Positions 1 through 64,000 of a DNA stretch of 64,000 nt are shown one piece after another. The stretch covers positions 1 to 64,000 of IMG/VR virus record IMGVR_UViG_3300035199_001057; one strand, 5' to 3'. Source of the DNA: a virus. The position numbers were made by a program, and so were the translations under genes. Each line of letters opens with the position of its first letter. The first letter of the stretch is position 1. The notes under the pieces were generated by a model. That model saw nothing but the letters and a program-made list of their open reading frames with translations, had not been told where the DNA came from and searched no databases.

Positions 1-23
1 GATTTAATATTATATCCTATCAC

Positions 24-548
24 CTACCGTTTTTTAAACTTGCGTCGTTTAGGGCTGTGGCGTTTAGGGCTGTGGCGTTTAGTACTGTGGCGTTTAGTAC
101 TGTGGCGTTTAGTACTGTGGCGTTTAGAGTGCTTGCGATATTTGATGGATTTATAGCTCTTATACTTTTTAGAGTGGTGGTTCCGCTTCTGATAATAATT
201 CCGCGGGCGCGTCTGACGCTTGTGGCGGTGAGGGTGCCAGAAGCCCCATCTAGAAGGGCGGTGGTAACGCCGATAACGTGGCGCGTGTCGCGGATAGGTG
301 CGCCAGACAGGATAGTATCGATAATAATTGTGGCTATAACTATAGGTGGACGATCCCACATACCGCCCAAATGGGGCATAATAATCAGCATAATCCTGGG
401 GGGACAGCCATACGGTGTTCGCATGGGAGGCAGGAATGTGTGAAATTACAACTACATCGTGTGGCGTAACATACACACCATCAATGTGGCAATCGGGAGT
501 GACATAAGCGCCCCCTCCCAGTAGTACAAATAAAATACAAAGTGACAT
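24..548 (-). CDS. Small basic exported-looking protein with a pentapeptide-repeat tail
   Basis: A 174-residue protein of unknown function. The ATG at 548 has a strong AAGGAG site 6-7 bases upstream. The first ~15 residues are hydrophobic and could be a signal peptide or short membrane anchor, although there is no standard lipobox. The middle is rich in Tyr, His, Arg and Pro. The C-terminal third is almost all Lys, Arg, His and Ser and contains five tandem [10 protein letters not shown] units, encoded by a 15-bp DNA repeat. Such a tail would be strongly cationic and could bind nucleic acid, lipopolysaccharide or peptidoglycan, but that is inference. It is the last gene of the minus-strand series, after a run of small membrane proteins. 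The export call is uncertain because the hydrophobic segment is short and has no basic N-region. Confidence 0.6.
51..125 (-). repeat. 15-bp tandem repeat, five copies, in frame
   Basis: Five head-to-tail 15-bp units. On the + strand the two units from 51 to 80 read agggctgtggcgttt and the three from 81 to 125 read agtactgtggcgttt. On the coding minus strand they encode KRHSP twice and KRHST three times. As the unit is a multiple of three, copy-number change would lengthen or shorten the tail without a frameshift. A more degenerate copy-like stretch flanks the array. Confidence 0.9.
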
Positions 549-617
549 TTAAAACTCCTTACGTTTTGATAGGGATATATATTGCAATATGCGTGCCAAA
601 ACCAAAAAGATCTTGTT

Positions 618-1019
618 TTATTCTATATAATCGAGACCATACTTATCCGCCAGGAGGCGCGCAAGCTCTTCTGGCTTGTCGTAGTATTCTTCTACCATGC
701 TTTTAAGCTCTTTCTTTTTCGCGCTGTCAAGCTCGGCAGAATCTTCCGCATATTTCTCTTCGAGTTGGCTTGTTAGGTCGTTATACTTTTCCAGTATCTT
801 GTCGCGCTTTTCAATCTCTTCGCGATGCGCGTCATTTATCGCTTCAATTTGCTTTCTATAAGATTCATTGCGTGCCTCTAGAATCTCTTGGGCGCTGTCT
901 TTTCGTCTAAAAAAAACCCAGAGCACAATCGTATAAAGAACAATCGCTGGGACATACCAGTTGTGTTTAATCCATACGCCGATCTTTTTTAGAGTGGTCC
1001 ACGCTGATCTAATAAACAT
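618..1019 (-). CDS. Membrane-anchored coiled-coil protein, possible inner-membrane spanin
   Basis: A 133-residue protein. Residues ~19-37 form one hydrophobic segment, followed by an RRK stop-transfer motif. Residues ~45-115 are charged and strongly helical, with alternating Glu, Lys and Arg typical of a coiled coil. This layout (short N-terminus, single membrane helix, long coiled coil) matches inner-membrane spanins (Rz type), which help disrupt the outer membrane at lysis. It also fits other phage membrane proteins, and no matching outer-membrane lipoprotein spanin was seen. It follows the 118-residue gene by only 5 bases and lies next to two small membrane proteins, which supports a lysis-cassette reading without proving it. 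Confidence 0.55.
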   Translation of the reverse strand: MFIRSAWTTLKKIGVWIKHNWYVPAIVLYTIVLWVFFRRKDSAQEILEARNESYRKQIEAINDAHREEIEKRDKILEKYNDLTSQLEEKYAEDSAELDSAKKKELKSMVEEYYDKPEELARLLADKYGLDYIE

Positions 1020-1024
1020 TATAT

Positions 1025-1381
1025 TTACCTCTCACTTAATTCATCACGAATAGCCTCATCGAGCCATTCCAATGTTTTCCCAAGTTTTGTATGTTCCAGG
1101 GCATCTTCGCCGAAATAATCATTCATATACGGCGTTAAAGCTTCTTCGAACTGGGCAATCACGTCTCCCGCGAGGTCCATCGACCCCATGTCATATTTTA
1201 AAGTTAGGGTGTAGTGGTTCTGAGCGACCAACGCTCCGATCTCATTGATAATTTCTACCAAATCCATCGCGCCCTTGTTCTGGTCAATTGCTGCCGCAAT
1301 ATCCGGCATTGCCCGGTTTTCATAGATTTTATAAACTTCTTCTTTGATTATGCGCTTAAGGGTGGAGCGGGCGATTTTCAT
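1025..1381 (-). CDS. Small phage protein with N-terminal MKIARSTLKRIIKEE motif
   Basis: A 118-residue protein of unknown function. I chose the ATG at 1381 over an in-frame GTG at 1396: the ATG overlaps the stop of the upstream gene as ATGA and has GGTGGAG about 9 bases upstream. The N-terminus is an amphipathic basic helix of the form MKI-x-R/K-S-x-L-K-x-I-I-K-E-E. From memory, this leader recurs on otherwise unrelated proteins of T4-like marine phages, where it may be a packaging or processing tag. The rest is acidic and probably alpha-helical, with no recognisable domain. Translational coupling to the holin-like gene suggests co-expression. Confidence 0.55.
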   Translation of the reverse strand: MKIARSTLKRIIKEEVYKIYENRAMPDIAAAIDQNKGAMDLVEIINEIGALVAQNHYTLTLKYDMGSMDLAGDVIAQFEEALTPYMNDYFGEDALEHTKLGKTLEWLDEAIRDELSER

Positions 1382-1569
1382 CGTCCGTGTCTCCACCGAC
1401 TGGCAATGTCAGCCAGGCCTTCGATCCCAATATAGGCTAGAGAAATCGCTACCCAGTCTTCAGAAGCTAATGGCACAGTGTCCATGAACATGAAAATGGT
1501 AGCGGTACCCCATACCATTAACTTCCTTGACATTACCTTATTTAAAGCTGTATCTAATACTTGTTTCAT
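1378..1569 (-). CDS. Small membrane protein, holin-like
   Basis: A 63-residue protein. After a basic N-terminus (residues 1-16) comes a hydrophobic segment (residues ~18-35). A second, weaker hydrophobic helix (residues ~40-54) follows a short acidic SEDW turn, and the end is basic (RWRHGR). Small size, one or two membrane helices and charged ends are typical of phage holins and holin-like proteins, which form membrane lesions that release endolysin. The stop overlaps the next start as ATGA. A role in lysis is inferred from architecture and neighbours only. A virion-associated membrane protein is the main alternative. Confidence 0.45.
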   Translation of the reverse strand: MKQVLDTALNKVMSRKLMVWGTATIFMFMDTVPLASEDWVAISLAYIGIEGLADIASRWRHGR

Positions 1570-1583
1570 AATAAGGATTCATC

Positions 1584-1811
1584 TCACTTTTTGGAAAGAA
1601 TACTCAGCAAGACCCATGCTGCGACCAGACCGACGAGGCCTTCGCTTCCTAGAGTTTTGGTGATCCCGATGACGTTTCCAACTACGTCGACCGGGAAGAA
1701 TGCCGCCGATGTGCCAAAGAGCACTTGTAGTACAACAGCTAAAGCCAAAACCGAGACACTAAGCTCCACTAGCTGTTTTGCCCAGCCGGTTGCTTTTTGT
1801 AAATATTCCAT
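1584..1811 (-). CDS. Small two-helix membrane protein, possible holin or antiholin
   Basis: A 75-residue protein starting at an ATG at 1811, with AAGGAG about 8 bases upstream. Residues ~14-40 form a hydrophobic helix and residues ~53-72 a second one, joined by a loop rich in Val, Gly and Ile. The C-terminus ends in two lysines. It lies 14 bases before the 63-residue holin-like gene. Two adjacent small membrane proteins resemble holin/antiholin pairs, but no sequence motif settles this. It is unlike the classical T4 holin gpt, which is much larger. Confidence 0.45.
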   Translation of the reverse strand: MEYLQKATGWAKQLVELSVSVLALAVVLQVLFGTSAAFFPVDVVGNVIGITKTLGSEGLVGLVAAWVLLSILSKK

Positions 1812-1834
1812 AGTAAATCTCCTTTATGGTTAGA

Positions 1835-2038
1835 TTAACTAGTCTTATTAATTAGTAAATCCAAGTCGCCCCCATTGCTCATAACATAAGCTATTGAATT
1901 AGCAGCATTATTGTTTTTTCTTATTGAGCCCGGGCCTTTCTGGAGAAGGGCAAACGGTACTTGGGAGATGGCTTTATCATGTTCGTTGTTTGCGTCAGCA
2001 AACCTAGTTATAACAAACTCAGCAGTTAGCGAATTCAT
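1835..2038 (-). CDS. Small hypothetical protein
   Basis: A 67-residue soluble protein of no recognisable family. It begins MNSLTAEFVITRFAD and is rich in Asn, Ala and Asp. The ATG at 2038 lacks a strong Shine-Dalgarno site in the 26-base gap after the beta-helix gene. It sits between the fibre-like gene and the small membrane proteins, with the same orientation and tight spacing. That context is the main reason to believe it is real. Confidence 0.4.
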   Translation of the reverse strand: MNSLTAEFVITRFADANNEHDKAISQVPFALLQKGPGSIRKNNNAANSIAYVMSNGGDLDLLINKTS

Positions 2039-2064
2039 ATATTAAATAGTCGCCACATTATATT

Positions 2065-3537
2065 CTAGTTCGATCCAGTGATCTGAGAAGGGTCTGAAGT
2101 GGTTGCCAAGTATGCCTGATTTTTCCGTAGAGAAATGGCCCCGGGCATCCCGAGAAAGAAAGGAACCTGGGCCGCGGCACCGGTGCACGCCAATTTATAA
2201 TTGGAGGACAAATTAAGATAAGAATTGATAGTAAAATCTGCGCTGAACTCGGGGTAAGTCTGTGACCCGTAAGCGCACCACTTAGAAGGGCTGGAAGTCG
2301 CTAGTTCAAAACACCCCAGGTCCGGAGGGTCTTGCCGGCTTGTGCCGCTAAGGTCTGCGCTGGTTAATCCCAAATAATTTACAGCGGTGCCGGCGCCGGT
2401 TACGACGGCAGTAGAAGTCAGGGTGTAATCAGCATATAGGTTTTTAAAATTGTCACTCGGATCTTCAAAAAGCGATATCACGCTGGCTGTTGTATATACT
2501 AGGTCGGTCGCCCCAAGGGACTGACTTGTGCCCGCAAAATTGCGATAAACCCCGTTGCCCAGAAGAGTTGAACTGCCATCTAGGCCCCCATAAAAGTTGT
2601 TAGTGGCTACGTCGGCTTGAATATAGGGGAAACTAAGGCCATCGCCTGGTGGAGGGATGCTCATGCTAACAATACAATTTTCAACGCGAGCGGCGTAGAT
2701 GCCCAATTGGCCCGTGTAAGTTGCCCCATCGTGTCTCACAAGAACTGTACAGAAACTTGCCGTACACCTGTTGTTCGTCCCTAGGGTTCCGTTGCTCGCA
2801 TTAATAGCGTTAATGGGCATATCGCCGGTCGCGCCGCTCAAGATGATCAAGCAATTATTAATTAAAGCATTTTGAGGATTATGGCTAAAATCGATTGCGC
2901 GGAAATTATTCGAACCTGTTAGTAATATGCGGCAGCTATCGACAATTGTCCACGCGTTTGTGCCGCCGGTGTCTCCAAGTCCCGTAATGCCGCCTCCCGC
3001 CGGTGCCTGACGTGGCGAGCCAGCGAGAGAGGCCGAAGCGTTAATCGTTACGTTGCGAATGTCGTAGGGGCGTCCGTTGCCTTTAATGACACCATCGGTG
3101 GCGCTAGCCCCTCCACACCCGGCAATAGTTATATTGTGAATTCCAGAGCCCGAGCCAAAAAGCTCGAAGGCCGACTTCTGAAAGAGAGCCGCCTTCCAGC
3201 TGCCAGTGGCGTTTGGCGTGCCAGGGGTTACTGTTATATCTTGCCCTTCAGAGGCGCTTATAATTATTCCATAATCATAACTTCCAAGCCATAGTTCTTG
3301 TTCAAAGCCATTGCCGGAATCATAATTAAAAAGGGGCATACCATAGGACGCAGAATATATCGTTGAGGCCCCGGAACTCTCGCTAAGGATAACATAGTGG
3401 GGTCCGGCGTCGCCAGAAAGAGTGCTTTGGATATCTGCCCGGGCAGTTTCAATGCTCTTATAGGGGCTTCCTGCAGAGCCATCGCCAGTGGCGTCATTAC
3501 CGGTCGTGACTGAAACGTATTTAGTGAGAATTGCCAT
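2065..3537 (-). CDS. Right-handed beta-helix protein, probable tail fibre or spike
   Basis: A 490-residue protein. The N-terminus (residues ~7-35) has the pattern Y-V-x-V-x-x-G-N-D-x-x-G-D-G-S-x-x-S-P-Y-K-S-I-E-x-A, typical of the first turns of pectate-lyase-like parallel beta-helices. The middle is a long series of short Gly, Asn and Ser-rich strands with motifs such as NALINNCLII and ARVENCIVS. Near residue 415 the stretch ending P-P-D-L-G-C-F-E matches the closing motif (DIGAFE type) of this fold. The last ~70 residues may be a separate capping or trimerisation region. The fold is common in phage tailspikes that bind or cut host polysaccharide, but no catalytic residues can be assigned. 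It lies apart from the tail block, directly after the recombination genes. Confidence 0.65.
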   Translation of the reverse strand: MAILTKYVSVTTGNDATGDGSAGSPYKSIETARADIQSTLSGDAGPHYVILSESSGASTIYSASYGMPLFNYDSGNGFEQELWLGSYDYGIIISASEGQDITVTPGTPNATGSWKAALFQKSAFELFGSGSGIHNITIAGCGGASATDGVIKGNGRPYDIRNVTINASASLAGSPRQAPAGGGITGLGDTGGTNAWTIVDSCRILLTGSNNFRAIDFSHNPQNALINNCLIILSGATGDMPINAINASNGTLGTNNRCTASFCTVLVRHDGATYTGQLGIYAARVENCIVSMSIPPPGDGLSFPYIQADVATNNFYGGLDGSSTLLGNGVYRNFAGTSQSLGATDLVYTTASVISLFEDPSDNFKNLYADYTLTSTAVVTGAGTAVNYLGLTSADLSGTSRQDPPDLGCFELATSSPSKWCAYGSQTYPEFSADFTINSYLNLSSNYKLACTGAAAQVPFFLGMPGAISLRKNQAYLATTSDPSQITGSN

Positions 3538-3609
3538 ACGATGTCTTTAAAATGATTTTACCTTCGATTCTGCTTATATCTAATTAGTTTTTAGTGTAAT
3601 AATCTTTAC

Positions 3610-6600
3610 TTAGAACTCGTTCACCAGAGCGTAACCATCACGCTTCTCTATTGTTATTTGCTTATCAACGCAGTCTTTTAAAGAGTCCAAGTGGGAAATA
3701 AGCAATACAGTTTTAAAGTAAGACTTAACCAATTCTAAAATAGAAATGAACCCCTCCATGTTATCTGCGTCTAGTGCGGTTCCTGGTTCGTCTAAAATAA
3801 ATAAATCGGACTTGGGCAAATTGGAAACTGTCAAGAGGGCCAAGCGGATCGCCATGGCGGCAATCGTCTTCTCTGCGCCGCTGCCCATTTCTAATGGACG
3901 CGGTTCATGGCGAGGGTGTTTAATATAAATCTTTAAGTGGCGGCCATCATTCTCAAAAAAGACCTCAAACTCTACGACATTTGCCAACACCTTCGCTATT
4001 TCATTGTTAATCACGGGAAGCTTCTTTTTGATAATGTCGTAAGATATGCCATTGCTATGGGTACATCTCATGAAAAGATCATAAGCAGCATATTCTTCGC
4101 GAAGGTTTAATAACTCCTCTTTTTGGTCCTCCAAGGAAACCACCTTCTGTTCGAGGGAGCCGTGCTCTTTATAAAGTTCTAGCAACTCTTGGTCGCACCC
4201 TTCCAACTCGTGGGACATGTTGGTCGTCTTCTCCAACAAGTCAGTCAATTGGCTGACAAGAGCTTCCTTTCCTTCGATTGTCTCTTTGTTTTCGTGATAT
4301 TCCTCTTCTTTTTGTTTTAGATTGTCAATTTCCTTTTCAAGAGAACTTTTTTGGGTTTCGTCACGCTCTACCTTAAGAGACAGGTTGAGGATCTCACTGT
4401 CCAAAGTTTGCTTTCTTTCCAACAGCGAATTATAATTGGCTTGGTATTCCTCTACCTTGTCAGGATCTAACTTTTCGATTTCATTAAGAATTTTTCCTTT
4501 TTTGCTCTCCAAGGATTCTTTGATGCTCTGGGTGATGCTGAGGTTGTCAACGGCCACGTACGCGTCTTTAATGAACTTACAGTGAGAATATTCAGATCCA
4601 CATGGAACCTCCTTCAAGAGGCTGCTCTTCTTCTCCTGATTTTTCCGCTGAATTTCCAAGCTGCCGATTTCATTAATTATGTCATCGAACTCTTCTCTTT
4701 TACTCTCGATAATCTCTTGCTTTTCTTTGACCTCTTCGATGTCGAAAACGTCTACAAATGAAGTTATCTTGGCAAGCAACGTATTGTCTTCTTTAAGCGC
4801 GTCGCCGTTTGTGGCAAGGTTTTTAATGATCCCTTCTAGCTCTTCAATGCGCTTCTCCAAGTTTTGATGAATTTCATCGACGTCGATGATTTCGGTGGGA
4901 ATTGCGTCAATACGCCTTGTTAAATCGCTTGTTTCGTCGGTGACCACTCGAAGGTCCTCTTTGAGCTTTGCGCACTTTTTAGCATGCCTCTTTGTCTCAT
5001 TTTCGTTATATAAGAGGTGCTTAGTGGCCTGGGTGATCTCTTCGTTAAAGTCGCGACCTTCCAGCCTCTTCAACGCACCGCGCAAATCGGAAGCATCATC
5101 TTTGGCTGCTCTGTGTTTGATATCAAACATTTCCAAGTCCAAGAACTTGGCTAAAATCTCCTTGCGCTTGGTTGACCCCTCGCTGATAAAAGCAAGAGAT
5201 CCAAGCTGAGAAGACATTGACGTAAGCAAAAAATCATCCATGGACCCGAAGTATTTGCGAATATTCTGGTCTGTCTCTGAGCGCGTTAGACCGTTAAGGC
5301 TTCTGGTTTCGTCCGTCACCTCATCGTAAACTTCGAAATTTAGGTCGGTCTTGGCTTCGAGTGTTTCCTCCCCCTTCAACTTTTTAATGTACTTTTCTGA
5401 TTCGCGGACAACCGAGTATTTTTTGTTCCCAATTGAAACAGTTACCTTGCCGCTCCCCGAATCTTTATTCTGATTAATAATATTGAGGTTCTTCCGCTCG
5501 TTCTTAGAAGTGCTATTGAAGAGAGTGTATAATACGCTATCCACGATGCTGGATTTTCCAGAAAAGTTTTTCCCAAAGACGCCCACAATTCCGGAAAACT
5601 TTGCAAAATCGATTCCATTATTCGGACCGTAATTAAAAAGATTGTCCCACTCAAGGTGTTCAAGTCGCCAATTGATATTGCGATGAATCTCTTCTTTATC
5701 TTCAATAAGAGAGTTATACTTGGAATTCAGTTTTAAAACACGTTCCATTAATTCGTCTTCAGGTTGGAAATCTTTTAGGTACTCTTTGATAAGTTTCTTT
5801 TGTACCACCGGATCCCGCAGGTTGTCCGCCTCGATGTTAGTGGCCATGGCTTCAACATTACCGCTGGTACCTGCTGCGCGGTTCAAAAATGTGATGTGCT
5901 CCGGCTTGAAGCGGTGCTTGGCGATCTCTACCGCCTTCTTCATAGCGTCCAGGGATAAGTTATTGTTGGAAACAAGGCGCAAACGGGCCTGCGGCGGGAC
6001 TGCCGTGTTCTTCGGGAGTCGACCTTTTGGTGTAAGCTCAATCGTTATAAAAGGCCGCGGGTTCTCTAAAACGTGATGTGTACACGAAAAAGTGTCCTTG
6101 TCCTCAATATCCCAAATCAAAAACCCTTTGTCGTTAGTTTCGCCGTGATTTTGCTGAACCGTCGACCCTGCGTATCGGACCTTTCCTTTGTGATCTAGAG
6201 TCTGGTTCGTCTTATGGATATCCCCAAGAAACGCATAGTCGTGTCCTTCAAAGATTGAAAGGTCGTCTTCACCGTGCTCCATGACCCAACCAAGATCAGT
6301 CCGACTGTTAGAAATAGCCCCATGATAAAGAGCAATATTAATCTTTCCAGCGTCGGAAGGTGAAACCCAATTATCACGATCAAAGACACTAAGAACATTA
6401 AGGCTAAAATCTCCATCTAAAACTTCCTCCCCGCTATCCTTTAACAAGAATAGATTTGGATTATCCAGCGCCTCTACAATAGGCGTGATGGCGTCCTGCC
6501 TGCTGCTGTTCTTGAGGTTGCCATCATGGTTCCCCAGAATTACATAAGTAGGGGCTATATCGGCTAACTGCGATAGAAAATGGGAACAAAGTTCTACGAA

Positions 6601-6765
6601 TTCTGGGGATAGTTGTGTCTTTGTATGCGCTATATCCCCGCAATGAATAATGTAATCTACTTTTTCTTCTTTAAGCATTTTATACAGCTTTTCAAAGACT
6701 TTTTTGTACTCGTAATGATATTTTAAATTTTTAATGTGTGTATCTGCAATGTGCGCAAATTTCAT
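3610..6765 (-). CDS. Fused Mre11/SbcD nuclease and Rad50/SbcC ATPase (T4 gp47-gp46 type)
   Basis: A 1051-residue recombination nuclease joining two proteins that are normally separate. Residues ~1-340 are an Mre11/gp47-type metallophosphatase with DTH (8-10), CGD, GNHD, LYHG and GDIH motifs. Residues ~375-1051 are a Rad50/gp46-type ABC ATPase. They include a Walker A with Lys404, a long coiled coil, a hook region with Cys722 and Cys729 spaced C-x6-C instead of the classical CxxC, a signature-like GSGAEK near residue 958, and Walker B ILDEP with Asp992 and Glu993. In T4 the complex resects DNA ends for recombination-dependent replication. I chose the ATG at 6765, with GGAG upstream, over a longer start at 6807 that would overlap the primase. 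The two enzymes would be made 1:1 from one message. Confidence 0.9.
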   Translation of the reverse strand: MKFAHIADTHIKNLKYHYEYKKVFEKLYKMLKEEKVDYIIHCGDIAHTKTQLSPEFVELCSHFLSQLADIAPTYVILGNHDGNLKNSSRQDAITPIVEALDNPNLFLLKDSGEEVLDGDFSLNVLSVFDRDNWVSPSDAGKINIALYHGAISNSRTDLGWVMEHGEDDLSIFEGHDYAFLGDIHKTNQTLDHKGKVRYAGSTVQQNHGETNDKGFLIWDIEDKDTFSCTHHVLENPRPFITIELTPKGRLPKNTAVPPQARLRLVSNNNLSLDAMKKAVEIAKHRFKPEHITFLNRAAGTSGNVEAMATNIEADNLRDPVVQKKLIKEYLKDFQPEDELMERVLKLNSKYNSLIEDKEEIHRNINWRLEHLEWDNLFNYGPNNGIDFAKFSGIVGVFGKNFSGKSSIVDSVLYTLFNSTSKNERKNLNIINQNKDSGSGKVTVSIGNKKYSVVRESEKYIKKLKGEETLEAKTDLNFEVYDEVTDETRSLNGLTRSETDQNIRKYFGSMDDFLLTSMSSQLGSLAFISEGSTKRKEILAKFLDLEMFDIKHRAAKDDASDLRGALKRLEGRDFNEEITQATKHLLYNENETKRHAKKCAKLKEDLRVVTDETSDLTRRIDAIPTEIIDVDEIHQNLEKRIEELEGIIKNLATNGDALKEDNTLLAKITSFVDVFDIEEVKEKQEIIESKREEFDDIINEIGSLEIQRKNQEKKSSLLKEVPCGSEYSHCKFIKDAYVAVDNLSITQSIKESLESKKGKILNEIEKLDPDKVEEYQANYNSLLERKQTLDSEILNLSLKVERDETQKSSLEKEIDNLKQKEEEYHENKETIEGKEALVSQLTDLLEKTTNMSHELEGCDQELLELYKEHGSLEQKVVSLEDQKEELLNLREEYAAYDLFMRCTHSNGISYDIIKKKLPVINNEIAKVLANVVEFEVFFENDGRHLKIYIKHPRHEPRPLEMGSGAEKTIAAMAIRLALLTVSNLPKSDLFILDEPGTALDADNMEGFISILELVKSYFKTVLLISHLDSLKDCVDKQITIEKRDGYALVNEF

Positions 6766-6775
6766 ATTTTCTCCA

Positions 6776-7699
6776 CTACTGCCACGATGAAAATATGAAA
6801 TTTTCAAAATTCATCGGCACTGCTGTCTCTCTAAGTTTTTCCACCTCAGTGTAGCTTAAAGAGCCAATATCCTCTATATTGGAAGTATCCATCTGGAAAA
6901 CCTCCAACCCATATTCTAACATATTTTTTATCACTCGTAAAGACTTTTGAAGCGCGTCTCCATCCAGCCCAACATACACCGGTGACTGCTTCTCCACGAG
7001 TTTAAAAAATAATCTAGATTTGACATTTAATGTTGAGCCCAAAATACAGATTGAATTGCGCGCTTTGAGCGCATCGAAGGGTCCTTCAACTAACATAACG
7101 GGCTCAGCCCAGTCAATCAAAAGCTCGTTAAAAACTACGTTTCTGGAGGCCGGTGGGTTTTTATACTTTAAGGTATCCCCGTTGTAGCTTCTTCCCACAA
7201 AATAGTTACAATACCCCTCCGCATCGAAGGAGGGTATAATTATACGATTACGATACGCGCCGGCGTGACAGAAGCCCAGTTTATAATATCGGATGTCTTC
7301 AAGCGTAATCCCGCGGGCCTTCAAATATCGGAGAGGGCGCTGAGCTTCATGAGGCAATTGAGATGCGCCTAGAAAAAGAAATTCCTCTGGTAAGCTAAGG
7401 CGCTGATTTTCTTGGGCTATTTCTTCTTTCTGAAAAAGGGTGTCCATGGTGGACATGTCGATTTGGTTTGTTATTTGTCGCCACTTTTGAAACAAGTGTG
7501 GATGACCAAATCGCCGTACGAGCCTTTGGAGGCTCTTCCCCTTGCTGTCGCAAACCCAGCACTTGTAAACGCCCAGGTTCAGGTTGATAGAGAGCTTGCG
7601 CTTGTAGTGCTTGCAATAGGGGCAGCTAAACAAATACTCGTCGCGAGATTTGTAATAAGGGCCAAGGACTTCTTTAAGTATGTTAAGCTTATCTTTCAT
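6776..7699 (-). CDS. DNA primase, DnaG/gp61-like
   Basis: A 307-residue primase that would make RNA primers for lagging-strand synthesis with a replicative helicase, not seen here. Residues 26-50 hold a zinc-binding domain with CPYC (26-29) and CWVC (47-50). A TOPRIM domain follows, with LVEGPFDALKA near residue 205 providing the conserved Glu, and YVGLDGDA about 40 residues later providing the acidic pair. It is about half the length of bacterial DnaG and close to T4 gp61, so the helicase-binding C-domain is probably reduced. The ATG at 7699 has no clear Shine-Dalgarno site. The next gene, the Mre11-Rad50 fusion, begins 10 bases downstream. Confidence 0.85.
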   Translation of the reverse strand: MKDKLNILKEVLGPYYKSRDEYLFSCPYCKHYKRKLSINLNLGVYKCWVCDSKGKSLQRLVRRFGHPHLFQKWRQITNQIDMSTMDTLFQKEEIAQENQRLSLPEEFLFLGASQLPHEAQRPLRYLKARGITLEDIRYYKLGFCHAGAYRNRIIIPSFDAEGYCNYFVGRSYNGDTLKYKNPPASRNVVFNELLIDWAEPVMLVEGPFDALKARNSICILGSTLNVKSRLFFKLVEKQSPVYVGLDGDALQKSLRVIKNMLEYGLEVFQMDTSNIEDIGSLSYTEVEKLRETAVPMNFENFIFSSWQ

Positions 7700-7737
7700 T
7701 CAGAGAGCGCACTTGTTTCAAACATATGTTTAATACT

Positions 7738-8295
7738 TTACACTATCACTTCGTCGTTGTCAAGCTTTTTTTTGGACTGTAGTAGTTTGAGGCCCGCCTT
7801 GGCGATCACGGTGGCGTCGGCGATATCAAAATACTTGGGTTTGGGGTTCCCATGAGAAGTATATTCTACTGCGAAGTTGGGCACGTGCTCAAGGAGCCAT
7901 GCGACGACCTGCTTTTTGGTATTCTGTCCTCTTTCTACTTTAATTCCCAATTGTTTTCGCGAATGGGCTGCGGTGATATGCTGTGGCTGTTTATCAAATA
8001 TTTCATATGCCAACCATGATACCACCCCATTGAACCTCTGGAGAGTGGCCATCGTATTGGCGGTGGAGCCTCCGGACTTAAAAAATATGAGGGGCTTCTC
8101 GATATAAATCTTTTCAATAGGATATTGTACCTTCAGCCGGGTAAGCTCCTCTTTAATGAATGATGCCTTGTCAAACTCATTTTTAAACTTCTTTTTGTTT
8201 CTCATGTCCCAAGCATCGCATGTTATAATCTCGCTCTCCGCGTCAATTACACAAAAGCCTGTGATGCTTGTGCTTATATCTAAACCCAATATCAT
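7738..8295 (-). CDS. RuvC-like Holliday junction resolvase
   Basis: A 185-residue RNase H-fold nuclease. Four acidic residues match the RuvC catalytic set: Asp6 in ILGLDISTS, Glu66 in IYIEKP, and Asp157 and Asp160 in FDIADA. The length fits RuvC (~170 residues). It would resolve branched DNA made by recombination, the role T4 gives to an unrelated enzyme, endonuclease VII (gp49). The start at 8295 is preceded by AGGA. It sits just upstream of the primase and the Mre11-Rad50 fusion, forming a recombination-replication trio. A related RNase H-fold nuclease with another substrate cannot be excluded. Confidence 0.8.
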   Translation of the reverse strand: MILGLDISTSITGFCVIDAESEIITCDAWDMRNKKKFKNEFDKASFIKEELTRLKVQYPIEKIYIEKPLIFFKSGGSTANTMATLQRFNGVVSWLAYEIFDKQPQHITAAHSRKQLGIKVERGQNTKKQVVAWLLEHVPNFAVEYTSHGNPKPKYFDIADATVIAKAGLKLLQSKKKLDNDEVIV

Positions 8296-8305
8296 AATTT
8301 ATTTC

Positions 8306-9490
8306 CTATATGTCTAATTTTAACTTAAATGTGAAATCTCGTAAAGCAGTTTTTTTGATGGGGGTGGCTAGATTGGCCACTGCGATGAGATTTTTATTCT
8401 TATCGTAAATTCCTATTTTGTTTATAAACGTTTGATGCTTAAAGTCCGCCTCAAATCGGTAAAACGAACTGCTCACAGTATTGAATATTTCAATATTTTC
8501 AGATTCTTTATAGTGATAGGTGCCAGTTTGAGGCTGGTTTGTCGCAGCATCGTATGAAACTTTATCCAGGAGTGTTTGGTTGGCAGAAAAATTGAGTTCG
8601 GATCGGGGCGCCGTTGCGAACATGGTTAGAGTTTCAATGGGGTTCGTCCCTTCAAATTTAAATCTAAAGCTAGCTGAAGGGGTGATATCCGACGACCCAT
8701 CATTCGCGCCCAAAGCAAAGTCAATCCAGCGGAATGGACCGCTGTCTGTGTCGCGAGCAAAGGATTTCACCGTTAGGCCCCAGCTTCCAGTAAGAACAAC
8801 CACCCCCTCGTTATACAAAACAACTCCTGCAACCGAGCCGCTTCCATTCGTCTGCGCGATAGCACTCCCTGATACCTGTATTAACTCGCCGTTGCGGTAC
8901 AGGTCTTGAGCCTCCGCCGCGAGGGTACCAGAAATATAAAGTTGAAGAGTGGCGGTACCAGGATATATCTTGCTTCCGTAAAAAATGGAAGGGACATACA
9001 AAAGCGATAACTCCTGCACCGCTTTGTTGCCCAACGAAGATGAATAAGCGTAGTGGTTGGAGAGGGGTTGATAATAGTTGAGCGCTGTGCGCAAGGCGGA
9101 GACGTGGGATCCTGTTGGAAAGAGGGTTCCGTGATTGGCTACAAAGTGCTCTCTGGACAAAGACGCCGACATTGGATAAGACCCCGTGATGGAATCCCCG
9201 TATTCGAAGCTACTAAAGTAGTCCTTAAGGGAAACGTTCCCGATCGCTTCAAAGCTGCCATCTTTGGTAACGAAGGGGTAGGCTAAAGAGTCAGAAGGTC
9301 TGTCGACATTTATCTCATATAAACTTAGATTGCCCACCGGGACGCAACCCACGTTGCCCACGAAGGCGCCTGAAATTGCGTTCCTATTGTTAAGGTATAT
9401 ATTGCCGGCGTTAACGTCAAATTGAACTTCGGGGTGAGTCTCTAACGTATTGTGGAGAATCTCGTTCTCTTTAAACTTGTAGTAAGGCAT
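8306..9490 (-). CDS. Virion structural protein, paralogue of the next upstream gene
   Basis: A 394-residue protein, mostly short beta strands rich in Ser, Gly, Asn and Thr, typical of tail or fibre proteins. Its last ~40 residues read I-N-K-I-G-I-Y-D-x-x-x-N-L-I-A-V-A-N-L-x-x-P-I-K-K and end in K-L-D-I. The same pattern closes the adjacent 347-residue protein, so the two share a C-terminal domain and probably arose by duplication. The rest of the two sequences differs, as expected of exposed parts with different partners. It has no enzymatic motifs. It is the last gene of the virion block before RuvC, separated by 10 bases. Confidence 0.65.
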   Translation of the reverse strand: MPYYKFKENEILHNTLETHPEVQFDVNAGNIYLNNRNAISGAFVGNVGCVPVGNLSLYEINVDRPSDSLAYPFVTKDGSFEAIGNVSLKDYFSSFEYGDSITGSYPMSASLSREHFVANHGTLFPTGSHVSALRTALNYYQPLSNHYAYSSSLGNKAVQELSLLYVPSIFYGSKIYPGTATLQLYISGTLAAEAQDLYRNGELIQVSGSAIAQTNGSGSVAGVVLYNEGVVVLTGSWGLTVKSFARDTDSGPFRWIDFALGANDGSSDITPSASFRFKFEGTNPIETLTMFATAPRSELNFSANQTLLDKVSYDAATNQPQTGTYHYKESENIEIFNTVSSSFYRFEADFKHQTFINKIGIYDKNKNLIAVANLATPIKKTALRDFTFKLKLDI

Positions 9491-9525
9491 CGATATTTCT
9501 CTAAGTTGTTACGATTACTAAACAT

Positions 9526-10569
9526 TTAGTAATCAAGGCGCACACGTAGAGTAATCTCATTTGATGGCGACTTTTTCAAAGGTTCGGAAAGCTTTGCAAC
9601 CGCCAGCAATTCATTATCAGGAGAGTACAGGCCAACTGACGTGATATACGCCACTGGGTCAGCTGCCGGGTTGTTGCCCTTCACAATAATTTGAGATGCG
9701 GACAAATACGTGGTATTCGCAGAGTAGTTATATTCGGTGTTATGGGCTCTCGCAAAATAGATGGTAGAGTTAAGCTCAGTGGTATTGTTGAATTGCGCGG
9801 TGTCATACGTGAACCTCAAACCATCGGAAAGTTGATTGATTGTTGCGCCGGTAAGCATTTGATTGATACTAGCGGTCATGGTGCTGTCGTTGTCTTGGGC
9901 ACCGAAATAGCCTTTCCAGACGGAGGCTGTCAACACCACGATGCCAGCTTGATAATAAATGTGGCCAATGGACGCGGTTGCTGGCGCGTTTGAAGACGAG
10001 AACAACAGTCCGTATTCACCGGCTGGGCTGTTTGTCCTATAGGTGGTTTGCGCATTATAATCGCCAATCGTAATGGGATTCTTTGTTGCCAGGCCGTAGC
10101 CCGATGACCCAGTATATACTGTCAGCCTAAAGGAATCTTTCTTAATCTCATCCTTGTTTAGAAGTCTGGCAAATGAGATAAAGACGCATTCGCGCATATC
10201 ATCTGTCAAATCATTATCATCAGCGCCATCCCTATCGAAACTCTTTATATTGCCACTCGTATCGGTGTTGTTGAGTACCAAGGCCATCTGATTGTAAATG
10301 TTAATTTTCTTTGTGTTCTGGGTGTTTGCGGAAGAGGATAGCGCCGAGCCTGAAGCGTAGCCCCAGGTTATGTCAAAAATGTGATTGGCGGAAGAACTCA
10401 AGTATGGATAATCATAAACCGACTGAAACATGCCGTGGGCGTATTCTTTAATGTTGTTCTCAGCGTAGGTACCCGAAACAATTGTTCCAGTGATTGGGAT
10501 TGCCTCGTGTAAAAGCGTGCGAGTGTTCGCCACGTCTTCGGGCAAAAAAGTCTTGAATGAGTTAGCCAT
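9526..10569 (-). CDS. Virion structural protein with shared C-terminal domain
   Basis: A 347-residue beta-rich protein. Residues ~305-347 follow the pattern I-T-S-V-G-L-Y-S-P-x-N-E-L-L-A-V-A-K-L-S-E-P-L-K-K and end in R-V-R-L-D-Y, matching the C-terminus of the downstream 394-residue protein. I believe such endings recur in marine T4-like phage structural proteins, where they may dock the subunit to the baseplate or fibre. The ATG at 10569 has AGGAGAACAT upstream, a good ribosome site. It has no recognisable catalytic residues. Its exact place in the virion cannot be told from sequence. Confidence 0.65.
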   Translation of the reverse strand: MANSFKTFLPEDVANTRTLLHEAIPITGTIVSGTYAENNIKEYAHGMFQSVYDYPYLSSSANHIFDITWGYASGSALSSSANTQNTKKINIYNQMALVLNNTDTSGNIKSFDRDGADDNDLTDDMRECVFISFARLLNKDEIKKDSFRLTVYTGSSGYGLATKNPITIGDYNAQTTYRTNSPAGEYGLLFSSSNAPATASIGHIYYQAGIVVLTASVWKGYFGAQDNDSTMTASINQMLTGATINQLSDGLRFTYDTAQFNNTTELNSTIYFARAHNTEYNYSANTTYLSASQIIVKGNNPAADPVAYITSVGLYSPDNELLAVAKLSEPLKKSPSNEITLRVRLDY

Positions 10570-10591
10570 TATGTTCTCCTAAGTGTAGCTG

Positions 10592-11593
10592 CTAGCTAGT
10601 TTTCTTCACAAACGTGACCGGAATATCAATTCTATATCCCGTTGTTACACCAGTTACTCTGACCGTGGTGCTAATAACCTTATATGTCCCCGTGAGAAGC
10701 GTTGGGTTTGTCTTTGTTTCTCCGATGGTGTCAAATAAATAATCAGATTGGCGCAAGTTATCTTTAGCATAAAGCGAAAATGCCAATTTGGTGCCGCGGG
10801 GGCCTGGAATTATTTCTTCGCTCGGTGGCTGTTGCTTGTTATCCGAAGAGTCTTTGGCGCCGGTGTCGCCCAGTGCGCCTGCTGCGCAGCGCTCAATAAA
10901 GCCTCCAACATTTTCAGTTAAATAGTAGGTGGCGATCTGATCGTCGTCAATAAAAGCCGGGCTTGCGAGTCCTGATGTTGTCCCTCCGCCGAATATTCCA
11001 ATATTCACGAGTTGGCCTAAGCGGTTGTCGATCTCGACCATGTATTGTTGTTCTGTCAATTCCGGACTCAAGGGAGCCTGTGCGGTTAACTTCGTTGTGT
11101 TAAGCCCTTGATCGACGCGAATGTAGGAACTAATCTCAGCGGCGGCTTGTGTGGGCAGTTGGCCAAGCATACATCGATATGCGGCCGCGTCGGCCACCGA
11201 TCCTAAGTCTGTCGCCGTTGTTTGATCTACAGCTACGTAAAAAGAACCGCTACCTAGTGCGCCTTCTGTGGGGCGCGCATGCTGGTATTGATCGTTCAAA
11301 ACAATCACGGGTAAAAAGAGTAAGTTGTTGTTGGTCAAGCTGATAAGTTTGCTCTTTAAAGAGGAGCGATTATTAGTGAAGGCTTCCAAGATAGGGGTCT
11401 GGAGGATTTCCAAGTCATAGTAGGCGGATCCGCTCAGCGCGTCGGGATTGTATTTTCCGTAGTCAATCTCGTCGTCCCCAAAGGCATATTTTGTTACCTT
11501 AAATGTGCCGTCTCCTCGGGCCAGTCTTTTACGTCCAGCGTCGGTTAATACGGCGTCTAATATAATATCGCCAGAATTATCTAAAAACCCCAT
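10592..11593 (-). CDS. Virion structural protein with N-terminal LT-x2-GR-x2-L motif
   Basis: A 333-residue protein. The first ~45 residues (ILDAVLTDAGRKRLARGDG, then F-K-V-T-K-Y-A-F-G-D-D-E-I-D-Y-G) are a module I recognise from structural genes of uncultured T4-like marine phages. The 380-residue protein encoded at 18965-20107 starts with an alignable module, so it may be a common docking domain. The remainder is beta-rich, with no catalytic motif. The ATG at 11593 has AAGGAG 7 bases upstream. The 73-base gap before it is one of the longer gaps in the structural block and holds a promoter-like sequence. Confidence 0.7.
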   Translation of the reverse strand: MGFLDNSGDIILDAVLTDAGRKRLARGDGTFKVTKYAFGDDEIDYGKYNPDALSGSAYYDLEILQTPILEAFTNNRSSLKSKLISLTNNNLLFLPVIVLNDQYQHARPTEGALGSGSFYVAVDQTTATDLGSVADAAAYRCMLGQLPTQAAAEISSYIRVDQGLNTTKLTAQAPLSPELTEQQYMVEIDNRLGQLVNIGIFGGGTTSGLASPAFIDDDQIATYYLTENVGGFIERCAAGALGDTGAKDSSDNKQQPPSEEIIPGPRGTKLAFSLYAKDNLRQSDYLFDTIGETKTNPTLLTGTYKVISTTVRVTGVTTGYRIDIPVTFVKKTS

Positions 11594-11641
11594 AATTGTG
11601 CTCCTTTTTATTAATTAGTCCCTTTTAAAGTATATTGATCC

Positions 11642-11670
11642 ATTATACACACATTCCATGCTATTTTTAA
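11642..11670 (-). promoter_or_regulatory. Candidate sigma-70-type promoter
   Basis: On the minus strand, TTAAAA (11670-11665) and TATAAT (11647-11642) are separated by 17 bases. This matches the bacterial -35/-10 consensus at 4 of 6 and 6 of 6 positions. It lies in the gap upstream of the 333-residue structural gene, about 50 bases before its start. The region is AT-rich, so chance is a real alternative. No T4 late-promoter sequence (TATAAATA) is present here. Confidence 0.3.
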
Positions 11671-14600
11671 TCTAAACATAACTCATCAGAACTGTTGCCG
11701 AAATTGGGATTATTCGGCGCTTCGTCGGCGCAAGTTTGCGATGACGCTTCCCCGGGATGTTCACCGGGAGACTGGGCGTTAAATTTGTTAATTATCTTGT
11801 TAGCCATGTCTACATTAATGTCTATCTTTTTGCCTGTCTTTTTGGAAGTTACTCTGAACTTATATTTCTTGACCGGTCCGCCGTCTCGTCGCATATAAAG
11901 AACTTGGGCCGTATCGGCATTGTCCCCGACAATGCTCCGCAACGCATCACTAAGAGAGATTTTAAGATACTTTTTGAAAGGAATACTGGTTACCAGATCG
12001 CGCCTGGGAAATGAGTAGGGTTTCAAGACCATGTATGGCGGGAAGGATTCTTCTTTCACGATTCTTAGCTTAAAGATGCTCGTAGGGTTGGAAATGTTCC
12101 CATGGATATCGACAAAACGCGCAAAATAATAGTAATCGACGTTCGGTATCACCGAATCATTAAAGCCGCTTTGACGCGTCGAATCCAATGCGATCTTCTT
12201 CACTGTTGCCTCGTCGCGGAAGTCGGACCATTTTTCGGGTTTTCGGTGTGACCGATAAATCTCATACGTGCCTAGATCATTTTCAGTACGATAAAGAATA
12301 TGGCCCGGGGGGTTGTTGAGCGGCGCCTGGGCTATCTTATAATCGGCAACCTTGAGAATATCCTCAACAAAAATCTTGTCATTCGGCACCATAAGTCTTT
12401 CGCCGTAATTTTTATTTAACAATATCAATACTTTATTCGAAGACCCTTCATAAGGGTGAAAAGATACTTCTGGTGGAAGCGGCGGTTTATCAACAACTTT
12501 GGTTATCTCTTGCCCTTCGTAGGGCGTAGCTAACGAAAGAGTGTTGTGATATGGCGCACGAACAATTATTCCGTAAGGAATGAGATGGGTATCAAGTGGA
12601 TGGGGCAAGTCAAATTCGATGTATTTATTTAGCACGGTGTCGCTCTTACTTTCTGGGCTGGAGATCATCGAATTCGGGGGCATTCCGTAAGCGTGGGGGG
12701 CTTCTGAATGTCCGTATTTGTACGTGGCTCCCACAACCAAAGTGTGCGCAAATATTTCATATACATAATCGTGCCCATAAAAGACTTGAGTGTCCAAATA
12801 GGAAAGGGGGCTGTCTTGAGGGAAAGCGTTGGGAATGAAAATGCTTTGGACGGGGGTTCGATCACCTAGATCACCACGAAGCTTGCCGCTCTTTTTGTAT
12901 TTTGCGATCTCGTAGGCAATAACCTCAGTGTGACAACCTTCGCCCGCGTATATCTCCGGCATTGTAAGGGCTCTATCGCTCAAATACTTATTAAGCGGTG
13001 TTTTAAGGTTCTGTATTCCGAGATAATAGAGCGCCTTGCCCATCGATGGGCTAGCATTGATGGCTTCTGAGAGGTTTACATTCCTTTTATCGTCAATGTA
13101 CTGCCCAAAATGTTGGTAAAACTCGTCGACTGTATTTATATTAAGCATTTGACTTACATCAAAAAATTGAAGATCCAGCAACGAAAACTGAGAGTTAAAA
13201 GCGGCCGTGCTGGATGCGGCGCCTTGGTTCTCCAAAGGGAGGTCTGCCTCGAACTCCCGATGCATCACAAAGCGATGGGCGTTGGAATTTGCGATGGCGA
13301 TGTTGTTGGACTGGTTCGCTAACATGGTGGTGAACATATTAAAGTAAGTCTCGCCCTGTTCCTTAAGAACATTCAAAAATTGGGACGGTTGCGAATATCC
13401 TAAATCTATTTCCACGCCATATGGGAAAACCTTTTTGAGGGTTTTTGTAGACGCCATTAAATTCTCATCGTTTAGAATTATAGTTCTAAACCTCTCGGGT
13501 GTTGAAAATTCCGGGTTGTTCATGGGCACCGGTGATGTAGAGCCATAAGGCGCAAGGAGAGTACCTAAATTGGCCTGAATCTCCGATGGACTTACAGACT
13601 CGCTATTCTTAATAATATCAAAGTATTGCGACACAGTTACTTTGCTTTTTTCAAGATCGACCTCTTGACCAAGGGTAAACAAATCGCGAAAATAATTGCC
13701 GCTAAAGCTTTTATAGCCATTGTAGATATAAGGGCTTGGGAGTTGCCATTCTGAACTTACATTTTCTGGCATCTCCTCGTGGTCTTCGCGGTAACAATTA
13801 TAATAGGGCGCCACATTTACATAGCCGGTCATGACGTGCTCGTTTAATAAACCTTTAGGCTGTGCGGCGTCAAGGGTTGTCACAAAATAAGGATGATAAG
13901 GCCGTCGTTGTCCAAAGTCCGCTTTGCTGACCGAATATGTGAAAAACATTAGCTGGAGTACGGCCCACACCAACTCCATCTTTGTGGGGTCTTTCTCCTG
14001 GCCGGGTGCGGCGCCAAAAAGTGCGGCATGGAGCCATCCTTGCATTTCCTCGGAATGTGCTCCTAGATCAACAGATAAAAGCTTTAAAGAATCAAAAGGG
14101 AGTACGTCGAACGTGTCGAAGGTATCAACTTTCCAAGCTTCGAACGCCCCCGCTGTTAATCTATTGACGCTTATCTTGTTCATTTTTTTGAACTCGGCCA
14201 TCAGATTCTTCACGACTTCGACGCGTGAGTTGTAAGCGGTCATATCAAAATGATCAACACCAAGAACGGTTTCTCCGGATTTTGTTTGAAAAGTAGAAGT
14301 CTTAGGCGAAAGCGCGAAGTAATTTTCAAAGGAGAAGTTCATGCCCAACGCTTCAAAATTTGAATTAATTGTTTCAGCAAGTTTGGTCAAATCAGTACAA
14401 AAATCAGGACCTGGGGTTCGTCCAATAAGGAGCTTTCTATACGTTTCTACGTTGTTGACCGCGGCGGGAGGAGCCATCAAATGCCACTTGCCGCTGCCGG
14501 CCGTGGTGGCGGCAAACCTTCTGCCTGTGAGAAAGCGAAAAAGATCGGGCAGGAATTTATAAGAATAGCGCTGGGTGCTCCAAAATTTGCGATGAAACGC

Positions 14601-14753
14601 GTGTTTCATTCCAGTGTTTACGAAGGCGGTCTCGTTAATGATGTTTGTTCTAATCGACTTTTCTCCAAGGCCTTCGAGTCTCACATCGTTGGTGGGGGTT
14701 GTCGAAAGGTCGATTTTATCAAATCCATCAATAAGAGTGTATTTTTTTACCAT
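11667..14753 (-). CDS. Large virion protein with a fibronectin-like region
   Basis: A 1028-residue protein without a named family match. Residues ~840-925 resemble a fibronectin type III-like beta sandwich: a strand with YEIYRSHRK, then NVDYYYFARFVDIHGNIS and a closing strand before KLRIVKEE. Extracellular and virion proteins often use such domains for surface contact. The long N-terminal part is mixed alpha/beta and has no catalytic motif I can see. The C-terminal ~70 residues are polar and low in complexity. The next gene downstream is 73 bases away, and the start lies 8 bases after the 134-residue gene. A peripheral baseplate or fibre-attachment role is inferred from position only. Confidence 0.6.
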   Translation of the reverse strand: MVKKYTLIDGFDKIDLSTTPTNDVRLEGLGEKSIRTNIINETAFVNTGMKHAFHRKFWSTQRYSYKFLPDLFRFLTGRRFAATTAGSGKWHLMAPPAAVNNVETYRKLLIGRTPGPDFCTDLTKLAETINSNFEALGMNFSFENYFALSPKTSTFQTKSGETVLGVDHFDMTAYNSRVEVVKNLMAEFKKMNKISVNRLTAGAFEAWKVDTFDTFDVLPFDSLKLLSVDLGAHSEEMQGWLHAALFGAAPGQEKDPTKMELVWAVLQLMFFTYSVSKADFGQRRPYHPYFVTTLDAAQPKGLLNEHVMTGYVNVAPYYNCYREDHEEMPENVSSEWQLPSPYIYNGYKSFSGNYFRDLFTLGQEVDLEKSKVTVSQYFDIIKNSESVSPSEIQANLGTLLAPYGSTSPVPMNNPEFSTPERFRTIILNDENLMASTKTLKKVFPYGVEIDLGYSQPSQFLNVLKEQGETYFNMFTTMLANQSNNIAIANSNAHRFVMHREFEADLPLENQGAASSTAAFNSQFSLLDLQFFDVSQMLNINTVDEFYQHFGQYIDDKRNVNLSEAINASPSMGKALYYLGIQNLKTPLNKYLSDRALTMPEIYAGEGCHTEVIAYEIAKYKKSGKLRGDLGDRTPVQSIFIPNAFPQDSPLSYLDTQVFYGHDYVYEIFAHTLVVGATYKYGHSEAPHAYGMPPNSMISSPESKSDTVLNKYIEFDLPHPLDTHLIPYGIIVRAPYHNTLSLATPYEGQEITKVVDKPPLPPEVSFHPYEGSSNKVLILLNKNYGERLMVPNDKIFVEDILKVADYKIAQAPLNNPPGHILYRTENDLGTYEIYRSHRKPEKWSDFRDEATVKKIALDSTRQSGFNDSVIPNVDYYYFARFVDIHGNISNPTSIFKLRIVKEESFPPYMVLKPYSFPRRDLVTSIPFKKYLKISLSDALRSIVGDNADTAQVLYMRRDGGPVKKYKFRVTSKKTGKKIDINVDMANKIINKFNAQSPGEHPGEASSQTCADEAPNNPNFGNSSDELCLD

Positions 14754-14761
14754 TAGTTACC

Positions 14762-15166
14762 TTAATATCCCATAGGTTTGCCCGTTGGCTTTTTAGGAGC
14801 GCTCACGGGAGACAGGGCGGTGCCTGGTGTGGGCGTTGTTCCCGCCGTGCTGGTGCTTGTTGGCGTGCCTTTGGGCCCCCCAGTGGCATCAGCTGGGACG
14901 TCCGCATCGGAACCGGGGAAATAAGGTGCCTCGGCCGAAATCACATCCCCGGGTAGCCCGCCAACAACGGGTACTTCGTCCGGCGAGAAAGGCGCGGTCT
15001 CAAAAAGATTGGGATCCATGATAGGCGCGGTGCCAACAACAACGCCGGGCTTGTCTGGCATGCCGACAAGAGTCTTAATCTCCGCCGGGTTCGCCGGGAT
15101 CATTGCCTTGGTATAGCCCTGAAGAACAAGGTACACGTTAGTATAATAGTCTGTCATATATGCCAT
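14762..15166 (-). CDS. Small Pro/Thr/Gly-rich protein
   Basis: A 134-residue protein. Residues ~1-25 could form a short structured segment (YYTNVYLVLQGYTKAM). The rest is dominated by Pro, Gly, Ala, Thr and Ser, with a run such as TPTSTSTAGTTPTPGTALSP, so it is probably disordered or a flexible linker. The start ATG at 15166 has AAAGGGA upstream. It lies between two very large virion genes and is likely a virion component, but no function can be assigned. Confidence 0.5.
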   Translation of the reverse strand: MAYMTDYYTNVYLVLQGYTKAMIPANPAEIKTLVGMPDKPGVVVGTAPIMDPNLFETAPFSPDEVPVVGGLPGDVISAEAPYFPGSDADVPADATGGPKGTPTSTSTAGTTPTPGTALSPVSAPKKPTGKPMGY

Positions 15167-15203
15167 TTTGCATTCCCTTTATAAATAGTAACTACCGAAT
15201 CTT

Positions 15204-18200
15204 TCAGGGCCTTTTACTAGTGTCCCCGCCTCCGCGCGGATCAAAATTACGGCCTCCGCGAGCGTGATCTTTGTCAACATCATAAGCTGGTAGAAACCAC
15301 GCGGGCTCATCGGCTATTTTAGTATTTCCAATGGCGCCGGCGAGGGCCGGACTTGGCGAAAACTTCGGGGCCGTTTCTATGCCACTACTAGGCAAAGATG
15401 TGTCTATGGTTGCCGTAATACCTACGGGGGGTGGTGCTGGGACTGCTCCCGGCGCCGTTTTCATTATGTAAAAAGTTTCATTATAATTGCTATAGCCGCC
15501 AAACAAATCAGTAAACTTTTTGTCGATGAGCCGATTGTCCCGGCAAAGCTCTATTTTACAATAAAGCATTTGCCCCACACCTAGAGAGTTAAGCTTCGCG
15601 CGACTTAAGGGCGCCCAGAGCTTGGATTTGATTTGTGTATTATAGTGGAAGGCGCTGGGCGTTTTTTCCGATCCGCCGCCGGTGGCTGCTTCGAATCCTT
15701 GTAAATAGCGTACACGACCGAATAGGGACATGTAAGCAATGTAAGCTTGATAATTGTCCAATCTCAAGTTCCCTTTGGAATCATACAATTGGTCGTAAAA
15801 TAAGGTGGACAGTTTCTCTTTACCCAAGAGGCCACTTGCGACCAAGGCGAGTAGGTTAAGGGGAGCGGGCATCTCCAGGTTGGTGGAAATAGCAGTAAAA
15901 TCTTCATCCGGAAAGTTGGGAGATATAGCGCCAAAATAGGCTGGGCTACTTTTTACATCAAATAAATCCATATCGCGATAAGTTTGCAAATTATCAGAAA
16001 AGATCATAGAGAGAAGGCTTTTGGCCACCTTTAGGGGATATTTTTCGTAGGGCCCTCCTTGCCATTCATATTGAGGGTTGTAAACAGACCCAAAGGGGTC
16101 TTGGGTGAATACGTTACTGGGGTCCGTTCCGAAAGACGAGTTGAACCCTCCGCCGGCTGGCGTAACCGGTATGAACTTTTGGCCAAAATTATCATCGAAG
16201 GCCTCGCTGTCCCACCAACTCCAATGCTTTGGGCCGTACGCTGATTTGTCTCCCCAGAATAGATTGTCCACCACTGTGCCGCGCAAGGGGTCATTTCCCA
16301 ACTCCATGCGTCGCTCTATATCGGCGGCGGTACCCAATTCAAATTTCACTCCATAGAAAGAAAGTACTTCGGGTATAGATATGTTTTGATTTTTATCCGT
16401 GTGGCGAGTTAGCACACGTTTACGCATGCTTTGGTAGCTTTTTTTAATAAAATCGTCGAGAGCTGTGGCGTTAAGTTCGCTCTTGACATTAGCCAGGTCC
16501 AGGCTTAAGATTCCCAAATAAGGCATATAAGAGTCACCGCCGGTTGGCTTTGCCGAACCAGGCTTTAAGAGGGCCGTAACATTTTGTGAAAGTGCTTGTT
16601 GGTAGTTTGCGGCCGCCACTGTCTTTAAGTTTCGATTTGGCGCTGCTTGGGGGAAGTTCTTGCCGTCTAGCCAGTCAAAATGATTTCTCATGTCATAGAG
16701 GTTGAGAGTCTTTTGGAAAGCTTTATGAAAATGGATAACCGCAGCATTCTCGCCGGTTGTACCCTTGGCCGCGGCAAAATTGCCCTGGCCCTTTAAATAA
16801 TCCGTGTAGCTAAAATTACTTTTTTTCGTAACGTGGGAAAGACCGAAGAGGCTAAGCAGCTTCACTAATTTATCCTCTACTCCGCGTAAAAGAGCGGTCA
16901 CCCTGAGAAGAGAAGATGGCGTCGCTGTGTCGAGCCTTGTTGACGATCGTATAAAGCTCGCCACATTCGATATGGTCGAATGGGGTACGTTATAAGAAGA
17001 AAGCGGTTCGGGATTGCCACTGCCGTCAAAATTCAACATTGTTAGCAACGTAGCCAGACTTTCTGGGCCATTGGGATCTCCCCCGAGTAAAGCGTCGCCC
17101 GATAGATTGCTGCCCTGTAATTTAAAACCGCTCACTAAACTTGCCGGCATGTTGTCGATCAAGTTAAACGTAAAAAATGAGGGGTCATTATTTGCTTTGG
17201 CAAGAAAGGCCGCATCGAATTTATCCGTGTATCTATTATACGCGTCCACCATTTTATTGGTGGCGTAGGTGGTGGTGTGCGCGCCATAAATCGAAGCGAA
17301 GGAAGAGTGAGCCTTAAGGGGGGAATTGCTTACCACTTTAAGAGATCCTTTATGTATTACCTCATCCAGGTCCAGCAGGATTTTTTTCAACGCCTGTAGT
17401 CTGCTTACCAAATATGGGATAAAAGGGTCTATAAATTTAAACTCGATCTCGTACGCATACTCATTGTAGTCATAGTCAAGAGTGTTCACTTCACCATCTC
17501 GAAACTCATAATAATCAACAAAGGGGCTGCTGCTCTCGACCTGGAGTCCGACTAACTTGCGAAATACATGTCCCTTGCCTATGGGATTGCCATACCCATC
17601 GGTTTTCCCACTATCATCCCCATAGTTGGCGTTAGTTGACCCCAGGAGCAGAACCTTTTCCCCCGTTGCAACGTTGCGCCTGTATATGTTAAAGTTATAA
17701 GGCGCTACCTGTGCCACAAAGGGGAAGATGGCATTAGAATCTAAAGCGCCGAACAGCTCCAATAGCGGTGCGAATGTGGATTGAGTTTTGAGAAGTTCCA
17801 AGCGATCTAGGGCAAACCACAAATTGACGCGGCCGCGTTGGCGGCCATGAATTCCCTTTGTCTTTATTAGAGAGTAGTCAACCTCCGAGACAATCCCGGG
17901 ATTATCATTATAGGAATCAACTGCTTTTTTCTTATCCTCCCCTAAAAAAGTAGTCTCCGTAGCTTGAGTCAAGAAAGCTTGAAAATTTTGAGAATCGTAA
18001 ACAAACATATTCTCCAGTTTGCCAATGATGCGGTTGTCGACAATCTTGTCATTGCTTTTGTATTCAATGTTTAAATAAGGGTGAGGATCATTTCCATGCG
18101 AGGCGCCTCCCATATAGCGGTATACGCCGTTAACCTTGTGACGGTGGACTGGGCCACACCAAATTTCGCTCGGCTTGCCATAGTTAAGCATGACGAATTC

Positions 18201-18965
18201 ACTATCGGTGCTCGGCACTATCTCGTCAATTGGAAGACCTGTCAATGGATTTTTTTCAAACTTCGAAGTGACAAGTTCATTTTGGTTAATAGGATATTCG
18301 TTCCCTTTGACAGAATATGTATCCCCAATTGTAAAATATGTCGTTTGAACGGGGATGGTGTCGCCGCTAAAAATAATCTCTCCGGTGAAGGCGCTATTGT
18401 CTGCGCTTGGCATTGGCCCCGTCACACCCGCGGTTGGCATAAGACAAAAAACGCAAGCCAAAAAAGATGGGGGACTTTCAACTATAGAATATTTATATAA
18501 ATGTTGAACCTTGATGGGGACACTTATTATAGGAGCGTCTAAGTCATAAGAGACATATGCGCTGAGGTCTTTGGTCAAAAGATGAGGTGCTTGATCTTGG
18601 GTGTGCAACTCCCCGGGAAGGCTCATAAAATAATCGTGCTTATCTTCCGCCAAAAGAAAATCGGCCAAGCGGGACTCCGCTGTTATAAACTTATAACGCA
18701 GAACATGGGTGTTTATAACTTTCGTTGCTTCTATAAGGGGGATGTTGGTACAATGAGCCTTTGCTGCGTCTCCGACGGGATAAAGGGATTTAAGAGCTAC
18801 ATTGAATGTAAACTTGAGAGCCTCATGTTGCAAGGGCTCCGCGGCCTGCGCAGCTTTTTCATAATAAAGATCGACGTAGCCAGGCTGTTTAACCCCATTG
18901 TTGGTGCCATTTTCAATCAAGATCTTACTGATATAAGGCTTTGGTAGATAGTCTAACCCGTTCAT
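15204..18965 (-). CDS. Large virion structural protein
   Basis: A 1253-residue protein with no family I can name. The ATG at 18965 overlaps the previous stop as TAATG. An in-frame GTG at 18971 is also possible because GGAGG lies 4 bases before it. Around residues ~415-520 there is a beta-sandwich-like region with YNFNIYRRN and later DYYEFRDGE and YAYEIEFKF, reminiscent of the fibronectin-like region in the 1028-residue protein. The C-terminus ends in a Gly, Arg and Asp-rich tail. Size, lack of enzyme motifs and position inside the tail block indicate a virion protein, probably peripheral baseplate or fibre. Its true partner is unknown. Confidence 0.6.
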   Translation of the reverse strand: MNGLDYLPKPYISKILIENGTNNGVKQPGYVDLYYEKAAQAAEPLQHEALKFTFNVALKSLYPVGDAAKAHCTNIPLIEATKVINTHVLRYKFITAESRLADFLLAEDKHDYFMSLPGELHTQDQAPHLLTKDLSAYVSYDLDAPIISVPIKVQHLYKYSIVESPPSFLACVFCLMPTAGVTGPMPSADNSAFTGEIIFSGDTIPVQTTYFTIGDTYSVKGNEYPINQNELVTSKFEKNPLTGLPIDEIVPSTDSEFVMLNYGKPSEIWCGPVHRHKVNGVYRYMGGASHGNDPHPYLNIEYKSNDKIVDNRIIGKLENMFVYDSQNFQAFLTQATETTFLGEDKKKAVDSYNDNPGIVSEVDYSLIKTKGIHGRQRGRVNLWFALDRLELLKTQSTFAPLLELFGALDSNAIFPFVAQVAPYNFNIYRRNVATGEKVLLLGSTNANYGDDSGKTDGYGNPIGKGHVFRKLVGLQVESSSPFVDYYEFRDGEVNTLDYDYNEYAYEIEFKFIDPFIPYLVSRLQALKKILLDLDEVIHKGSLKVVSNSPLKAHSSFASIYGAHTTTYATNKMVDAYNRYTDKFDAAFLAKANNDPSFFTFNLIDNMPASLVSGFKLQGSNLSGDALLGGDPNGPESLATLLTMLNFDGSGNPEPLSSYNVPHSTISNVASFIRSSTRLDTATPSSLLRVTALLRGVEDKLVKLLSLFGLSHVTKKSNFSYTDYLKGQGNFAAAKGTTGENAAVIHFHKAFQKTLNLYDMRNHFDWLDGKNFPQAAPNRNLKTVAAANYQQALSQNVTALLKPGSAKPTGGDSYMPYLGILSLDLANVKSELNATALDDFIKKSYQSMRKRVLTRHTDKNQNISIPEVLSFYGVKFELGTAADIERRMELGNDPLRGTVVDNLFWGDKSAYGPKHWSWWDSEAFDDNFGQKFIPVTPAGGGFNSSFGTDPSNVFTQDPFGSVYNPQYEWQGGPYEKYPLKVAKSLLSMIFSDNLQTYRDMDLFDVKSSPAYFGAISPNFPDEDFTAISTNLEMPAPLNLLALVASGLLGKEKLSTLFYDQLYDSKGNLRLDNYQAYIAYMSLFGRVRYLQGFEAATGGGSEKTPSAFHYNTQIKSKLWAPLSRAKLNSLGVGQMLYCKIELCRDNRLIDKKFTDLFGGYSNYNETFYIMKTAPGAVPAPPPVGITATIDTSLPSSGIETAPKFSPSPALAGAIGNTKIADEPAWFLPAYDVDKDHARGGRNFDPRGGGDTSKRP

Positions 18966-20107
18966 TAGCACACATCCTCCGCATCAACTGGCGGTAAGTT
19001 ATATGGATTGCCTTGTTGTTGGTCCACAATGGCCAAGTCGTCGCACTCAAAGACATCCGTAGTGTAAATATTTTTCGTTTTAAGTTTTCGTTTATTATTA
19101 ATATTATAGCATGCCAGACCGCGGTCTATTTCGGTGTCGACCTGAACGTCAAACACGCTCTCCACGGCGTCGGTTGCCAGGTTCTCGCCCATTATTAGCC
19201 CGGAGGGTCCATAAAACACCATCTTCTGGATTCCTTGTAAGTCGTCGGTTTCGGTTATTTCGTAAACTTCTAAGAGAAAGTTCTCATTCTCGAAATCTAC
19301 ATTACCTTCTTCTAGAGAGATAAAAAGATAGTCTTTCTCGACCACAATGGAGCCCGTGGGCAACCCCAACTCGAAAATAAGCTCCTCATAGGCAGCCATA
19401 TGCTCAAAAATGGCGCCGTCTTGGCCCGTGTAGCCGGGGGCATAGATGTCGATATCAGGAGCGTCAGGTGCTAATGTTATTTCGGATATTTTGGCCAGCG
19501 ACGGCTCCGTTTCAAAAATGTTCTCTTCGGGTGGCACCTTGTAGACCGTATCCTTCAGCGTGGAGTCTAATTGGGGGATAGGAGCGACCACGCCGTTCTT
19601 CTGATAACTTTTAGACGTACCCGATAAAATTCCATTATAATAAAGCACATTCCAGTTGGGGGCTTTGTTATTGAAATATCGCTTGGTGCCAAGAAAATTG
19701 GCCAGTAGCTTTTCGGATTCGGCAAAGTCCTCATCAATCTTTAGCTTCCCAGACTTGTATTCAGCTAGCTCCTGAATATCCTGTAAATCTTCTCCAAGAT
19801 TAAACAGGTCCTTTAAATTTTTATCCAGAGCGTATGCGGCTAAATCTCCCGTATTGAAGACGGTACGATCAGCGCCTACTTTTGAATTAATAGTTTCTAA
19901 GCGAGGGGTTTGCTCTTGGATTCTTTGCTCCACAAGCCACTGACTTTCAGCCACGGTGCTTCCGGATATCCAGCGCGTGTCGTACATAACACCGTCGTCT
20001 GAAAATGTATAGTAAACTGGTTCAAACTCTCCAATGGAAAGCAGTTGGCGGCCGAAGCGAGTTAGCTTTAAATTTATTACGTCTTGTTTTTTATCAAAAA
20101 ATTCCAT
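18965..20107 (-). CDS. Virion structural protein with N-terminal docking-like module
   Basis: A 380-residue acidic protein. Its N-terminus (residues ~10-45: INLKLTRFGRQLLSIGEF, then Y-Y-T-F-S-D-D-G-V-M-Y-D) aligns with the start of the 333-residue protein at 10592-11593: both carry L-T-x2-G-R-x2-L, then F, then F-x-D-D-x3-Y. I recognise it as a module on structural proteins of large T4-like phages. The rest is rich in Asp and Glu without enzyme motifs. Its ATG is two bases past the stop of the 3424-residue gene, and its own stop overlaps the next start as TAATG. Coupled translation with its neighbours suggests parts of one assembly. Confidence 0.65.
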   Translation of the reverse strand: MEFFDKKQDVINLKLTRFGRQLLSIGEFEPVYYTFSDDGVMYDTRWISGSTVAESQWLVEQRIQEQTPRLETINSKVGADRTVFNTGDLAAYALDKNLKDLFNLGEDLQDIQELAEYKSGKLKIDEDFAESEKLLANFLGTKRYFNNKAPNWNVLYYNGILSGTSKSYQKNGVVAPIPQLDSTLKDTVYKVPPEENIFETEPSLAKISEITLAPDAPDIDIYAPGYTGQDGAIFEHMAAYEELIFELGLPTGSIVVEKDYLFISLEEGNVDFENENFLLEVYEITETDDLQGIQKMVFYGPSGLIMGENLATDAVESVFDVQVDTEIDRGLACYNINNKRKLKTKNIYTTDVFECDDLAIVDQQQGNPYNLPPVDAEDVC

Positions 20108-20109
20108 CG

Positions 20110-23100
20110 TTAGTCGCCTTCATCCGAACCTAAATCTGCTAAATTGCCAATAATTTTAGACACCATAGTCGCCTTTTTAACCTCATCCGAATCGAGGATT
20201 TGTGCCATCAGTCCCGCCGGGTTGAGAGTCTGGGGGTTAAACGTCACGGTGGAAGTAATCTTCGCTAGCTCCACCAAAGAGAAGAAGTCATGAGGCCAGT
20301 TATAAGAATACGCAAAATCATGGGGGAATTCTACCCCCTCTCTGAGAAATTGTATTCCGTTGATCTCTTGACGGCCGGCGATGTTCGCATAATTGTTTCG
20401 GCCTCGCTTTTTAACTTTAAAAACGGCCCATCTTGTCTTGTCCTCATCAAAAACATCTAAGAAATAAGGGTGTGGACCGAAGTAGGCGTCCAGGTCGTCC
20501 TTTTTGTCCTGAGCGTCCTTCAAGGCGTCAAGATCGAGCCATCCACCGGTACCGGGATTCGGGCCAAGTGGACTGGGTACGTGAGCCTGTCCTGGGGTCG
20601 TTGGAAGCACGTGTGTAATTACATCGCTTGTTGCTTTTATCGCTCTTTTGGCAATCTTAGGAGCGGTGTTTTGCCACATATTTCGGAGATCTTCTTCGTC
20701 CAGACTGGTCTCAAATTCCCACATGTACATAGTAAAAGGGTCAATATCGCTATTGTGTAAAAAGTCTAAATGAGGCGGAATAACATATTTTCGCATGAGG
20801 GATAGTAGCTTGTAAATCGCAGGATCCACTCCTTCGGGCGCCTCCGGGGGGATCTCTCGCCAGTAGTCCTTAATAAGATCAGTATATTCATATTCTGAGA
20901 AGGAGGGCGACTGAAAGACGACTTTATCTTTAAAAATTGGGCCGGTGGTGGCGGAGGAATATTTAGAGTCGGGGCCGGCATTTCCGAATGGCTCAACGCT
21001 ATTTTTTGCAGCGTCAACGGCGGAAGGGCTCATCCTGTAAAGCTCTGTCTCGGTTATAGCCGCATTTAAATCCCCCACCACTTTGAAGGGGATCGCCACA
21101 ATGGCTTCCGACAGCGTTCGCGACTTTGGCATTACACCTATCTTCTTGGGGTTCTGTACTCCTTTGGTGAAACCCAAGATAAATGATAGAGATTTGTACT
21201 CGTTGGCGTTGTTAAAATGTGGGGATCCTTCTGGGCGCTCGGTTTGCAACCAGTGCGAGGGGTCCTGGACCTCCATCCATAGGCCATTGCCTGATACCGG
21301 TGGGGTACCCATCTGATGCCACATTCCGCGGGCGACGCTTCCGCTAAGTCCAGCGGCCGATCCTAGGCGTGAATTGCTAAAAGGCTCTGTTGGGGCCGTT
21401 GTTGAGAAATCCAACACCGGGCACTCAAACTTGGAGTGTATCACAAGGCGCCTATCCGCAGGATTGTTTTCGTTCGTAAAGATCCAATTTCCGCCTTCGG
21501 AGCCGGCATCCTTCGGCGCTTGGCCAAAGTTCAAAGACGCGGAAACTTGCATCGCGTTGGTCTGCGCCGTTCCATCCCACAGAGTAGTTTGCGATGAACT
21601 CAGAGGGGTGAACGTGGGGAGCGAACTGTAAGACATTGTGAGATTATTTAAAACATCTTCTATTAAAAGACCACTTTGCGCTTCCAGGCCGATACTCATG
21701 CGGCAAGACGCGTATCCATCGTAATAAGGCGGGGTATAGGGCTCAAAGCTGGCGATGTTCCGATAAACGTAAGCTCCGGCGCCGCTGGACGCTTCAAAGA
21801 TGACGTACCCACTCCGAACGGGAGGACCAAAAGATGAACCATATAAATGAGAATCAATCGAATGGCCTGTGTTCGCGCGACTATACATTATGAAACTAGA
21901 GGAGTTCACAAACAGGCTTGAAGCAGACGGAGCGAGCAGCGACGCGGTGGCTTCGCAGTAACTCTTCATGTCGACAATATTAGTCGAGTTACGCAAGACA
22001 ATGTCCATAACATACACCCCAGAAACCGGAATATTAACCGTTTCTGGGAGGGTGTAGGCCGGATAAATGCCCGTGGGGCGTCCCGAGTCAATAAAAAAGT
22101 TGGTGACCTCCGAAAAAAAGTTATTTGCCGCAAACTTATAAAGAGGAGATTGCGCCTGCTTGATAGAGGCTGTAGAGTTCAGCCGCGTATCTAAAAACGG
22201 GTCTGTGTCCTTGATCGTAAGCGTCGCCGGGCCATTGACAATTTGCTCGAAGTTAACTCGTTGAGTAAAGGATCCGCTAATAGAATGACCCCACACATCC
22301 GAACTTGCTGGCCAGCCGCGTAGGGGCTCGATAGCAGAAGGAGAGTGAATAGGGTAGTCCACTGCTATTCCTGATTTTATGGTATTATAAAAGATGCCCG
22401 GTGCGTAGAACGGCTGCATTGCTGTCCGCCAACTCTGCTGGCCCCCCGCCATTGGGCCTGCGGCTCCTGTGGAACTGAGAGCTTTGGAGTTATAATATGA
22501 AGCTGAAAACAAGGACGCCAGTTGAACACTTCTTTGCGCCGGATAAAAGCCGTCATAGGGCACAAGCTTCATCAGAGCTTCACACCCTAGACTTAATAGC
22601 GGGGTCCGACTGCGAGCTTTCTTTTCTACCAGCTGTTCCACCGTTTGGGTCACCGGCCGGTTATCGTTATAATCCTTTTTAATCAATTTAAAATGCCGAT
22701 AGAAATCAGAAAACGCATAACGATTCAAGAATTTATCTGTCTCCGTTAAGTGGTTATACGATGCCCCCGTCAATTCAAGAAGTCCATCCTGAATGCGCAG
22801 AGCGTATTGGGCTGCGCTGACGGTGGCTGTATCGGTTTTAAAGTTGTCTTTTGTTGGAAAAGTCAAGACCCAGTTCTTATCAGCCGCGGCGCTATAGTAG
22901 CTTGCCATCTTCTCCGAAATTCTAAACTCCGGAAGAATGGTGCCTTCCTGCATTATGCGCGTTCCCTCTTCCGCATAATCATTATATGAATCATAAAAAG
23001 GAGTAATATCTTTACCCGTGCTGCTCGTAACTTCCCACAAAGTATCACCTACTGAGGCGCTATAGCGAACGGGAAGAGGCATTTTACGTAACCCATAGTT

Positions 23101-26100
23101 GCCAACATCGAAAGGCGAGTAAGTTGTTGCGGCGCCTCCTACGGTCTTTAAACGAATTTCTTCCGAGGCTCCAGAGAAGGCCACCGCGTTCGTATAACCG
23201 GGGAGAAGGCCGTAAGTAAGATTGCTGGCCGTAAGAGCGTACGCCGTGATCAGAGGGATCCTGCGCACATAACTTGGCGCTGCGGTGATGTGCGACGAAG
23301 GAGAAGAAAGGGGTGAATAGTGAAAAAGGTTATAACAATTTTGTAACTCTCCGGTGCCGTCGCGCACTGGCATGGTGGCGGAAAATGGAATGTAATTAAT
23401 CGTAGTTGTGAACTCCGGGTGTGCGTCCATGTTCCACAAGCTTGATGATTTAATGGCAACATCCGCAAAATTCACTAAATTCGCCTTCAAGCGGTCACTA
23501 CGCGAGTTGCGCCAATAATCATTAGCGAAGCGCAGCCGTCGGCGGGATTCCGACAGATAAGTAAATTGCTCTTTAGGGTAAATCACCTCGGTATAGAGAA
23601 CTTCCGTGGCAAGTTTTCTGTTAGATTTTTCTACAAGCGCTTTCATAGCGAGATAGGGCGAATAAGTTTTCGGTCGCACCTTTCCGTAAACCAGGGCTGT
23701 GTCAAGAATAACCCCGTTAGTGTTTAGTATGTCGGCGCTATGATCGGTAAACATCACGTTTTGATTGCCATAAGTCATTACAGTCTTGGCTACGTGGTCT
23801 TCGGTGTCAGATGATGGCATATATATGCGCAAAGGCTTATATTTACTAGTGGCAATTGGCTCCGTGAAGTTGCGAATCTTTTTAAGAAATTTCCCCGGCT
23901 GGCCGCCCCCGAAGCCAATCGCTTCTCCAGGGAAAATATAACCAATAGTGTTGTGAGCTTGCTGGGCACGGGCAATTGGGTGTTGTGCGCCTCGAATCTG
24001 TTTCCAAGAGGGCCAACCGTATGGGCCTTGGCGGTGGAGGATAACACCGTTAAGCAAGGAGGCTACCGAAAATTGAACGTTGGCGGCGACTGCGCCGACG
24101 CCATTCGTGCACAAAGATTGTCCCATGTAATTATACCATGCTGAACTTGCGCAATCCAGGCCCATTCCGCCAGTGTCGCCGCGGCGTATCTCTCCCCAGC
24201 CGATGCTATTCTGCGAAAGAGATGCTGTTTCGTAAATATTATAATTCAAACCTACGAAGTCCGTAAAGCCTTGGGCCGATGGCGCAAATCCTCCTGGGGC
24301 ACGTGTGTTTTTATCCTGCCCCCACCAGTGACCCCCAAGAAAATCATAAGAAACAAAGTCACTAGCGCTACAAAATGTAATATCCGTAGAGGCATAGTCC
24401 GCTCTCGCCATATTCCTTTGCTCGTATTGGTATAAAGCCGAACCGCTATAATCGCTTACCAGGCTTGCGGTTATCCACGCATACTGTAAATCTGTACGCG
24501 GAATAGGATGTTGTACAAAGAAATTATCGTATTCCTTGGCGCCCGGAGTGATAAGGTAATAAGCCCCGCCGGTAAGATAGTTTAAAGAAGATTCCGCTGG
24601 GTTGTGGGGGGCCAATGGCACACTAAGATGGTTTTTGTTTCCGTTTAATCCCACATCCAGTACACCGTCGGTGACGCCGGCGCTTAAATCGTCACAGAAA
24701 GTAGGATCTGACTCTTTGCAGCCGTCTCCCAGTCGCCACCATGAGACTAAATATTCCTTTTCAGTGTGATTATTAAGATTGCCCGGGCCGTAGCCTGCCC
24801 CGTATACCCCGGAATCACCTTCAAAAATCTCTCTAATTCCCGCGGCATTTAAAGCGATGTTCCAATAGCTTACTTCGTCGATACCTCCATCGAAGTAATC
24901 GTCCAGAGTGCCCCCTTCGTCGCGGGCGCCCAAGAGCAATGGTGCCGTTGATTGCTTGATGGTTACCGTATCGTGAATTACAAGGGTGCGCGAACCTGTA
25001 ACACCATTGACATAGGTATTGAATTTTTGCGTCGCCTCGTCAAAAGTAAAAGCCAAATGAGTCCACGTGTCTACCGCCAAAGTAGAAGCCGGAGTGTTAT
25101 AAGAAATATATCCGCCTCCGCCGCCTAAATCTGCCCCGCCGTTGCTAAAAACAGCAAAGTTTACAATCGATTGGTTTGTGGCAGAACAGTTAACTTCAAA
25201 ACTTTTATTTAGCGCTGAGGTGTAGTCGCCTTGCGACGCAATTGACATTACAGGGCCTGTGCCCGTATCTAAGGATTCTGGCTTTACCCAGGCAGAAAAG
25301 GTAAAAGCTTTTGCGTTTCCTATGATTGTAGGGCTAGCTGCGCCCGAAAGATACTGCGCGCTCCCGCTTTCGAAATCCACATATTTTGGGTTGACAAAAG
25401 TTTCCGTTGAGTCAGATAAATTCAATGTTCTCAAGGAGTTGCGATTAACCTTTTGAAAAGAAGCTGTGGCGTCTTGGTAAGCCCCTTTGGCATAATACGA
25501 TCCTGTGTTCACAGAACCGCTTGTGCCTGGATATGCTTTTCCTGCGCGCACGTAACTCGCCGAATTGAACGCATCGCTAAAGTAACCGAATTGTTTGCTG
25601 TGATCAGATAGGAGACTCCGCAGTGGTTGGCGTACCGTTAGATTTCGCCATGGCAGTGCGTTATAAACTGAATACTCGTTCGCCTCAATATCTAAGAAGC
25701 CCAAACCGTTAACTTCGGGGCCGCCGGGAGCCGAAAAGCGATTAACAATAACCCAATCATTTCGGGTGCGATCCGGAAGGGCGTAGTCGAAGACCCCTGA
25801 AATAAGGGTTTCAGCTGAAGAAGCCGTGATAGCACCTACTTCGGTGAGATAGACATTATTAGTAGAGCGTCCATTTGTTAAGACAACTTCATAATCTTTG
25901 GTATAGTTTCCAATATGGGTGATATTAGAGGCTGTCGTTTGTTGGATGTTTCTAATGTTTACGGGACGTTTCGCGGTTTCATCTCGATAGTACAGCGCTG
26001 TGGGCCTAGAACCTAAAGTGTTCCCGTATGGCGCGCCCAAATAAAGAAGCGTCGTACCCGGGCCGGTGTGGAGATATGTAATTGACCACCCTTCTGGGCG

Positions 26101-29100
26101 CGTCTCCGCGGTATCTAGATTTGAACCAGAATTCAAAGCGATGTGGCGGTACTGAAGGCCTCCCACAAATTTTTCGGTGAAGGGCCCCTGCATGGGCACT
26201 TCTTTGTCATGACCGTAAACGTCGTCGTGAAGATTTGTAACAATGGCGCCAGTCTGAAAATTATTAATCAGCGTAGAATCCACACCGCCTAGATCAACCG
26301 ACGAGCTATATAGACTAAAAGGTGTCCACTGGCGAATCTTTACCTTGTCTTCATAACCCCATATACTAAAATCGAGACCCGTCTGGTTATCTCGCTCGAT
26401 CATTCCTTCCCATTGTCGTTTTTTTGCGCCCAGCTTCTCTAGCTCTAAACTATCGGCACAGTCGGGGAAAGGGTGAAGGCCCGCGGGCAAATTCGCATAA
26501 GGTACGGCATTCTCATAACCCCGAATAGAGGCGACGATACCGTCGGAGTCTGTATCTCCTTTACGTACAGCATCCAAAAGGAAGTTATAATTCTTATTGG
26601 GATAATAGTTGCTACCACCTTTAATCGGTTTCTCTAGAGTCGACAAAACCTTATAAGGCTTCGCCAAGCGACGGATCGCGTAGGTAGATCCCGAATATTG
26701 CGCGCTCGTGACGCTATCTTTAAGGGTGTAATCGGGGGCGTTCGTTTCATTGTTATTGGATTCTAAAATTTCTTGCTTATCGATATCCAATTGGGTATCC
26801 CCAGACGCCAAGACCGAAGTCTTTCTTGAGGCGCGCTGGAGCCACCAGCGGCAATTATTTTTCTGGAGATCATCTAAGGGGGCATGACCATACTTCCAAT
26901 TGTAAGTAAGCTCATTGATTCCAAGCACTTGCGCGTTAAATTCCGGGATCATTTCTCTTATAATTGGCGGTTTGTTCCGGAATTTGTTCCGGTCGCCCAA
27001 GACAAAGTTCTCTATAACCGTAGAGAGCCCCTCCCGCAACATATCTAAGGACGCGGGGACCAGCTTCTGGATATATCGGCTAACTGCGTAATCGATATAT
27101 TTGAAGTATTCTACATACTTATCGAAATCATAGTCGTTATCAACCTTTTCAAAGTATTGGTTTCCGGCTTTTATCAACTCTTTGTATTGGCCGCGATATC
27201 GATTGACGTTGGTGCCCAAGAGCGTGTTAAAATAACCTACCGAAGCAAACATGTTAAGCATGTCTTCCGAAATATCTTGAAATAAGTTCTTTTCAATCGA
27301 CAAGTTATATGTGATGGGTCGACTCCCGCGCGTATAAAAATCATCTGACTGGTTTTCGATTATATTAACCAAATTAGAGTCTAACAACACCTCCGGGACT
27401 TGTTGTTGAAGTGTTCCGCGTTCAAGTTTTTGTACAGCGTTGGCTGAGGAGGTGGCAAAAAAGCTACCGGATGCCGTGTGGCGTCGGTCGACCACTCCGC
27501 TAAACCAGCCTTGGCCTGCGGCTGCGGCGCTTCCCGAAGAGGCATCCTCCACGGCAAACTGGCCGACGGCATTGGAAGAAGATACCGCATTAAAGTTCCA
27601 GCGAAGGGCTAATGTATCTATCTCCGGAATTTCTATCCTATTGATAGCATTTTGATATAAAAAGGCATTTTGGGTGGGAGAACTCGCACCGTAATTGTCC
27701 ACCTTCATATTATGCTGGTCGATAACCGCAGTGTCTAGTGGCATATACCAGGCTTTGACCTCCGTGGCTTTAGTGTCGGCAAATTGTAATAGCGCGCCCG
27801 TAAAGTTGGTCCGATGAGCGCCGGCATATACGCGCTTGTGGCTGGCCAGGAAATTTCTTCCTTGCTGGGTTGTCATGGACCCGGTCACCAAAAAGCTCTT
27901 ATGCTTTAGATCCCCAATGTAATTGCATCCATAAAACTGGACTATGTAATTCTCGGGGCGTGAGCCAGAGGGCTGATTAAGTTGAGGGTATCTCTTGGGT
28001 CTGATACTAACAGAAACGGACCATCGATCATCGTCGTAAATATCTTCAAAATAGGAGGAAGTGAGAAGCGGTATGCCGCTGCCCGCAGTGGATGTGAGTA
28101 TAAATTTGGCATTGCTAGAGTACTTGTCATCCTTCGCCGTATAAACTTGGAAGTTCGCATAATCATTTGTATCCCATGTTAGGTCGTTTTCTGTACCATT
28201 AGCGGTGTGTAAACCGAACAAAGAGGAAGATACGATGAGAGGGTAAAGATTGCTATAAGAGCTGCTTAAGCCGGGCTTAAGTGTCGCATACTCCATGATC
28301 CCGACGCGGTTGGGGAGAATGAAGTCCCCTTCGAGCGTAAAGCCCAAACCTGAACCTTCGTAGCCACCGCTATAGTCCTTTGTTCCTGAAATATACGACG
28401 TTGCGTTACTGTCGGTTCGGTACTGATAAACGCTAGCGTCTCCGTTATCAATCTCGTTAAAGTTAACATAGCTTTTTGTTTTTATGGTCTGCTTCGTATT
28501 GTCTTCCAGTTGGTAGGCGGTATTGTTGGCGTATACGTTGAACTTTAAAACATTATCGCCAAGGCCAAAGCATCTCAAAAGGTTGCGAAATGCTTTTTCG
28601 GTACCTTTTGACTTATTGATATACGTTAAGTTGTTGTAAATGTTCTGATAAATGGTGTTCTTAATTTCTTGGAGGGTGTGCTCGTATTTAAGATGATCAT
28701 CGCGATCCTCAAATTGGTTCAACAGGCCAGCATTGATAAAGATGTCCGGAACAATGAAGCCCTTGGACTCTAGAAACCTCTTATTAAAGGGCGGAGCGAA
28801 CGATCCAGAGGTATAGTATTTCTCATGTTTTAGGGCCGGCAGCTTGTCCATCAGAATAGCGGCTGAGTCAAAATAACTACCGATGATCTGAAGGGCGTTG
28901 AGTAGCTGATTTTGGTCTAAATTCTCAAAATCCGTTTCATTGGCTTGGAGCATCCATTGGGGTAAATATGAATCCAGCCCGTTGCCATTGGTGTCATCGT
29001 GAATGCGTCCCTCAAGCTTCTTTTGGGTCTTAAACGCCGCCACATTGGGTTGGAATGAATAGATGATCGGGTCCTCAAATTCCATGGGGCTAGCCGATGA

Positions 29101-30384
29101 CGAGATTATAGCCGATCCGGTGTTTCGTGAATATAGGGTAGAATAGCCTGTCCATGCGCCATTTGAAATGCGTCCGGAAAAGTCCAAGACAGATGAGTCG
29201 ACAGAGGCTGTTTGAGTGATGCCCTCGTTAAATTTATAATAAACGCCCAAATCCGTGTTCGCGGGATCGCTATTAGTCCCGGCGCCCACTTGGCCGAACC
29301 AATAGCGTTGTATTTTTTCGGAGGTGCGGAAGGTTTTCCAATAACGAAATTCGTCGAGGGAGCCCGATAGTTTAGCATACCCCCGATCAGGACCGTCGAT
29401 ATATACGTTACCGGAGGGAGATTGGCCGAGGGCGCCCAATGTGGCCACCAAAGCCCCGCTAACATAAGAAACGGCTGTGCCGCCGATGACGCGATGGTTA
29501 TGATCGCCGTCAATAAAGAGATCGCTTACAACATTGCTCCCGGTGTTCTTAAAACGAAACGCGTAATGATGCCACGCGTCGTCGGCGACCGTTGCGGCTG
29601 TGATTGAACTGCCGATGCTAGTCTGCGCGAACCCGGTGGTTCCGGACATATAAGTAACCAAGAAGGGGCTTCCGCTTGCCGCGCCTGTCATTTCAATTCG
29701 TAAACGCGCATAGTCCGCGGAACTGCTGAGAGTGCCCGTGACAAATACGTCTAAAATGACTTCTTTTTCCGTGGCGCTGTTGTCAAACGCGGCTTTTTTC
29801 AGCCAAAATTCTACAGTGTTGCCGTCGGTGCCTCCGATCTTAAGATTGTTCTCTCTATTTTTAGAGAGATCGTAAATATTAGCATCTTTTCGGAAGACGG
29901 TTTTGTCTTGTTGATAGTCATAATATAAAGATTTGCCTGTGCCCGGGTTCGGGCCGCCTTTAATCAAGATGTATTCATAGGAAGAAGTGCCCGCTGCACC
30001 ATATCCATTATACATATCTGTAGCAGTCAGGCTGGAAGTGGTCAGCGTGATATATCCGGTTGTACGCGGATAGCCGTTCTCAAAAATATAGAGGTCCAGG
30101 TAAGAAGAGCTTAACTCCCAAAGTGCTTTTTCTTTCAGGGATCCATCATAAGGATAGGTGTCATAAATGCGACTAATAGAGTCTTCATAATATTTTTCGG
30201 CGGATCCGAAACGAGCGAATGCTTTAGGATTTGCGAACTCTTCCAAGGGTAGAAAACGATGGTTACGTTCGCGCACGGCCGCCATAAAATCAAAAGATTC
30301 TATTTGATTATCTATATCTTGTTTTGTAAGAGGCTCTGGACTTTTTAAGTTCTCGTCCTCTTTAAATAAATCTTTTAGCGACAT
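20110..30384 (-). CDS. Giant virion protein with two LamG-like domains
   Basis: A 3424-residue protein, among the largest a phage would make. Residues ~45-110 hold a module with FARFGSAEKYYEDS and TYPYDGSLKEKALWE that I recognise from large structural proteins of marine T4-like phages. Residues ~185-375 form a LamG/concanavalin-like domain (VEFWLKK, DDAWHHYAFRF, GSLDEFRYW). Residues ~1663-1855 form a second one (FTFSAWVKPE, DTWTHLAFTF, GGIDEVSYW). These folds usually bind carbohydrate. Long beta-rich regions fill the rest. It lies between the 624- and 380-residue proteins, four bases or fewer from each, so it is translated within the baseplate/tail operon. A long fibre or wedge-attached adhesin contacting host glycans is the likeliest reading. 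No depolymerase residues could be assigned. Confidence 0.75.
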   Translation of the reverse strand: MSLKDLFKEDENLKSPEPLTKQDIDNQIESFDFMAAVRERNHRFLPLEEFANPKAFARFGSAEKYYEDSISRIYDTYPYDGSLKEKALWELSSSYLDLYIFENGYPRTTGYITLTTSSLTATDMYNGYGAAGTSSYEYILIKGGPNPGTGKSLYYDYQQDKTVFRKDANIYDLSKNRENNLKIGGTDGNTVEFWLKKAAFDNSATEKEVILDVFVTGTLSSSADYARLRIEMTGAASGSPFLVTYMSGTTGFAQTSIGSSITAATVADDAWHHYAFRFKNTGSNVVSDLFIDGDHNHRVIGGTAVSYVSGALVATLGALGQSPSGNVYIDGPDRGYAKLSGSLDEFRYWKTFRTSEKIQRYWFGQVGAGTNSDPANTDLGVYYKFNEGITQTASVDSSVLDFSGRISNGAWTGYSTLYSRNTGSAIISSSASPMEFEDPIIYSFQPNVAAFKTQKKLEGRIHDDTNGNGLDSYLPQWMLQANETDFENLDQNQLLNALQIIGSYFDSAAILMDKLPALKHEKYYTSGSFAPPFNKRFLESKGFIVPDIFINAGLLNQFEDRDDHLKYEHTLQEIKNTIYQNIYNNLTYINKSKGTEKAFRNLLRCFGLGDNVLKFNVYANNTAYQLEDNTKQTIKTKSYVNFNEIDNGDASVYQYRTDSNATSYISGTKDYSGGYEGSGLGFTLEGDFILPNRVGIMEYATLKPGLSSSYSNLYPLIVSSSLFGLHTANGTENDLTWDTNDYANFQVYTAKDDKYSSNAKFILTSTAGSGIPLLTSSYFEDIYDDDRWSVSVSIRPKRYPQLNQPSGSRPENYIVQFYGCNYIGDLKHKSFLVTGSMTTQQGRNFLASHKRVYAGAHRTNFTGALLQFADTKATEVKAWYMPLDTAVIDQHNMKVDNYGASSPTQNAFLYQNAINRIEIPEIDTLALRWNFNAVSSSNAVGQFAVEDASSGSAAAAGQGWFSGVVDRRHTASGSFFATSSANAVQKLERGTLQQQVPEVLLDSNLVNIIENQSDDFYTRGSRPITYNLSIEKNLFQDISEDMLNMFASVGYFNTLLGTNVNRYRGQYKELIKAGNQYFEKVDNDYDFDKYVEYFKYIDYAVSRYIQKLVPASLDMLREGLSTVIENFVLGDRNKFRNKPPIIREMIPEFNAQVLGINELTYNWKYGHAPLDDLQKNNCRWWLQRASRKTSVLASGDTQLDIDKQEILESNNNETNAPDYTLKDSVTSAQYSGSTYAIRRLAKPYKVLSTLEKPIKGGSNYYPNKNYNFLLDAVRKGDTDSDGIVASIRGYENAVPYANLPAGLHPFPDCADSLELEKLGAKKRQWEGMIERDNQTGLDFSIWGYEDKVKIRQWTPFSLYSSSVDLGGVDSTLINNFQTGAIVTNLHDDVYGHDKEVPMQGPFTEKFVGGLQYRHIALNSGSNLDTAETRPEGWSITYLHTGPGTTLLYLGAPYGNTLGSRPTALYYRDETAKRPVNIRNIQQTTASNITHIGNYTKDYEVVLTNGRSTNNVYLTEVGAITASSAETLISGVFDYALPDRTRNDWVIVNRFSAPGGPEVNGLGFLDIEANEYSVYNALPWRNLTVRQPLRSLLSDHSKQFGYFSDAFNSASYVRAGKAYPGTSGSVNTGSYYAKGAYQDATASFQKVNRNSLRTLNLSDSTETFVNPKYVDFESGSAQYLSGAASPTIIGNAKAFTFSAWVKPESLDTGTGPVMSIASQGDYTSALNKSFEVNCSATNQSIVNFAVFSNGGADLGGGGGYISYNTPASTLAVDTWTHLAFTFDEATQKFNTYVNGVTGSRTLVIHDTVTIKQSTAPLLLGARDEGGTLDDYFDGGIDEVSYWNIALNAAGIREIFEGDSGVYGAGYGPGNLNNHTEKEYLVSWWRLGDGCKESDPTFCDDLSAGVTDGVLDVGLNGNKNHLSVPLAPHNPAESSLNYLTGGAYYLITPGAKEYDNFFVQHPIPRTDLQYAWITASLVSDYSGSALYQYEQRNMARADYASTDITFCSASDFVSYDFLGGHWWGQDKNTRAPGGFAPSAQGFTDFVGLNYNIYETASLSQNSIGWGEIRRGDTGGMGLDCASSAWYNYMGQSLCTNGVGAVAANVQFSVASLLNGVILHRQGPYGWPSWKQIRGAQHPIARAQQAHNTIGYIFPGEAIGFGGGQPGKFLKKIRNFTEPIATSKYKPLRIYMPSSDTEDHVAKTVMTYGNQNVMFTDHSADILNTNGVILDTALVYGKVRPKTYSPYLAMKALVEKSNRKLATEVLYTEVIYPKEQFTYLSESRRRLRFANDYWRNSRSDRLKANLVNFADVAIKSSSLWNMDAHPEFTTTINYIPFSATMPVRDGTGELQNCYNLFHYSPLSSPSSHITAAPSYVRRIPLITAYALTASNLTYGLLPGYTNAVAFSGASEEIRLKTVGGAATTYSPFDVGNYGLRKMPLPVRYSASVGDTLWEVTSSTGKDITPFYDSYNDYAEEGTRIMQEGTILPEFRISEKMASYYSAAADKNWVLTFPTKDNFKTDTATVSAAQYALRIQDGLLELTGASYNHLTETDKFLNRYAFSDFYRHFKLIKKDYNDNRPVTQTVEQLVEKKARSRTPLLSLGCEALMKLVPYDGFYPAQRSVQLASLFSASYYNSKALSSTGAAGPMAGGQQSWRTAMQPFYAPGIFYNTIKSGIAVDYPIHSPSAIEPLRGWPASSDVWGHSISGSFTQRVNFEQIVNGPATLTIKDTDPFLDTRLNSTASIKQAQSPLYKFAANNFFSEVTNFFIDSGRPTGIYPAYTLPETVNIPVSGVYVMDIVLRNSTNIVDMKSYCEATASLLAPSASSLFVNSSSFIMYSRANTGHSIDSHLYGSSFGPPVRSGYVIFEASSGAGAYVYRNIASFEPYTPPYYDGYASCRMSIGLEAQSGLLIEDVLNNLTMSYSSLPTFTPLSSSQTTLWDGTAQTNAMQVSASLNFGQAPKDAGSEGGNWIFTNENNPADRRLVIHSKFECPVLDFSTTAPTEPFSNSRLGSAAGLSGSVARGMWHQMGTPPVSGNGLWMEVQDPSHWLQTERPEGSPHFNNANEYKSLSFILGFTKGVQNPKKIGVMPKSRTLSEAIVAIPFKVVGDLNAAITETELYRMSPSAVDAAKNSVEPFGNAGPDSKYSSATTGPIFKDKVVFQSPSFSEYEYTDLIKDYWREIPPEAPEGVDPAIYKLLSLMRKYVIPPHLDFLHNSDIDPFTMYMWEFETSLDEEDLRNMWQNTAPKIAKRAIKATSDVITHVLPTTPGQAHVPSPLGPNPGTGGWLDLDALKDAQDKKDDLDAYFGPHPYFLDVFDEDKTRWAVFKVKKRGRNNYANIAGRQEINGIQFLREGVEFPHDFAYSYNWPHDFFSLVELAKITSTVTFNPQTLNPAGLMAQILDSDEVKKATMVSKIIGNLADLGSDEGD

Positions 30385-30387
30385 TTA

Positions 30388-32262
30388 TTACTCTACTCTA
30401 AATCTAAATTGCGGTGTTTGTTCCACATAGTTCCCATTAACCTTATAAACAAAATTAAGGGCATAAATCTCATCGGTCTGTAACATTGACATATCGAAAT
30501 CAAAGTAGCTACCGCTGTTATCATAAGATAATTTAGTCTGATTCTGGCTACCAGTTCCATAGGCTACAATATTGTAATTGTCTGAGATTCTCGTTATTTT
30601 ATAGTATACATTTTCCACAATATCGTTCGGGGTATCCACACTCGCCTTTACATAAATGTTCGGCTGCCAATTCTTCTTGCGTGTATAGAGTCTAAAGCGC
30701 GCCGTTTCTTCAGTGCTGTATGAATCCCTCAAATTAGTAATATTGGAAACATAAGTTTGATTGGGGTTATACCCGGACGCATTAAATGTTTTTACGGTAA
30801 TTGCGGATCCCGTGTGATATTGAACCATTTCAGCGGCTGTGCTGCTTGTGTGCCACACATCATAAATGGTTGTGATGCTGGAAGAAGCATAGGCAAAGGA
30901 GGCCGAATATATCCCCGTTTCAACAAAAGAGGCCGTTATATTAATATCCCCGGTGGCTGTGACTCCGCCGCCGATGGGGAGAAAGAGCTTGTCGCCAGTT
31001 GGCGCGGCTGATGACGTGATCCCTGCGGTGGTTCCGCTATAAATACTCACGAAAACGTTACCAGTACCTACCGCAGGAATATTGGTAAGCTGACCTTTAA
31101 CCACATTATACAAATAAAGCTTCATCAAGTTATCGGAAGCTGGTACAAGGGAAGAACTTAGATAAAAATTTCCCCTATCGTCCAACTTGCTGTTGTCCCA
31201 GCGAGCTTCGACGATGGGCCTTTTGAAAAAGAACTGCGATCCTCGCGCAAAGAACATTTTAGTGTAATAAGATACGGTGGCGCCCTCTTCGCTGCTCGTC
31301 AAAAAGACTCCTAAACCATAATTGCTTTTGAGGCCCATGTCCGTGTCAGTAGGCAAATTATCGCTCGAACTCAGCCATTGCTCCATCAGAGGTGATATAT
31401 CAATCTCCAGGTCTTCAAAGCCGGTGGTGAAAGTTTGTTGAAAAGAAGACGAAGGGGTATAATCATAGTCGCCCCCTTCGGTAGTCCAGGCCGTGTAATC
31501 CGAACCAGCCGTTGTTGTGGTTAGAGATATGACTTCTACATTGCCGGTGGGGGCAGTAACTGCTCCCGCGGTGGCGTTTTGTATACCTGCGTCAGCGGAG
31601 TCGACGGTGGAAGTAAATTGGCTTTGATCATCTACAACAGTTTTAAAAGTATCAGCGTAATGTGCAGCAGTTGTGAGGCCGCCGGCGGATATATCAACTT
31701 CAATCTCTGTACCGTCGATAGTGGGGGCAGAATCGTCCCCGTCGTTGAACCAAAAGTTATACCTATTGTCGCTGGCATCATATAAGCTTATGTATTTCCC
31801 CCCATAGTCTCCTTTCGTATTTGAAAGAAAGGAAGCGGTGGCGACTTGCGCAATTTTTGTATCAGTGCGGTACAGCCAATTAGACTCGTCAATGTCAGAA
31901 TAGTTTTCCATATCCAGGCCGACGCCTTCTTGCCAATCGGCGGTAAGAGCCGAAGCAGTTAATATAAAATTGGCCGGTGTTGGCTGGGAATGGGCCGCAT
32001 TAAACATTCGCAGATAAAAAGAGACGCTTCCACTGGCAGGTATTGTTCCTGCGGTTCGGTCCGTGGCGATAGTGTCCGTTGGAAACCGCACAAGAATGCG
32101 GCAGTTCTCGGAGGAGTCCGAAGATGCCTGGCCATATATGTGGAATACTTCCAATATATCTGATTGGCCCATGTTGCCGGATACGCCGCGCGTGGTGAGG
32201 TTTGCTTTGTAAGCATTCGTAATAGTGTTGTCTCTATCCGCTGTGTATCTTTTAATCGCCAT
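30388..32262 (-). CDS. Virion structural protein, DNRLRE-like N-terminus
   Basis: A 624-residue beta-rich protein. The N-terminal ~170 residues (MAIKRYTADRDNTITNAY, then later ENCRILVRFPTD, F-Y-L-R-M-F-N and a W-Q-E-G-V-G-L-D motif) resemble the DNRLRE-type beta sandwich used in extracellular and adhesive proteins. I recognise the opening from structural genes of marine T4-like phages. The C-terminal third looks like further beta-sandwich repeats. Its start overlaps the stop of gp6 as TAATG. Adjacency to gp6 and the 3424-residue protein suggests it joins the baseplate rim to a fibre. No enzyme motif is seen. Confidence 0.65.
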   Translation of the reverse strand: MAIKRYTADRDNTITNAYKANLTTRGVSGNMGQSDILEVFHIYGQASSDSSENCRILVRFPTDTIATDRTAGTIPASGSVSFYLRMFNAAHSQPTPANFILTASALTADWQEGVGLDMENYSDIDESNWLYRTDTKIAQVATASFLSNTKGDYGGKYISLYDASDNRYNFWFNDGDDSAPTIDGTEIEVDISAGGLTTAAHYADTFKTVVDDQSQFTSTVDSADAGIQNATAGAVTAPTGNVEVISLTTTTAGSDYTAWTTEGGDYDYTPSSSFQQTFTTGFEDLEIDISPLMEQWLSSSDNLPTDTDMGLKSNYGLGVFLTSSEEGATVSYYTKMFFARGSQFFFKRPIVEARWDNSKLDDRGNFYLSSSLVPASDNLMKLYLYNVVKGQLTNIPAVGTGNVFVSIYSGTTAGITSSAAPTGDKLFLPIGGGVTATGDINITASFVETGIYSASFAYASSSITTIYDVWHTSSTAAEMVQYHTGSAITVKTFNASGYNPNQTYVSNITNLRDSYSTEETARFRLYTRKKNWQPNIYVKASVDTPNDIVENVYYKITRISDNYNIVAYGTGSQNQTKLSYDNSGSYFDFDMSMLQTDEIYALNFVYKVNGNYVEQTPQFRFRVE

Positions 32263-34052
32263 TACAATATTTCTCCGTCAATATCTGTAAGGGGGTACTT
32301 AATTTCGAAAATGACATCCTTGGGGGGGATGAGTTGTCGGCCATCATTGGAAATCAATGTCTGGTAGTCTAGATCAAATGCCGAATACTCCACTCCTGTT
32401 ACCGGTACAACGGTCACGTCTTTGACGTCGAGCACAGAAGGGACATTATTTAAAAGCTTGTATACGTCAGTAATCTTGAACGGCTCCCCGATATCATACA
32501 TATTATTAAGATAGTAACTTGATAACCTGCTTAGGCATACTTCTAAAACATCCTGCTTGTTAACATTGGTATACGCAATGGCGGTAAAGAAGATCTGAAG
32601 ATTCTGTATCCGCGCATCCAAAATATCGATAGTATCTCCTAACATTTTATACTTACTAATCCAACTTTTTAAATTTTGTTTAATAGTGGTATTGGTTTGG
32701 GTGAAGAGTCCGAGTTCATCAGTAGATATAACATGAAGATTTAAGTTTTTCCCATTGAAAGAATCCGTATCTCGCGAAATAACCGCTTTTCTTACTTGCC
32801 CGAAATTAGCGGGCATGTTATAAACCAAATTAATATAGTCATCGCGTGTAACTGCTCTATTTTGAGCGCCATAGGCCCCATAGGATCTCATTTTTATTTC
32901 TTCATTAGTCAGGTCGACGACATCCCCCGTAATAGCCTCCTCATTGACAACTTCGAGACTGTTCCGCACGGCCGACATTTGAGCGGAAGATAGAGTGTTC
33001 TCATTTAAAAATTTTATATTTACGGTGCCCACTCCGTTAATCGCTCCAGGGGCCGCATTAACTTGCGCAGCGCTATTTCTACGATATACCACCGTTAACA
33101 AGGTATCCGCGGGCGAAACACCCAGTTTATCAGTCTTAATGAGAACGGTAGGGTCAAAAGATTTGTCCGTAATATAGGATTTGCCGAATACGTCCAGAAT
33201 AACACTAGCCGGGTCTAAGACTCGCTGCTCATTGTTGCCAGTACCAGACCCAAATTGAAGGGTGGTCTTTTCGAACGTTTGGTCTACAACAAAGCGGCGC
33301 GGAACGGCAATAGGCTTAAGGATATTCTCCACGGTGCCCTGATTATTGGCCGTGTTGGTTACGGGGATATACACGGTGTCCTGTGTGAGATAGTCCACTT
33401 CATAATAATTGTTTCCGTTCGCATCAAAAACTGAAATAATTTCAGTTAGATTGGGATCGTTGATGTCTATCTGAAGAAAGCGCTCATAGGGCCCCACGTC
33501 AAACTGCTGGGTCATAAACTCGCCCGACATTACGAGGCCCCTGGCTTTGACTGCGTAGCGGGCAGGACTTGTTCCGTCCGCGTTGGCGGTGGCCACTACC
33601 ACATCGTTCGACTCCGCAAAATTTACATCCCCAATCAACGTAAACGTTCTATTGTCGGTGGTGAGCACGGTGGATCCGCGCTTTAGTATAGGGGCGTAAC
33701 TCACATCTGGGGCGGGGGCGTCTGTTTTGCTCGGAACTGAGATGAAAAAGCTGGCTTCGCCGTGAGAGGCGGCATTGGGGCGGAACTTATATCCCAAGTT
33801 TTTCGACAGCTTAATGACATTTTCCGTCTCCAGCGCTGTGGTCAAAAAGGACTCGTTCGCCTGATAATCGAGATAAAAGGAAAGAATGTCCCCCACATAT
33901 GCCACCATGTCAACCATCAGAGATCCAAAGGACGCTTCATTAAAATCTCTATATGCTTCAGGATAGTACTTCTGAGCGTAATTGAGTAATTCTTCTTTAA
34001 TAGTCGCGTAATCGCGCGCTGTGTAGTTGATGAGGGGTTTTTTAATGTTCAT
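32262..34052 (-). CDS. 6: Baseplate wedge subunit gp6 (baseplate J-like)
   Basis: A 596-residue homologue of T4 gp6, the wedge protein that forms the inner ring of the baseplate and changes shape on sheath contraction. The N-terminal signature is clear: residues ~38-95 contain FNEASFGSLMVDMVAYVGD, then S-F-Y-L-D-Y-Q-A-N-E-S-F-L, and a GYKFRP motif. This is the usual gp6/gpJ beginning. T4 gp6 is 660 residues, so the length agrees. It directly follows gp25 in transcription, with a 15-base gap, matching the gp25-gp6 order of T4. It is translationally coupled to the 624-residue protein. Confidence 0.93.
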   Translation of the reverse strand: MNIKKPLINYTARDYATIKEELLNYAQKYYPEAYRDFNEASFGSLMVDMVAYVGDILSFYLDYQANESFLTTALETENVIKLSKNLGYKFRPNAASHGEASFFISVPSKTDAPAPDVSYAPILKRGSTVLTTDNRTFTLIGDVNFAESNDVVVATANADGTSPARYAVKARGLVMSGEFMTQQFDVGPYERFLQIDINDPNLTEIISVFDANGNNYYEVDYLTQDTVYIPVTNTANNQGTVENILKPIAVPRRFVVDQTFEKTTLQFGSGTGNNEQRVLDPASVILDVFGKSYITDKSFDPTVLIKTDKLGVSPADTLLTVVYRRNSAAQVNAAPGAINGVGTVNIKFLNENTLSSAQMSAVRNSLEVVNEEAITGDVVDLTNEEIKMRSYGAYGAQNRAVTRDDYINLVYNMPANFGQVRKAVISRDTDSFNGKNLNLHVISTDELGLFTQTNTTIKQNLKSWISKYKMLGDTIDILDARIQNLQIFFTAIAYTNVNKQDVLEVCLSRLSSYYLNNMYDIGEPFKITDVYKLLNNVPSVLDVKDVTVVPVTGVEYSAFDLDYQTLISNDGRQLIPPKDVIFEIKYPLTDIDGEIL

Positions 34053-34067
34053 TGTCTTTAAGGCTTC

Positions 34068-34472
34068 CTATATAAACTGTACTTTTAATACTTCCAGAAG
34101 ATCCGAGAAATTAAATGTCGGCACCGAATAAAATATTTTTATATCTAGGCGGTTGTGGCGATCAGATTCGGCGTATAGTGGGCTGTTACGTGTAAACTCA
34201 ATGTCGTTGATCGTTACAAAAGGCATCCACTGTGCCACTTGCTCTTCAACTCTGTATGTAATGTCCGCCTCAATTGTATCGTACTGGTTGCTAAACAAAT
34301 AGTCTCGGAGTCCTGCTCCAAACTCCGGAAGCATCACTCTTTCGCCAGGAGAGGTGAGTAACAAATTCTTTAAATTCTGTTTAGTATTCGCAGCAACGGT
34401 TTTGGTTAAGGCATAATAGCCATCCTCTTCGCTTTTCTGTAATGGTATTATAGGAGAAAATCCAAAAGCCAC
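34068..34472 (-). CDS. 25: Baseplate wedge subunit gp25
   Basis: A 134-residue protein matching T4 gp25 (132 residues), which joins the wedge to the sheath. The family core is visible in NLKNLLLTSPGERVMLPEFGAG, split here as NLKNLLLTSPGE and RVMLPEFGAGLRDYLF, followed by I-E-A-D-I-T-Y-R-V-E-E-Q-V. The start is a GTG at 34472, supported by GAGAGGTG about 7 bases upstream. A 16-codon frame with its own ribosome site ends two bases before this GTG, so gp25 could be translated by coupling. Confidence 0.93.
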   Translation of the reverse strand: MAFGFSPIIPLQKSEEDGYYALTKTVAANTKQNLKNLLLTSPGERVMLPEFGAGLRDYLFSNQYDTIEADITYRVEEQVAQWMPFVTINDIEFTRNSPLYAESDRHNRLDIKIFYSVPTFNFSDLLEVLKVQFI

Positions 34473-34474
34473 TT

Positions 34475-34525
34475 TTATTCACCTCTCGAAATATAATTAG
34501 ATTTCTTACATAGAAATTGCTTCAT
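34475..34525 (-). CDS. Possible 16-residue leader or coupling peptide before gp25
   Basis: The 106-base gap between the 3224-residue gene and gp25 contains an ATG at 34525 with AAAGGA at a suitable distance. It is followed by a 16-codon frame encoding MKQFLCKKSNYISRGE. Its TAA ends two bases before the GTG of gp25, and the gp25 ribosome site is inside this small frame. The arrangement resembles a leader that couples or tunes downstream translation. With such a short frame, chance is possible. Confidence 0.3.
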   Translation of the reverse strand: MKQFLCKKSNYISRGE

Positions 34526-34578
34526 TTGATTATCCTTTCTAAGTAATTGTTATATTACTCGTTTTAAGGGCCCATGGG

Positions 34579-37500
34579 TTACTCGGAGGGAGCGTCGCTA
34601 GGTGGTGTTTCAGTGGTCGCTGGGTCGCCGCTTGGTGCTTGATCAATAAGCGGACCATATTTAATAAAGGATCCCTGTTCGTCAACCTCATCGTTACAGA
34701 CAATGGGCTCTTCAATGGGCGTATCTGCCGCCGATGAAAAATTTGAAGTCCTTCCATGAAGCAACTTGGCTGCCACACCGATGGGGGTGAGTGGCCCGAT
34801 ACCAAAATTCCATGGCCATGGGGTTTTCCATGTCGGATCAACAGTACTGGCGAGTGCGCCCAAGAATGCTTTAAGGATTGTTATCCCTAGCGACCCAAAA
34901 TCAAAACCGCCCATGGGGGCGCCAGAGGGTCCGTTAACCGCATTGGCAGAAGATGTCCGCTGATAATCTCCTTGGGCGACAGCGATAGCTGTTAACAGCG
35001 TCTCTGCTGACATCGAAATGGTGCCATTGAAATTATTTTCCAATTGGGGGTAATATCTTTCTGCCAAAAGCTTATGAATAAGCGTAATCATGGTGCCCTG
35101 TTCTCTGATGAAAAAGCTTTGCATCAATTCTCGGAAGGCAGCTTGTGTTGGGGCATGCGGGTCCGATGCGGTTTTGGGCGTCGACTCTATGGTTTTTCCG
35201 ACATAGGAATGGGGTGGGATGGCCATGTTAGCAAATTTGGCCATTATCGTGTTAATATCTTTTTTGGGTTCTTGTTCGGGGACACCAGGCGGTGGCGGTG
35301 GTGGGAACAAGACGTCAACCAAGGCGGCGTAATCGGCGTAAACTAAGGCGTTTTGCTCGTAAGGGAAAGGGCGATCAGTCCCTAGCATATCGAGAAGTTC
35401 CCCTTGTTTTTGAGAATTCCCATAGGTGCCCACATAATCATTGCCCGTGTCATCAAATTTGTACCACCCGGACAGCGCGCCGGCGCTGGTGGCGGTGCCC
35501 GCCATTGAGCTACGAAAGGCTGCGTAAGTGATATCGACCCATTCAGGTGTCCCCTGAATATCGCCCTTTGTGCCCAACTTGTAAAGATCCTTGGCCTTTT
35601 CCACCTGTTGTAATTGCCACAAAAACATCTGTAAGATAAAGGTGTCGCGCCAGCCGCCGCTCTCTGCGCTTTCCGCAACCTCAAATCCGGGCTCCGCAAA
35701 GTCGTAGTTGGGGTTCCACGGAAAGCGGCCTGTGCCTGTCCACACCTTCTTGTTTTTGTAAGTCCCTATTACACTTTTATTGCTCGCTTCGCGCGCGATA
35801 AACTCCTCGCGTTGTTGGATCCACAGCTTGAGATCGGGGCTACCGTTTTCGCGAAAATCGTTTAGGATTCTCGTCGCGAGGGGTAGCTCGCCTTCCGTAT
35901 GACCATGAATGACCTTGTCGGCCACCTCTAAATTAAAAATGGTGGGCGCCAATGTGTTGCGGTACGCCTCATCGAAAGAAGCTCGTGCTTCGTCAGCATT
36001 TTTAAAGCACGCCATCCCAGACTGTTGCCAGTTGACATGATCGCCTGAGTAATTCTTGGTGGTGGCGTCGTTGTAATGGTCTCCAGGTACAAATTCATCA
36101 GTCTGAAAGGGGGATCCCATGGCATAATCGGCCCCAGGAAACCAGAATCCGCCGCCTTTTTTATTAGTTCCAGGTAACTTAAACAGAAACGGGTCGCCGG
36201 AGTCGTGCCACTGCGCCTTTTCAATAAGATTGGTGAAGTGGTCATACCAAAGGCGGTTAAAACCGCCGCGAAAACCTTTTTTGTCCGTTCCCCAATTATA
36301 GAAGGCCGGGGAACCTCCTGCGCCCCAATAATAAGGGCTTGCGTTATCTTTTAGCCAGTTCGCGCGCGTGCCCCATACCGCCACCGGCTGGCCTTTTTTG
36401 CCTTCGGAATCGGTGGGAGTGTACGTACCGACCCTGATCCTGTAGGTGAACAAGGAGTGTGTCTGGCCGGTGGCGCCGGCGGGAAACACTTCAGACTTGG
36501 TAATTGTATTCGCCGCCTCGATATAAGAAGTCTCATTAAACTGCGTAATGACTGGGGTTGTCCACCTCTTCACAGTGTTTCGAAACGCGCGGCCGCGGAG
36601 CCCCAACCCGTGCAAACCAGCAGCGTCTTCGTCCACATCATAAGCAAGGGCCGGCCACTCCCACGAGGAGTTTACCGCACTGTGCTCCGTATAAGCGTTC
36701 TTGAGAGCATCATATTCTTCCTTCTTTATAACGTCGGCGCCAAGCACCCCGACTCCTGGTTTGAAGAAGTCATCAAAAGTGTATAACCGGTTCTCCGCCA
36801 ACGTGCCAAGGTCGGTCACTCGATGATGAACCTTATACATTGATTCAAACCATGTTAAGGAATTCCATTCCGGGGCGGCTGAAAACTCAGATGAGTAAAT
36901 AGGTAGCCTTACGTAACGATGTGGAGACTCTGCCCCCTGGTCATCGAAAAAGTCGACTTTGCCTATTTTTTCTTTGAGCATCGTGTCCACCAGGCCCGGG
37001 GAGGCTGTTGGAACGTTCCCTATATCGCTGATACCATCGGATCCCAGTAGGCTCTCATCAAAGGCGTCTTGTATGCCCGGGCGATCCACTTCCGAAACAT
37101 ATTGTACGAGGCGCGCGCCAAAGTCCAAAGTGAGGATTTCATCGAGAGGCAGCGTAAAAAACCATCCCAAAAAAGTTTTACCTTTGTGGGTTATAGCCTC
37201 ATCGTTACCCGTCACCGCAAGACGCGCGTCCAGTTTTGTTCTCTCCTCAAGACTGAGGTTTTTATACCACCCGTGATTATTGGTGAGCCAAAAATCGCTG
37301 TTGCGGGTCCCGCCGCCTGGTAGCCATTTAAGAATCGACGTCATCATCGCATTCACGCCGCCGGCGGTGCCCATCGAATCGAGATAGGTTTCCCCTCGTG
37401 GCCAGGATTTCCAAAAAACGTCCGACGATAAATTAAAGTCTTTGTGATAATGTTCCTCATATTGCCACCATTCTGGCTCAAGATCCGCGATAGTGTCGAT

Positions 37501-40500
37501 CGGGGAGCGAAATTGAGACACCATGTCCCGAAATGCAGAAACGGGAATTTTGCCCGTCATACCCCAGTCCAAAAATGGGAATTCCTGTATCAGGTCCAAT
37601 TTCTCGGCCACCGTGAAGCTATCATCAAAATTGTACCTAAATAAACGCCACAGCACGGATTTATGGCGATATTTCTTTCGCCGGTCGTAATTGTCTATGC
37701 GGTGGTCATTGGCCTGATGGACTGTCAGACCCGCGCTCTCGGAATTCACCATCGTGCCGGCGGCGTGGCCAATGGCAACGGCTATTCCAGGGTTTCTTAG
37801 GGCCGGCATAATCTGTGGGAAGAGCATTATCAACTTGGTATCAAAAAGAAAAAAGGCTAAGGTGGCTTGATCTATGACCAGCTGCGCCTCCCATAGGGCG
37901 AACATCAGCTGCATATTCTTTATCATGTCCTCGCTTCCTGAAAGCTTCTCGTAAAAGCGACTATTGTAATCTATTTCCACAAATTGTTCAGCGACGAAGC
38001 CAGAGTTTACCCCATCTAAAACTTCTAATAAATTATTGGTGCTGGTGAGGGCGGGAGCCGCGGCATTAAAATCTAGATTCGTTATTGGGGTGGTATGAGA
38101 ATATTGAAAAGTAAATTGCCCAGTTGGTATTGCGTCCAGGCCGACACCGGGGGACTGAGGGGCTTTAAATTTAATGGGTACCCACAAGACGTCTTCGCCC
38201 TGGTGGGCGCCGTCCAGAGTATCTATGTAGCGGTTAAGCTCAAAGTTGGTAAGTACGCGTACCTGATCCGCGTAATCAACTGCGTTGGCGCCCTCTAGCT
38301 GCCCCAGGTACTTGTCGGCCGTGGCCACACCTTCTCCAACTTTCACCTGTTGGATCAATTTAGGACTAAAATACCCCTCTAGTTCTTGAAGCTCGTGCGG
38401 CAGTGCGCTAAATAAAACCTTTTTGACAAAACTGACTTGGTCACTTACAATAATATTGAAGGCTTCGCTGCCTGTCATAGTCTCATCTTGGTATAAAATT
38501 CTCATCATTCCAGTGATAAATTCTTCTATCACCTCGGTATAAAACGTCTCAAAAGATCCCCCTCCCATCACAGCAAATTGCTTTTTAAGCGCTCTTTCGA
38601 TCTCTTCATCCAGGAAAGCGCCGAAGAACGGCTGAGGGGGATTGTCCTCTATCCCTTCGGTGGGGGACCACTCGTAGGAGTATAAATCATCTAGCGACGC
38701 AAATCCAAAAACAAAAAGACTTTTCATCATTTCTTTTACCACAATTGCGCGGATCACGCAATCGAGGGCAATTTTAATATAGGCCACGTTGGTGGCGCTT
38801 TTGGTGACCGACATCGGCGAATAACAGTTCAAAGTCTCCGTCAGCTTTTGAACTTGGGAATTGAGGACGCGCTTATTGAAAAACCCTAAGAAGCACTCCC
38901 CTGTTTGGGACGCGCCCGTGGGCAAATGTTTTGTCAGACGGAGTTTGTCAAACATGTCAGCGACGCCTCCCGTTGTGCCCCCCATCTGCTCTTTACCGGC
39001 GCTGCCCCCATCTAGATATAAACCGTTTCGACCGGTTGCCTGGAGAAGGCCTCCGAACATCTCGTTTAAAGCAAGAAGAAAAAGGTCGTTTTCTATGAGG
39101 AAACTTTCCATTGCGGTCTGAAGTGCTTCGTTTTGATAGAACTTCATTCCATTATACTTCGCATATTTTTCCATTACCTTGGGGATAACCGGTGGTTTTT
39201 CGGCTGCGTAAGCATATAAAGTTGGATCGGTTACAATGTCCATCGTGATGGCGTTTTCATCGGTGGATTTGACAGTTAAAAGAATGTTCGCGGTCTGGCC
39301 CGCAGGTGCCCACAGTTCCATCTCATCTTTGGCCTCGACGGTCGCGGCTTCTGTCTCCGCGGCATTGGTCGCGGCTTCCGCTTGTGTTGGCGCTTTTGTT
39401 TGAAGCTTCGCGCATCTCACATTAAGGACGGCCGTGGACTGGGCGAAGCGGCGCATGTAGTGGATAAAGTCCCAAGCCTTGTCCTTCGCCTTCTTCTTTG
39501 AGTATTTCGGTTTCGTGCTGTAGATCAGGTTGCCGTCCTCATCCGTAGCCTCATGGGTCACCTTCATGTCTCCATAAAGAGTGGCCAAATTATCCCTTAC
39601 CTCGTCTTCAAACCCTGTAACTGCCGCTTTAAGCGCTTCAAACTCAAGAAGTGACATATCCGGGCAGTCGCTCACATGAGTGGTCCAGCTATCCGGTTTT
39701 CCGGCTTCGTACCAGTCAAAGCATGTTTTATCCGTATATGCGCTGCTTGGCGTCCATGGGGTTTTAGCCTTGAGAGCATAATATTGTATTAGTTTTTGGA
39801 AGCGGGGATCGGCCATTACTCCGCTTTCCTCGTTTTCAAGAGCTTTTATCTCGTTATAAAATTTAGTGTTAGCATTTAGTGCATCTTCCCACTTTATATA
39901 TTCCTGCGCTAGTTTTTCAAGATCATCATATTCTTCCGCGGTCATATCAGGGCAGGCTGCGTTACCGCCGGAGCCTTTGCCCGCCTTGATCCAGTAAACG
40001 CAATCGTCCGCGTCAAGTTTTTGGATTTGTGTGTGAGCCTCAAAGCTTCCCTCTGGTGGTTCTGTTTCATCCGGCGTCACAAAGGTATACCCTTGTATCA
40101 AGTCTAGCCAGGTAGGAGCCAGCATTGCGCTGCCAGACAAGATGAGGCCGGCCATTCCGGGCGGTAGCACTGGGCCTGGAATTGTCATTAGCTGGCCTGA
40201 ATAGAGAAATGTAAGCTTTTTCTTGATCCTGGGGATAAAGTAATCTTCGTAGCCGGCAATAATTTCATCTGGGTCAAAATAAAAGGAGATCATGTCATCG
40301 CCAAGCTTGGTGAAATATGAGTTGTCGGTGGTTTCTCCCGCGGATTCAACTGCCTGCGCGATGGCTTCCATAACCTCAACTGCAGCGTACCCCGAGTCTG
40401 TTTGTTTGGCACGTTTTTTAACCTCATCCCAGGCGTCGATTGGAACACCATCCTCGTCTTTGTCTTTCCCGTAGGTGGCCGCGGAGATTGGTGGAAAAAG

Positions 40501-43500
40501 CGGTAAGAAGGATCCGTCTGCGGTTGGTCTCACCGCATTGTATGTGTTCCGATAAATTGTTTTTACGCGGCCGACTTCTGTTTCAAATATATCCTCCACT
40601 CCACCAAAAATAGCATTGGCTGCCTGCTCGCTCGCAAATCTTTGAGATTCATGGTAAGGGTCGATTTTGGTTCCGCTCGGCTTTTCGCCCGGACCGCAAA
40701 GCTGCGCCGGCGTCATCGGGCCGCCAAGAACATCGCCCACGCTATCGAGTGCCTTAGCTAAGAGACTCTTGCGGTTGGCCGCGGCGGCGGCCATGGCATT
40801 ACGCAATTCTTCGGGGGACATAAAGTCCGAAAGCTCAAGCGCTTTGATATCCTCGTTCGTTCCACCGCAAATATTCAAAAGAATTCTCTTTTGGCGCTCA
40901 AAATTATTTCGGGCGGCGACAAAAAACTCAGGATCGATATCAGCTGCGATGATTCTTAAAAACTCGCGGATGCCATTTTGATTTACGTAAAAATCATAAA
41001 ACTGGGTATTGTGAAGATAGGGAAGCGATTGGAGAAAGAGTAGAAAGATTTCATATAACTCGTCCGGTGCGGTTTCCTCCATGAGAGAGCACATTTGATT
41101 AATAGTAAACGCGCTAGAGATATCTCCTAGAAGCTTCTCGTAGTCTTCCAGGGAAAGCCCAGTCCTACTCGATACAGTAGCAAAACTGTTGCTCTCGCGT
41201 ATGGTCGCTTCAGCTTGACTGTCAATGATAAACGCGCTTAAATCAATTTGGCCCAGTGGGGAATACGGAGCATTAGTCTTTTCGGAATCACTACAAAGCC
41301 TCATTAAGGCTTTTATAATAAGCCAAATTGCTGAGATGATTAGATCACGGGCTAGATTGATGCCCATTTGGATAAGCGCTTCTTTGAACGCTTTCATAAT
41401 ATCCGCTACAGGGTATTCGGTGGTTAAAAAGATTTCAACGCGTTTTTCGAAGGCTTGCGCGATGGCCTGAGTGTCTTTCTGAAGCGCTTTTTCAACTTCG
41501 TCGGCGTGGGTAAACAGATAATAAAGTGCGTAGATTGCAGCGGGGATGATCGCGAAGACTGCCGCGCAGATCAGCAACCCGTCGTTGGGGTCGTTGAAAA
41601 GATCATCTAGCTCCTTCTCGGCCGCCGTGATTGAGCGTGCTTTAAAGCCGTCGGTGACGTGATTTGTCTCCAGTTCGTCGATACGAAGCAATATCGCTTC
41701 TAATATCGGTAACATATTGTTTTTAAACTGTTTTCGCTTCTGGGCGATAGGAGTGTCGCTAAGGGAATACACATATTCGATGCCCAGGCCCGGTTCAGCT
41801 TTCGACATCGGCGCTTTGAGCTTGGCCTGCAGCTTCGCGGCTGCGGCGCCGCCAAGGGCGCCGGGCAGGATTGCGGAACCAAGACCCGGAGCTAGGCTCT
41901 CGTGGATACTCTTAAGGGCCGCATCGGTGGCTCCGCCGGTGAGGCCAAAGTCTGGATCCAGATCAACAAAATTATACGGCCACGCATCTTGGAGTTGTAT
42001 TTGGATAAAAGGATCCAAAGCTACAAGATTTTTAATGAGGCCGTTTTTTGGGTCTAATAGATATTCATAAAGTTCAATCTGCGTGCTTAGCGCGTCTTGC
42101 GTTTTGGTCAACGATTTAAGCTTCTCCTTGATCTCTTTCATCTCGCACAGCAAGCCCGTGCACTTGCCGTCGGTGATGCTGCCCCTTAATTTTCTATCGC
42201 TCTGCGGGAATTTATCCTTTCCAAACAACTTCTCTCGTTCTTCTAGCTCGTCAAGGAGACCTTTGATTACCGCTTTTCGCTTTTCATGGGTGTTGATCTG
42301 GGTGTTTATATTGGCTTTAAGGAGCGCACCCGACTCGTCCTGGTCATTTGCGGCCGCCTGGCGCTTTTTTAGCGCTAACTGTTCATTCATCTCCGAAATG
42401 AAGGTTTTCATTTTGTTTTTTTTGCGCCACGTATCAAGCTTGGGGACATCTGACATCATTTTGGAAAACGCTTTGAGACCGTTAGTTATTTGATCCTGAA
42501 GTGCTCCTTGGACTGTATCATCAATAGTCTCAAATATTAGTTCTAACCTAAGCGCGACGCGTTCTCCGGCTGGACCCGATGATGCCACAGCAGAGATAAT
42601 ATCGGCTTGATATTCTCGATACTTAATAATAGCCTTTCTACAAAACTGCTTTTTTAACTCATCAAGGCCAAGCGCTTTTATCAAACACTGCGCAGCCACT
42701 CGCACCAACTCTGGTACAGGTACGTGATTTAATAGGGACTTGAAAAAATCGTCTGTGTTGTTGATTTTCTCAAACTTTCCTTGGACGAACGCTGATCCCA
42801 TTTGGTCGCCGATGTGTTCGTAGGCCTTTGCGACTTCCGATTGCGCGTTTTGACGAGCAGTTTCCTTAATCATTGCGCGCGATGGCCTGGACTGCTTATA
42901 AAAGTTCTCGTCTAGCATTCGAACGTCGCTAATAATGAAACTTTCGATGATATCGCGCGTTAACCCAAAATCAACGATGGTTGGGCCGGGCCACATGTAT
43001 TTTCGCAAGAAGCCTACAACGCCTTCTGTAACAGACTCCTTACCGGTGCCGCCTGTGGAGAATCGATTGCCGGGGGGCAACAGCCCATACTTCGAATGAA
43101 TTTCTTTTAAGTATGCGAACAAAGAATTAGTAGTTTGGTTAGCGAAGATGGGGTCATGTTTGAGTGACTTTTCGCGATTAATCTGTTCTAGCTCGGCGGT
43201 TGTAGGACTTACAATATACTTCTCGAATTTATTTTTCAAGTTAAAAGGTTCAAAACCCTTGATGGGGGAGCGAGGATGGCGGTCAATCTGTGTCTTCCAG
43301 GTCTTCGTTTTAAAATCCATAAGTTCAAATTGAGAATTAAATCTCATAGTCATTGTCGCCGACGCGTAGCCATCGGGATCATGGGTCTTTGACACGGCGT
43401 AGTTGCCCTGGGCCTCCTCAAATACAGGGAGTATGTCTATTTTGGCCTTCTTCAACAATTGTACCTGTAGCAGCAAGTCCATCGGTCGTTCGAAAGTCAG

Positions 43501-44253
43501 TTGATAGGCTTTAATGGCGTTATCGAGTTCTCCCAGTACCTGAATTGTCGTATCTATGTACGCTTCGAAATCAGGGCGCGTGTAGATAGCCTCATAATAA
43601 TCTACTACCCCTTTCGGTGACTTTGGTACCTTAACCGGCTTTTTCGTAGACTTGCTTGCCTTGCCCGGGCCTGGTTTTCCAAAGGTGATGTCGGATTGTA
43701 ACGTAGCGCTCGGTTTTGTATCTAGGCCGGCGTTGGCGTGTGTGTCGCCGGTATCTTTGGGAGGCGGGGGTTGGTTCAATGCCGCTTCACCTGCGGTGTG
43801 TTCTACTATCAAGGCGGGCACCCGGGACTGTATAAAAGCCGCCGCGTTGATATAAACATGGTATCGGATCTCGGTGGTCGACTTCTTTTGACTTTCGGCT
43901 ATGTCGATTCGCGGATAAACGTTAATGGTACCATCAAAGTTTGTGTATTGGTAGGTGCCACCAAGAAAGTTTGAGATGCTGTTGGTATTGGGCACGAGCC
44001 CTTGTTGTTGAAGAGCCTTGATGACATCTTCTCTGATGGCTGCGTTAATGGATGCTGTGGTCCCGGAAATCTTCGCGGTACCAAAGATCTCAAAGGGTAC
44101 CGGTTTGGTGATCGTGTCCGTTTTCTCTAGCACGGAGAGTTCGCGCCACACCTGATTATAAAAAGGATAATTCTTGGCGAGGGACGCGGCTATAAAATCT
44201 TGGAATTTGGGCGCGTGCTTGTGTTTATATAGTTTAATTGGGGGTAGTGCCAT
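34579..44253 (-). CDS. Giant virion protein with two hydrophobic segments
   Basis: A 3224-residue protein without a family I can name. The N-terminus begins MALPPIKLYKHKHAPKFQDF. A Lys/Pro-rich linker lies near residues 205-225. A long charged helical, partly coiled-coil region spans ~470-760. Hydrophobic segments sit near residues 893-915 (AAVFAIIPAAIYALYYL) and 968-985 (IISAIWLIIKAL), unusual for a structural protein and possibly a membrane-active part. The C-terminus ends in an acidic, Pro-rich tail. It lies between the hub-like proteins and gp25, a place that in T4 holds wedge and hub genes, so a baseplate or baseplate-attached role is inferred. A DNA-ejection role is also possible given the hydrophobic segments. 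Confidence 0.65.
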   Translation of the reverse strand: MALPPIKLYKHKHAPKFQDFIAASLAKNYPFYNQVWRELSVLEKTDTITKPVPFEIFGTAKISGTTASINAAIREDVIKALQQQGLVPNTNSISNFLGGTYQYTNFDGTINVYPRIDIAESQKKSTTEIRYHVYINAAAFIQSRVPALIVEHTAGEAALNQPPPPKDTGDTHANAGLDTKPSATLQSDITFGKPGPGKASKSTKKPVKVPKSPKGVVDYYEAIYTRPDFEAYIDTTIQVLGELDNAIKAYQLTFERPMDLLLQVQLLKKAKIDILPVFEEAQGNYAVSKTHDPDGYASATMTMRFNSQFELMDFKTKTWKTQIDRHPRSPIKGFEPFNLKNKFEKYIVSPTTAELEQINREKSLKHDPIFANQTTNSLFAYLKEIHSKYGLLPPGNRFSTGGTGKESVTEGVVGFLRKYMWPGPTIVDFGLTRDIIESFIISDVRMLDENFYKQSRPSRAMIKETARQNAQSEVAKAYEHIGDQMGSAFVQGKFEKINNTDDFFKSLLNHVPVPELVRVAAQCLIKALGLDELKKQFCRKAIIKYREYQADIISAVASSGPAGERVALRLELIFETIDDTVQGALQDQITNGLKAFSKMMSDVPKLDTWRKKNKMKTFISEMNEQLALKKRQAAANDQDESGALLKANINTQINTHEKRKAVIKGLLDELEEREKLFGKDKFPQSDRKLRGSITDGKCTGLLCEMKEIKEKLKSLTKTQDALSTQIELYEYLLDPKNGLIKNLVALDPFIQIQLQDAWPYNFVDLDPDFGLTGGATDAALKSIHESLAPGLGSAILPGALGGAAAAKLQAKLKAPMSKAEPGLGIEYVYSLSDTPIAQKRKQFKNNMLPILEAILLRIDELETNHVTDGFKARSITAAEKELDDLFNDPNDGLLICAAVFAIIPAAIYALYYLFTHADEVEKALQKDTQAIAQAFEKRVEIFLTTEYPVADIMKAFKEALIQMGINLARDLIISAIWLIIKALMRLCSDSEKTNAPYSPLGQIDLSAFIIDSQAEATIRESNSFATVSSRTGLSLEDYEKLLGDISSAFTINQMCSLMEETAPDELYEIFLLFLQSLPYLHNTQFYDFYVNQNGIREFLRIIAADIDPEFFVAARNNFERQKRILLNICGGTNEDIKALELSDFMSPEELRNAMAAAAANRKSLLAKALDSVGDVLGGPMTPAQLCGPGEKPSGTKIDPYHESQRFASEQAANAIFGGVEDIFETEVGRVKTIYRNTYNAVRPTADGSFLPLFPPISAATYGKDKDEDGVPIDAWDEVKKRAKQTDSGYAAVEVMEAIAQAVESAGETTDNSYFTKLGDDMISFYFDPDEIIAGYEDYFIPRIKKKLTFLYSGQLMTIPGPVLPPGMAGLILSGSAMLAPTWLDLIQGYTFVTPDETEPPEGSFEAHTQIQKLDADDCVYWIKAGKGSGGNAACPDMTAEEYDDLEKLAQEYIKWEDALNANTKFYNEIKALENEESGVMADPRFQKLIQYYALKAKTPWTPSSAYTDKTCFDWYEAGKPDSWTTHVSDCPDMSLLEFEALKAAVTGFEDEVRDNLATLYGDMKVTHEATDEDGNLIYSTKPKYSKKKAKDKAWDFIHYMRRFAQSTAVLNVRCAKLQTKAPTQAEAATNAAETEAATVEAKDEMELWAPAGQTANILLTVKSTDENAITMDIVTDPTLYAYAAEKPPVIPKVMEKYAKYNGMKFYQNEALQTAMESFLIENDLFLLALNEMFGGLLQATGRNGLYLDGGSAGKEQMGGTTGGVADMFDKLRLTKHLPTGASQTGECFLGFFNKRVLNSQVQKLTETLNCYSPMSVTKSATNVAYIKIALDCVIRAIVVKEMMKSLFVFGFASLDDLYSYEWSPTEGIEDNPPQPFFGAFLDEEIERALKKQFAVMGGGSFETFYTEVIEEFITGMMRILYQDETMTGSEAFNIIVSDQVSFVKKVLFSALPHELQELEGYFSPKLIQQVKVGEGVATADKYLGQLEGANAVDYADQVRVLTNFELNRYIDTLDGAHQGEDVLWVPIKFKAPQSPGVGLDAIPTGQFTFQYSHTTPITNLDFNAAAPALTSTNNLLEVLDGVNSGFVAEQFVEIDYNSRFYEKLSGSEDMIKNMQLMFALWEAQLVIDQATLAFFLFDTKLIMLFPQIMPALRNPGIAVAIGHAAGTMVNSESAGLTVHQANDHRIDNYDRRKKYRHKSVLWRLFRYNFDDSFTVAEKLDLIQEFPFLDWGMTGKIPVSAFRDMVSQFRSPIDTIADLEPEWWQYEEHYHKDFNLSSDVFWKSWPRGETYLDSMGTAGGVNAMMTSILKWLPGGGTRNSDFWLTNNHGWYKNLSLEERTKLDARLAVTGNDEAITHKGKTFLGWFFTLPLDEILTLDFGARLVQYVSEVDRPGIQDAFDESLLGSDGISDIGNVPTASPGLVDTMLKEKIGKVDFFDDQGAESPHRYVRLPIYSSEFSAAPEWNSLTWFESMYKVHHRVTDLGTLAENRLYTFDDFFKPGVGVLGADVIKKEEYDALKNAYTEHSAVNSSWEWPALAYDVDEDAAGLHGLGLRGRAFRNTVKRWTTPVITQFNETSYIEAANTITKSEVFPAGATGQTHSLFTYRIRVGTYTPTDSEGKKGQPVAVWGTRANWLKDNASPYYWGAGGSPAFYNWGTDKKGFRGGFNRLWYDHFTNLIEKAQWHDSGDPFLFKLPGTNKKGGGFWFPGADYAMGSPFQTDEFVPGDHYNDATTKNYSGDHVNWQQSGMACFKNADEARASFDEAYRNTLAPTIFNLEVADKVIHGHTEGELPLATRILNDFRENGSPDLKLWIQQREEFIAREASNKSVIGTYKNKKVWTGTGRFPWNPNYDFAEPGFEVAESAESGGWRDTFILQMFLWQLQQVEKAKDLYKLGTKGDIQGTPEWVDITYAAFRSSMAGTATSAGALSGWYKFDDTGNDYVGTYGNSQKQGELLDMLGTDRPFPYEQNALVYADYAALVDVLFPPPPPPGVPEQEPKKDINTIMAKFANMAIPPHSYVGKTIESTPKTASDPHAPTQAAFRELMQSFFIREQGTMITLIHKLLAERYYPQLENNFNGTISMSAETLLTAIAVAQGDYQRTSSANAVNGPSGAPMGGFDFGSLGITILKAFLGALASTVDPTWKTPWPWNFGIGPLTPIGVAAKLLHGRTSNFSSAADTPIEEPIVCNDEVDEQGSFIKYGPLIDQAPSGDPATTETPPSDAPSE

Positions 44254-44269
44254 AAAATAATCTCAATTA

Positions 44270-45772
44270 TTAATTTGTTCTATTCTTTTCGCTAAGGATC
44301 GAATATGTGCCCCAATCCTGAAGGCCCATCATATCATTGTTGATTCTATTAAATACCTGGCTAATGGAGCTTTGTAGTTGTACCAGACCCTCCAACAATG
44401 ATTTGGTTCCGCCGGCTAAAACCTGATCGGAGGGCAGATTTTTACCCCCCATGACCCCAAGAGGTCCAGTGCCGCTCATCATCCCGCATAAAATCATAAA
44501 AGGATCATAATGCGTGTGAGCGGCAGTGGCAGCATTAAAGGCGGTCTGGCTAGTAATAAAACTGTGGGTAACAGATTGTAAGTCATCCACGGCCTTGGAT
44601 AGCTGGGCCAGGTACTTTTTCAAATTGTTGCCCTTGACTAGGGGCTGTAGGTCCTTGTCGTTGTTGCCCGCGATCAATTCAATTCCGAATTTGCCCATGA
44701 GCGGTGCGTCGCGCGAGTTTGTCATATTTGTCCCGGTGATTAAGCGAATTCCCGATTCGCGGGCCATGATTACCACGTCGTCGGCTTTCATTGCGGCCAA
44801 GGATTGGCCCTTCCTTTTACCCGCGCGCTTTGCGTATTCTCCGCCGGCAATGCCTAAAAGAGATTTTGAATTTGCTTTCTGGGAGAGATATAAATAGGCA
44901 GCATCTTGTTTTAAATTATTGGGCGTGCGCAAGGCGGTGGGCACTCCGGCCAGGCTTGGCTCTTGCGTCTCCAGGCGCCCCTTCGCAGCGTCCGGACCGC
45001 TACGGCCGGCGTATAGATAACAGGCGCCGGCTTGCGTGTGGCCTTTAAAACGGTATTGTTCGTCACGGCTTAGTTGTAATCCAGAATTATTTTGACCTTT
45101 AAGTTCTTTATCTCCCGGATATAAGAGACCGTCTGGTACCGTTTCTTTGAGCGCGGCACCATTAATGCCATCGTAAGCGGCCTGCATTGAAGAAGGAAGG
45201 CCGTCTATCATTTGGCGCTCCTGTGGGGCCAAGCGTTGGAGTTGTACCGGTTTGCGATTTCTACTGGTTTGTTTTCGCCCAGGTGTCGTCGATACCTGGA
45301 GGGCTGCGGGGGCATTTGGGTTCTGCGCTGGTTTTGACTTGGTTTTTTGTTCTTTTTCATAATCTGCTACGTCGAGCGCTAGTTGTGCATCAAGCTCCGC
45401 CTTGAGGTTCTTCATGGCTTCGATAGAGGCGTTTATCAACATTTGGCTTTCGGCATCAAGTGGTTCAAACTTATTAGCATAGTATTGATTCATTAATTCG
45501 GGTGCGTTAAGCAGCGCATAATTTTGATTCAACGTCCAGGTAATGAACTGTTCCTTGAAAAGCTTTTTCCCTGACGGGCCAGAGAAAAAACTAGGTATGA
45601 TCTTTTCGCCGCTTCCATAGACTTCGGACATAAGGTTGGTGAACTTGGTGCGGTCATCAGGAAGGGTAAAATAGCGTTTAGTCTCTTTGACATAATCGCG
45701 GTTCATGTTAAAAGTCAGTTGGATTTTTTTCTGTCCAACTCGGGTCGCATGGCATGTTAATATTAAACTCAT
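44270..45772 (-). CDS. Baseplate hub or central-spike-like protein
   Basis: A 500-residue protein. Residues ~325-400 contain ADDVVIMARESGIRLITG and later IELIAGNNDKDLQPLVKGNNL, followed by a helical segment and ATAAHTHYDPF. I recognise this ending from baseplate spike/hub-type proteins of T4-like marine phages, in which short beta repeats form a spike. The N-terminal half is helical with a Lys/Pro/Gln-rich linker (residues ~145-180). Its start overlaps the stop of the M15 peptidase gene as ATGA, so both are co-translated, fitting a common hub complex. No lysozyme motif is visible. Confidence 0.6.
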   Translation of the reverse strand: MSLILTCHATRVGQKKIQLTFNMNRDYVKETKRYFTLPDDRTKFTNLMSEVYGSGEKIIPSFFSGPSGKKLFKEQFITWTLNQNYALLNAPELMNQYYANKFEPLDAESQMLINASIEAMKNLKAELDAQLALDVADYEKEQKTKSKPAQNPNAPAALQVSTTPGRKQTSRNRKPVQLQRLAPQERQMIDGLPSSMQAAYDGINGAALKETVPDGLLYPGDKELKGQNNSGLQLSRDEQYRFKGHTQAGACYLYAGRSGPDAAKGRLETQEPSLAGVPTALRTPNNLKQDAAYLYLSQKANSKSLLGIAGGEYAKRAGKRKGQSLAAMKADDVVIMARESGIRLITGTNMTNSRDAPLMGKFGIELIAGNNDKDLQPLVKGNNLKKYLAQLSKAVDDLQSVTHSFITSQTAFNAATAAHTHYDPFMILCGMMSGTGPLGVMGGKNLPSDQVLAGGTKSLLEGLVQLQSSISQVFNRINNDMMGLQDWGTYSILSEKNRTN

Positions 45773-47955
45773 GTGCGCTGCTCATTTGAATCCGGCATCG
45801 TGCCTTCTTTGGCTTTCTCTTTTTTGGCCTTCGGTGGTTTGCCGAGAACGAGCGCGTTTTTGTGGCCGGTCAACTCTCCGAGCTTGGCTCTTAGTAGGGA
45901 ATTCCGCTTGGACCAGGGGGTCGTGGACCAAAATAGCTTGTTTGCTGATAGTCTTGTGGTGTTGCGAGTGCCCGGGCCGAAGAGGTCATATAGTTGTACC
46001 ATGGTCTGACCCGTTAACGGTTTGCCGCTGATGTCTTTAATGGAAGGAACATGCCAGACGCACATGCGCGCCCACTTTTCTTTTACCTTCTCCCAACTGC
46101 CCAGAACCAGGCACAACTCTTCCGCATAAACTGTTTTGCCCCCTGTCAAGGGCTTCACGGTCTTTTTGTCAGGATCCTTCATATCCGGAATCACCGACGG
46201 CATGTTGTTTTGAAAGTGCCACCATTCGGTTTTACGATAATGCATAAATTGTTCGCCGGCTGCGAGTTTCCTGACGTTTCCTGTTTTGCCGCGGCTGCCC
46301 TTCCCGGGAGGGATGCTATCAAAACCATTCTCCTTGGCGAGAGCGGTAAAACTAAAGCATAAGACGCGCTGCTCGATGGTCGTAAATGACATTACGCCGC
46401 CGGCGCCGGTACGGGGCACAATAACGTCCAACTTGCGCCACCCTATATCTGTAATGTCAACCGGTGCGTCCCATGCGCCTCCCGACAATTTGTCCCAATA
46501 ATTCAGTTGGCCTTCGCTCTTCATTTTAGCCATTTTGGCTTGATGCTCGGCGACATTTTTTTTCTTTTGCTTCGACGACACTCCTTTCTCCGTCTTGAGA
46601 AATTCCGCATACACGTCGTCGGCCAGCCAGTCGTCATCATTGAATTCATCCAGCGACGGCCGCGGTTTCGCCGCGGCGCCCATCCCGACCGTTGCTCCTT
46701 CCCATGGTTGCTCCGTTGGCTCTTGTACGGCAACTGGCTTGGTGTCCAACATGTTGTAGCCTTCCTTGCACCAGGCTTTCTTTGGCCCTTTTAATGTAGC
46801 TTGTACTTTGCAAGCGCCCGGGAGATCCCACGCGTGGTCGGCCTTGAGCAGCTGTATCGCTTCGGCGGCGTCCTTCCAGGCGCCTTCGGCTTGGGTGGCC
46901 TTCGTCCATTCGGCTGCTATTCGTGGATTTATAACCTGGCACCACGTGTGCCACCGATTTTCCTCGTTTTCATCTACCGTTATAATAAAGGGCATCTTGT
47001 CGGCCCACGTTCTGTCTTTGTATACGTAGGGGGCTGCGGCGCCTGTCTTCTTTGCGCGAGTGCTATGAAACGGCGCGGAGGCCATATTCAAGTCGATGGC
47101 TCGGCCGAGATGGTGAAAAGAAAAGAAGCCTTCTCCGGGGCCTTGCGGATTTCGGGCCGTTGATGAGCGACCGATTCCAGCAGTGGTGAAAACTCCACCT
47201 CGCGCCTTTACTTCTTTGTAAAGCTTTACGAAGTGGGGGATAATATCCTTGCGGAACCAGTTCTGGCCGGCTTTCTGGCTTGTCTGCCCCAAAAAGTAGG
47301 GGGATGATGGGGCAACCCCGCTAGCGGCGAGGGAATCGGAAGCATCCGCAATTCCAATAAAGCCCGGATGTGGAGGATCAACCGCGGCCACCTGCGCGTC
47401 TGCTTCCGCCTGTGTTAACGGCTTGTCGGGCTGAGCGGCGGGGGCCTGCGGGGTCGCTGTCATCGATTCTTGGGCTACGGCGGTGTCCCCTGGCGGCCCA
47501 TCGCGGGTTACTTTAAGAAGCGTTGGCCCGGAAAAGCTTTTCATGTTTTTAAAGGTCACTTCAACTTCGGATCCCACTCTAATTCCACCCTGCGGAGTTG
47601 CCATACCATCGAGTTTATCGACCGGCGCGTAAAACGTTGGATAACAGCTGATCCGCGGAAAATCATCGGCCGCGGCCGGCACTGGAAGAAATGTATGAAC
47701 CTCGGGAATGCGGGCGATAACCCGTACGTGTTCCTTGGAACTTATGGTGACATTATCCAACTGAAGCAAGACTACTGCCTTAAACTGAGTCTGGCTATTA
47801 AGTTTGTTCGGCTCAAAAGTTTCGATCATTGACTGTCGAAGCTGCTTAAAAGAATTAGCTAATTTGGGATCTAGGAGCGGTTGGTCTTCCAGAGCCACGT
47901 GGATTGAATCATTGATGGTGGAATTAAAAATTCCGCCGAGGGCGTCATCAGGCAT
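45769..47955 (-). CDS. Baseplate hub protein with M15-type D,D-/L,D-peptidase
   Basis: A 728-residue protein. Residues ~55-155 look like an OB-fold domain, as in T4 gp5. A Pro/Ala/Gln-rich linker (~160-200) follows. Zinc-peptidase family M15 motifs are present: SFHHLGRAID with His281 and Asp288, and EWWH with Glu577 as base and His580 as third ligand. Such enzymes cut peptide cross-links or stems in peptidoglycan. T4 gp5 carries a lysozyme instead, so here a peptidase may open the cell wall at injection. The stretch between the first two ligands and the third is about 290 residues, far longer than usual, and contains a charged Lys/Glu-rich insert. Start and stop overlap neighbours as TAATG and ATGA. 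Confidence 0.8.
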   Translation of the reverse strand: MPDDALGGIFNSTINDSIHVALEDQPLLDPKLANSFKQLRQSMIETFEPNKLNSQTQFKAVVLLQLDNVTISSKEHVRVIARIPEVHTFLPVPAAADDFPRISCYPTFYAPVDKLDGMATPQGGIRVGSEVEVTFKNMKSFSGPTLLKVTRDGPPGDTAVAQESMTATPQAPAAQPDKPLTQAEADAQVAAVDPPHPGFIGIADASDSLAASGVAPSSPYFLGQTSQKAGQNWFRKDIIPHFVKLYKEVKARGGVFTTAGIGRSSTARNPQGPGEGFFSFHHLGRAIDLNMASAPFHSTRAKKTGAAAPYVYKDRTWADKMPFIITVDENEENRWHTWCQVINPRIAAEWTKATQAEGAWKDAAEAIQLLKADHAWDLPGACKVQATLKGPKKAWCKEGYNMLDTKPVAVQEPTEQPWEGATVGMGAAAKPRPSLDEFNDDDWLADDVYAEFLKTEKGVSSKQKKKNVAEHQAKMAKMKSEGQLNYWDKLSGGAWDAPVDITDIGWRKLDVIVPRTGAGGVMSFTTIEQRVLCFSFTALAKENGFDSIPPGKGSRGKTGNVRKLAAGEQFMHYRKTEWWHFQNNMPSVIPDMKDPDKKTVKPLTGGKTVYAEELCLVLGSWEKVKEKWARMCVWHVPSIKDISGKPLTGQTMVQLYDLFGPGTRNTTRLSANKLFWSTTPWSKRNSLLRAKLGELTGHKNALVLGKPPKAKKEKAKEGTMPDSNEQRT

Positions 47956-48260
47956 TAGTTATTATCTCCTTGGATGATGTCAAGTAAATCCTCTTTGTCG
48001 CTTTCATCTAGGGCGGCCGGCGCACTTTGATTTTTGTTCAGTATAGAAGTGAGCTTAACAAGCTGTTCGTTGGAACGTTGGAGGGTTTCCACATATTTGG
48101 ACGCGATGAGTCCCAAGTTCTTGTGTGTTTCAATATCGTTATTTTTCTTTAGCTCTTGGAACAGATCTGTCAAGAGCGCTGATGTGATCGCGCGATCGTT
48201 GCGAATATTGGCAATTGCCTCTTCTAGATATTCCTCTAGGTCTTTTATATCTCGTCCCAC
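47955..48260 (-). CDS. Small helical acidic protein
   Basis: A 101-residue, probably all-helical protein beginning with a GTG at 48260. GGGAG lies about 11 bases upstream, a long spacing. The sequence is heptad-like (IRNDRAITSALLTDLFQELKK, split in the family sense into two helices) and ends in an acidic tail with DKEDLLDIIQGD. The gene overlaps the 3' end of the sigma factor and overlaps the hub gene start as TAATG. It has no recognised family. In T4-like phages small helical proteins near these genes can be scaffolding, clamp-related or terminase-small-like, but nothing here decides. Confidence 0.45.
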   Translation of the reverse strand: MGRDIKDLEEYLEEAIANIRNDRAITSALLTDLFQELKKNNDIETHKNLGLIASKYVETLQRSNEQLVKLTSILNKNQSAPAALDESDKEDLLDIIQGDNN

Positions 48261-48937
48261 CCTTTTTTAAACTCCCTATATCTTTTTCTTATGCGATTTA
48301 AAGAGCTTACGACTTGTTTGGTGTTTAAGCCGGTTATCTCTCGTATGTATAGATAAATAGCTTTTTTGTTAAAAATTTCTATTTTTTCAGCGTCATCAAA
48401 AAGAACTTGAATTGCTTGTACTGTTTTCTTTTCATTAGGTTTCAAGGGAAGGGTGTGCCACGAGTCGATTTCTTTTTTAAGATTGAGAAAAAATTCTAAT
48501 TTGATGCTATCTTCAATAATTGTATTCTGTTCAATCAAAGAAGGATCTGTCTTTTCATCTCCTGATCTTTTGTCGATATAGAAGTCTTCAAGCAAGATCT
48601 CTTTGCGGGCCTTTTTGCTCGTTTTCTTCACTTGAGCAATAAACCAATTTTTAGTAACGACACTAAAATAAGTGAATGCCTTGGAGCCCTTATTGGGATC
48701 ATATTTATTTAAAATGGTAATTAGCCAATTTTTACAATCGTCCCGAAGGGCTTCCGAGTTGGGCAACGTGTTGAATTTATAGGTAAAAACGATTTTATCA
48801 ACCATTTCATCGAAGACCGGTCCAATAAATTCCTTATATAAATCGTTACGAAGCTTAGAGTCCTCAGTATTACAATACGCTACTATGGCATCTTCATGAT
48901 CTTGCGTAAAATAATAATTTTTTCTTTTACGCGTCAT
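48245..48937 (-). CDS. 55: Late-transcription sigma factor, T4 gp55-like
   Basis: A 230-residue protein resembling T4 gp55 (185 residues), the sigma that directs RNA polymerase to late promoters with gp33 and the sliding clamp. The central part, with DPNKGSKAFTYFSVVTKNWF, corresponds to the sigma region-2-like core: conserved aromatic residues follow a KG motif and precede a helix ending in QVKK. The C-terminus is basic and helical (VVSSLNRIRKRYREFKKGW). The ATG at 48937 has GAGGAAG upstream. It overlaps the next gene by 16 bases. It predicts late-type regulation of the structural block, although T4-type TATAAATA boxes were not seen in the gaps. Confidence 0.8.
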   Translation of the reverse strand: MTRKRKNYYFTQDHEDAIVAYCNTEDSKLRNDLYKEFIGPVFDEMVDKIVFTYKFNTLPNSEALRDDCKNWLITILNKYDPNKGSKAFTYFSVVTKNWFIAQVKKTSKKARKEILLEDFYIDKRSGDEKTDPSLIEQNTIIEDSIKLEFFLNLKKEIDSWHTLPLKPNEKKTVQAIQVLFDDAEKIEIFNKKAIYLYIREITGLNTKQVVSSLNRIRKRYREFKKGWDEI

Positions 48938-49247
48938 CTATTTCTTCCTCTAGGTCTTCGCCTTCTTCATCATCCTGATAAAGATAAAACGTCCTAAAAT
49001 TGTCGCACTCTTGTGAGAGTACTTTCGAGTGTTCTAGCAGATTGGAAAGTGTGGGGTCGCCCATAAAGTTCTCCATATTGTAAACAACATCAACATGTTC
49101 AGCATATTCATGAATCTTTTCAATCAGATCGTCAAGCTGCCGCTGAAAATTTAAGAACCGCCTTAGTAGCTGGATTATGTACCAAATTAAAACAAAGTTT
49201 AACAAGGCGGAAAAGCACAATAATATTGCTGTAAAGTCTATTGTCAT
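48927..49247 (-). CDS. Small membrane-anchored protein upstream of the sigma factor
   Basis: A 106-residue protein. Residues ~6-28 form a clear N-terminal membrane helix (AILLCFSALLNFVLIWYII). A basic stretch, a helical region (residues ~35-85) and an acidic C-terminus with EEGEDLEEEIDD follow. I recall similar short membrane proteins next to gp55-like genes in marine T4-like phages, but know of no assigned function. It overlaps the sigma gene and is itself overlapped by the zinc-ribbon gene by 4 bases, so all three are likely co-translated. Confidence 0.6.
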   Translation of the reverse strand: MTIDFTAILLCFSALLNFVLIWYIIQLLRRFLNFQRQLDDLIEKIHEYAEHVDVVYNMENFMGDPTLSNLLEHSKVLSQECDNFRTFYLYQDDEEGEDLEEEIDDA

Positions 49248-49492
49248 CGTTTCTTCTCTAACTCCTTCATTTGCGCGGCTAAATCTACTTTTGAATTCTC
49301 TATAAACTCCTTCGTTACATCTCCCGTTCGCTTTTTAATGATTTTTGGCTTAGAGAGATTGGTGAACGAAGTGGGTATTCTGTTTACGTTCTTGCCGGCG
49401 CATAAAGCACAACATTCGCATGTTTCAGACATAGTATGCCGTACTTTAAACGTTTCTTCGCAGTCCACGCACTCATAGAGATAAATGGGCAT
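49244..49492 (-). CDS. FmdB-like zinc ribbon protein
   Basis: An 82-residue protein starting MPIYLYECVDCEETF, the usual opening of the FmdB/zinc-ribbon family (MPIYEYxCxxC). Cys8 and Cys11 make the first zinc-binding pair and CALC (28-31) the second, with an extra CEC just before. The C-terminal half is basic and helical. FmdB-type proteins are called putative regulatory proteins; their function in phages is unknown, though small zinc ribbons often contact RNA polymerase or nucleic acid. The ATG follows the previous stop directly, with GGGGG upstream. Proximity to the gp55-like sigma makes a transcription role attractive but unproven. Confidence 0.7.
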   Translation of the reverse strand: MPIYLYECVDCEETFKVRHTMSETCECCALCAGKNVNRIPTSFTNLSKPKIIKKRTGDVTKEFIENSKVDLAAQMKELEKKR

Positions 49493-49732
49493 TTAAGCCC
49501 CCTCAGATACCTTATCCTCGTCAAGCTCTGACGCTGCAGCCTCGAACTGCTCTGAAGTGTGTTCATTAAATTTAACCAGTGGCGGGTTAATTACGACAAG
49601 GCCTTCTTCGCTCTGCTTCACTTTAAAAGCCTCAAATACGGGTACAATATCCGTTTGTTCCATGAGGCTCTTTTGTAGGGCCATCATAATGGCACCAATT
49701 GCTTGTTTTGATAATTTCATTTCTTGTGACAT
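49493..49732 (-). CDS. Small conserved phage protein
   Basis: A 79-residue protein. I chose the ATG at 49732, which has GGAGG 5 bases upstream, over a TTG at 49744. The sequence MSQEMKLSKQAIGAIMMAL, followed by Q-K-S-L-M-E-Q-T-D-I-V-P-V, matches a small protein I remember from T4-like marine phages, where it is annotated only as hypothetical. The first half is helical; the second has an NPPLVKF strand and an acidic end. It sits one base after the APS kinase gene and directly before the zinc ribbon gene, at the border between the glycan island and the regulatory genes. Confidence 0.6.
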   Translation of the reverse strand: MSQEMKLSKQAIGAIMMALQKSLMEQTDIVPVFEAFKVKQSEEGLVVINPPLVKFNEHTSEQFEAAASELDEDKVSEGA

Positions 49733-49733
49733 A

Positions 49734-50468
49734 CTATCCTCCAATTTCGTTGAGTATGAATTTTTCCAGTTTAGAGATGCTGTAGCTCTCTGATTCTAGA
49801 TCGGTTGACACCACCAAATCCGCGGCGACAGGTTCGTCAAACGCATCGGAAATGCCGGTGAAATTGTGTACTTTGTTCGGGTCGCCATCGGGCAAGATGG
49901 CCCGGGCGTAAAGCCCTTTGGTGTCGCGTCGTTTAAGCTCTTCTACATTGCAATGAATATAAACTAATTTGGACTGGGGGGTTGACTGGCGCACGTGTTG
50001 GCGAGTGGTGTTATAAGGATTGATGGCTGACATGATACAGACCACGTTGTTGCGTCCTAAAACTTTTCCAACAAAGGAGAGTCTTTTAATGTTCTCTTCG
50101 CGATCTTTTCGCGAGAAGCCCAAGTCCTTGCAAAGGTTATCTCGATATTCATCCCCGTCGATCACTTCTACCTTGATGCCGCGCGATTTTAAACGTTGCG
50201 CGGCCGCGCGGGCTAACGTAGTCTTCCCGGCGCCGGACATCCCTGTCATTTGTATATACAATCCCTTTGTTTTCCCCCAGCTTATCTTATTCCATGTACG
50301 CTCGTGAAGTGTAAATAGTCCTAACATTAAGAGATGATAGGCCAATGCGACCAGACCTGTCTTTGTGAGCGAACCTGTGGCAGCATAAGTCAGTGCCGAG
50401 AGGATTATAAGACCGAGAAACTTCCATGTGAGCGCTTTCGCAAAACTTCTTTTAGCGGAATCAATCAA
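49734..50468 (-). CDS. cysC: Adenylylsulfate (APS) kinase with N-terminal DUF2061 membrane domain
   Basis: A 244-residue protein in two parts. Residues ~1-60 match the DUF2061 small membrane domain: basic SFAKALTWKF, hydrophobic segments, then LHERTWNKISWG. Residues ~68-244 are APS kinase (CysC), with P-loop GMSGAGKT (76-83), DGDEYRDNL and FSRKDREENI, and the later AINPY and lid region KGLYARA. The enzyme phosphorylates adenylylsulfate to PAPS, the sulfate donor. The start is a TTG at 50468 with GGAGG 7 bases upstream, overlapping the HAD stop; an upstream in-frame ATG at 50564 would overlap that gene by 104 bases. No ATP sulfurylase is seen, so APS must come from the host. A sulfotransferase lies 6 kb upstream. 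Confidence 0.85.
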   Translation of the reverse strand: MIDSAKRSFAKALTWKFLGLIILSALTYAATGSLTKTGLVALAYHLLMLGLFTLHERTWNKISWGKTKGLYIQMTGMSGAGKTTLARAAAQRLKSRGIKVEVIDGDEYRDNLCKDLGFSRKDREENIKRLSFVGKVLGRNNVVCIMSAINPYNTTRQHVRQSTPQSKLVYIHCNVEELKRRDTKGLYARAILPDGDPNKVHNFTGISDAFDEPVAADLVVSTDLESESYSISKLEKFILNEIGG

Positions 50469-50802
50469 AAAGGTCCTCCATTGTCTTGCCCCAATTGGTA
50501 AAATGGTAAGCGCGGTCGTCGATATAGACCTTCGCTGGTACCTTAGTGTTCGTAATCTCCGCAAAATAAGAGTCTAGATCGTATTTTTTCAGCCATTCTT
50601 CAATAACTGGGACGCTACGGCTGGAAAAGACGACGAGACGGTAGCCCTCTTCTTTGAGGCGCTTAATGGCGTCAACTGCGCCTTCCATGGGGGGGTCATA
50701 GGCGTTATCCATTCCTTGCCAGCGTTTCGAATATCGATGAATCACTCCATCAAAGTCAATCGCGATGGTATTTTTCTTTACCTCATCATCAATTTCTTTC
50801 AT
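50461..50802 (-). CDS. HAD-superfamily phosphatase
   Basis: A 113-residue small HAD hydrolase. Motif I is IAIDFDGVIH, with nucleophile Asp16 and Asp18; motif II is VVFSSR, with a Ser in the usual Ser/Thr place; a late acidic motif is VYIDDRAYHF. There is no cap domain. Short HAD proteins of this type occur widely in phages and nucleotide-sugar clusters, where they remove phosphate from sugars or nucleotides; the substrate here is unknown. The ATG at 50802 has a perfect AGGAGG, overlaps the dehydrogenase stop as ATGA, and the gene's own stop overlaps the APS kinase start. One possibility is removal of adenosine 3',5'-bisphosphate left by sulfotransfer, but no sequence evidence supports that. 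Confidence 0.75.
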   Translation of the reverse strand: MKEIDDEVKKNTIAIDFDGVIHRYSKRWQGMDNAYDPPMEGAVDAIKRLKEEGYRLVVFSSRSVPVIEEWLKKYDLDSYFAEITNTKVPAKVYIDDRAYHFTNWGKTMEDLFD

Positions 50803-51638
50803 GCTTTCCTCCTGGATGTCGCACCTTCAATTTCTTCCCAATCAGCATTTTCTCTTACTTCGATGTTTTTTTGCCATGCCGCGCTTAAAAGGGTGGGGCT
50901 TACATTCACTTCCTTGAAAAAATTAATAAACGCGTTGATATCTTTAGGAAAACACTTGCCCCCAAAGCCAAGCTTTCCGTCGTGACCAGGGACGTCGACG
51001 TGAGAGTTTCCCACACGACCGTCGGACAAGAATCCGCACATTATATTTGGCCAATCAAGACCTAATTGGTCGGCGGCTTGCTTCATTTCATTCATATAAG
51101 AAATTTTAGTGGCGAAGAAACAATTACACATGTACTTTATAAATTCGGCAGATGTGCTATCAGTGCTAATAATGGGTGTGTGTTGGAATCGATCGCGATA
51201 TAGCGCCCTTACGCGGTCGCAGGCGTCTTCGGATCCGCCTATGATAATTCGTGAGGCGTTTATAAAATCCAAGCGAGCAGAACGTTCCGTAAGAAATTCT
51301 GGATTAAACACAATCTCAAAGTCTGGAAACTCTTGTGCTAGGAGTTCTGTGGTGCCGGGTACAACGGTCGATTTTAAAATAAAGATGGAGTTGGGGTTGG
51401 CAGGCGATGCGCGGCGGAAAACATCTCTCACAATGGATAGGTCGATTTTATTGCCGTTCTCCAGATTCATTGGAGTAGGCACGCATACAAAAACAAACTC
51501 GCAATTAAGCACCTCTTCTAAAGTGTGGAGGCTTTTTTTATCATCCGCATCATACACGCAAACATGCGCATGTAACGCATATGCGCTAGCGACTGCCGAA
51601 CCCACAAAGCCGTTTCCTATAATTCCAACGGTATACAT
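50799..51638 (-). CDS. Short UDP-glucose/GDP-mannose-type 6-dehydrogenase
   Basis: A 279-residue nucleotide-sugar dehydrogenase. The N-terminal Rossmann fold has GNGFVG (8-13), then CVPTP (52-56) and STVVPGTT. The central domain has NPEFL near residue 112, Lys168 in EFIKYMCN and the catalytic Cys229 in GGKCFPKD. The family oxidises C6 of UDP-glucose or a related sugar to the uronic acid using NAD. Full-length enzymes have ~390-450 residues; this one stops soon after the catalytic Cys and lacks the C-terminal UDP-binding domain. The reading frame ends cleanly and overlaps the next gene, so it is probably a genuine short form. The 51-base gap upstream and weak ribosome site hint at a local transcription boundary. 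Confidence 0.8.
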   Translation of the reverse strand: MYTVGIIGNGFVGSAVASAYALHAHVCVYDADDKKSLHTLEEVLNCEFVFVCVPTPMNLENGNKIDLSIVRDVFRRASPANPNSIFILKSTVVPGTTELLAQEFPDFEIVFNPEFLTERSARLDFINASRIIIGGSEDACDRVRALYRDRFQHTPIISTDSTSAEFIKYMCNCFFATKISYMNEMKQAADQLGLDWPNIMCGFLSDGRVGNSHVDVPGHDGKLGFGGKCFPKDINAFINFFKEVNVSPTLLSAAWQKNIEVRENADWEEIEGATSRRKA

Positions 51639-51689
51639 TGTTCTATTTTATCCTATTTTTCAATATTTTTAAGACCTTGGATGCGGAAT

Positions 51690-51974
51690 TTACTTTAATT
51701 TGTCGGTCTTGAGGTAGGGATCATCACCATACATTTTAGTACTACCCTGTTGGTATAACTTTTGGAGGTCGCCAGTGGCCACCATATGGTTAACCACTTC
51801 ATCTATCTCTTGAATTAAATCATTTCTTTGAGAGTTTACCACATTGGTAATGCGGCATGCGTTCGCTATCTCTTTGTCTGTCGCATTTTTCTTGCGCTTA
51901 ATATCTTCAGCCGCCCATATGCGCAAATTGGTGATGGTAAGCTTGTCAATCAAGTTTCCTAAAGTATCTGCCAT
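51690..51974 (-). CDS. Small helical protein resembling DUF4254
   Basis: A 94-residue all-helical protein. I chose the ATG at 51974, with AAGGAAC upstream, over a longer start at 52001 that overlaps the previous gene. MADTLGNLIDKLTITNLRIW, then S/N-Q-R-N-D-L-I-Q-E-I-D-E, recalls the DUF4254 family, whose members accompany polysaccharide and glycosyltransferase genes and have no known activity. The match is from memory and is only a resemblance. Its place next to a FkbM-type methyltransferase inside the glycan island agrees with such a role. Confidence 0.6.
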   Translation of the reverse strand: MADTLGNLIDKLTITNLRIWAAEDIKRKKNATDKEIANACRITNVVNSQRNDLIQEIDEVVNHMVATGDLQKLYQQGSTKMYGDDPYLKTDKLK

Positions 51975-51982
51975 TTTGTTCC

Positions 51983-52636
51983 TTATTCTTTTCTTTCCCA
52001 CACAGTGTTAAAATTGGCTGGTTCCGGGGTGCTATTATCCCAGAATTCATAAAATTTTCGCTCGTATATATTATAGTAGGGGTCGTCCTGAAATTTAAGG
52101 GGCTCATAGCCCCATTGAGCCAGGTGGTTGGTAGTATCATCGACTGAGAAATTGCCGTGGTGGACTGTTTCGGCCCGGATGTAGCGCGGCAAAATCTTTT
52201 CAAAATCTACGCCTTGCAAAAGGGGCAAATCTAGCCCTTCAATATCTATCTGCAGTAGCTCAAACTCGACTCCTATTAAATTATATTTCTCTAAAAGAGG
52301 GTAAAGTTCTAAATAGGGCACCTCAACACTCGTCGTTTTCGTGTTCAAGACGCTTGCTTGTTCGTGGGAATTGTGAGAGGGACGATTCGCGCGATAGTAC
52401 AACGGTATAGTCCCTGAATCGGCGTGTTTGGCTTGTAACTTGGGCGTCACAATGGCCACTTGTTCAAAAAAGCAATTCTGATATTGGGAATAATATTCCT
52501 TAAGCTTTTTAAAGCTGGCGGGGTGAGGCTCCACGAAGAGCCCTGAAAGGCCTGGCCGTTCCTCAAAGAGCGCCCACACCATATCACTATGCGATTTTCC
52601 CACATTTGCGCCGAGTTGTACCACGTCGATAGACAA
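51983..52636 (-). CDS. FkbM-like SAM-dependent methyltransferase
   Basis: A 217-residue protein. Residues 5-15 (VVQLGANVGKS) make the SAM-binding glycine-rich loop, FVEPHPASF is the acidic motif II, and LLQIDIEGLDLPLLQGV is the FkbM-type motif with the acidic residues that follow the conserved D-I/V-E-G. FkbM-family enzymes O-methylate hydroxyl groups, often on sugars of surface polysaccharides or antibiotics. The start is a TTG at 52636, one base after the previous stop, with GGAAGAG upstream; an ATG four bases further out is in another frame. It is one of three FkbM domains in the island. Confidence 0.75.
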   Translation of the reverse strand: MSIDVVQLGANVGKSHSDMVWALFEERPGLSGLFVEPHPASFKKLKEYYSQYQNCFFEQVAIVTPKLQAKHADSGTIPLYYRANRPSHNSHEQASVLNTKTTSVEVPYLELYPLLEKYNLIGVEFELLQIDIEGLDLPLLQGVDFEKILPRYIRAETVHHGNFSVDDTTNHLAQWGYEPLKFQDDPYYNIYERKFYEFWDNSTPEPANFNTVWERKE

Positions 52637-52637
52637 T

Positions 52638-53873
52638 TCATTCTCTTCCTATCACTTCAAAGGCAGGGCATGGAACAATAAATTTGCCCCCCTGGTTTAA
52701 AAACGCTGCCTCCCTTTCTACAAATTCTTTGATGAAATGCCAGGGCAACACTAATAGATAGTCCGGTGAGGCCTCTCTCATCTCTTTTTCTGAAATAATA
52801 GGAATATTAGTTCCTACCGTGTATTTGCCAAACTTGGCTGGGCTGCGCTCAGCGATGGCCGTAATATCATCAGGCGTGAGGCCATAGTACTGAAGAAGCG
52901 TGTTACCCTTTGTAGAGGCTCCGTAACCATACACAGTCTTACCTTTGGCTATTTCTCCACGAATAAAATCAACTGTTTGCTTTTTCATCTTTTCTAATTT
53001 AGTGTAAAATTCTTTCCACACTTCCGGCTTGGAAATGTCGGAATGCTCTTGCTCATAAGCGAGGATGGTATTGACTCGAAACTCACACACGTCGCGCAAT
53101 GGCGTGGTGCCAAATGATGTTTCTTTGGCAATAGTTTTCTGAAGGTAGACTCGGCATGAGCCGCCGTTTGTGTCATTTAAAGAGCAGTCGACAATTTTAA
53201 ATCCATGGGGTTCTACTAGCTTTTTCATACTGTTGAGTGAAAAATAGTACACATGTTCATGGCAAATATTGTCAAAGGCCATTTGCTTAACCATCAGAGG
53301 GGTATAAGAGAGTTGAACCACCCAAACACCATCATCTTCTAGAATATTGTAAACGTCTTCAATGAAAGGGTTGGGGTCATCCAAATCATAGAACATGGCA
53401 ATCGTTGTTACCACCTTACATTTTTTATCCCCATAGCCGCTTTTTTGGTACGAACTGTAAGAAAAGTAGTCTTGAACAACGCTATCTGCCACCTGAGAAG
53501 ATAATTCAACAAAGGAGTCTTCAACTGGGTCAATGCCGACTTTGATAAATTCATCCGGAATAAATCTAAACATTGTTCCATCATTACATGCGATGTCCAG
53601 CCAAACATCGTCTTTTTGATATTTGATGCGGCTGCTGACTTCTTCGGCGATGTTCTTCAACTGGTTCGTCATCGAAGCGTTGGTTCCAGATCGATACCAA
53701 TATTTACCGTACATTTTGTCGGGATCTACCACTTGTGTGAGGCGGGGAGCCCCGATTTTTTCATCCATTACCAAAGTGAGAGCGGCTTTTTCTTTGCCCT
53801 CATATTCCTTATTAATGTCCGTTAAAAAGTCTGATATAAAATGGCTTCCTAGATCAAGTAGATTCTCTGTCAT
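52638..53873 (-). CDS. NDP-hexose C-methyltransferase family protein
   Basis: A 411-residue protein of the sugar C-methyltransferase family (TylC3/NovU-like), which adds a methyl to C3 or C5 of a dTDP-keto-sugar. The layout is typical. An N-terminal domain ends in GKYWYRSGTN. The SAM motif is WLDIACNDGT (91-100). CHEHVYYFSL (~209-218) and NGGSCRVY are the catalytic-domain motifs, and the C-terminal domain has YGASTKGNTLL and PGT-like GTNIPI. The N-terminal domain usually binds zinc through four cysteines, yet the equivalent stretches here (TENLLDLGSH and LTLVMDEKIGAPRLTQV) have none. The ATG at 53873 has GGAGAA upstream. It fits with the 2,3-dehydratase and ketoreductase further upstream in making a branched dideoxysugar. 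Confidence 0.8.
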   Translation of the reverse strand: MTENLLDLGSHFISDFLTDINKEYEGKEKAALTLVMDEKIGAPRLTQVVDPDKMYGKYWYRSGTNASMTNQLKNIAEEVSSRIKYQKDDVWLDIACNDGTMFRFIPDEFIKVGIDPVEDSFVELSSQVADSVVQDYFSYSSYQKSGYGDKKCKVVTTIAMFYDLDDPNPFIEDVYNILEDDGVWVVQLSYTPLMVKQMAFDNICHEHVYYFSLNSMKKLVEPHGFKIVDCSLNDTNGGSCRVYLQKTIAKETSFGTTPLRDVCEFRVNTILAYEQEHSDISKPEVWKEFYTKLEKMKKQTVDFIRGEIAKGKTVYGYGASTKGNTLLQYYGLTPDDITAIAERSPAKFGKYTVGTNIPIISEKEMREASPDYLLVLPWHFIKEFVEREAAFLNQGGKFIVPCPAFEVIGRE

Positions 53874-53874
53874 C

Positions 53875-54519
53875 TTAGTTTTCTCCTTTTATATAGAAAT
53901 CATTTATTTTCCAGCGTGCATCCTTTATATACCCAAACGCATTCAAATAAGTCTCAATTTGACCATCGTCATAGTTATCCTCTATTACCAATAAAGAAAC
54001 ATTCCACCTTTTCAGGTTTAAGCCTTTTAAGACGTCTAGTTCTGTGCCCTCGGTGTCAATTGATATGAAATCAATGTTGGTTCCTATGTCGGCGTCTTCT
54101 AAAATAGAATCTAGCGTTCTTACCTCGACAGGGATCTCGTAGGTATCGTTTATAAGGCCGCGGCCTTCGTGGTCGGCAACTAAGCGTTGATCGGGTTCGA
54201 GTCCACTAATTGAAGACATTATATTGTTTCTACCAATATCGTAGACCGTAAACATTACTTCTGAGGCGTTCTCTTTGCCGCAAGCGTACTGTACGGCCTC
54301 CTTACGAGTCTCTTCAACTAGTTTATAGTACTCCGGGTTGGGCTCTATACACAGCGCACGCCACCCTTTTTTCTCAAAGTACAGCGTGTTCGAGCCCCGC
54401 GTTCCGTTTGCGGCCCCAACTTCGACGCAATTGCCTCTTTCTTTCCCATGAAAGTAAAGTTCTATCAGCACGTCCGTGCTAAATTGCCCATGATATCCTT
54501 TGATGGGTTCATAATTCAT
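53875..54519 (-). CDS. FkbM-family methyltransferase
   Basis: A 214-residue protein. The SAM-binding loop is NCVEVGAANGT (30-40). ALCIEPNPEYY is motif II, and FISIDTEGTELDVLKGLNL is the FkbM hallmark, with D-T-E-G and the following leucine-rich helix. It probably O-methylates a sugar hydroxyl. The gene starts at an ATG at 54519 directly after the preceding stop and runs into the C-methyltransferase with a one-base gap, so the two are co-translated. The acceptor is not identifiable. Confidence 0.8.
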   Translation of the reverse strand: MNYEPIKGYHGQFSTDVLIELYFHGKERGNCVEVGAANGTRGSNTLYFEKKGWRALCIEPNPEYYKLVEETRKEAVQYACGKENASEVMFTVYDIGRNNIMSSISGLEPDQRLVADHEGRGLINDTYEIPVEVRTLDSILEDADIGTNIDFISIDTEGTELDVLKGLNLKRWNVSLLVIEDNYDDGQIETYLNAFGYIKDARWKINDFYIKGEN

Positions 54520-55230
54520 TTAACTCTGTTCCTTGCGCTTTTTTATACATTCTAATATGAGGTCCATGTCTTCCATTTGAAATGGACCGGAACAGCCATA
54601 CGGGCGGCGACAGTCCCAACGGGGAACGGGCACTCCTTTGCGATATATATTCGCAGCTTCAAAGACATTCTCGGGATGATCTGACGAAATAATGGTCGCC
54701 CCGTCCTTCATAGACTCTGCTATATTGGACAATTCAAAGTCCCAAGCCGAGAATCCCGGCTTCAAATATCTTTGAAAGTATTTCTTCCGCCAAATAGAGG
54801 GATGAAGCGTTGTGCGATAAGTGGCAGTCTGGTTAAGACATACTAGGCCCTCTTTATACGGGTCCGCGTTTCCATTTAAATGGGTATCCAAAACCGCCTT
54901 ATCGGCGCGTCCGTGCTTTATTTCCTCTTCCAAGAGAGCCATTCTTTCTAGATTTACGTAATTCATTAGCATCATATCCTCGACGGTTACAATGAAATAT
55001 TCGTCCTCTAAAGACTCAATAAAGGGGATGAGAGGGTCAGTCCACACAAGGCCGAAATCTTCCTGCTTGCCCAAAGAATGAAAAGTACAGTTAGAAGGCA
55101 AATCCGGCGCTGAGTCGGGGTCAAACCCTAAAAAAACAATCTCTTGGCCCGGCCAATGTTTGTTGAACAAATGGCTATAGGGCTCTAGCAAAAAAGCGTA
55201 TTGATTAGAGGTAGTTACCAAAACTTTCAT
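54520..55230 (-). CDS. Probable glycosyltransferase-like protein
   Basis: A 236-residue protein starting at the ATG at 55230, which overlaps the GMD stop as TAATG; an in-frame start at 55245 is less likely. The N-terminus (MKVLVTTSNQYAFLLEPYS) is a beta-strand-turn typical of nucleotide-sugar-binding folds. VTVEDMMLMN near residue 85 may serve as the acidic donor-binding site, and a W-D-F-E-L-S segment near residue 165 lies where many GT-A enzymes have their acceptor helix. I could not place it in a named family. Context among GMD, GT8-like and methyltransferase genes suggests glycan assembly. Confidence 0.5.
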   Translation of the reverse strand: MKVLVTTSNQYAFLLEPYSHLFNKHWPGQEIVFLGFDPDSAPDLPSNCTFHSLGKQEDFGLVWTDPLIPFIESLEDEYFIVTVEDMMLMNYVNLERMALLEEEIKHGRADKAVLDTHLNGNADPYKEGLVCLNQTATYRTTLHPSIWRKKYFQRYLKPGFSAWDFELSNIAESMKDGATIISSDHPENVFEAANIYRKGVPVPRWDCRRPYGCSGPFQMEDMDLILECIKKRKEQS

Positions 55231-56195
55231 TATGAATTTTCCCAAATTTTAATGTCATTCAGGACCATTTTGCGTACCATCTCTTCAAAAGAAACTTTGG
55301 GCGCCCATCCTAGGGCTTTCTGAGCCTTGGCCGCACTGCCCACCAAAACATCTACCTCGGCCGGGCGCATGTGTCGCGGGTCTTGTTGAACATACTGTTG
55401 CCAATTTTCTATGCCAACGCAGTGAAAAGCCGCTTTTAGAAAATCTCTTACAGAGTGGGTTTCGCCGGTCGCGATCACATAATCATCCGGTTTAGGCTGC
55501 TGCAGCATCATCCACATCGCTTCGACGTAATCGGGCGCATAGCCCCAGTCGCGCTTCGCATCTACGTTTCCTAAAGAGATATGGTCTGCTATGCCTAAAT
55601 GAATTTTGGCGACCCCATCGGAAATCTTTCGCGTGACGAACTCTATACCGCGGCGCTCTGATTCATGGTTAAACAAAATTCCGCTGCAGGCGTAGACACC
55701 GTAAGACTCTCTATAATTTTTAGTTATCCAGTGGCCATAAACTTTAGCGACGCCATAAGGACTACGCGGGTAAAATCGAGTAGTTTCAGTCTGGGGCGTC
55801 TCCGTGACTTTTCCAAACATTTCGGAAGTTGAAGCCTGATAGAATCGAACTGGTTTATCGTAGGCGCGCACAGCTTCGAGCATTCGCAAGACACCTAATG
55901 CGTCAACGTCGCCAGTAGCTTCTGGGGAGTTCCAGCTTTCCCCTACAAAGGACATGGCGCCGAGATTATAAATTTCATCGGGTTGTGCCATTTGGATACA
56001 CCGCAATAAAGAGTTTTGGTCAGTCAAATCCCCGTTAATAAAGGTTATTTTCCCCTCTAGGTGCTTTGTATTAACTCTGTTTTTGGTGGAGGAGCGACGC
56101 TCCATACCATAAATCTTATAATCCTTGGTTAATAAAAAATCAGCCAAGTAGCTTCCGTCTTGGCCATTAACGCCTGTAATCAATGCTGTTTTCAA
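55230..56195 (-). CDS. gmd: GDP-mannose 4,6-dehydratase
   Basis: A 321-residue short-chain dehydrogenase/reductase that converts GDP-mannose to GDP-4-keto-6-deoxymannose. The N-terminus GVNGQDGSYLADFLL is diagnostic of GMD. The catalytic residues are Thr123, Ser124 and Glu125 in ASTSEMFG, and Tyr147 and Lys151 in YGVAK. NHESERRG and RDWGYAPDYVEAMWMML are also typical. Length is close to bacterial GMD (~345-370), slightly short. The start is a TTG at 56195 with GGGGAGG upstream. The product normally feeds GDP-fucose, GDP-rhamnose, colitose or perosamine routes, but no reductase or aminotransferase for this keto-sugar was seen here. Confidence 0.92.
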   Translation of the reverse strand: MKTALITGVNGQDGSYLADFLLTKDYKIYGMERRSSTKNRVNTKHLEGKITFINGDLTDQNSLLRCIQMAQPDEIYNLGAMSFVGESWNSPEATGDVDALGVLRMLEAVRAYDKPVRFYQASTSEMFGKVTETPQTETTRFYPRSPYGVAKVYGHWITKNYRESYGVYACSGILFNHESERRGIEFVTRKISDGVAKIHLGIADHISLGNVDAKRDWGYAPDYVEAMWMMLQQPKPDDYVIATGETHSVRDFLKAAFHCVGIENWQQYVQQDPRHMRPAEVDVLVGSAAKAQKALGWAPKVSFEEMVRKMVLNDIKIWENS

Positions 56196-56223
56196 GTTGC
56201 CTCCCCAGATGTTTTATAGACCA

Positions 56224-56925
56224 TTATCCGTATACTCTTTGATAGTCCAATTTAGCCTGGTCTAGTTTGTTGTCGATACCTTGGGCCTTGGCGTCTTCAA
56301 ACAAGCCGACGCCTGCGTAGTGTATAATATGGGAATCAAACCGGCTTGGCCCTCCATTCCAGTCTTGCGAAAACATGGTCATGTGATTAAATTTGTAGCC
56401 TAAGTCGTTGATCTCAAAGCCATTCTTTTTAATTAGATACCCTATATGTACATCATCGCTGCCCCAGTCAGTCCAATATTCCCCGTTGATTTTCGTATAA
56501 ATCTCTCGATGTTCTTTGGATGTAACGAAAACGCCAGTATTTATATATTCCCGATTCCAGCCAATAGCGCCAAATTTTTGCTGCGCAAGATAGATGCTCT
56601 GCAGGCGCGCATGCTGGCGAGGGCCTTTATCCTCGCAACACGTGCCAATTTCATCGGGGTCTACAACTTCAAAAAGATTAGGGCAGTTTGGCATAATCAA
56701 GGTATCCGTATCTATATGTAAAATTCTATCATATTCCTCATGAAGCTCATAATGCTTCATGATACGATAATGCCAGCGGCCGTCGCCAACATCGCAATCA
56801 GTAACATAATCAATCACCTGAAAATCGGCGCCAACTTTCGCGGCGTACTCTTTTAGGAGAGGATGAGTTAAGGCAACCCAATCGGGAATTCGATTGTCTG
56901 CGCGCGTAGTTATTAATAATTTCAT
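56224..56925 (-). CDS. Glycosyltransferase, GT8-like
   Basis: A 233-residue protein with a GT-A fold. ILHIDTDTLIMPN (68-80) holds the metal- and nucleotide-binding DxD (Asp72-Thr73-Asp74), INTGVFVTS follows at the acceptor site, and IIHYAG near residue 208 corresponds to the HxxGxxKPW-type end motif of GT8 enzymes. The family transfers galactose, glucose or related sugars from UDP donors with retention. It would add a sugar to a host or virion glycan. The start ATG overlaps the sulfotransferase-FkbM stop as ATGA. The substrate is unknown. Confidence 0.75.
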   Translation of the reverse strand: MKLLITTRADNRIPDWVALTHPLLKEYAAKVGADFQVIDYVTDCDVGDGRWHYRIMKHYELHEEYDRILHIDTDTLIMPNCPNLFEVVDPDEIGTCCEDKGPRQHARLQSIYLAQQKFGAIGWNREYINTGVFVTSKEHREIYTKINGEYWTDWGSDDVHIGYLIKKNGFEINDLGYKFNHMTMFSQDWNGGPSRFDSHIIHYAGVGLFEDAKAQGIDNKLDQAKLDYQRVYG

Positions 56926-58361
56926 TTTTTAATCTTTTCTTGAGGAATACAAATATATTCTCCCCACTTGGTTAAAGAAGGTACGCGCTGGCCGAAATCA
57001 TTGTAAACATTATAGCCTAGCCTATCAAACGTTTCAAAATCAAAACCTCCATCTTCGGGCTTGACAAAACCGGGATAGCCTTCATATGATATATCCATTC
57101 CTGCATGGAAACCTATTTGCCATATAGGTCTTACGTTTTCAAGAATATTTTTCATTCCAAAAAGGGCTAAAGTTTCCATGCCCTCGATGTCCAACTTCAC
57201 AAAATCAGGAGGTTTTATATTGTTTTCTTTTACATAATCATCAAAAACAACATATGAAATTTTTCTGGCCACGGGATCATCATCAGTACAATCATTAAAT
57301 TTAGTCGTTACTACTTTTTTCTCGTTATTCAAAGCACATAAATATAATTCAATATTATACGGTTCACAGTTTTTCTTGGCCCGGTCGAAATTATCCGGAA
57401 AACCCTCAAAAGCAGATACTTCCATTCCTTCTAAGGCCATCGTGATGCCAAAAGTTCCAATATAAGCGCCGATATCGTACACAACGCTTCCGGGTTTAAT
57501 TAACCTTAGTATTTTATCAAAATTGTGATCGGCTCTTCTATATAAATTTCCTTGAAGAATATATCTATCAATGTTATTGCCGGATGCAAAAAGATCATAA
57601 AATTTAATGTCATGACCCTTATAGTTAACTGTCGCATCCTTTTTTTGAATTGAAGGAAGAGTGGCGTGGTTATATCCAAAAAACTCTGAATAGGGTCTTA
57701 GGTCTTCGAAAAGCGCGGCTACATCCACTTTACATTTGCGCCAGTCGGCAAAAAACTCATCATAAATTTGATATTTTCGTTTATATAAACCTACTTGGCT
57801 TTTATCAAGCGTCTTATAGCGCCACCCCTTTTGAACAGTGCGATATCTTCCTATAAAATTATTCATATTTTCGTTGTAAGGTATTTCACAAAATTGGCAC
57901 ACCTCTTTAACTGTGTCATGAAATTCTAGGATTATATCCTCCATTTTAATTAACTTTATTCTTTCCGGATAATTTTCCGTAATATGGACATAAACTTGTT
58001 TCATCCACTCAATATCTTCTAAGCAGCCCTGGTGTGTGGCGTCGTCTGCTAATCCGTAAGATGGGCCTTCATGGCCGGGTTGACCGCGGTAGATTTTAGA
58101 CAAAGCCATATCTCTAGGGTCTCGTATTGTCCACAAGATTTTCATTTTCGGATTGTTGTCTAAAAAGGCACTAACCTGTTCTACATTATCGATATATACT
58201 GTATCACACTTGCTTAAATAATTCTCATAAACCAATTGACCTCTACGTACCACTTGTTTATCTTCAGCCATAGGAGTAGCTTCAAGTTCCGGAGAGCCAC
58301 GTAAAATTTCTAATAACATATTGGTGCCAGTTCGGCCACAACTTAAAACTAAAACACTCAT
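56922..58361 (-). CDS. Bifunctional sulfotransferase-FkbM methyltransferase
   Basis: A 479-residue fusion. Residues ~1-225 are a PAPS-dependent sulfotransferase: VLSCGRTGTNMLLEIL (5-20) is the 5'-phosphosulfate-binding loop and ILWTIRDPRDMALS (75-88) binds the 3'-phosphate through Arg and Ser. The remaining ~250 residues are an FkbM methyltransferase: VVYDIGAYIGTFG (~293-305) binds SAM and FVKLDIEGMETLALFGM (~385-405) is the family hallmark. It could transfer sulfate and methyl to neighbouring hydroxyls of the same glycan. GGGGG lies 7 bases upstream of the ATG at 58361. PAPS would be supplied by the APS kinase of this island. The acceptor (sugar or tyrosine) is not shown by sequence. Confidence 0.8.
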   Translation of the reverse strand: MSVLVLSCGRTGTNMLLEILRGSPELEATPMAEDKQVVRRGQLVYENYLSKCDTVYIDNVEQVSAFLDNNPKMKILWTIRDPRDMALSKIYRGQPGHEGPSYGLADDATHQGCLEDIEWMKQVYVHITENYPERIKLIKMEDIILEFHDTVKEVCQFCEIPYNENMNNFIGRYRTVQKGWRYKTLDKSQVGLYKRKYQIYDEFFADWRKCKVDVAALFEDLRPYSEFFGYNHATLPSIQKKDATVNYKGHDIKFYDLFASGNNIDRYILQGNLYRRADHNFDKILRLIKPGSVVYDIGAYIGTFGITMALEGMEVSAFEGFPDNFDRAKKNCEPYNIELYLCALNNEKKVVTTKFNDCTDDDPVARKISYVVFDDYVKENNIKPPDFVKLDIEGMETLALFGMKNILENVRPIWQIGFHAGMDISYEGYPGFVKPEDGGFDFETFDRLGYNVYNDFGQRVPSLTKWGEYICIPQEKIKK

Positions 58362-58363
58362 TT

Positions 58364-59086
58364 TTAATCCCCCTTATACACTGCCCAATTCGTCTCATGA
58401 TACGAACCCATGGTACCCGCATCAGACCACTTACCCTCTAATATATCAAATGAACAAATGTCCTCTCCGATGAAAAAATTGTTTACAGTAGAGATTTCAT
58501 ATTCGCCACGATCGGAGCGCTTTATTTTATCGATAACATCAAACACTTTATTACTGTAAAAATATATGCCTATACATGCTAAATTTGTTTGCGGCTTAAG
58601 TGGCTTTTCGTCAACACGAATTAGTCTATCTTTTTTAAACACTCCTACTCCATATCTACGCGGGTCCGCAACGCGTTTAAAAAATAATCTACATTCTTCA
58701 TTACTAATTTTAAAGCTTGTTACATAAGATTTTAAACTATCTTTAAAGATATTATCACCCAAAATTACTGCACACGTGTCATCACCAACAAAATCTCTAC
58801 AAAGTTGTAATGCGCCAGCAATCCCATCAGGTTCATCTTGTACTCTATAAGTAAAGGAGCATCCATATTCTTTGCCGCTGCCGAGGAGAGTCATGATATT
58901 TCCGCAATGTTCTACTCCAGTGATTATCATTATATCTTCAATTCCAGCTTCAACAAGCTTGCGTATTGGATGGTTAATCATAGGCTCTCCACCTAAAGGT
59001 AGAAGATGCTTGTTTGTTACCTTTGTAAGAGGATACAATCTGGTACCCTTCCCTCCAGCTAAAATAATTCCTTTAATTTTTCTCAT
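58364..59086 (-). CDS. rmlA: Glucose-1-phosphate thymidylyltransferase-type nucleotidyltransferase
   Basis: A 240-residue enzyme that would activate glucose-1-phosphate with dTTP to dTDP-glucose. The N-terminal loop IILAGGKGTRLYPLTKVTNKH, read as GGKGTRLYP (11-19) plus the following Lys, is diagnostic. VILGDNIF provides the metal-binding Asp, DEKPLKPQ the sugar-binding Glu-Lys, and WSDAGTM the second metal Asp. It is ~50 residues shorter than bacterial RmlA (~290) and lacks the allosteric C-terminal helices, as in some archaeal and phage forms. It overlaps the 3' end of rmlB by 14 bases. Only a weak ribosome site is seen, so coupling to rmlB is likely. Confidence 0.88.
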   Translation of the reverse strand: MRKIKGIILAGGKGTRLYPLTKVTNKHLLPLGGEPMINHPIRKLVEAGIEDIMIITGVEHCGNIMTLLGSGKEYGCSFTYRVQDEPDGIAGALQLCRDFVGDDTCAVILGDNIFKDSLKSYVTSFKISNEECRLFFKRVADPRRYGVGVFKKDRLIRVDEKPLKPQTNLACIGIYFYSNKVFDVIDKIKRSDRGEYEISTVNNFFIGEDICSFDILEGKWSDAGTMGSYHETNWAVYKGD

Positions 59087-60026
59087 AATACCATTCTATT
59101 GTTTTTTTAATCCCCTCGGAAAAAGTACTTTTAGGCTCCCATGCTAGCTCTAATAAAATTTTTGTATTATCAATAGCATATCTAAAATCATGCCCCAGGC
59201 GATCTGTGACATACTCAATATATTCATCCGGATGGACATCCATTAGGCCGCATATGGTTGTTATTACATCAATATTTCTTTTTTCGCAATTCGAACCAAT
59301 ACAATAAGTTTCTCCTAAATTTCCATTAATAAAGACATCCCACACACCTTCACAGTGATCTTTTACATAAATCCAATCTCTTACATTTACACCTTTACCA
59401 TAAAGAGGGATCTTCTCTTTGCTTAAAATGGAACTTATAACAGTGGGGATAAATTTTTCTTTGTGCTGCCGCGGCCCATAGTTATTAGAGCAATTGGAAA
59501 TCGTAATAGGCAGCTTAAATGTATGAAAATATGATTTAACGAGAAAATCAGAAGAAGCTTTAGAGGCTGAGTAGGGATTATGTGGGTTATATGGAGTTGT
59601 TTCGCTAAATTTGCCCGTTGGTCCCAGATCTCCATATACCTCATCCGTGGAAACATGATGAAATCTAATCACATCAGAAGCACGTGCGACCTTAAGCAGG
59701 TTGAACGTTCCTACAATATTGCTTTGTATAAAAACATCAGGATCTGTAATTGAATTATCTACATGACTCTCTGCCGCTAAATGAACCACATGAGTTATCT
59801 TGTGTCTTGTAAAAACATCAGCTAACTCGTCTAAAGAACATAAATTTACTTTTTCAAAAAAATATTTCTCATCATTCGAAAAGTCTTCTGTATTCTTAAG
59901 GTTGCCGGCATAAGTAAGGGCATCTAAATTTACTACTCTAGACACAGCGTTTCTTTTGGTTTGCAATACCATTTCTATAAAATTCGAACCAATAAACCCG
60001 GATCCGCCTGTTACCAATAAGTTCAA
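59073..60026 (-). CDS. rmlB: dTDP-glucose 4,6-dehydratase
   Basis: A 317-residue enzyme converting dTDP-glucose to dTDP-4-keto-6-deoxyglucose, the branch point for deoxysugars. TGGSGFIGSNF (6-16) binds NAD; HVSTDEVYGD gives the catalytic Thr127, Asp128 and Glu129; YSASKAS gives Tyr152 and Lys156. ISNCSNNYGPRQ and the GKGVNVRDWIYV stretch are diagnostic of RmlB. The start is a TTG at 60026 with GAGG 5 bases upstream. It follows the ketoreductase after 54 bases and overlaps rmlA. rmlC and rmlD are not in the window, so the product is not obviously rhamnose. Confidence 0.92.
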   Translation of the reverse strand: MNLLVTGGSGFIGSNFIEMVLQTKRNAVSRVVNLDALTYAGNLKNTEDFSNDEKYFFEKVNLCSLDELADVFTRHKITHVVHLAAESHVDNSITDPDVFIQSNIVGTFNLLKVARASDVIRFHHVSTDEVYGDLGPTGKFSETTPYNPHNPYSASKASSDFLVKSYFHTFKLPITISNCSNNYGPRQHKEKFIPTVISSILSKEKIPLYGKGVNVRDWIYVKDHCEGVWDVFINGNLGETYCIGSNCEKRNIDVITTICGLMDVHPDEYIEYVTDRLGHDFRYAIDNTKILLELAWEPKSTFSEGIKKTIEWYYEKN

Positions 60027-60080
60027 TATAACCTCGCCTTACAGTTTTTTATAATACTTTATATTGCTTAAATCTTTAAA

Positions 60081-61016
60081 TTAATTTTTGAGCTTTTCAA
60101 TAAAAGCAATTCTTTCTAGAACATCAGAACCATATGATATTTTTTTATCAATGCGTTCAGAAAACACGTTTAACATGTTAACAAAATGATCTTCTTTCGC
60201 CGTCGGGTGCTTTACACAATTTCCATTAGACCAGACTTCAATAGGTAGTTCACATTGAGAAGGGCGCGTAAATACTCTACTTGCCTTTAAAATGCCCTTG
60301 GTGCCCCACGCTATTATTTCATTACGATACGCATGCCCCAAGCCATAAGAAATATTTGCTATTGAGTTGGGGTACTTAAATTGTATATATCCTCTTTCGT
60401 CCACGCCGGTTCTTTCATCATAAAAATTACAATGTGATATATCAAGGTGGCTAGTTCCCAAAATTGAGAATACAAAACTAAGTGGATATATCAAACAGTC
60501 CAACATTGCGCCGCCGCCTAATTCTTTAAAATAGCGAATATTTTTTTTATCATCAAAATGCGGAAAACCAAAATGAGCTTCAAGACATTTTATTTTTCCA
60601 ACATGTGTTGATAAGGTTTTTATTTGTTTTTGTATTGGATGGAACTCGTACATTAGCGCCTCCATACAACATAATTTCTTTTCTAGCGCTAGTTGAAAAA
60701 GCTCATTAGCTTGAGAGTGAGTTTCCGTAAAGGTTTTTTCCATCAAAAGGTGCTTTCCCGATTCAAGTACTTTCTTGCCCCACTCATAATGCAGCCCTAC
60801 CGGTAAAGAAACATATATAGCCTCTACATCGCTACTTAACAACTCTTCATAAGAAAAAGCTGCCGTGTAATTTTCTTGCGCTTGTGCGGTTGCCTTTGTG
60901 GCGTCTCTCGAAGCTATGCCAGAAAGTACAAAACTATTACATTCTTTAATAGCCGGAATTACAGATCTTTTAGCAATTGAGGAACACCCCAGTATACCAA
61001 TTTTTTTGTTTTGCAT
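60081..61016 (-). CDS. Gfo/Idh/MocA oxidoreductase, probable NDP-hexose 3-ketoreductase
   Basis: A 311-residue NAD(P)-dependent oxidoreductase. IGILGCSSIAKRSVIPAI (6-23) is the cofactor-binding loop, LMEKTFTE carries the family's Glu93-Lys94 pair, and YFKELGGGAMLDCLIYP is the active-site helix typical of the family. Members near a 2,3-dehydratase (KijD10 type) reduce C3 of the diketo-sugar formed by that enzyme, giving a 2,6-dideoxy-4-keto sugar. It begins one base after the stop of the 2,3-dehydratase, a strong argument for this substrate. The local DNA is very AT-rich. Assignment to C3 reduction is by context. Confidence 0.78.
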   Translation of the reverse strand: MQNKKIGILGCSSIAKRSVIPAIKECNSFVLSGIASRDATKATAQAQENYTAAFSYEELLSSDVEAIYVSLPVGLHYEWGKKVLESGKHLLMEKTFTETHSQANELFQLALEKKLCCMEALMYEFHPIQKQIKTLSTHVGKIKCLEAHFGFPHFDDKKNIRYFKELGGGAMLDCLIYPLSFVFSILGTSHLDISHCNFYDERTGVDERGYIQFKYPNSIANISYGLGHAYRNEIIAWGTKGILKASRVFTRPSQCELPIEVWSNGNCVKHPTAKEDHFVNMLNVFSERIDKKISYGSDVLERIAFIEKLKN

Positions 61017-61017
61017 T

Positions 61018-62421
61018 CTAAGCTTCTTTATAATACGACGCCAAAGTTAACAAAGTTCGTGATTCTATGTTAACACTACATTCGTAAGAAGTCATTTTTT
61101 TTAATTGGTAGAGGGTAATCCATTTATGCCGATCAGACACGCTAACACTAGAATCTTTATCCAATTTTATGAGCATATATCGATTCTTTTGCTCCATAAA
61201 ACGGCCGCCCTCTTCTGATTGAAAGCAGTCATAAAAGAGGTGACTTTTTTCATCTTTAACCCCAAATTTGCTCAACTCCTTTTTCAAGGAAAATGTGTTG
61301 GAATCCAATGAATGAAAAGATGGGCCCAATTCAGCCCCATTCCAACTAAAATCTTCTTCAACTAGTTGAACAAGGACATGAAGAACATTGTTGAACTCTT
61401 TCAATAAAAAACCATACACTTTTGGTATGTTATCTCTAACTATTGGCTGACACCATGAAGATACTTCACGTGAACCAATAGAAGCTTTAACACCTACAAG
61501 CTCAAAATTTTTGTTTTCCTCGTGACATAGGCTTTGATCGGACATTTTCCAACCATGCTTGTATAATTTCGCCAGTGGTACCAGTTTGTGTTCAATTCGC
61601 TTATTATCTTTTGCTGCTAGCAGCCATTCCCGAATGAAGCTAAGTGAATGTAGCGCATCGTGATCTGAGAGAGAAGAAAATAAAAGCTGTAATTCTAAAG
61701 AGGTAAACTTAGTCCTAATGCCTTGAGCGCCCTCGATTAACTCATCGCGCGAAATTGATCTGTCAAAAAAATCAATTGTTGCCAACACAGAACGCGTGTC
61801 CATATTAATACAATGTTCTTTGGATAGCATGTGTCTGATATCATTTAAGGTTAACCAAGCAAACTTGTTGTCTATTATAGTTATCTCATCATCACTGGCG
61901 TGTACATTATCATTGGCCTTTTTATAAAACTTATACCCGTGCTCCGACTGATATCCTCGTGATTTTATTTTTGGAGAGCCGTCTAAAAAGCTTTCGATAT
62001 AAGCTACGCTTTTTCCCTTATGTGCTCCAGTATAATTGCTTTTAGTGGCTTGAACGGTTGGGGAATACTGAACGCTATCTAAATTACCGGGTTCGATTTT
62101 CGCCTGTAAAAGAAGCTCTATCTGCCCCTCATTAATGCGCGAAACAATTCCTAGTATTCCTTGTTCTGGTTGATCGATTACTGGTTGATATCGCGTAATC
62201 CCTAATTCTTTATCAACAGCTCTTGCCCCTCGGATGCTAAAAAACTTTCCACTTTGGTGTGAAATAGCCTCATTGGGGAAATAATTCCATTTTTCCATTT
62301 CATCAAAATCGATTCTTAAAATGTTAACCTGCAGGGAGCGCCGGTAACGTTCTAAAGCAGAAAATAAGTTGTCTTCATTCACATCACTCAAATAACTTTT
62401 TAAAAATTGATCAAAGATCAA
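61018..62421 (-). CDS. NDP-hexose 2,3-dehydratase
   Basis: A 467-residue enzyme of the NDP-hexose 2,3-dehydratase family (TylX3/EvaA/GraOrf27 type), which removes the C2 hydroxyl from dTDP-4-keto-6-deoxyglucose. The protein is an internal duplication, as expected. The first half has KFFSIRGARAV and LLLQAKIEPGN, then SPTVQATKSNY (120-130), and ends with FAWLTLNDIRHML. The second half has the equivalent VLVQLVEED, GPSFHS and HKWITLYQLKKM. The start is a TTG at 62421 with GGAG upstream and matches the family's usual N-terminus. In the second half the QAKxEPGN motif is degenerate, which is normal for this family. It lies between the B12 radical SAM gene and the ketoreductase. Confidence 0.9.
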   Translation of the reverse strand: MIFDQFLKSYLSDVNEDNLFSALERYRRSLQVNILRIDFDEMEKWNYFPNEAISHQSGKFFSIRGARAVDKELGITRYQPVIDQPEQGILGIVSRINEGQIELLLQAKIEPGNLDSVQYSPTVQATKSNYTGAHKGKSVAYIESFLDGSPKIKSRGYQSEHGYKFYKKANDNVHASDDEITIIDNKFAWLTLNDIRHMLSKEHCINMDTRSVLATIDFFDRSISRDELIEGAQGIRTKFTSLELQLLFSSLSDHDALHSLSFIREWLLAAKDNKRIEHKLVPLAKLYKHGWKMSDQSLCHEENKNFELVGVKASIGSREVSSWCQPIVRDNIPKVYGFLLKEFNNVLHVLVQLVEEDFSWNGAELGPSFHSLDSNTFSLKKELSKFGVKDEKSHLFYDCFQSEEGGRFMEQKNRYMLIKLDKDSSVSVSDRHKWITLYQLKKMTSYECSVNIESRTLLTLASYYKEA

Positions 62422-62425
62422 AATT

Positions 62426-63772
62426 TTATTCTCCGGCGCTTTGAATTGATTTTATATTGGCACCAATTGGAGTAGACGTCGATTGTTTCTCTAGCTCTCT
62501 CATATCTCCAAAACCACCGACCTGTGAAGAATCTTCCTGCCGCTCACACAGAAGTAAATCATATTTAGTTTTAAAATAAGCCTGTTGCGATTTCAGTTCA
62601 ATATTGGTGAAATGCTCCGTATACCAAAAGTTGTTGGAGTACTCGTCCGCAAGCTCCCAGTCCACATCTTTGTGGGCCACTGGGTCGTAAAAATTAGTTC
62701 CCGGATAAGGGCACAAAATGGTGAACCCTACGACATCCGGCTTAATTTCATCGATAAGTTGCTCTGTTAACAGGAGATCTTCGCGAGTCTCGTTGGGCAT
62801 TCCAAATAGGAAAAAGCCGCGGCGCTCGACACCATATTTTTTGGCCCATTCAAAAACATTACGTATAGTTTTAGTTTTAAGACCTTTGCCGATTTGCTTT
62901 AATATTCTATCGCTTCCACTTTCGCATCCAATGTTCACCTGATGACACTGAGATTTTTTAAGCCACTTGAACATCTCCTCGCTGGCGAAGCTCGCGTGAA
63001 TCAAGCACTCCCATTCTGTGGTGATTCCTCTTTTGATCTTCTCCTTACAAAACTCGATTACAAAGTTAGCAGAAATATCGAAAGTGGCGTCAACAAATTT
63101 AAAATAATTCAAGTCCAATTGCTCGATTACGTGTTCGATTTCATCGCACATTTCACTGACATCTCGTGACCTAATAGGATTGTTCCTCTTGTGAAATCGA
63201 CCCGAGATAATTCTTTCCGCGCAAAAAGCGCAATTGACCGGGCAAACTCGGTTACATTGAAAAGATGCGATCCGCTTGCCATTCATTGACTCACACAGAT
63301 CTACTGTGCGGTGGTTTTTAATGACTTCTCGATCAGGCCATGGCAATTCTTGCATTGGGGGTTTTGTTCCCGGGATAATGGGATCCGTGAAATTTCCACT
63401 TACGAGTTGAAAGAAAGATTCTTCGCCTTCACCTAGTATAACATGGTCAATAGCGTCATGAGAAATACACTCTTCTGGAAGCGCCGTGGGGTGATAACCT
63501 CCAACCACTGTGCGTGTTTGGGGGCTTTTTTCCTTGATCATTTGCGCCAGACGCAATGCGTGAGGCCATGCGGGAGAGGTACATGAAAATCCAACAACGT
63601 GAGCGTCCGCGCATGCTTCAATAATAGTTTCGTCCGTATCAAAATTACCTTGATAACACTGGAGGTCGAGATCTCCCACATAATGTTTTTTAAGATAAGA
63701 GGCTATAAAGCCTAGGCCAATTGGCTCCCATATATTCTCATAATAAGGTTGTACTAATATTACTTTTTTCAT
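62426..63772 (-). CDS. B12-binding radical SAM enzyme
   Basis: A 448-residue enzyme. Residues ~1-140 look like a cobalamin-binding domain with GFSCTSPAWPHALRLAQMIK and VVGGYHPTALPEE. The radical SAM core starts with the iron-sulfur motif CPVNCAFC (Cys177, Cys181, Cys184). GCESGSDRIL and FLFGMPNET are typical SAM- and core-domain segments. Such class B enzymes methylate unreactive carbons or phosphorus, or rearrange carbon skeletons, in antibiotic, hopanoid and sugar pathways. The ATG overlaps the upstream stop as ATGA. Location next to the deoxysugar genes suggests a sugar or lipid carrier substrate. The last ~45 residues are low in complexity. Confidence 0.8.
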   Translation of the reverse strand: MKKVILVQPYYENIWEPIGLGFIASYLKKHYVGDLDLQCYQGNFDTDETIIEACADAHVVGFSCTSPAWPHALRLAQMIKEKSPQTRTVVGGYHPTALPEECISHDAIDHVILGEGEESFFQLVSGNFTDPIIPGTKPPMQELPWPDREVIKNHRTVDLCESMNGKRIASFQCNRVCPVNCAFCAERIISGRFHKRNNPIRSRDVSEMCDEIEHVIEQLDLNYFKFVDATFDISANFVIEFCKEKIKRGITTEWECLIHASFASEEMFKWLKKSQCHQVNIGCESGSDRILKQIGKGLKTKTIRNVFEWAKKYGVERRGFFLFGMPNETREDLLLTEQLIDEIKPDVVGFTILCPYPGTNFYDPVAHKDVDWELADEYSNNFWYTEHFTNIELKSQQAYFKTKYDLLLCERQEDSSQVGGFGDMRELEKQSTSTPIGANIKSIQSAGE

Positions 63773-64000
63773 CTGTTTGCCTCGGTATACACTTTATACT
63801 TAGAGAGATCTTGATATTCTATAGCCAAATCTTCATTATCGTCTTTTATGCCCAGCATCAATGTGGCGCCCTTTGCTGCTATCTCAGGAAGCATATAATA
63901 ATTCCAACCAAGCATGTCAAATTTTTCTTCTAAATGGCCGAGACCTTCGCGGCGGCCAAAATATGAGGCTCTTATGAACCATTCATAAGCATCCTTATTA
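63769..64000 (-). CDS. Partial coding region, C-terminal 76 residues
   Basis: The frame is open from the window edge and ends with TGA at 63769, overlapping the radical SAM start as ATGA. The visible part reads AYEWFIRASYFGRREGLGHL, then E-E-K-F-D-M-L-G-W-N-Y-Y-M-L-P-E-I-A-A-K-G-A-T, ending KYKVYTEANR. It is soluble and helical with several aromatic residues. I cannot assign it to a family. Being coupled to the radical SAM gene, it probably belongs to the glycan island. The N-terminal portion lies outside the window. Confidence 0.55.
   Translation of the reverse strand, partial: NKDAYEWFIRASYFGRREGLGHLEEKFDMLGWNYYMLPEIAAKGATLMLGIKDDNEDLAIEYQDLSKYKVYTEANR

What the first reader, a model, noticed from the sequence alone, without database searches (positions are those of the whole stretch)
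3610..6765. Mre11 and Rad50 fused into one polypeptide with a C-x6-C hook
T4 gp47 and gp46, like SbcD and SbcC, are separate proteins. Here a 1051-residue frame has all nuclease motifs followed by a full Rad50 ATPase. The hook cysteines (722 and 729) are six residues apart rather than two, so zinc-mediated dimerisation may differ.
Basis: seen in the sequence. Interest (0 to 1): 0.64.

Follow-up and report, generated by a model that had tools for sequence, protein, structure and literature searches.

The report
Fused Mre11-Rad50 with switchable hook
A marine virus makes its DNA-end-processing nuclease and motor as one protein instead of two, an arrangement already described in 2011, but the metal-binding 'hook' at its tip is of an uncommon type that related viruses have swapped back and forth with the standard type many times.

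Summary
One uninterrupted 1051-aa frame on the MINUS strand (6765 to 3610) joins an Mre11/SbcD-like nuclease (res 1-~357) to a complete Rad50/SbcC ATPase (res ~365-1051). AlphaFold2 puts C722 and C729 at the apex loop (720-729) of the coiled coil.

The fusion itself is not new. Yoshida et al. 2011 (PMC3175470) described it in Mimivirus R555 and reported abundant homologues in viral fractions of marine metagenomes. It also occurs in cultured jumbo phages (pT24, PTm1, PAU, MA9V-1).

The hook is the interesting part. C-x6-C is this clade's norm (113 of 136 distinct proteins; C-x7-C 9), while 14 carry a canonical CxxC hook. On head-domain trees, CxxC needs about 11 changes (9 forced by well-supported branches), and a single CxxC clade is rejected (AU p=1.65e-6). 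Only about 20-30 apex residues differ in type. Searches of the held literature found no report of this. Zinc binding by C-x6-C is inferred, not shown. 'All nuclease motifs' needs one correction: GHxH is GDIH.

The parts
3610..6765 (-). Mre11-Rad50 (SbcD-SbcC) fusion gene, 1051 aa, ATG at 6765, stop at 3610-3612
   Evidence: upstream in-frame TTG at 6807 is less likely as start, since relatives align from this ATG
5878..6765 (-). Mre11/SbcD-like nuclease and capping domain, res 1-296
   Evidence: Pfam Metallophos; matches S. aureus SbcD 7dog at Z 22.3, 275 aligned, rmsd 3.5
6220..6222 (-). D182: Asp in place of the first His of the GHxH metal motif (GDIH), invariant in 81 proteins
   Evidence: same replacement reported for Mimivirus R555
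5695..5811 (-). predicted helix-loop-helix, res 319-357, in the place of the Mre11 Rad50-binding domain; about 7-residue linker follows
   Evidence: AlphaFold2 model; role inferred from T. maritima Mre11-Rad50 as discussed in PMC3175470
5143..5673 (-). Rad50 ATPase N-terminal half, res 365-541, Walker A GKNFSGKS at 398-405
   Evidence: Z 29.3 to E. coli SbcC head 7yzo_D over both halves
4609..5133 (-). ascending coiled coil, res 545-719
   Evidence: AlphaFold2 model
4579..4608 (-). apex loop (hook), res 720-729, with C722 (4600-4602) and C729 (4579-4581), C-x6-C
4060..4578 (-). descending coiled coil, res 730-902
   Evidence: AlphaFold2 model
3613..4047 (-). Rad50 ATPase C-terminal half, res 907-1051: signature GSGAEK, Walker B/D-loop LFILDEPGTALD, H-loop LLISH
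6776..7699 (-). DNA primase gene directly upstream (overlaps the frame's upstream extension)
   Evidence: PHROG_47, E 2.8e-46; found in 71 of 84 loci with the fusion
7738..8295 (-). RuvC-like Holliday junction resolvase gene
   Evidence: PHROG_159, E 2.2e-12; found in 63 of 84 loci

Best explanation
This is the virus's recombination and DNA-end-processing nuclease, the counterpart of T4 gp46/gp47 and bacterial SbcCD, made as a single chain. Two chains would pair through the Mre11 domains and the ATP-bound Rad50 heads, so each complex has the usual 2+2 makeup with fixed stoichiometry (inferred). ATP-gated heads open the Mn-dependent nuclease to DNA ends and hairpins and make 3' single strands for recombination-dependent replication; the neighbouring primase and RuvC resolvase fit this. 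At the far end of the coiled coil, the C-x6-C loop (PCGxxYxxC) takes the place of the CxxC zinc knuckle. It most likely still supplies two thiolates per chain to a shared Zn(II) that joins two apices, with a longer loop and hence a different dimer interface. Relatives exchange this roughly 20-30-residue apex for a CxxC type. Shown by computation: domains, apex position, conservation, repeated hook switching. Inferred: nuclease activity, zinc binding, dimer geometry, role in replication.
For: Both halves match by profile and by predicted fold: SbcC/Rad50 heads at Z 27-29, S. aureus SbcD at Z 22.3; the best full-length structural matches are fused viral DNA repair exonucleases. The apex position of C722/C729 is seen in the model. 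C729 is invariant and C722 over 90% conserved, in an island of 60-70% identity within coils at about 15-30%. There is only one SbcC-like (apart from one marginal E 2.8e-4 hit in G006) and one SbcD-like match per record, in the same frame, in 11 long relatives. Primase and RuvC neighbours recur. CxxC and C-x6-C forms occupy the same apex slot with the helices unchanged: loop 720-729 versus 719-732.
Against: No biochemistry exists for this clade. GHxH is GDIH, so metal binding or cleavage chemistry could differ. The models have pTM 0.47-0.49, so domain arrangement and dimer contacts are not predicted. The hook loop has only moderate confidence (pLDDT about 62-73) and zinc was not modelled.
Confidence: 0.8

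Rival explanations
1. The hook switches type because the apex fixes self-recognition: two hook types cannot pair, so phages sharing a cell avoid mixed complexes, or escape a host or rival factor that targets one type. The apex is then a diversified specificity cassette moved by recombination. (An addition to the best explanation rather than its opposite.)
For: Two discrete, non-intermediate types; 9-11 changes on head trees; sister pairs with heads over 80-90% identical differ in hook type; the exchanged stretch is only about 20-30 residues.
Against: No functional data. Recombination and independent change were not separated by a breakpoint test. Zinc supply or neutral drift could also explain it.
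Confidence: 0.3
2. The C-x6-C loop is not a zinc hook. The cysteines form a disulphide or bind nothing, and apex pairing is by the coiled coil alone.
For: Spacing differs from the CxxC of the canonical unfused phage proteins read here; zinc was not tested.
Against: Both cysteines are kept while the coil drifts; the form alternates with true CxxC at the same place; a disulphide is not favoured in the reducing bacterial cytoplasm (general knowledge).
Confidence: 0.15
3. The single frame is an assembly or sequencing artefact that joins two genes.
For: Unfused gp46/gp47 is the rule in T4-like phages.
Against: 80 loci with no stop through the junction, 575+ related stretches, cultured phages with the same fusion, one predicted fold throughout.
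Confidence: 0.01
4. The protein has lost nuclease activity (GHxH to GDIH) and acts only as an ATP-driven DNA tether.
For: An invariant change at a position that is a metal ligand in Pyrococcus Mre11.
Against: All other motif residues are invariant in 81 proteins; Asp is a good Mn ligand; the same GDIH is found in fused proteins of pT24, PTm1, MA9V-1, Mel-JY01 and R555, which suggests a kept alternative ligand rather than decay.
Confidence: 0.08

Closest known systems
Mimivirus R555 and its marine metagenome homologues (Mre11/Rad50 fusions; Yoshida, Claverie, Ogata 2011, PMC3175470)
   Same: Same domain order, short linker, GDxxH and GDIH replacements; homologues abundant in marine viral fractions, judged there to be probably phage; some sit beside phage primase genes
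   Different: R555 is longer (1351 aa). The paper does not mention the hook at all, so hook type was not compared.
Fused proteins of jumbo phages (Tenacibaculum pT24, PTm1, PTm5; Chryseobacterium MA9V-1; Sphingomonas PAU) and Microcystis phage Mel-JY01
   Same: One-chain Mre11-Rad50; GDIH in all those read except PAU
   Different: Those read have CxxC hooks; pT24, PTm1, MA9V-1 and PAU are longer (1270-1326 aa); identity to the window protein only about 30% for Mel-JY01, the others not found with it by tblastn
Phage T4 gp46/gp47
   Same: Same two activities and presumed role in recombination-dependent replication
   Different: Two genes; gp46 hook is C288-x2-C291
E. coli / archaeal SbcCD, Mre11-Rad50
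   Same: Fold of both halves
   Different: Two chains, much longer coils, CxxC hook (general knowledge for coil length and hook)
Moorella phage MTATph1 SbcC (unfused) and gut phage contig MT837445 (fused)
   Same: Long-spaced apex cysteines: C-x7-C and C-x6-C
   Different: Distant; MTATph1 keeps separate SbcD and SbcC genes

Membership tests
Mre11/Rad50 (SbcD/SbcC) fusion proteins | Mre11-like phosphoesterase and Rad50-like ATPase in one frame, in that order | tested here: met
Mre11/SbcD nuclease | Phosphoesterase motifs DxH, GD, GNH, H, GHxH | tested here: inconclusive
   Four motifs kept and invariant; GHxH is GDIH. Fold met: Z 22.3 to S. aureus SbcD.
Mre11/SbcD nuclease | Mn-dependent endo/exonuclease activity | not testable with these tools
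   needs purified protein
Rad50/SbcC ATPase | Walker A, signature, Walker B, D- and H-loops in two halves split by a long coiled coil | tested here: met
   Z 29.3 to SbcC head
Rad50/SbcC ATPase with canonical zinc hook | CxxC at the coil apex | tested here: not met
   C722-x6-C729 instead, at the apex; CxxC present in 14 of 136 relatives
Rad50/SbcC ATPase with canonical zinc hook | Hook binds zinc and joins two apices | not testable with these tools
   inferred from two conserved apex cysteines
R555-type clade of fusions | GDxxH and GDIH replacements in the nuclease | tested here: met
   H47 and D182 invariant; R555 description. No joint tree with R555 was made.

The most novel reading that the evidence does not exclude
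The apex of Rad50-type proteins is an exchangeable specificity cassette. In this abundant marine virus lineage, two discrete hook types (PCG-x5-C and DPxCxxC) with different dimer chemistry or pairing rules replace each other again and again by local recombination under selection.
Probability: 0.35. Interest if true: 0.6.

Novelty: new variant of a known kind. Interest (0 to 1): 0.38.

Why it matters
The zinc hook is usually treated as a fixed CxxC element. A one-chain Mre11-Rad50 of about 1050 aa, with short coils and naturally alternating hook types on nearly identical heads, is a ready-made system to ask what hook spacing does: sister proteins such as L014/L024 or L141/L147 have heads over 90% identical but different hooks. 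It would show whether the hook fixes partner choice, zinc affinity or complex stability. The fusion itself is prior knowledge and adds only a very well-populated clade.

Tried and rejected
Frameshift or assembly artefact: rejected. Fusion as novel: rejected (PMC3175470). A second, separate SbcC or SbcD in the same genomes: none found beyond one marginal 14.9-bit hit in G006. Hook type carried by exchange of the whole coil: not supported in general. L053, L129 and L139 keep coils nearest to their long-hook sisters, though in L024/L028 the whole coil also groups by hook type, so tract length varies. A short hook peptide searched by tblastn in phages gave only chance-level hits. A scan for MTATph1 SbcC relatives in IMG/VR found none. 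The fusion was not found on plasmids. Literature searches for unusual hooks found nothing relevant; the library is incomplete and the search used phrases unlikely to match. Note: the hook labels printed are one too high (scripting slip); one search gives the corrected spacing. Small-sample caution: the two comparison bins with the highest head identity (88-97%) hold only 5 different-hook pairs.

Full report
OBSERVATION. The reading frame lies on the minus strand, from ATG at 6765 to the stop at 3610-3612, 1051 aa without a stop. The N-terminal part matches Metallophos and the PHROG SbcD family, the C-terminal part SMC_N/AAA_23 and the PHROG SbcC family.

IS THE FUSION REAL? Yes. The 80 best of the first set are full-length and open, with no internal stop. 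In 11 long relatives (155-204 kb) there is one SbcC-like and one SbcD-like match, lying in the same frame; one record has an additional marginal SbcC-profile hit. The window's own record of 89 kb has one copy.

STRUCTURE. AlphaFold2 on a 60-sequence alignment (mean pLDDT 82, pTM 0.49) gives: nuclease and capping domain; a helix-loop-helix at 319-357; a linker of about 7 residues; the Rad50 N-half from 365; a helix rising to 719; a loop at 720-729 holding both cysteines; a helix falling from 730 to 902; and the ATPase C-half. VIA-align gives Z 29.3 (350 residues, rmsd 3.2) to the E. coli SbcC head 7yzo_D, and Z 22.3 (275 residues, rmsd 3.5) to S. aureus SbcD 7dog. Best full-length matches among predicted viral structures are fused DNA repair exonucleases of giant viruses and Tenacibaculum phages. 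The pTM is low, so domain arrangement is not claimed.

MOTIFS. Phosphoesterase motifs: DTH, GDIAH, GNHD, YHG, GDIH. D8, H10, D44, N79, H80, H148, D182 and H184 are invariant in 81 proteins. D182 replaces the first His of GHxH; T4 gp47 has GHFH. The same replacement is described for Mimivirus R555 as Asp242 for His206 of P. furiosus Mre11, together with GDxxH. ATPase motifs are complete.

PRIOR KNOWLEDGE. Yoshida, Claverie and Ogata (2011, PMC3175470) reported Mre11/Rad50 fusions in Mimivirus R555 and twelve other proteins, including Bacillus phage 0305phi8-36 and plasmid-borne proteins. They noted that the order suits the known complex, and that R555 homologues are very abundant in marine viral fractions and are probably phage-borne, some with phage primase genes on the same scaffolds. 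The present protein fits that description. Fused proteins are also in cultured phages pT24, PTm1, PTm5, MA9V-1, MA9V-2, PAU and Mel-JY01. So the fusion is ordinary for this kind. The 2011 paper does not discuss the hook.

THE HOOK. Among 136 distinct clade members plus Mel-JY01: C-x6-C 113, C-x7-C 9, CxxC 15 including Mel-JY01; after removing proteins over 95% identical, 89, 9 and 13 of 111. Canonical unfused phage SbcC/gp46 proteins read here have CxxC: T4, Cr30, S-SRM01, BM15, VspSw_1, G, Stab22, Lpa804, phiSHEF13, KEY, AG-345-L05. The exception is Moorella phage MTATph1, C-x7-C. Fused jumbo phage proteins pT24, PTm1, MA9V-1 and PAU have CxxC; a distant fused gut phage protein (MT837445) has C-x6-C. 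Long-spaced hooks are therefore neither confined to this clade nor tied to fusion.

HOOK SWITCHING. On trees built from the heads only, without the coil and hook, CxxC needs 11 changes, at least 9 forced by well-supported branches (FastTree, 137 rows, IQ-TREE, 58 rows). A single CxxC clade is rejected by an AU test (p 1.65e-6, 40 rows), and the nuclease alone or the ATPase alone still needs 9 or 10 changes. Sister pairs L014/L024, L016/L028, L141/L147 and L155/L070 have supported common branches yet different hooks. CxxC hooks from eight lineages share 60-70% identity over about 30 residues while the coil on both sides is at about 10-30%; the long-hook sisters show the same pattern. The CxxC motif HxYDPxCxxC(C/N/S)xNxFVK(D/E)A is too specific to have arisen many times, so local exchange, or old polymorphism re-sorted by recombination, is the likely cause (inference). 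The tract is often only the hook (L053, L129, L139), but in L024/L028 more of the coil follows. AlphaFold2 of L024 shows the same helices with a loop at 719-732 in place of 720-729.

HOW IT LIKELY WORKS. One chain provides nuclease, ATPase and tether; two chains make the complex. The gene sits next to a primase and near a RuvC resolvase; the primase is detected in 71 and the resolvase in 63 of 84 loci. This fits end resection for recombination-dependent replication, as for T4 gp46/47. The hook probably still binds zinc with two thiolates per chain, but this is inferred. Why two types coexist is open; partner specificity is the most interesting option and is testable.

VERDICT. Observation confirmed. 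Fusion: known. Hook: a variant not found described in the held literature, with good evidence for repeated type switching. Interest moderate.

Noticed in passing
L083 (LR756508.1 huge phage, 120583-128739), around 2564-3638: The fused gene is split by about 1.07 kb between the parts matching window residues 185 and 198; the insert region holds a 305-aa Cys-rich ORF (start 2665), perhaps an intron or intein with a homing endonuclease.
   Followed up: no
L094 (CP070664.1, candidate division WOR-3 MAG chromosome, 902217-912091): A RuvC, primase and truncated fusion frame (698 aa, similarity ends at window residue 627) lie in a 2.8 Mb bacterial MAG contig: a phage remnant or an assembly/binning join.
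   Followed up: partly
window 20110-30384 and 34579-44253, minus strand: Two giant frames of 3424 and 3224 aa; the first has LamG-like (Laminin_G_3) domains, the second no Pfam match.
   Followed up: partly
window 8306-63772, minus strand: Most large frames scanned (for example 11667-14753, 15204-18971, 44270-47955) have no PHROG match, although relatives of this virus are abundant in IMG/VR; no close cultured isolate appeared in the phage collection.
   Followed up: partly
window 24-548, minus strand: A 174-aa frame ends in a tandem run of [14 protein letters not shown]-type repeats.
   Followed up: no

What the first reader, a model, noticed from the sequence alone, without database searches (positions are those of the whole stretch)
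52638..62421. A phage-encoded dTDP-2,6-dideoxyhexose (probably C-methylated) pathway
RmlA, RmlB, an NDP-hexose 2,3-dehydratase, a Gfo/Idh/MocA ketoreductase and a sugar C-methyltransferase lie on one strand of a T4-like phage region. RmlA and RmlB are common in phages, but a 2,3-dehydratase is a marker of 2,6-dideoxysugars (mycarose, digitoxose, vancosamine types), known mainly from antibiotic clusters. The dehydratase and ketoreductase are one base apart. The enzyme order matches the chemistry: activate, 4,6-dehydrate, 2,3-dehydrate, 3-reduce, C-methylate. No 4-ketoreductase or epimerase is seen; one may lie beyond the window.
Basis: partly seen in the sequence, partly recalled or inferred. 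Interest (0 to 1): 0.88.

Follow-up and report, generated by a model that had tools for sequence, protein, structure and literature searches.

The report
Phage pathway for antibiotic-type dideoxy sugars
A T4-like phage genome carries an intact two-gene module (sugar 2,3-dehydratase plus 3-ketoreductase), known almost only from antibiotic producers, inserted into a nucleotide-sugar operon, so the phage can probably make a 2-deoxy sugar of the kind found on antibiotics, most likely an amino sugar for decorating its own or its host's surface glycans.

Summary
The core observation holds. Window 61018-62421 is a full two-domain NDP-hexose 2,3-dehydratase (Pfam 323 bits; closest solved structure EvaA) with both EvaA catalytic glutamates. 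One base away lies a KijD10-like 3-ketoreductase, followed by RmlB and a short RmlA. The contig is phage, and related phages share the gene order. None of 50,697 deposited phage records matches the dehydratase, but at least 22 other IMG/VR contigs do.

Two parts of the reading change. First, the C-methyltransferase belongs to a second pathway. [quoted passage not shown] in the cultured cyanophage DSL-LC02 it sits between Gmd and GDP-fucose synthase. Second, the gene beyond the window edge is a half-length DegT aminotransferase. Relatives carry DegT, radical-SAM, RmlB and RmlA with nothing between; here the dehydratase-ketoreductase pair is a clean 2.4-kb insertion. Other phages pair such modules with a full 4-aminotransferase and an N-acetyltransferase.

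Best reading: a dTDP-2,6-dideoxy intermediate, probably aminated to a 2,4,6-trideoxy-4-amino hexose, plus a separate GDP-linked C-methyl 6-deoxyhexose. Sugar identity, acceptor and activity are unproven.

The parts
61018..62421 (-). NDP-hexose 2,3-dehydratase, two tandem Hexose_dehydrat domains, 467 aa, TTG start; E110 and E160 correspond to EvaA catalytic E139 and E190
   Evidence: PF03559 323 bits; EvaA 4j7g E=7.8e-59; Glu pair conserved (EvaA mutants cited in PMC8987622); purifying selection dN/dS 0.056 among close homologues in other phages
60081..61016 (-). Gfo/Idh/MocA sugar 3-ketoreductase (KijD10-like), one base after the dehydratase
   Evidence: PF01408/PF22725; KijD10 3rbv E=5.4e-34; 61% identical in L005 beside its dehydratase
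60081..62421 (-). 2.4-kb inserted module (dehydratase + ketoreductase) between the radical SAM gene and RmlB, absent from the matching place in L057 and L060
   Evidence: blastn: window 63936-62499 and 60025-58470 match L057 10106-11540 and 11548-13103 (72% each), leaving 7 bp in L057 against ~2.47 kb here (gene order)
59073..60026 (-). RmlB, dTDP-glucose 4,6-dehydratase
   Evidence: TIGR01181 430.8 bits, cut-off 365.1
58364..59086 (-). RmlA, short-form glucose-1-phosphate thymidylyltransferase (240 aa)
   Evidence: PDB 3hl3 E=4.1e-76; TIGR01207 210 bits, under its 360.65 cut-off
62426..63772 (-). B12-binding-domain radical SAM protein, overlapping the DegT gene; role unknown
   Evidence: PF02310 + PF04055; weak relative AprD4 6fd2; conserved after the half-length DegT in 13 of 80 viral loci
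63769..64000 (-). 3' end of a half-length (211 aa) DegT/DnrJ/EryC1 aminotransferase-like gene; its start lies at 64404, beyond the window (L003:769-1404)
   Evidence: PF01041 67 bits in two pieces; the family keeps K123, D98 and S117 in L057 numbering; fold search best match GDP-perosamine synthase E=6e-10
55230..56195 (-). [quoted passage not shown]
   Evidence: TIGR01472 433.2 bits, cut-off 415
52638..53873 (-). Sugar C-methyltransferase (TylC3/KijD1 family without the zinc domain), assigned here to the GDP pathway
   Evidence: PF08484 + PF13489, no PF08421; TylC3 4rv9 E=3.7e-41; linked to Gmd in L056-L060 and DSL-LC02
56922..58361 (-). Sulfotransferase fused to FkbM methyltransferase
   Evidence: PF00685 and PF05050
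56224..56925 (-). Probable glycosyltransferase (no Pfam match; annotation by eye), conserved beside this cluster in relatives
   Evidence: 63% identical in L005; no Pfam family
53875..54519 (-). FkbM methyltransferase of the Gmd to C-methyltransferase block
   Evidence: PF05050 85 bits; same order in L056-L060
49734..50564 (-). APS kinase (PAPS supply for the sulfotransferase)
   Evidence: PF01583 148.7 bits
32262..34472 (-). Two baseplate wedge genes (T4 gp6-like and gp25-like): phage context
   Evidence: phrog_10646/219 and phrog_261/43

Best explanation
A T4-like phage carries two separate nucleotide-sugar pathways in one glycan gene block. Pathway 1 is dTDP-linked. RmlA makes dTDP-glucose and RmlB makes dTDP-4-keto-6-deoxyglucose. 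The EvaA-type 2,3-dehydratase removes the C2 hydroxyl to give the 3,4-diketo-2,6-dideoxy sugar, and the KijD10-type reductase reduces C3 to give dTDP-4-keto-2,6-dideoxyhexose. The half-length DegT enzyme in the same operon most likely aminates C4 to give a dTDP-4-amino-2,4,6-trideoxyhexose. The dehydratase-ketoreductase pair is a two-gene module inserted into an existing DegT, radical SAM, RmlB, RmlA cassette, which it switches from a 6-deoxy to a 2,6-dideoxy product. Pathway 2 is GDP-linked: Gmd makes GDP-4-keto-6-deoxymannose and the C-methyltransferase adds a C-methyl group, probably at C3 (virenose-like). The phage's glycosyltransferases, sulfotransferase and FkbM methyltransferases then build a decorated glycan on the virion or on the infected host. 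Shown: gene identities, conserved catalytic residues, synteny, presence/absence of the module at one site, and purifying selection on homologues in other phages. Inferred: substrates, the C4 amination, the direction of the insertion, the acceptor and the benefit.
For: Dehydratase. Ketoreductase. RmlA/RmlB. The same adjacent dehydratase-Gfo/Idh pair occurs in Streptomyces operons. Phage status: baseplate, gp46/47-like, RuvC, primase and late sigma genes; the same block between the same phage genes in L005; terminase in G002, G152, G153, G160 and G168. Module insertion. Independent gain: L110, close to the window by DegT 79% and radical SAM 81%, has a different, single-domain dehydratase with its own ketoreductase. 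Amination: phage group B has dehydratase, ketoreductase, a full DegT whose best solved relative is the C4 aminotransferase DesI (2po3; perosamine synthase next) and a PglD/VioB-like N-acetyltransferase. Half-length DegT genes sit near PglD-like genes in several phages, including the cultured immuto phage. Selection: dN/dS 0.056 for close dehydratase pairs in phage group B. C-methyltransferase with Gmd; GC3 0.28-0.35 for DegT and for dehydratase through sulfotransferase, against 0.43-0.48 for Gmd through C-methyltransferase.
Against: No activity was tested. The DegT protein lacks the C-terminal half of a normal DegT aminotransferase, and the model of its family (made on the L057 copy) is only moderate (mean pLDDT 70.6), so amination is uncertain; in most viral loci its neighbours are unidentified. 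Two other viral loci place a C-methyltransferase near a 2,3-dehydratase: L085/L087, where Gmd is also near, and L092, where it is adjacent. RmlA scores under its NCBIfam equivalog cut-off. The radical SAM step is unexplained. No acceptor is identified. dN/dS could not be estimated for the window's own dehydratase because dS is saturated.
Confidence: 0.6

Rival explanations
1. One reading: one dTDP pathway in which the C-methyltransferase methylates C3 of dTDP-4-keto-2,6-dideoxyhexose, giving a mycarose/axenose-type sugar after a host 4-ketoreductase.
For: Best solved relative of the methyltransferase is TylC3 of mycarose. L085/L087 and L092 carry both genes in one neighbourhood.
Against: In the five closest relatives the methyltransferase sits in a Gmd, unknown, FkbM, C-methyltransferase block and no 2,3-dehydratase is found in their records. 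DSL-LC02 has Gmd, methyltransferase, GDP-fucose synthase. PF08484 is absent from G002 and G152-G155, all with a 2,3-dehydratase. GC content differs between the blocks.
Confidence: 0.13
2. A plain 2,6-dideoxyhexose without amination: a host RmlD/RmlC-type enzyme finishes the sugar, and the half-length DegT is inactive or serves another sugar.
For: DegT is half length. It accompanies RmlA/RmlB in relatives without the dehydratase and Gmd in L056, so it is not tied to the dideoxy branch. Host rhamnose enzymes are common (established knowledge).
Against: Half-length DegT genes are numerous in viral contigs (489 pattern-matched stretches; 196-232 aa in 80 of 80) and keep the PLP lysine and aspartate in the six aligned. 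Group B phages pair the same chemistry with a full aminotransferase and an N-acetyltransferase.
Confidence: 0.24
3. Host-derived cargo without function, or a host island misassigned to a virus.
For: The block's GC is lower than the window average (0.35-0.38 against 0.453). Bacterial homologues are mostly actinobacterial antibiotic genes.
Against: Phage genes on the same contig, collinear relatives, strong purifying selection on homologues in other phages, intact catalytic residues.
Confidence: 0.03
4. The sugar modifies phage DNA (a base-glycosylation system) rather than a surface glycan.
For: T4-type phages glycosylate modified cytosine (established knowledge).
Against: The block is rich in sulfotransferase, FkbM, heptose-type and other glycosyltransferase genes, typical of surface glycans; no DNA-base hydroxymethylase was seen among the proteins scanned, though not all were.
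Confidence: 0.05

Closest known systems
EvaA (Amycolatopsis orientalis, chloroeremomycin) and TylX3/SpnO/Gra27-type NDP-hexose 2,3-dehydratases
   Same: Same Pfam family, two tandem domains, both pocket-A catalytic glutamates, full-length match
   Different: In a lytic-type phage; at most about 36% identical to bacterial members found here; on its own long branch with L005
KijD10 C-3 ketoreductase (dTDP-L-digitoxose, kijanimicin)
   Same: Best solved match; lysine and tyrosine aligned to the KijD10 active-site residues; directly after the dehydratase as in Streptomyces operons
   Different: Phage gene in an amino-sugar type cassette; activity untested
Forosamine pathway SpnO-SpnN-SpnR (spinosyn)
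   Same: 2,3-dehydratase, 3-ketoreductase and a DegT 4-aminotransferase in combination (recalled; SpnO cited in PMC8987622)
   Different: No SpnQ-type 3-dehydratase or N-methyltransferase seen; DegT is half length in the window phage
GDP-branch C-methyl sugars: virenose (Coxiella, PMC3539893) and the Gmd, C-methyltransferase, GDP-fucose synthase block of Synechococcus phage DSL-LC02
   Same: Gmd with a TylC3-family methyltransferase close by (virenose proposal)
   Different: No GDP-fucose synthase or GMER seen in the window record
Cyanophage and marine T4-like nucleotide-sugar genes (P-SSM2, S-SKS1)
   Same: Phage-encoded Gmd and sugar genes in T4-like genomes
   Different: None of 50,697 phage records matches the window's or group B's 2,3-dehydratase

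Membership tests
NDP-hexose 2,3-dehydratase (EvaA/TylX3) | Two Hexose_dehydrat (PF03559) domains | tested here: met
   Two domains, 323.1 bits
NDP-hexose 2,3-dehydratase (EvaA/TylX3) | Catalytic glutamates of pocket A (EvaA E139, E190) | tested here: met
   E110 and E160 (residues from PMC8987622)
NDP-hexose 2,3-dehydratase (EvaA/TylX3) | Makes the 3,4-diketo-2,6-dideoxy sugar | not testable with these tools
   Needs enzyme assay
KijD10-type 3-ketoreductase | Gfo/Idh/MocA fold with KijD10 as closest solved relative | tested here: met
   PF01408, PF22725; 3rbv 121 bits, next-best different protein 96 bits
KijD10-type 3-ketoreductase | Active-site Lys and Tyr (K102, Y186; recalled numbering) | tested here: met
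   K94 and Y177 aligned at a constant offset; residue roles from memory
dTDP-glucose 4,6-dehydratase RmlB | TIGR01181 above cut-off | tested here: met
   430.8 against 365.1
RmlA thymidylyltransferase | TIGR01207 above cut-off | tested here: not met
   210 against 360.65; short form without the C-terminal part, yet best PDB match is a thymidylyltransferase, so RmlA-like, nucleotide specificity unproven
TylC3/KijD1 sugar 3-C-methyltransferase | PF08484 C-terminal domain and SAM domain | tested here: met
   152.8 and 42.5 bits; 4rv9
TylC3/KijD1 sugar 3-C-methyltransferase | N-terminal zinc domain PF08421 | tested here: not met
   No match in the window protein; present in L092
C-methylated dTDP-2,6-dideoxy pathway | C-methyltransferase inherited together with the 2,3-dehydratase | tested here: not met
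   Separate in 17 of 17 other records compared, some of them fragments; exceptions L085/L087 and L092
DegT/DnrJ/EryC1 sugar aminotransferase | Full-length family match (about 360 positions) | tested here: not met
   211 aa, two partial stretches, 67.2 bits
DegT/DnrJ/EryC1 sugar aminotransferase | PLP Schiff-base Lys and pyridine-binding Asp | tested here: met
   K123 and D98 invariant in six viral copies
T4-like phage (not a host island) | Phage hallmark genes on the same contig and conserved synteny in other phages | tested here: met
   Baseplate wedge, gp46/47-like, RuvC, primase, late sigma; collinear L005. No terminase in the 89-kb record, which may be a fragment

The most novel reading that the evidence does not exclude
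Single-domain phage 2,3-dehydratases (L032, L089, L092, L093, L110) keep both catalytic glutamates. In the domain tree they form their own clade on the branch between the N-terminal and C-terminal halves of two-domain enzymes. If the root lies on that branch, phages preserve the form from before the internal duplication that produced EvaA-type enzymes, and phages are a reservoir of these pathways rather than recent borrowers from antibiotic producers.
Probability: 0.2. Interest if true: 0.85.

Novelty: new variant of a known kind. Interest (0 to 1): 0.67.

Why it matters
2,3-dehydratases are the committed step to the 2-deoxy sugars of macrolides, glycopeptides and anthracyclines and are known mainly from antibiotic producers. 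Finding them intact in several phage lineages (two-domain with ketoreductase, two-domain with a 4-aminotransferase and N-acetyltransferase, single-domain with aminotransferase or C-methyltransferase) suggests that phages build unusual deoxy sugars. It points to glycan chemistry aimed at hiding virions or changing host receptors, and it offers a new pool of enzymes for glycodiversification. The two-gene module, present or absent at the same place in close relatives, shows how a phage could switch sugar chemistry in one step, and it gives clear assays.

Tried and rejected
Rejected: a host island (phage hallmarks and synteny). Rejected: gene order following chemistry (actual order differs). Rejected as the main reading: C-methylation of the dideoxy sugar (linkage to Gmd). 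Searched for an RmlC epimerase or further Epimerase-family reductase in the record: none. AlphaFold of the single-domain dehydratase failed (pLDDT 38.6) and was not used. The genome-contig scan found only Kibdelosporangium, so the bacterial sampling of the tree is thin: Actinomycetota plus Serratia and Hoeflea plasmids. The phage copies as one clade are not rejected (p-AU 0.142) but not shown. A viral scan with RmlA gave nothing. Literature searches found no description of a phage 2,3-dehydratase, but '2,3-dehydratase' itself cannot be searched and the library is incomplete. The ARAGORN tmRNA call at 14574-15207 was not followed up. Host unknown; no host prediction was possible.
Full report
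What is there. The 467-aa protein is a two-domain NDP-hexose 2,3-dehydratase (PF03559, 323 bits), closest in the PDB to EvaA (E=7.8e-59). Its E110 and E160 align with EvaA E139 and E190, whose mutation abolishes activity (review PMC8987622), and all phage copies compared keep both. The next gene, one base away, has KijD10, a sugar 3-ketoreductase, as best solved relative. RmlB passes its NCBIfam cut-off. RmlA is a short form, under the RmlA cut-off but with a glucose-1-phosphate thymidylyltransferase as best solved relative.

A GDP-mannose 4,6-dehydratase (55230-56195) passes its cut-off. The window is the first 64 kb of an 89,130-bp virus record. Just beyond its edge lies a 211-aa DegT-family gene whose 3' end is in the window; it overlaps a B12-domain radical SAM gene (62426-63772), which ends a few bases before the dehydratase start. 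Upstream are heptose-type and other sugar genes (transaldolase, aldolase, PfkB kinase, an RpiB-cytidylyltransferase fusion, glycosyltransferases).

Phage context. The contig has baseplate wedge, gp46/47-like, RuvC-like, primase and late sigma genes. L005, from a 185-kb IMG/VR contig with a terminase, has the DegT, dehydratase (57%), ketoreductase (61%), RmlA (67%) block between the same flanking genes. A host island is excluded.

How rare it is. tblastn found no relative in 50,697 phage records with either the window copy or a group B copy, while the same query finds 85 plasmids, the listed ones at 36% identity or less, nearly all from Streptomyces and other Actinomycetota. IMG/VR pattern scans gave 21 contigs, and L110 adds one; several are near-duplicates, probably the same phage in different samples, and these scans are lower bounds.

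Three phage forms. (A) Window and L005: two-domain dehydratase, ketoreductase, half-length DegT. (B) L021-L031 and the related L086: two-domain dehydratase, ketoreductase, full DegT (best solved relative the 4-aminotransferase DesI, 2po3; perosamine synthase next) and, in L023-L027, L031 and L086, a hexapeptide N-acetyltransferase (PglD/VioB-like in L026); in L023, L024 and L026 the block lies between tail tube and topoisomerase II genes, in contigs up to 254 kb. (C) L032, L089/L091, L092, L093/L094, L110: single-domain dehydratases. L092 joins one to a zinc-domain 3-C-methyltransferase and a DegT, an EvaA/EvaB/EvaC-like trio. A 405-kb record (L087; L085 carries the same locus) has DegT, an RmlD-like protein, dehydratase, ketoreductase, C-methyltransferase and Gmd within 11 kb.

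Module insertion. In L057/L058 and L060, close relatives of the window phage, the half-length DegT and radical SAM genes are followed directly by RmlB and RmlA. At the DNA level the window and L057 match at 72% on both sides of the dehydratase-ketoreductase pair, with 7 bp in L057 where the window has about 2.47 kb. L110, another close relative (DegT 79%, radical SAM 81%), instead has a single-domain dehydratase (45% to L032) with a distant ketoreductase (31%) at another position. The same phage lineage therefore holds two different dehydratase-ketoreductase pairs. Direction (gain here or loss there) is not proven.

Two pathways, not one. The C-methyltransferase lies in a Gmd, unknown, FkbM, methyltransferase block in L056-L060 (71-86% identity) and near a Gmd homologue in most more distant relatives. 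No 2,3-dehydratase is found in 12 such records; the same search does find it in G000 and G002. The cultured phage DSL-LC02 has Gmd, methyltransferase, GDP-fucose synthase, the GDP branch proposed for virenose (PMC3539893). PF08484 is absent from five records with a dehydratase. GC3 is 0.28-0.35 for DegT and for dehydratase through sulfotransferase, against 0.43-0.48 for Gmd through C-methyltransferase. L085/L087 and L092 are exceptions, so the C-methyl-dideoxy reading keeps a small probability.

Amination. The half-length DegT belongs to a large viral family: 489 stretches matched in IMG/VR and the best 80 all encode 196-232 aa. PLP-binding Lys and Asp are invariant in the six aligned. The AlphaFold model of the L057 copy (pLDDT 70.6) matches GDP-perosamine synthase best. 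It sits near PglD-like acetyltransferase genes in over a dozen contigs and in the cultured immuto phage, and the relative L056 carries a formyltransferase-domain gene. C4 amination is therefore the most likely next step, but the protein lacks half of the normal fold and this is inference.

Selection and ancestry. Close pairs in phage group B show dN/dS of 0.056 for the dehydratase. The window and L005 copies form a 100/100 clade on a long branch; group B is another. In a tree of separate domains, N halves, C halves and single-domain enzymes each form one supported group (96/90, 99/95, 100/99), with the singles on the branch between N and C halves. Without an outgroup this could mean a pre-duplication form or loss of the C half.

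Function. The glycan genes, including an APS kinase (49734-50564) and sulfotransferase-FkbM proteins, point to a sulfated, methylated surface glycan. Whether it is on the virion or on the host is unknown, and no activity has been measured.

Noticed in passing
L032:9238-9993, L089:7938-8705, L092:7995-8723, L093:7827-8606, L110:1334-2116: Single-domain 2,3-dehydratases with both catalytic glutamates, forming their own clade between the N and C halves of two-domain enzymes.
   Followed up: partly
L003:769-1404 and 80 viral loci L103-L182: A widespread phage family of half-length DegT aminotransferase-like proteins (196-232 aa), 489 stretches matched in IMG/VR, also in cultured Flavobacterium phage immuto.
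   Followed up: partly
window 62426-63772: B12-domain radical SAM protein following the half-length DegT in 13 of 80 viral loci; weak relative of AprD4 diol-dehydratase; role unknown.
   Followed up: partly
L092:6866-9860: Adjacent zinc-domain 3-C-methyltransferase, single-domain 2,3-dehydratase and DegT aminotransferase, resembling the vancosamine EvaC/EvaA/EvaB set, in a 13-kb viral contig.
   Followed up: partly
window 49734-50564 and 56922-58361: APS kinase with a DUF2061 domain, and a sulfotransferase fused to an FkbM methyltransferase, in the same glycan block: phage-encoded sulfation.
   Followed up: no
L003:6179-7138: Fusion of an RpiB-like sugar isomerase with a cytidylyltransferase-like domain, next to a PfkB kinase, class II aldolase and transaldolase; heptose-type pathway.
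   Followed up: no
window 20110-30384 and 34579-44253: Two giant reading frames of 3,424 and 3,224 aa; the first holds concanavalin-A-like lectin domains (Laminin_G_3), possibly fibre or adhesin proteins.
   Followed up: no
window 14574-15207: ARAGORN reports a tmRNA with an implausibly long tag on the strand opposite to large reading frames; probably a false call.
   Followed up: no
L087 (405-kb virus record): DegT, RmlD-like protein, 2,3-dehydratase, ketoreductase, C-methyltransferase and Gmd within 11 kb of a jumbo record with a terminase.
   Followed up: partly

What the first reader, a model, noticed from the sequence alone, without database searches (positions are those of the whole stretch)
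56922..58361. Sulfotransferase and FkbM methyltransferase fused in one chain
One 479-residue frame holds a complete-looking sulfotransferase followed by a complete-looking FkbM domain, both with cofactor motifs intact. The fusion suggests sequential modification of the same acceptor, perhaps adding sulfate and methyl to one sugar.
Basis: seen in the sequence. Interest (0 to 1): 0.66.

Follow-up and report, generated by a model that had tools for sequence, protein, structure and literature searches.

The report
Phage sulfotransferase fused to sugar methyltransferase
A marine virus of bacteria carries, inside a block of sugar-making genes, one gene that joins a sulfate-adding enzyme to a methyl-adding enzyme; in related viruses these are two separate genes, so the join looks like a one-off, but together with a nearby gene that makes the sulfate donor it points to viruses that can sulfate sugars.

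Summary
On the MINUS strand, 58361..56922 is one uninterrupted 479-aa frame with a sulfotransferase (ST, aa 1-230) and an FkbM-type methyltransferase (aa 240-479), both above curated cut-offs, motifs intact, both folding confidently. The record is an 89-kb IMG/VR phage contig; the gene lies in a roughly 25-kb glycan-synthesis island next to phoH, as in P-SSM2-type phages.

In every related viral contig found (about 24), the two halves are separate genes: adjacent in two contigs (L092/L093), apart in two, only one found in the rest. The fusion is therefore unique to this contig so far. The window junction lacks the stop, Shine-Dalgarno and start codon that separate L092's genes, so a single indel error does not explain it; a chimeric join cannot be excluded without reads. 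Because either half occurs without the other, obligatory sequential modification of one acceptor is not supported.

More interesting is the context: the island also encodes a DUF2061-APS kinase (makes the donor PAPS). Eight of 10 viral contigs with this kinase carry sulfotransferase genes nearby, sometimes next door. Best reading: a phage sulfation module in a glycan island, with the fusion as a local variant. Acceptor and activity are untested.

The parts
56922..58361 (-). Fused ST-FkbM gene, 479 aa
57672..58361 (-). Sulfotransferase domain, aa 1-230 (ends ...FFGY, where most stand-alone relatives stop at or just after FGY)
58320..58343 (-). SCGRTGTN, 5'-phosphosulfate-binding loop (aa 7-14)
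   Evidence: invariant in the 10 viral ST sequences except T11 (T/S)
58098..58124 (-). RDPRDMALS, 3'-phosphate-binding motif (aa 80-88)
   Evidence: R80, D84 and S88 invariant
57645..57671 (-). Linker NHATLPSIQ (aa 231-239); no stop, no Shine-Dalgarno, no start codon
   Evidence: compared with L092
57639..57645 (-). A AAA AAG heptamer in the phase used by dnaX-type -1 frameshifting, at the domain boundary; function speculative
56925..57644 (-). FkbM-family methyltransferase domain (FkbM-a), aa 240-479
57450..57476 (-). DIGAYIGTF, SAM-binding motif (aa 296-304)
57174..57197 (-). KLDIEGME, FkbM signature (aa 389-396)
56224..56925 (-). GT8-like glycosyltransferase, overlaps the fused gene's end by 4 bases; directly follows ST in L094, L109, L110, L113, L114, L116
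49734..50564 (-). DUF2061 membrane segment + adenylylsulfate (APS) kinase; makes PAPS, the ST donor
   Evidence: APS_kinase 1.8e-43; DUF2061 8.8e-8; relatives
58364..59086 (-). Sugar nucleotidylyltransferase (RmlA-like)
59073..60026 (-). dTDP-glucose 4,6-dehydratase-like (RmlB)
60081..61016 (-). GFO/IDH/MocA oxidoreductase
61018..62421 (-). NDP-hexose 2,3-dehydratase
   Evidence: 7.4e-97
62426..63772 (-). B12-binding radical SAM protein
55230..56195 (-). GDP-mannose 4,6-dehydratase
   Evidence: 4.1e-132
54520..55245 (-). Unassigned protein (hyp241), fused to an FkbM domain in L009
53875..54519 (-). Second FkbM methyltransferase (FkbM-b)
52638..53873 (-). Sugar C-methyltransferase (Methyltransf_14)
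51983..52636 (-). Third FkbM-like methyltransferase (FkbM-c)
50799..51638 (-). UDP-glucose/GDP-mannose dehydrogenase-like

Best explanation
The gene is a so far unique in-frame joining of two independent tailoring enzymes of a marine phage's glycan island. Proposed working: host sulfate is activated to APS by host ATP sulfurylase; the phage DUF2061-APS kinase phosphorylates it to PAPS, perhaps at the membrane; the N-terminal ST domain transfers sulfate to a hydroxyl of a sugar or oligosaccharide built by the island's NDP-sugar enzymes and glycosyltransferases (most likely near the step of the adjacent GT8-like enzyme); independently, the C-terminal FkbM domain O-methylates a sugar hydroxyl using SAM. 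The fusion keeps the two at 1:1 but is not needed for either reaction. Shown: the frame, both domains and motifs, both predicted folds, separate genes in relatives, an APS kinase in the same island and repeated APS kinase-ST neighbourhood. Inferred: activities, acceptor, order, and a host-surface (rather than virion or DNA) destination.
For: Domains and motifs; folds. Phage record: 89,130-bp IMG/VR virus with T4-type baseplate wedge relatives, SbcCD, primase and RuvC, late sigma. Relatives with separate genes: L092/L093 ST 8001-8687 ending FGY-TAA, then GAGG and ATG, FkbM-a 8707-9435, at 65% and 59-60% identity; L094 and L009 not adjacent; others carry one only. Window junction: TAT AAC CAC GCC ACT CTT CCT TCA ATT CAA AAA AAG GAT, with no ATG/GTG/TTG to start FkbM for any length of the A-run I considered, whereas nearly all relatives start FkbM-a with ATG at this point. 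PAPS supply: DUF2061-APS kinase; no PAPS reductase or ATP sulfurylase hit in the contig, arguing against assimilation. Eight of 10 DUF2061-APSK viral contigs carry a sulfotransferase of one of three Pfam families, against 4 of 14 FkbM-bearing comparison contigs (Fisher one-sided p 0.018, 0.063 after merging likely duplicates); in L129 the ST gene ends 10 bp before the kinase and in L126 an ST starts 19 bp after it.
Against: No activity is shown. The contig is a fragment, so missing genes prove little. The closest relatives with both genes (L092-L094) have no APS kinase on their contigs, so ST may rely on host PAPS. The APSK-ST association is from few, partly redundant contigs chosen by homology, and the comparison contigs were not a random sample. 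The fusion rests on one assembly.
Confidence: 0.6

Rival explanations
1. The fusion is an evolved bifunctional enzyme that sulfates and methylates the same sugar in sequence.
For: Two intact domains in one chain; ST and FkbM-a adjacent in L092/L093.
Against: Each half occurs without the other in many contigs and in non-adjacent positions in L094 and L009; FkbM-a of the window does not group with that of L092, which pairs with L094 at 99/99; fusion seen once.
Confidence: 0.15
2. The continuous frame is an assembly or sequencing artefact joining two adjacent genes.
For: Only one contig has it; relatives have two genes; the junction holds an A7 run and no other viral contig has the junction sequence.
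Against: A change in A-run length does not create a start codon for FkbM; stop, Shine-Dalgarno and ATG of the L092 arrangement are all absent; both flanks are compactly packed with neighbours on the same strand; GC is alike on both sides (0.378 and 0.352). A chimera exactly at the gene boundary remains possible.
Confidence: 0.15
3. The island modifies phage DNA or virion proteins rather than a host-surface glycan, with sulfation as part of it.
For: No flippase or polymerase was recognised in the ORFs I read or scanned (not a dedicated search); PMC10829341 cites glycosyl- and sulfotransferase-based nucleotide modification in phages.
Against: Gene content (heptose- and deoxysugar-type enzymes, GT4/GT8/GT9-like transferases, position next to phoH) matches the surface-polysaccharide islands described for cyanophages (PMC7824862, PMC3037559); no base-modification enzymes were recognised here.
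Confidence: 0.2

Closest known systems
Stand-alone viral ST and FkbM-a genes of IMG/VR contigs L092/L093 (3300008952_003042, 3300008954_003537)
   Same: Same two proteins (65% and about 59% identity), same order and strand, same island genes
   Different: Two genes with stop, 19-bp spacer, Shine-Dalgarno and ATG instead of one frame
LPS/surface-polysaccharide gene clusters of cyanophages P-SSM2 and S-SSM7 (PMC3037559; PMC7824862)
   Same: Large sugar-biosynthesis island near phoH with epimerases, cupin, PfkB-like kinase, nucleotidyltransferases, glycosyltransferases
   Different: Here with a sulfation pair (APS kinase plus sulfotransferase), three FkbM domains and deoxysugar enzymes; in PMC7824862 the words sulfotransferase and FkbM do not occur
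Sulfotransferases reported in marine phage genomes (PMC10580990: OM43 phage genomes and Synechococcus phage S-SRM01)
   Same: Sulfotransfer_3 domain proteins encoded by phages; authors call the function unclear
   Different: No ST-half match for our protein in 50,697 phage records at E up to 10; ours sits in a glycan island with a PAPS-making kinase
Tyrosylprotein sulfotransferase / SULT / heparan 3-O-sulfotransferase fold
   Same: Best fold matches of the ST half, PAPS motifs in place
   Different: About 10-18% identity, query TM mostly 0.45-0.64; acceptor not inferable

Membership tests
PAPS-dependent sulfotransferase (Sulfotransfer_1/3 superfamily) | Profile match above curated cut-off | tested here: met
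   43.1 bits vs 22; 41.3 vs 27
PAPS-dependent sulfotransferase (Sulfotransfer_1/3 superfamily) | 5'-phosphosulfate loop and 3'-phosphate motif (Arg and Ser 8 apart) | tested here: met
   SCGRTGTN; R80/S88 invariant in 11 sequences
PAPS-dependent sulfotransferase (Sulfotransfer_1/3 superfamily) | Sulfotransferase fold | tested here: met
   pLDDT 86.5; 74 PDB matches at E<=0.001, top ones sulfotransferases
PAPS-dependent sulfotransferase (Sulfotransfer_1/3 superfamily) | Catalytic base | tested here: inconclusive
   E33 invariant in the 10 viral sequences, only nearly invariant once the archaeal relative is added; not mapped onto a solved active site
PAPS-dependent sulfotransferase (Sulfotransfer_1/3 superfamily) | Sulfate transfer activity | not testable with these tools
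   needs assay
FkbM methyltransferase family (PF05050/TIGR01444) | Profile match above curated cut-off | tested here: met
   33.6 vs 22.7; 61.3 vs 37.7
FkbM methyltransferase family (PF05050/TIGR01444) | SAM motif DIGAxxG and K-D-EG-E signature | tested here: met
   the usual FEP is FEG in this subfamily
FkbM methyltransferase family (PF05050/TIGR01444) | O-methylation of a sugar or other hydroxyl | not testable with these tools
   needs assay
Conserved ST-FkbM fusion family | Same fusion in at least one independent genome | tested here: not met
   none in the viral contigs found, none in phage or plasmid records, one archaeal ST hit without FkbM half
Phage surface-glycan island (P-SSM2 type) | Multi-gene sugar synthesis and transfer cluster near phoH in a T4-like phage | tested here: met
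   PMC3037559
Sulfate assimilation auxiliary genes (cysC/cysH type) | PAPS reductase and/or ATP sulfurylase alongside APS kinase | tested here: not met
   no hits in the contig; contig incomplete

The most novel reading that the evidence does not exclude
Marine phages carry a dedicated, portable sulfation module: a membrane-tethered (DUF2061) APS kinase that makes PAPS during infection, paired with exchangeable sulfotransferases of at least three Pfam families, which sulfates a phage-specified glycan. This would give a function to the phage sulfotransferases that the literature calls unexplained; the ST-FkbM fusion is one variant of its output end.
Probability: 0.45. Interest if true: 0.62.

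Novelty: new variant of a known kind. Interest (0 to 1): 0.42.

Why it matters
The fusion alone is a curiosity: one contig, no conserved partner architecture. Its surroundings matter more. Sulfotransferases are reported in marine phages with unknown function (PMC10580990), and phage sugar islands have even been suspected of being 'stuffer DNA' (PMC3037559). Finding the donor-making APS kinase repeatedly beside sulfotransferases in such islands turns this into a testable claim: infected cells (or virions) should carry phage-dependent sulfated sugars, which would change surface charge and could block competing phages.

Tried and rejected
Searching the whole protein in annotated phages and plasmids found only weak FkbM-half matches. 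A single-protein scan of viral contigs found nothing; alignment-based scans worked. An early apparent full-length match in L092/L093 (aa 1-478 in 1,426 bases) looked like an independent fusion but is two genes in different frames; rejected. L009's full-span match is two genes in reversed order with a third between them. A combined ST+FkbM alignment misaligned the halves (A10) and was not used; the halves were modelled separately, so domain arrangement is unknown. A homopolymer-length error as the cause of the fusion was considered and rejected for lack of any start codon. Programmed -1 frameshifting at the A AAA AAG heptamer was considered: a stop follows four codons later, giving ST alone, and a stem-loop lies downstream (-18.6 kcal/mol, z -3.3), but the stem begins at the slip site itself rather than a few bases on, and with one fused member there is no conservation to test; kept as a remark only. 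A broad domain-architecture survey of cellular genomes was not possible: one genome scan gave a single distant hit, an archaeal ST (L118).

Full report
OBSERVATION. The frame is real and on the minus strand: 58361..56922 translates to 479 aa without internal stops. Two domains score above curated cut-offs: sulfotransferase aa 3-167 and FkbM methyltransferase aa 296-414. The motifs for PAPS (SCGRTGTN; R80/S88) and SAM (DIGAYIGTF; KLDIEGME) are present and conserved across viral relatives. AlphaFold2 models of the halves are confident (86.5 and 89.5) and match sulfotransferases (TPST, SULT, heparan 3-O-ST) and the solved FkbM protein 2py6 respectively.

WHERE IT LIES. The window is part of an 89,130-bp IMG/VR virus record. 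The baseplate wedge protein has T4-type phage relatives; SbcCD, primase, RuvC and a late sigma factor are present. From about 49.7 kb to about 73.5 kb of the contig all main genes run on the minus strand and encode sugar synthesis and transfer: APS kinase with a DUF2061 segment, HAD, UDP-glucose-dehydrogenase-like, DUF4254, three FkbM domains, a sugar C-methyltransferase, GDP-mannose 4,6-dehydratase, RmlA/RmlB-like, NDP-hexose 2,3-dehydratase, GFO/IDH/MocA, B12 radical SAM, and then, partly assigned only from my reading of the sequence, an aminotransferase, heptosyltransferase-like and GT4-like transferases, PfkB, and RpiB-nucleotidyltransferase. Beyond it comes PhoH (L002 11506-12867, assigned from its sequence). 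Large LPS-type clusters near phoH are known from P-SSM2-like cyanophages (PMC3037559; PMC7824862).

RELATIVES. Alignment-guided scans of IMG/VR found about 24 contigs with close relatives of either half. None has the fusion. L092/L093 come closest: ST (65%) ends FGY-TAA, 19 bases with GAGG follow, then FkbM-a starts with ATG in another frame. L094 and L009 have both genes apart. ST alone: L109, L110, L111, L113-L116; FkbM-a alone: L090, L091, L095-L103. ST directly precedes a GT8-like gene in L094, L109, L110, L113, L114 and L116, and in the window the fused gene overlaps the same GT8-like gene by 4 bases; an archaeal (Lokiarchaeota MAG) surface-sugar locus also has ST near a GT8 gene. The nearest relative of the window's ST is L092's, while L092's FkbM-a pairs with L094's (99/99) and not with the window's. 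L009 has a different fusion (hyp241 with FkbM-b, 445 aa; separate genes in the window), so FkbM domains have been joined to neighbours at least twice in these islands.

IS THE FUSION AN ERROR? The junction (codons 230-242: TAT AAC CAC GCC ACT CTT CCT TCA ATT CAA AAA AAG GAT) has none of the three signals that separate the genes in L092. Changing the A-run length does not supply a start codon to FkbM. Therefore a single indel does not explain it. A chimeric contig cannot be excluded: no reads, and no second contig with this junction (near-identical records may be hidden from the search).

THE SULFATION LINK. The APS kinase makes PAPS, which can be reduced (assimilation) or used by sulfotransferases. 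No PAPS reductase or ATP sulfurylase was found in the contig. A scan for DUF2061-APSK found 10 viral contigs with full-length relatives (51-71% identity); 8 carry a sulfotransferase of PF13469, PF03567 or PF00685, against 4 of 14 comparison contigs (p 0.018, or 0.063 with likely duplicates merged). From the contig coordinates at least one sulfotransferase lies within about 7 kb of the kinase in each of the eight; in L129 and L126 the genes are neighbours. L120 shares the window's HAD-APSK-dehydrogenase neighbourhood and carries a Sulfotransfer_2 gene. This is suggestive, not proof; L092-L094 show ST without APSK on the contig.

MECHANISM. Most likely the ST domain sulfates a hydroxyl of the island's glycan from phage- or host-made PAPS, and the FkbM domain O-methylates a sugar hydroxyl; the joint chain is a local variant. 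Destination (host surface, virion or DNA) is open; gene content favours a surface glycan, while no export gene was recognised.

VERDICT. Observation confirmed; fusion unique so far and not required by either half; interesting mainly as a pointer to a phage sulfation module. I found no paper in the held library combining these terms, which is weak evidence of novelty because the library is incomplete.

Noticed in passing
window 57639-57645 (-): In-phase A AAA AAG slippery heptamer exactly at the domain boundary; the -1 frame stops after four codons (would yield ST alone). Stem-loop downstream, z -3.3, but starting at the slip site. Four in-phase A AAA AAG sites in about 19,100 codons checked.
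   Followed up: partly
L009 7986-9323: A different gene fusion in a related phage: hyp241-like protein joined to FkbM-b (445 aa), separate genes in the window.
   Followed up: partly
window 52638-53873 and 58364-62421 (-): RmlA, RmlB, NDP-hexose 2,3-dehydratase, GFO/IDH/MocA and a Methyltransf_14 C-methyltransferase together resemble the early steps of 2,6-dideoxy C-methyl sugar (mycarose-type) pathways, unusual in a phage (from own knowledge).
   Followed up: no
L002 15361-16527 (-), contig about 79361-80527: Possible tubulin/FtsZ-like protein (GGGGGTGS; PF00091 E 0.0014, below cut-off).
   Followed up: partly
L002 5179-6138 (-): RpiB-type isomerase fused to a cytidylyltransferase-like domain in one 319-aa frame.
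   Followed up: no
L118 6001-8825 (Lokiarchaeota MAG contig JAHPYZ010000055.1): The only cellular relative found of the phage ST lies near a GT8 gene that is 45% identical to the window's GT8-like protein over 165 aa; possible gene exchange between phages and archaeal surface-sugar loci.
   Followed up: partly
L126 8001-10380; L129 7223-8711: DUF2061-APS kinase directly beside sulfotransferase genes in two other viral contigs.
   Followed up: yes
L003 1967-4114 (-): Cysteine-rich repeat protein with a von Willebrand-like tail in the phage contig (my reading of the sequence; not scanned).
   Followed up: no
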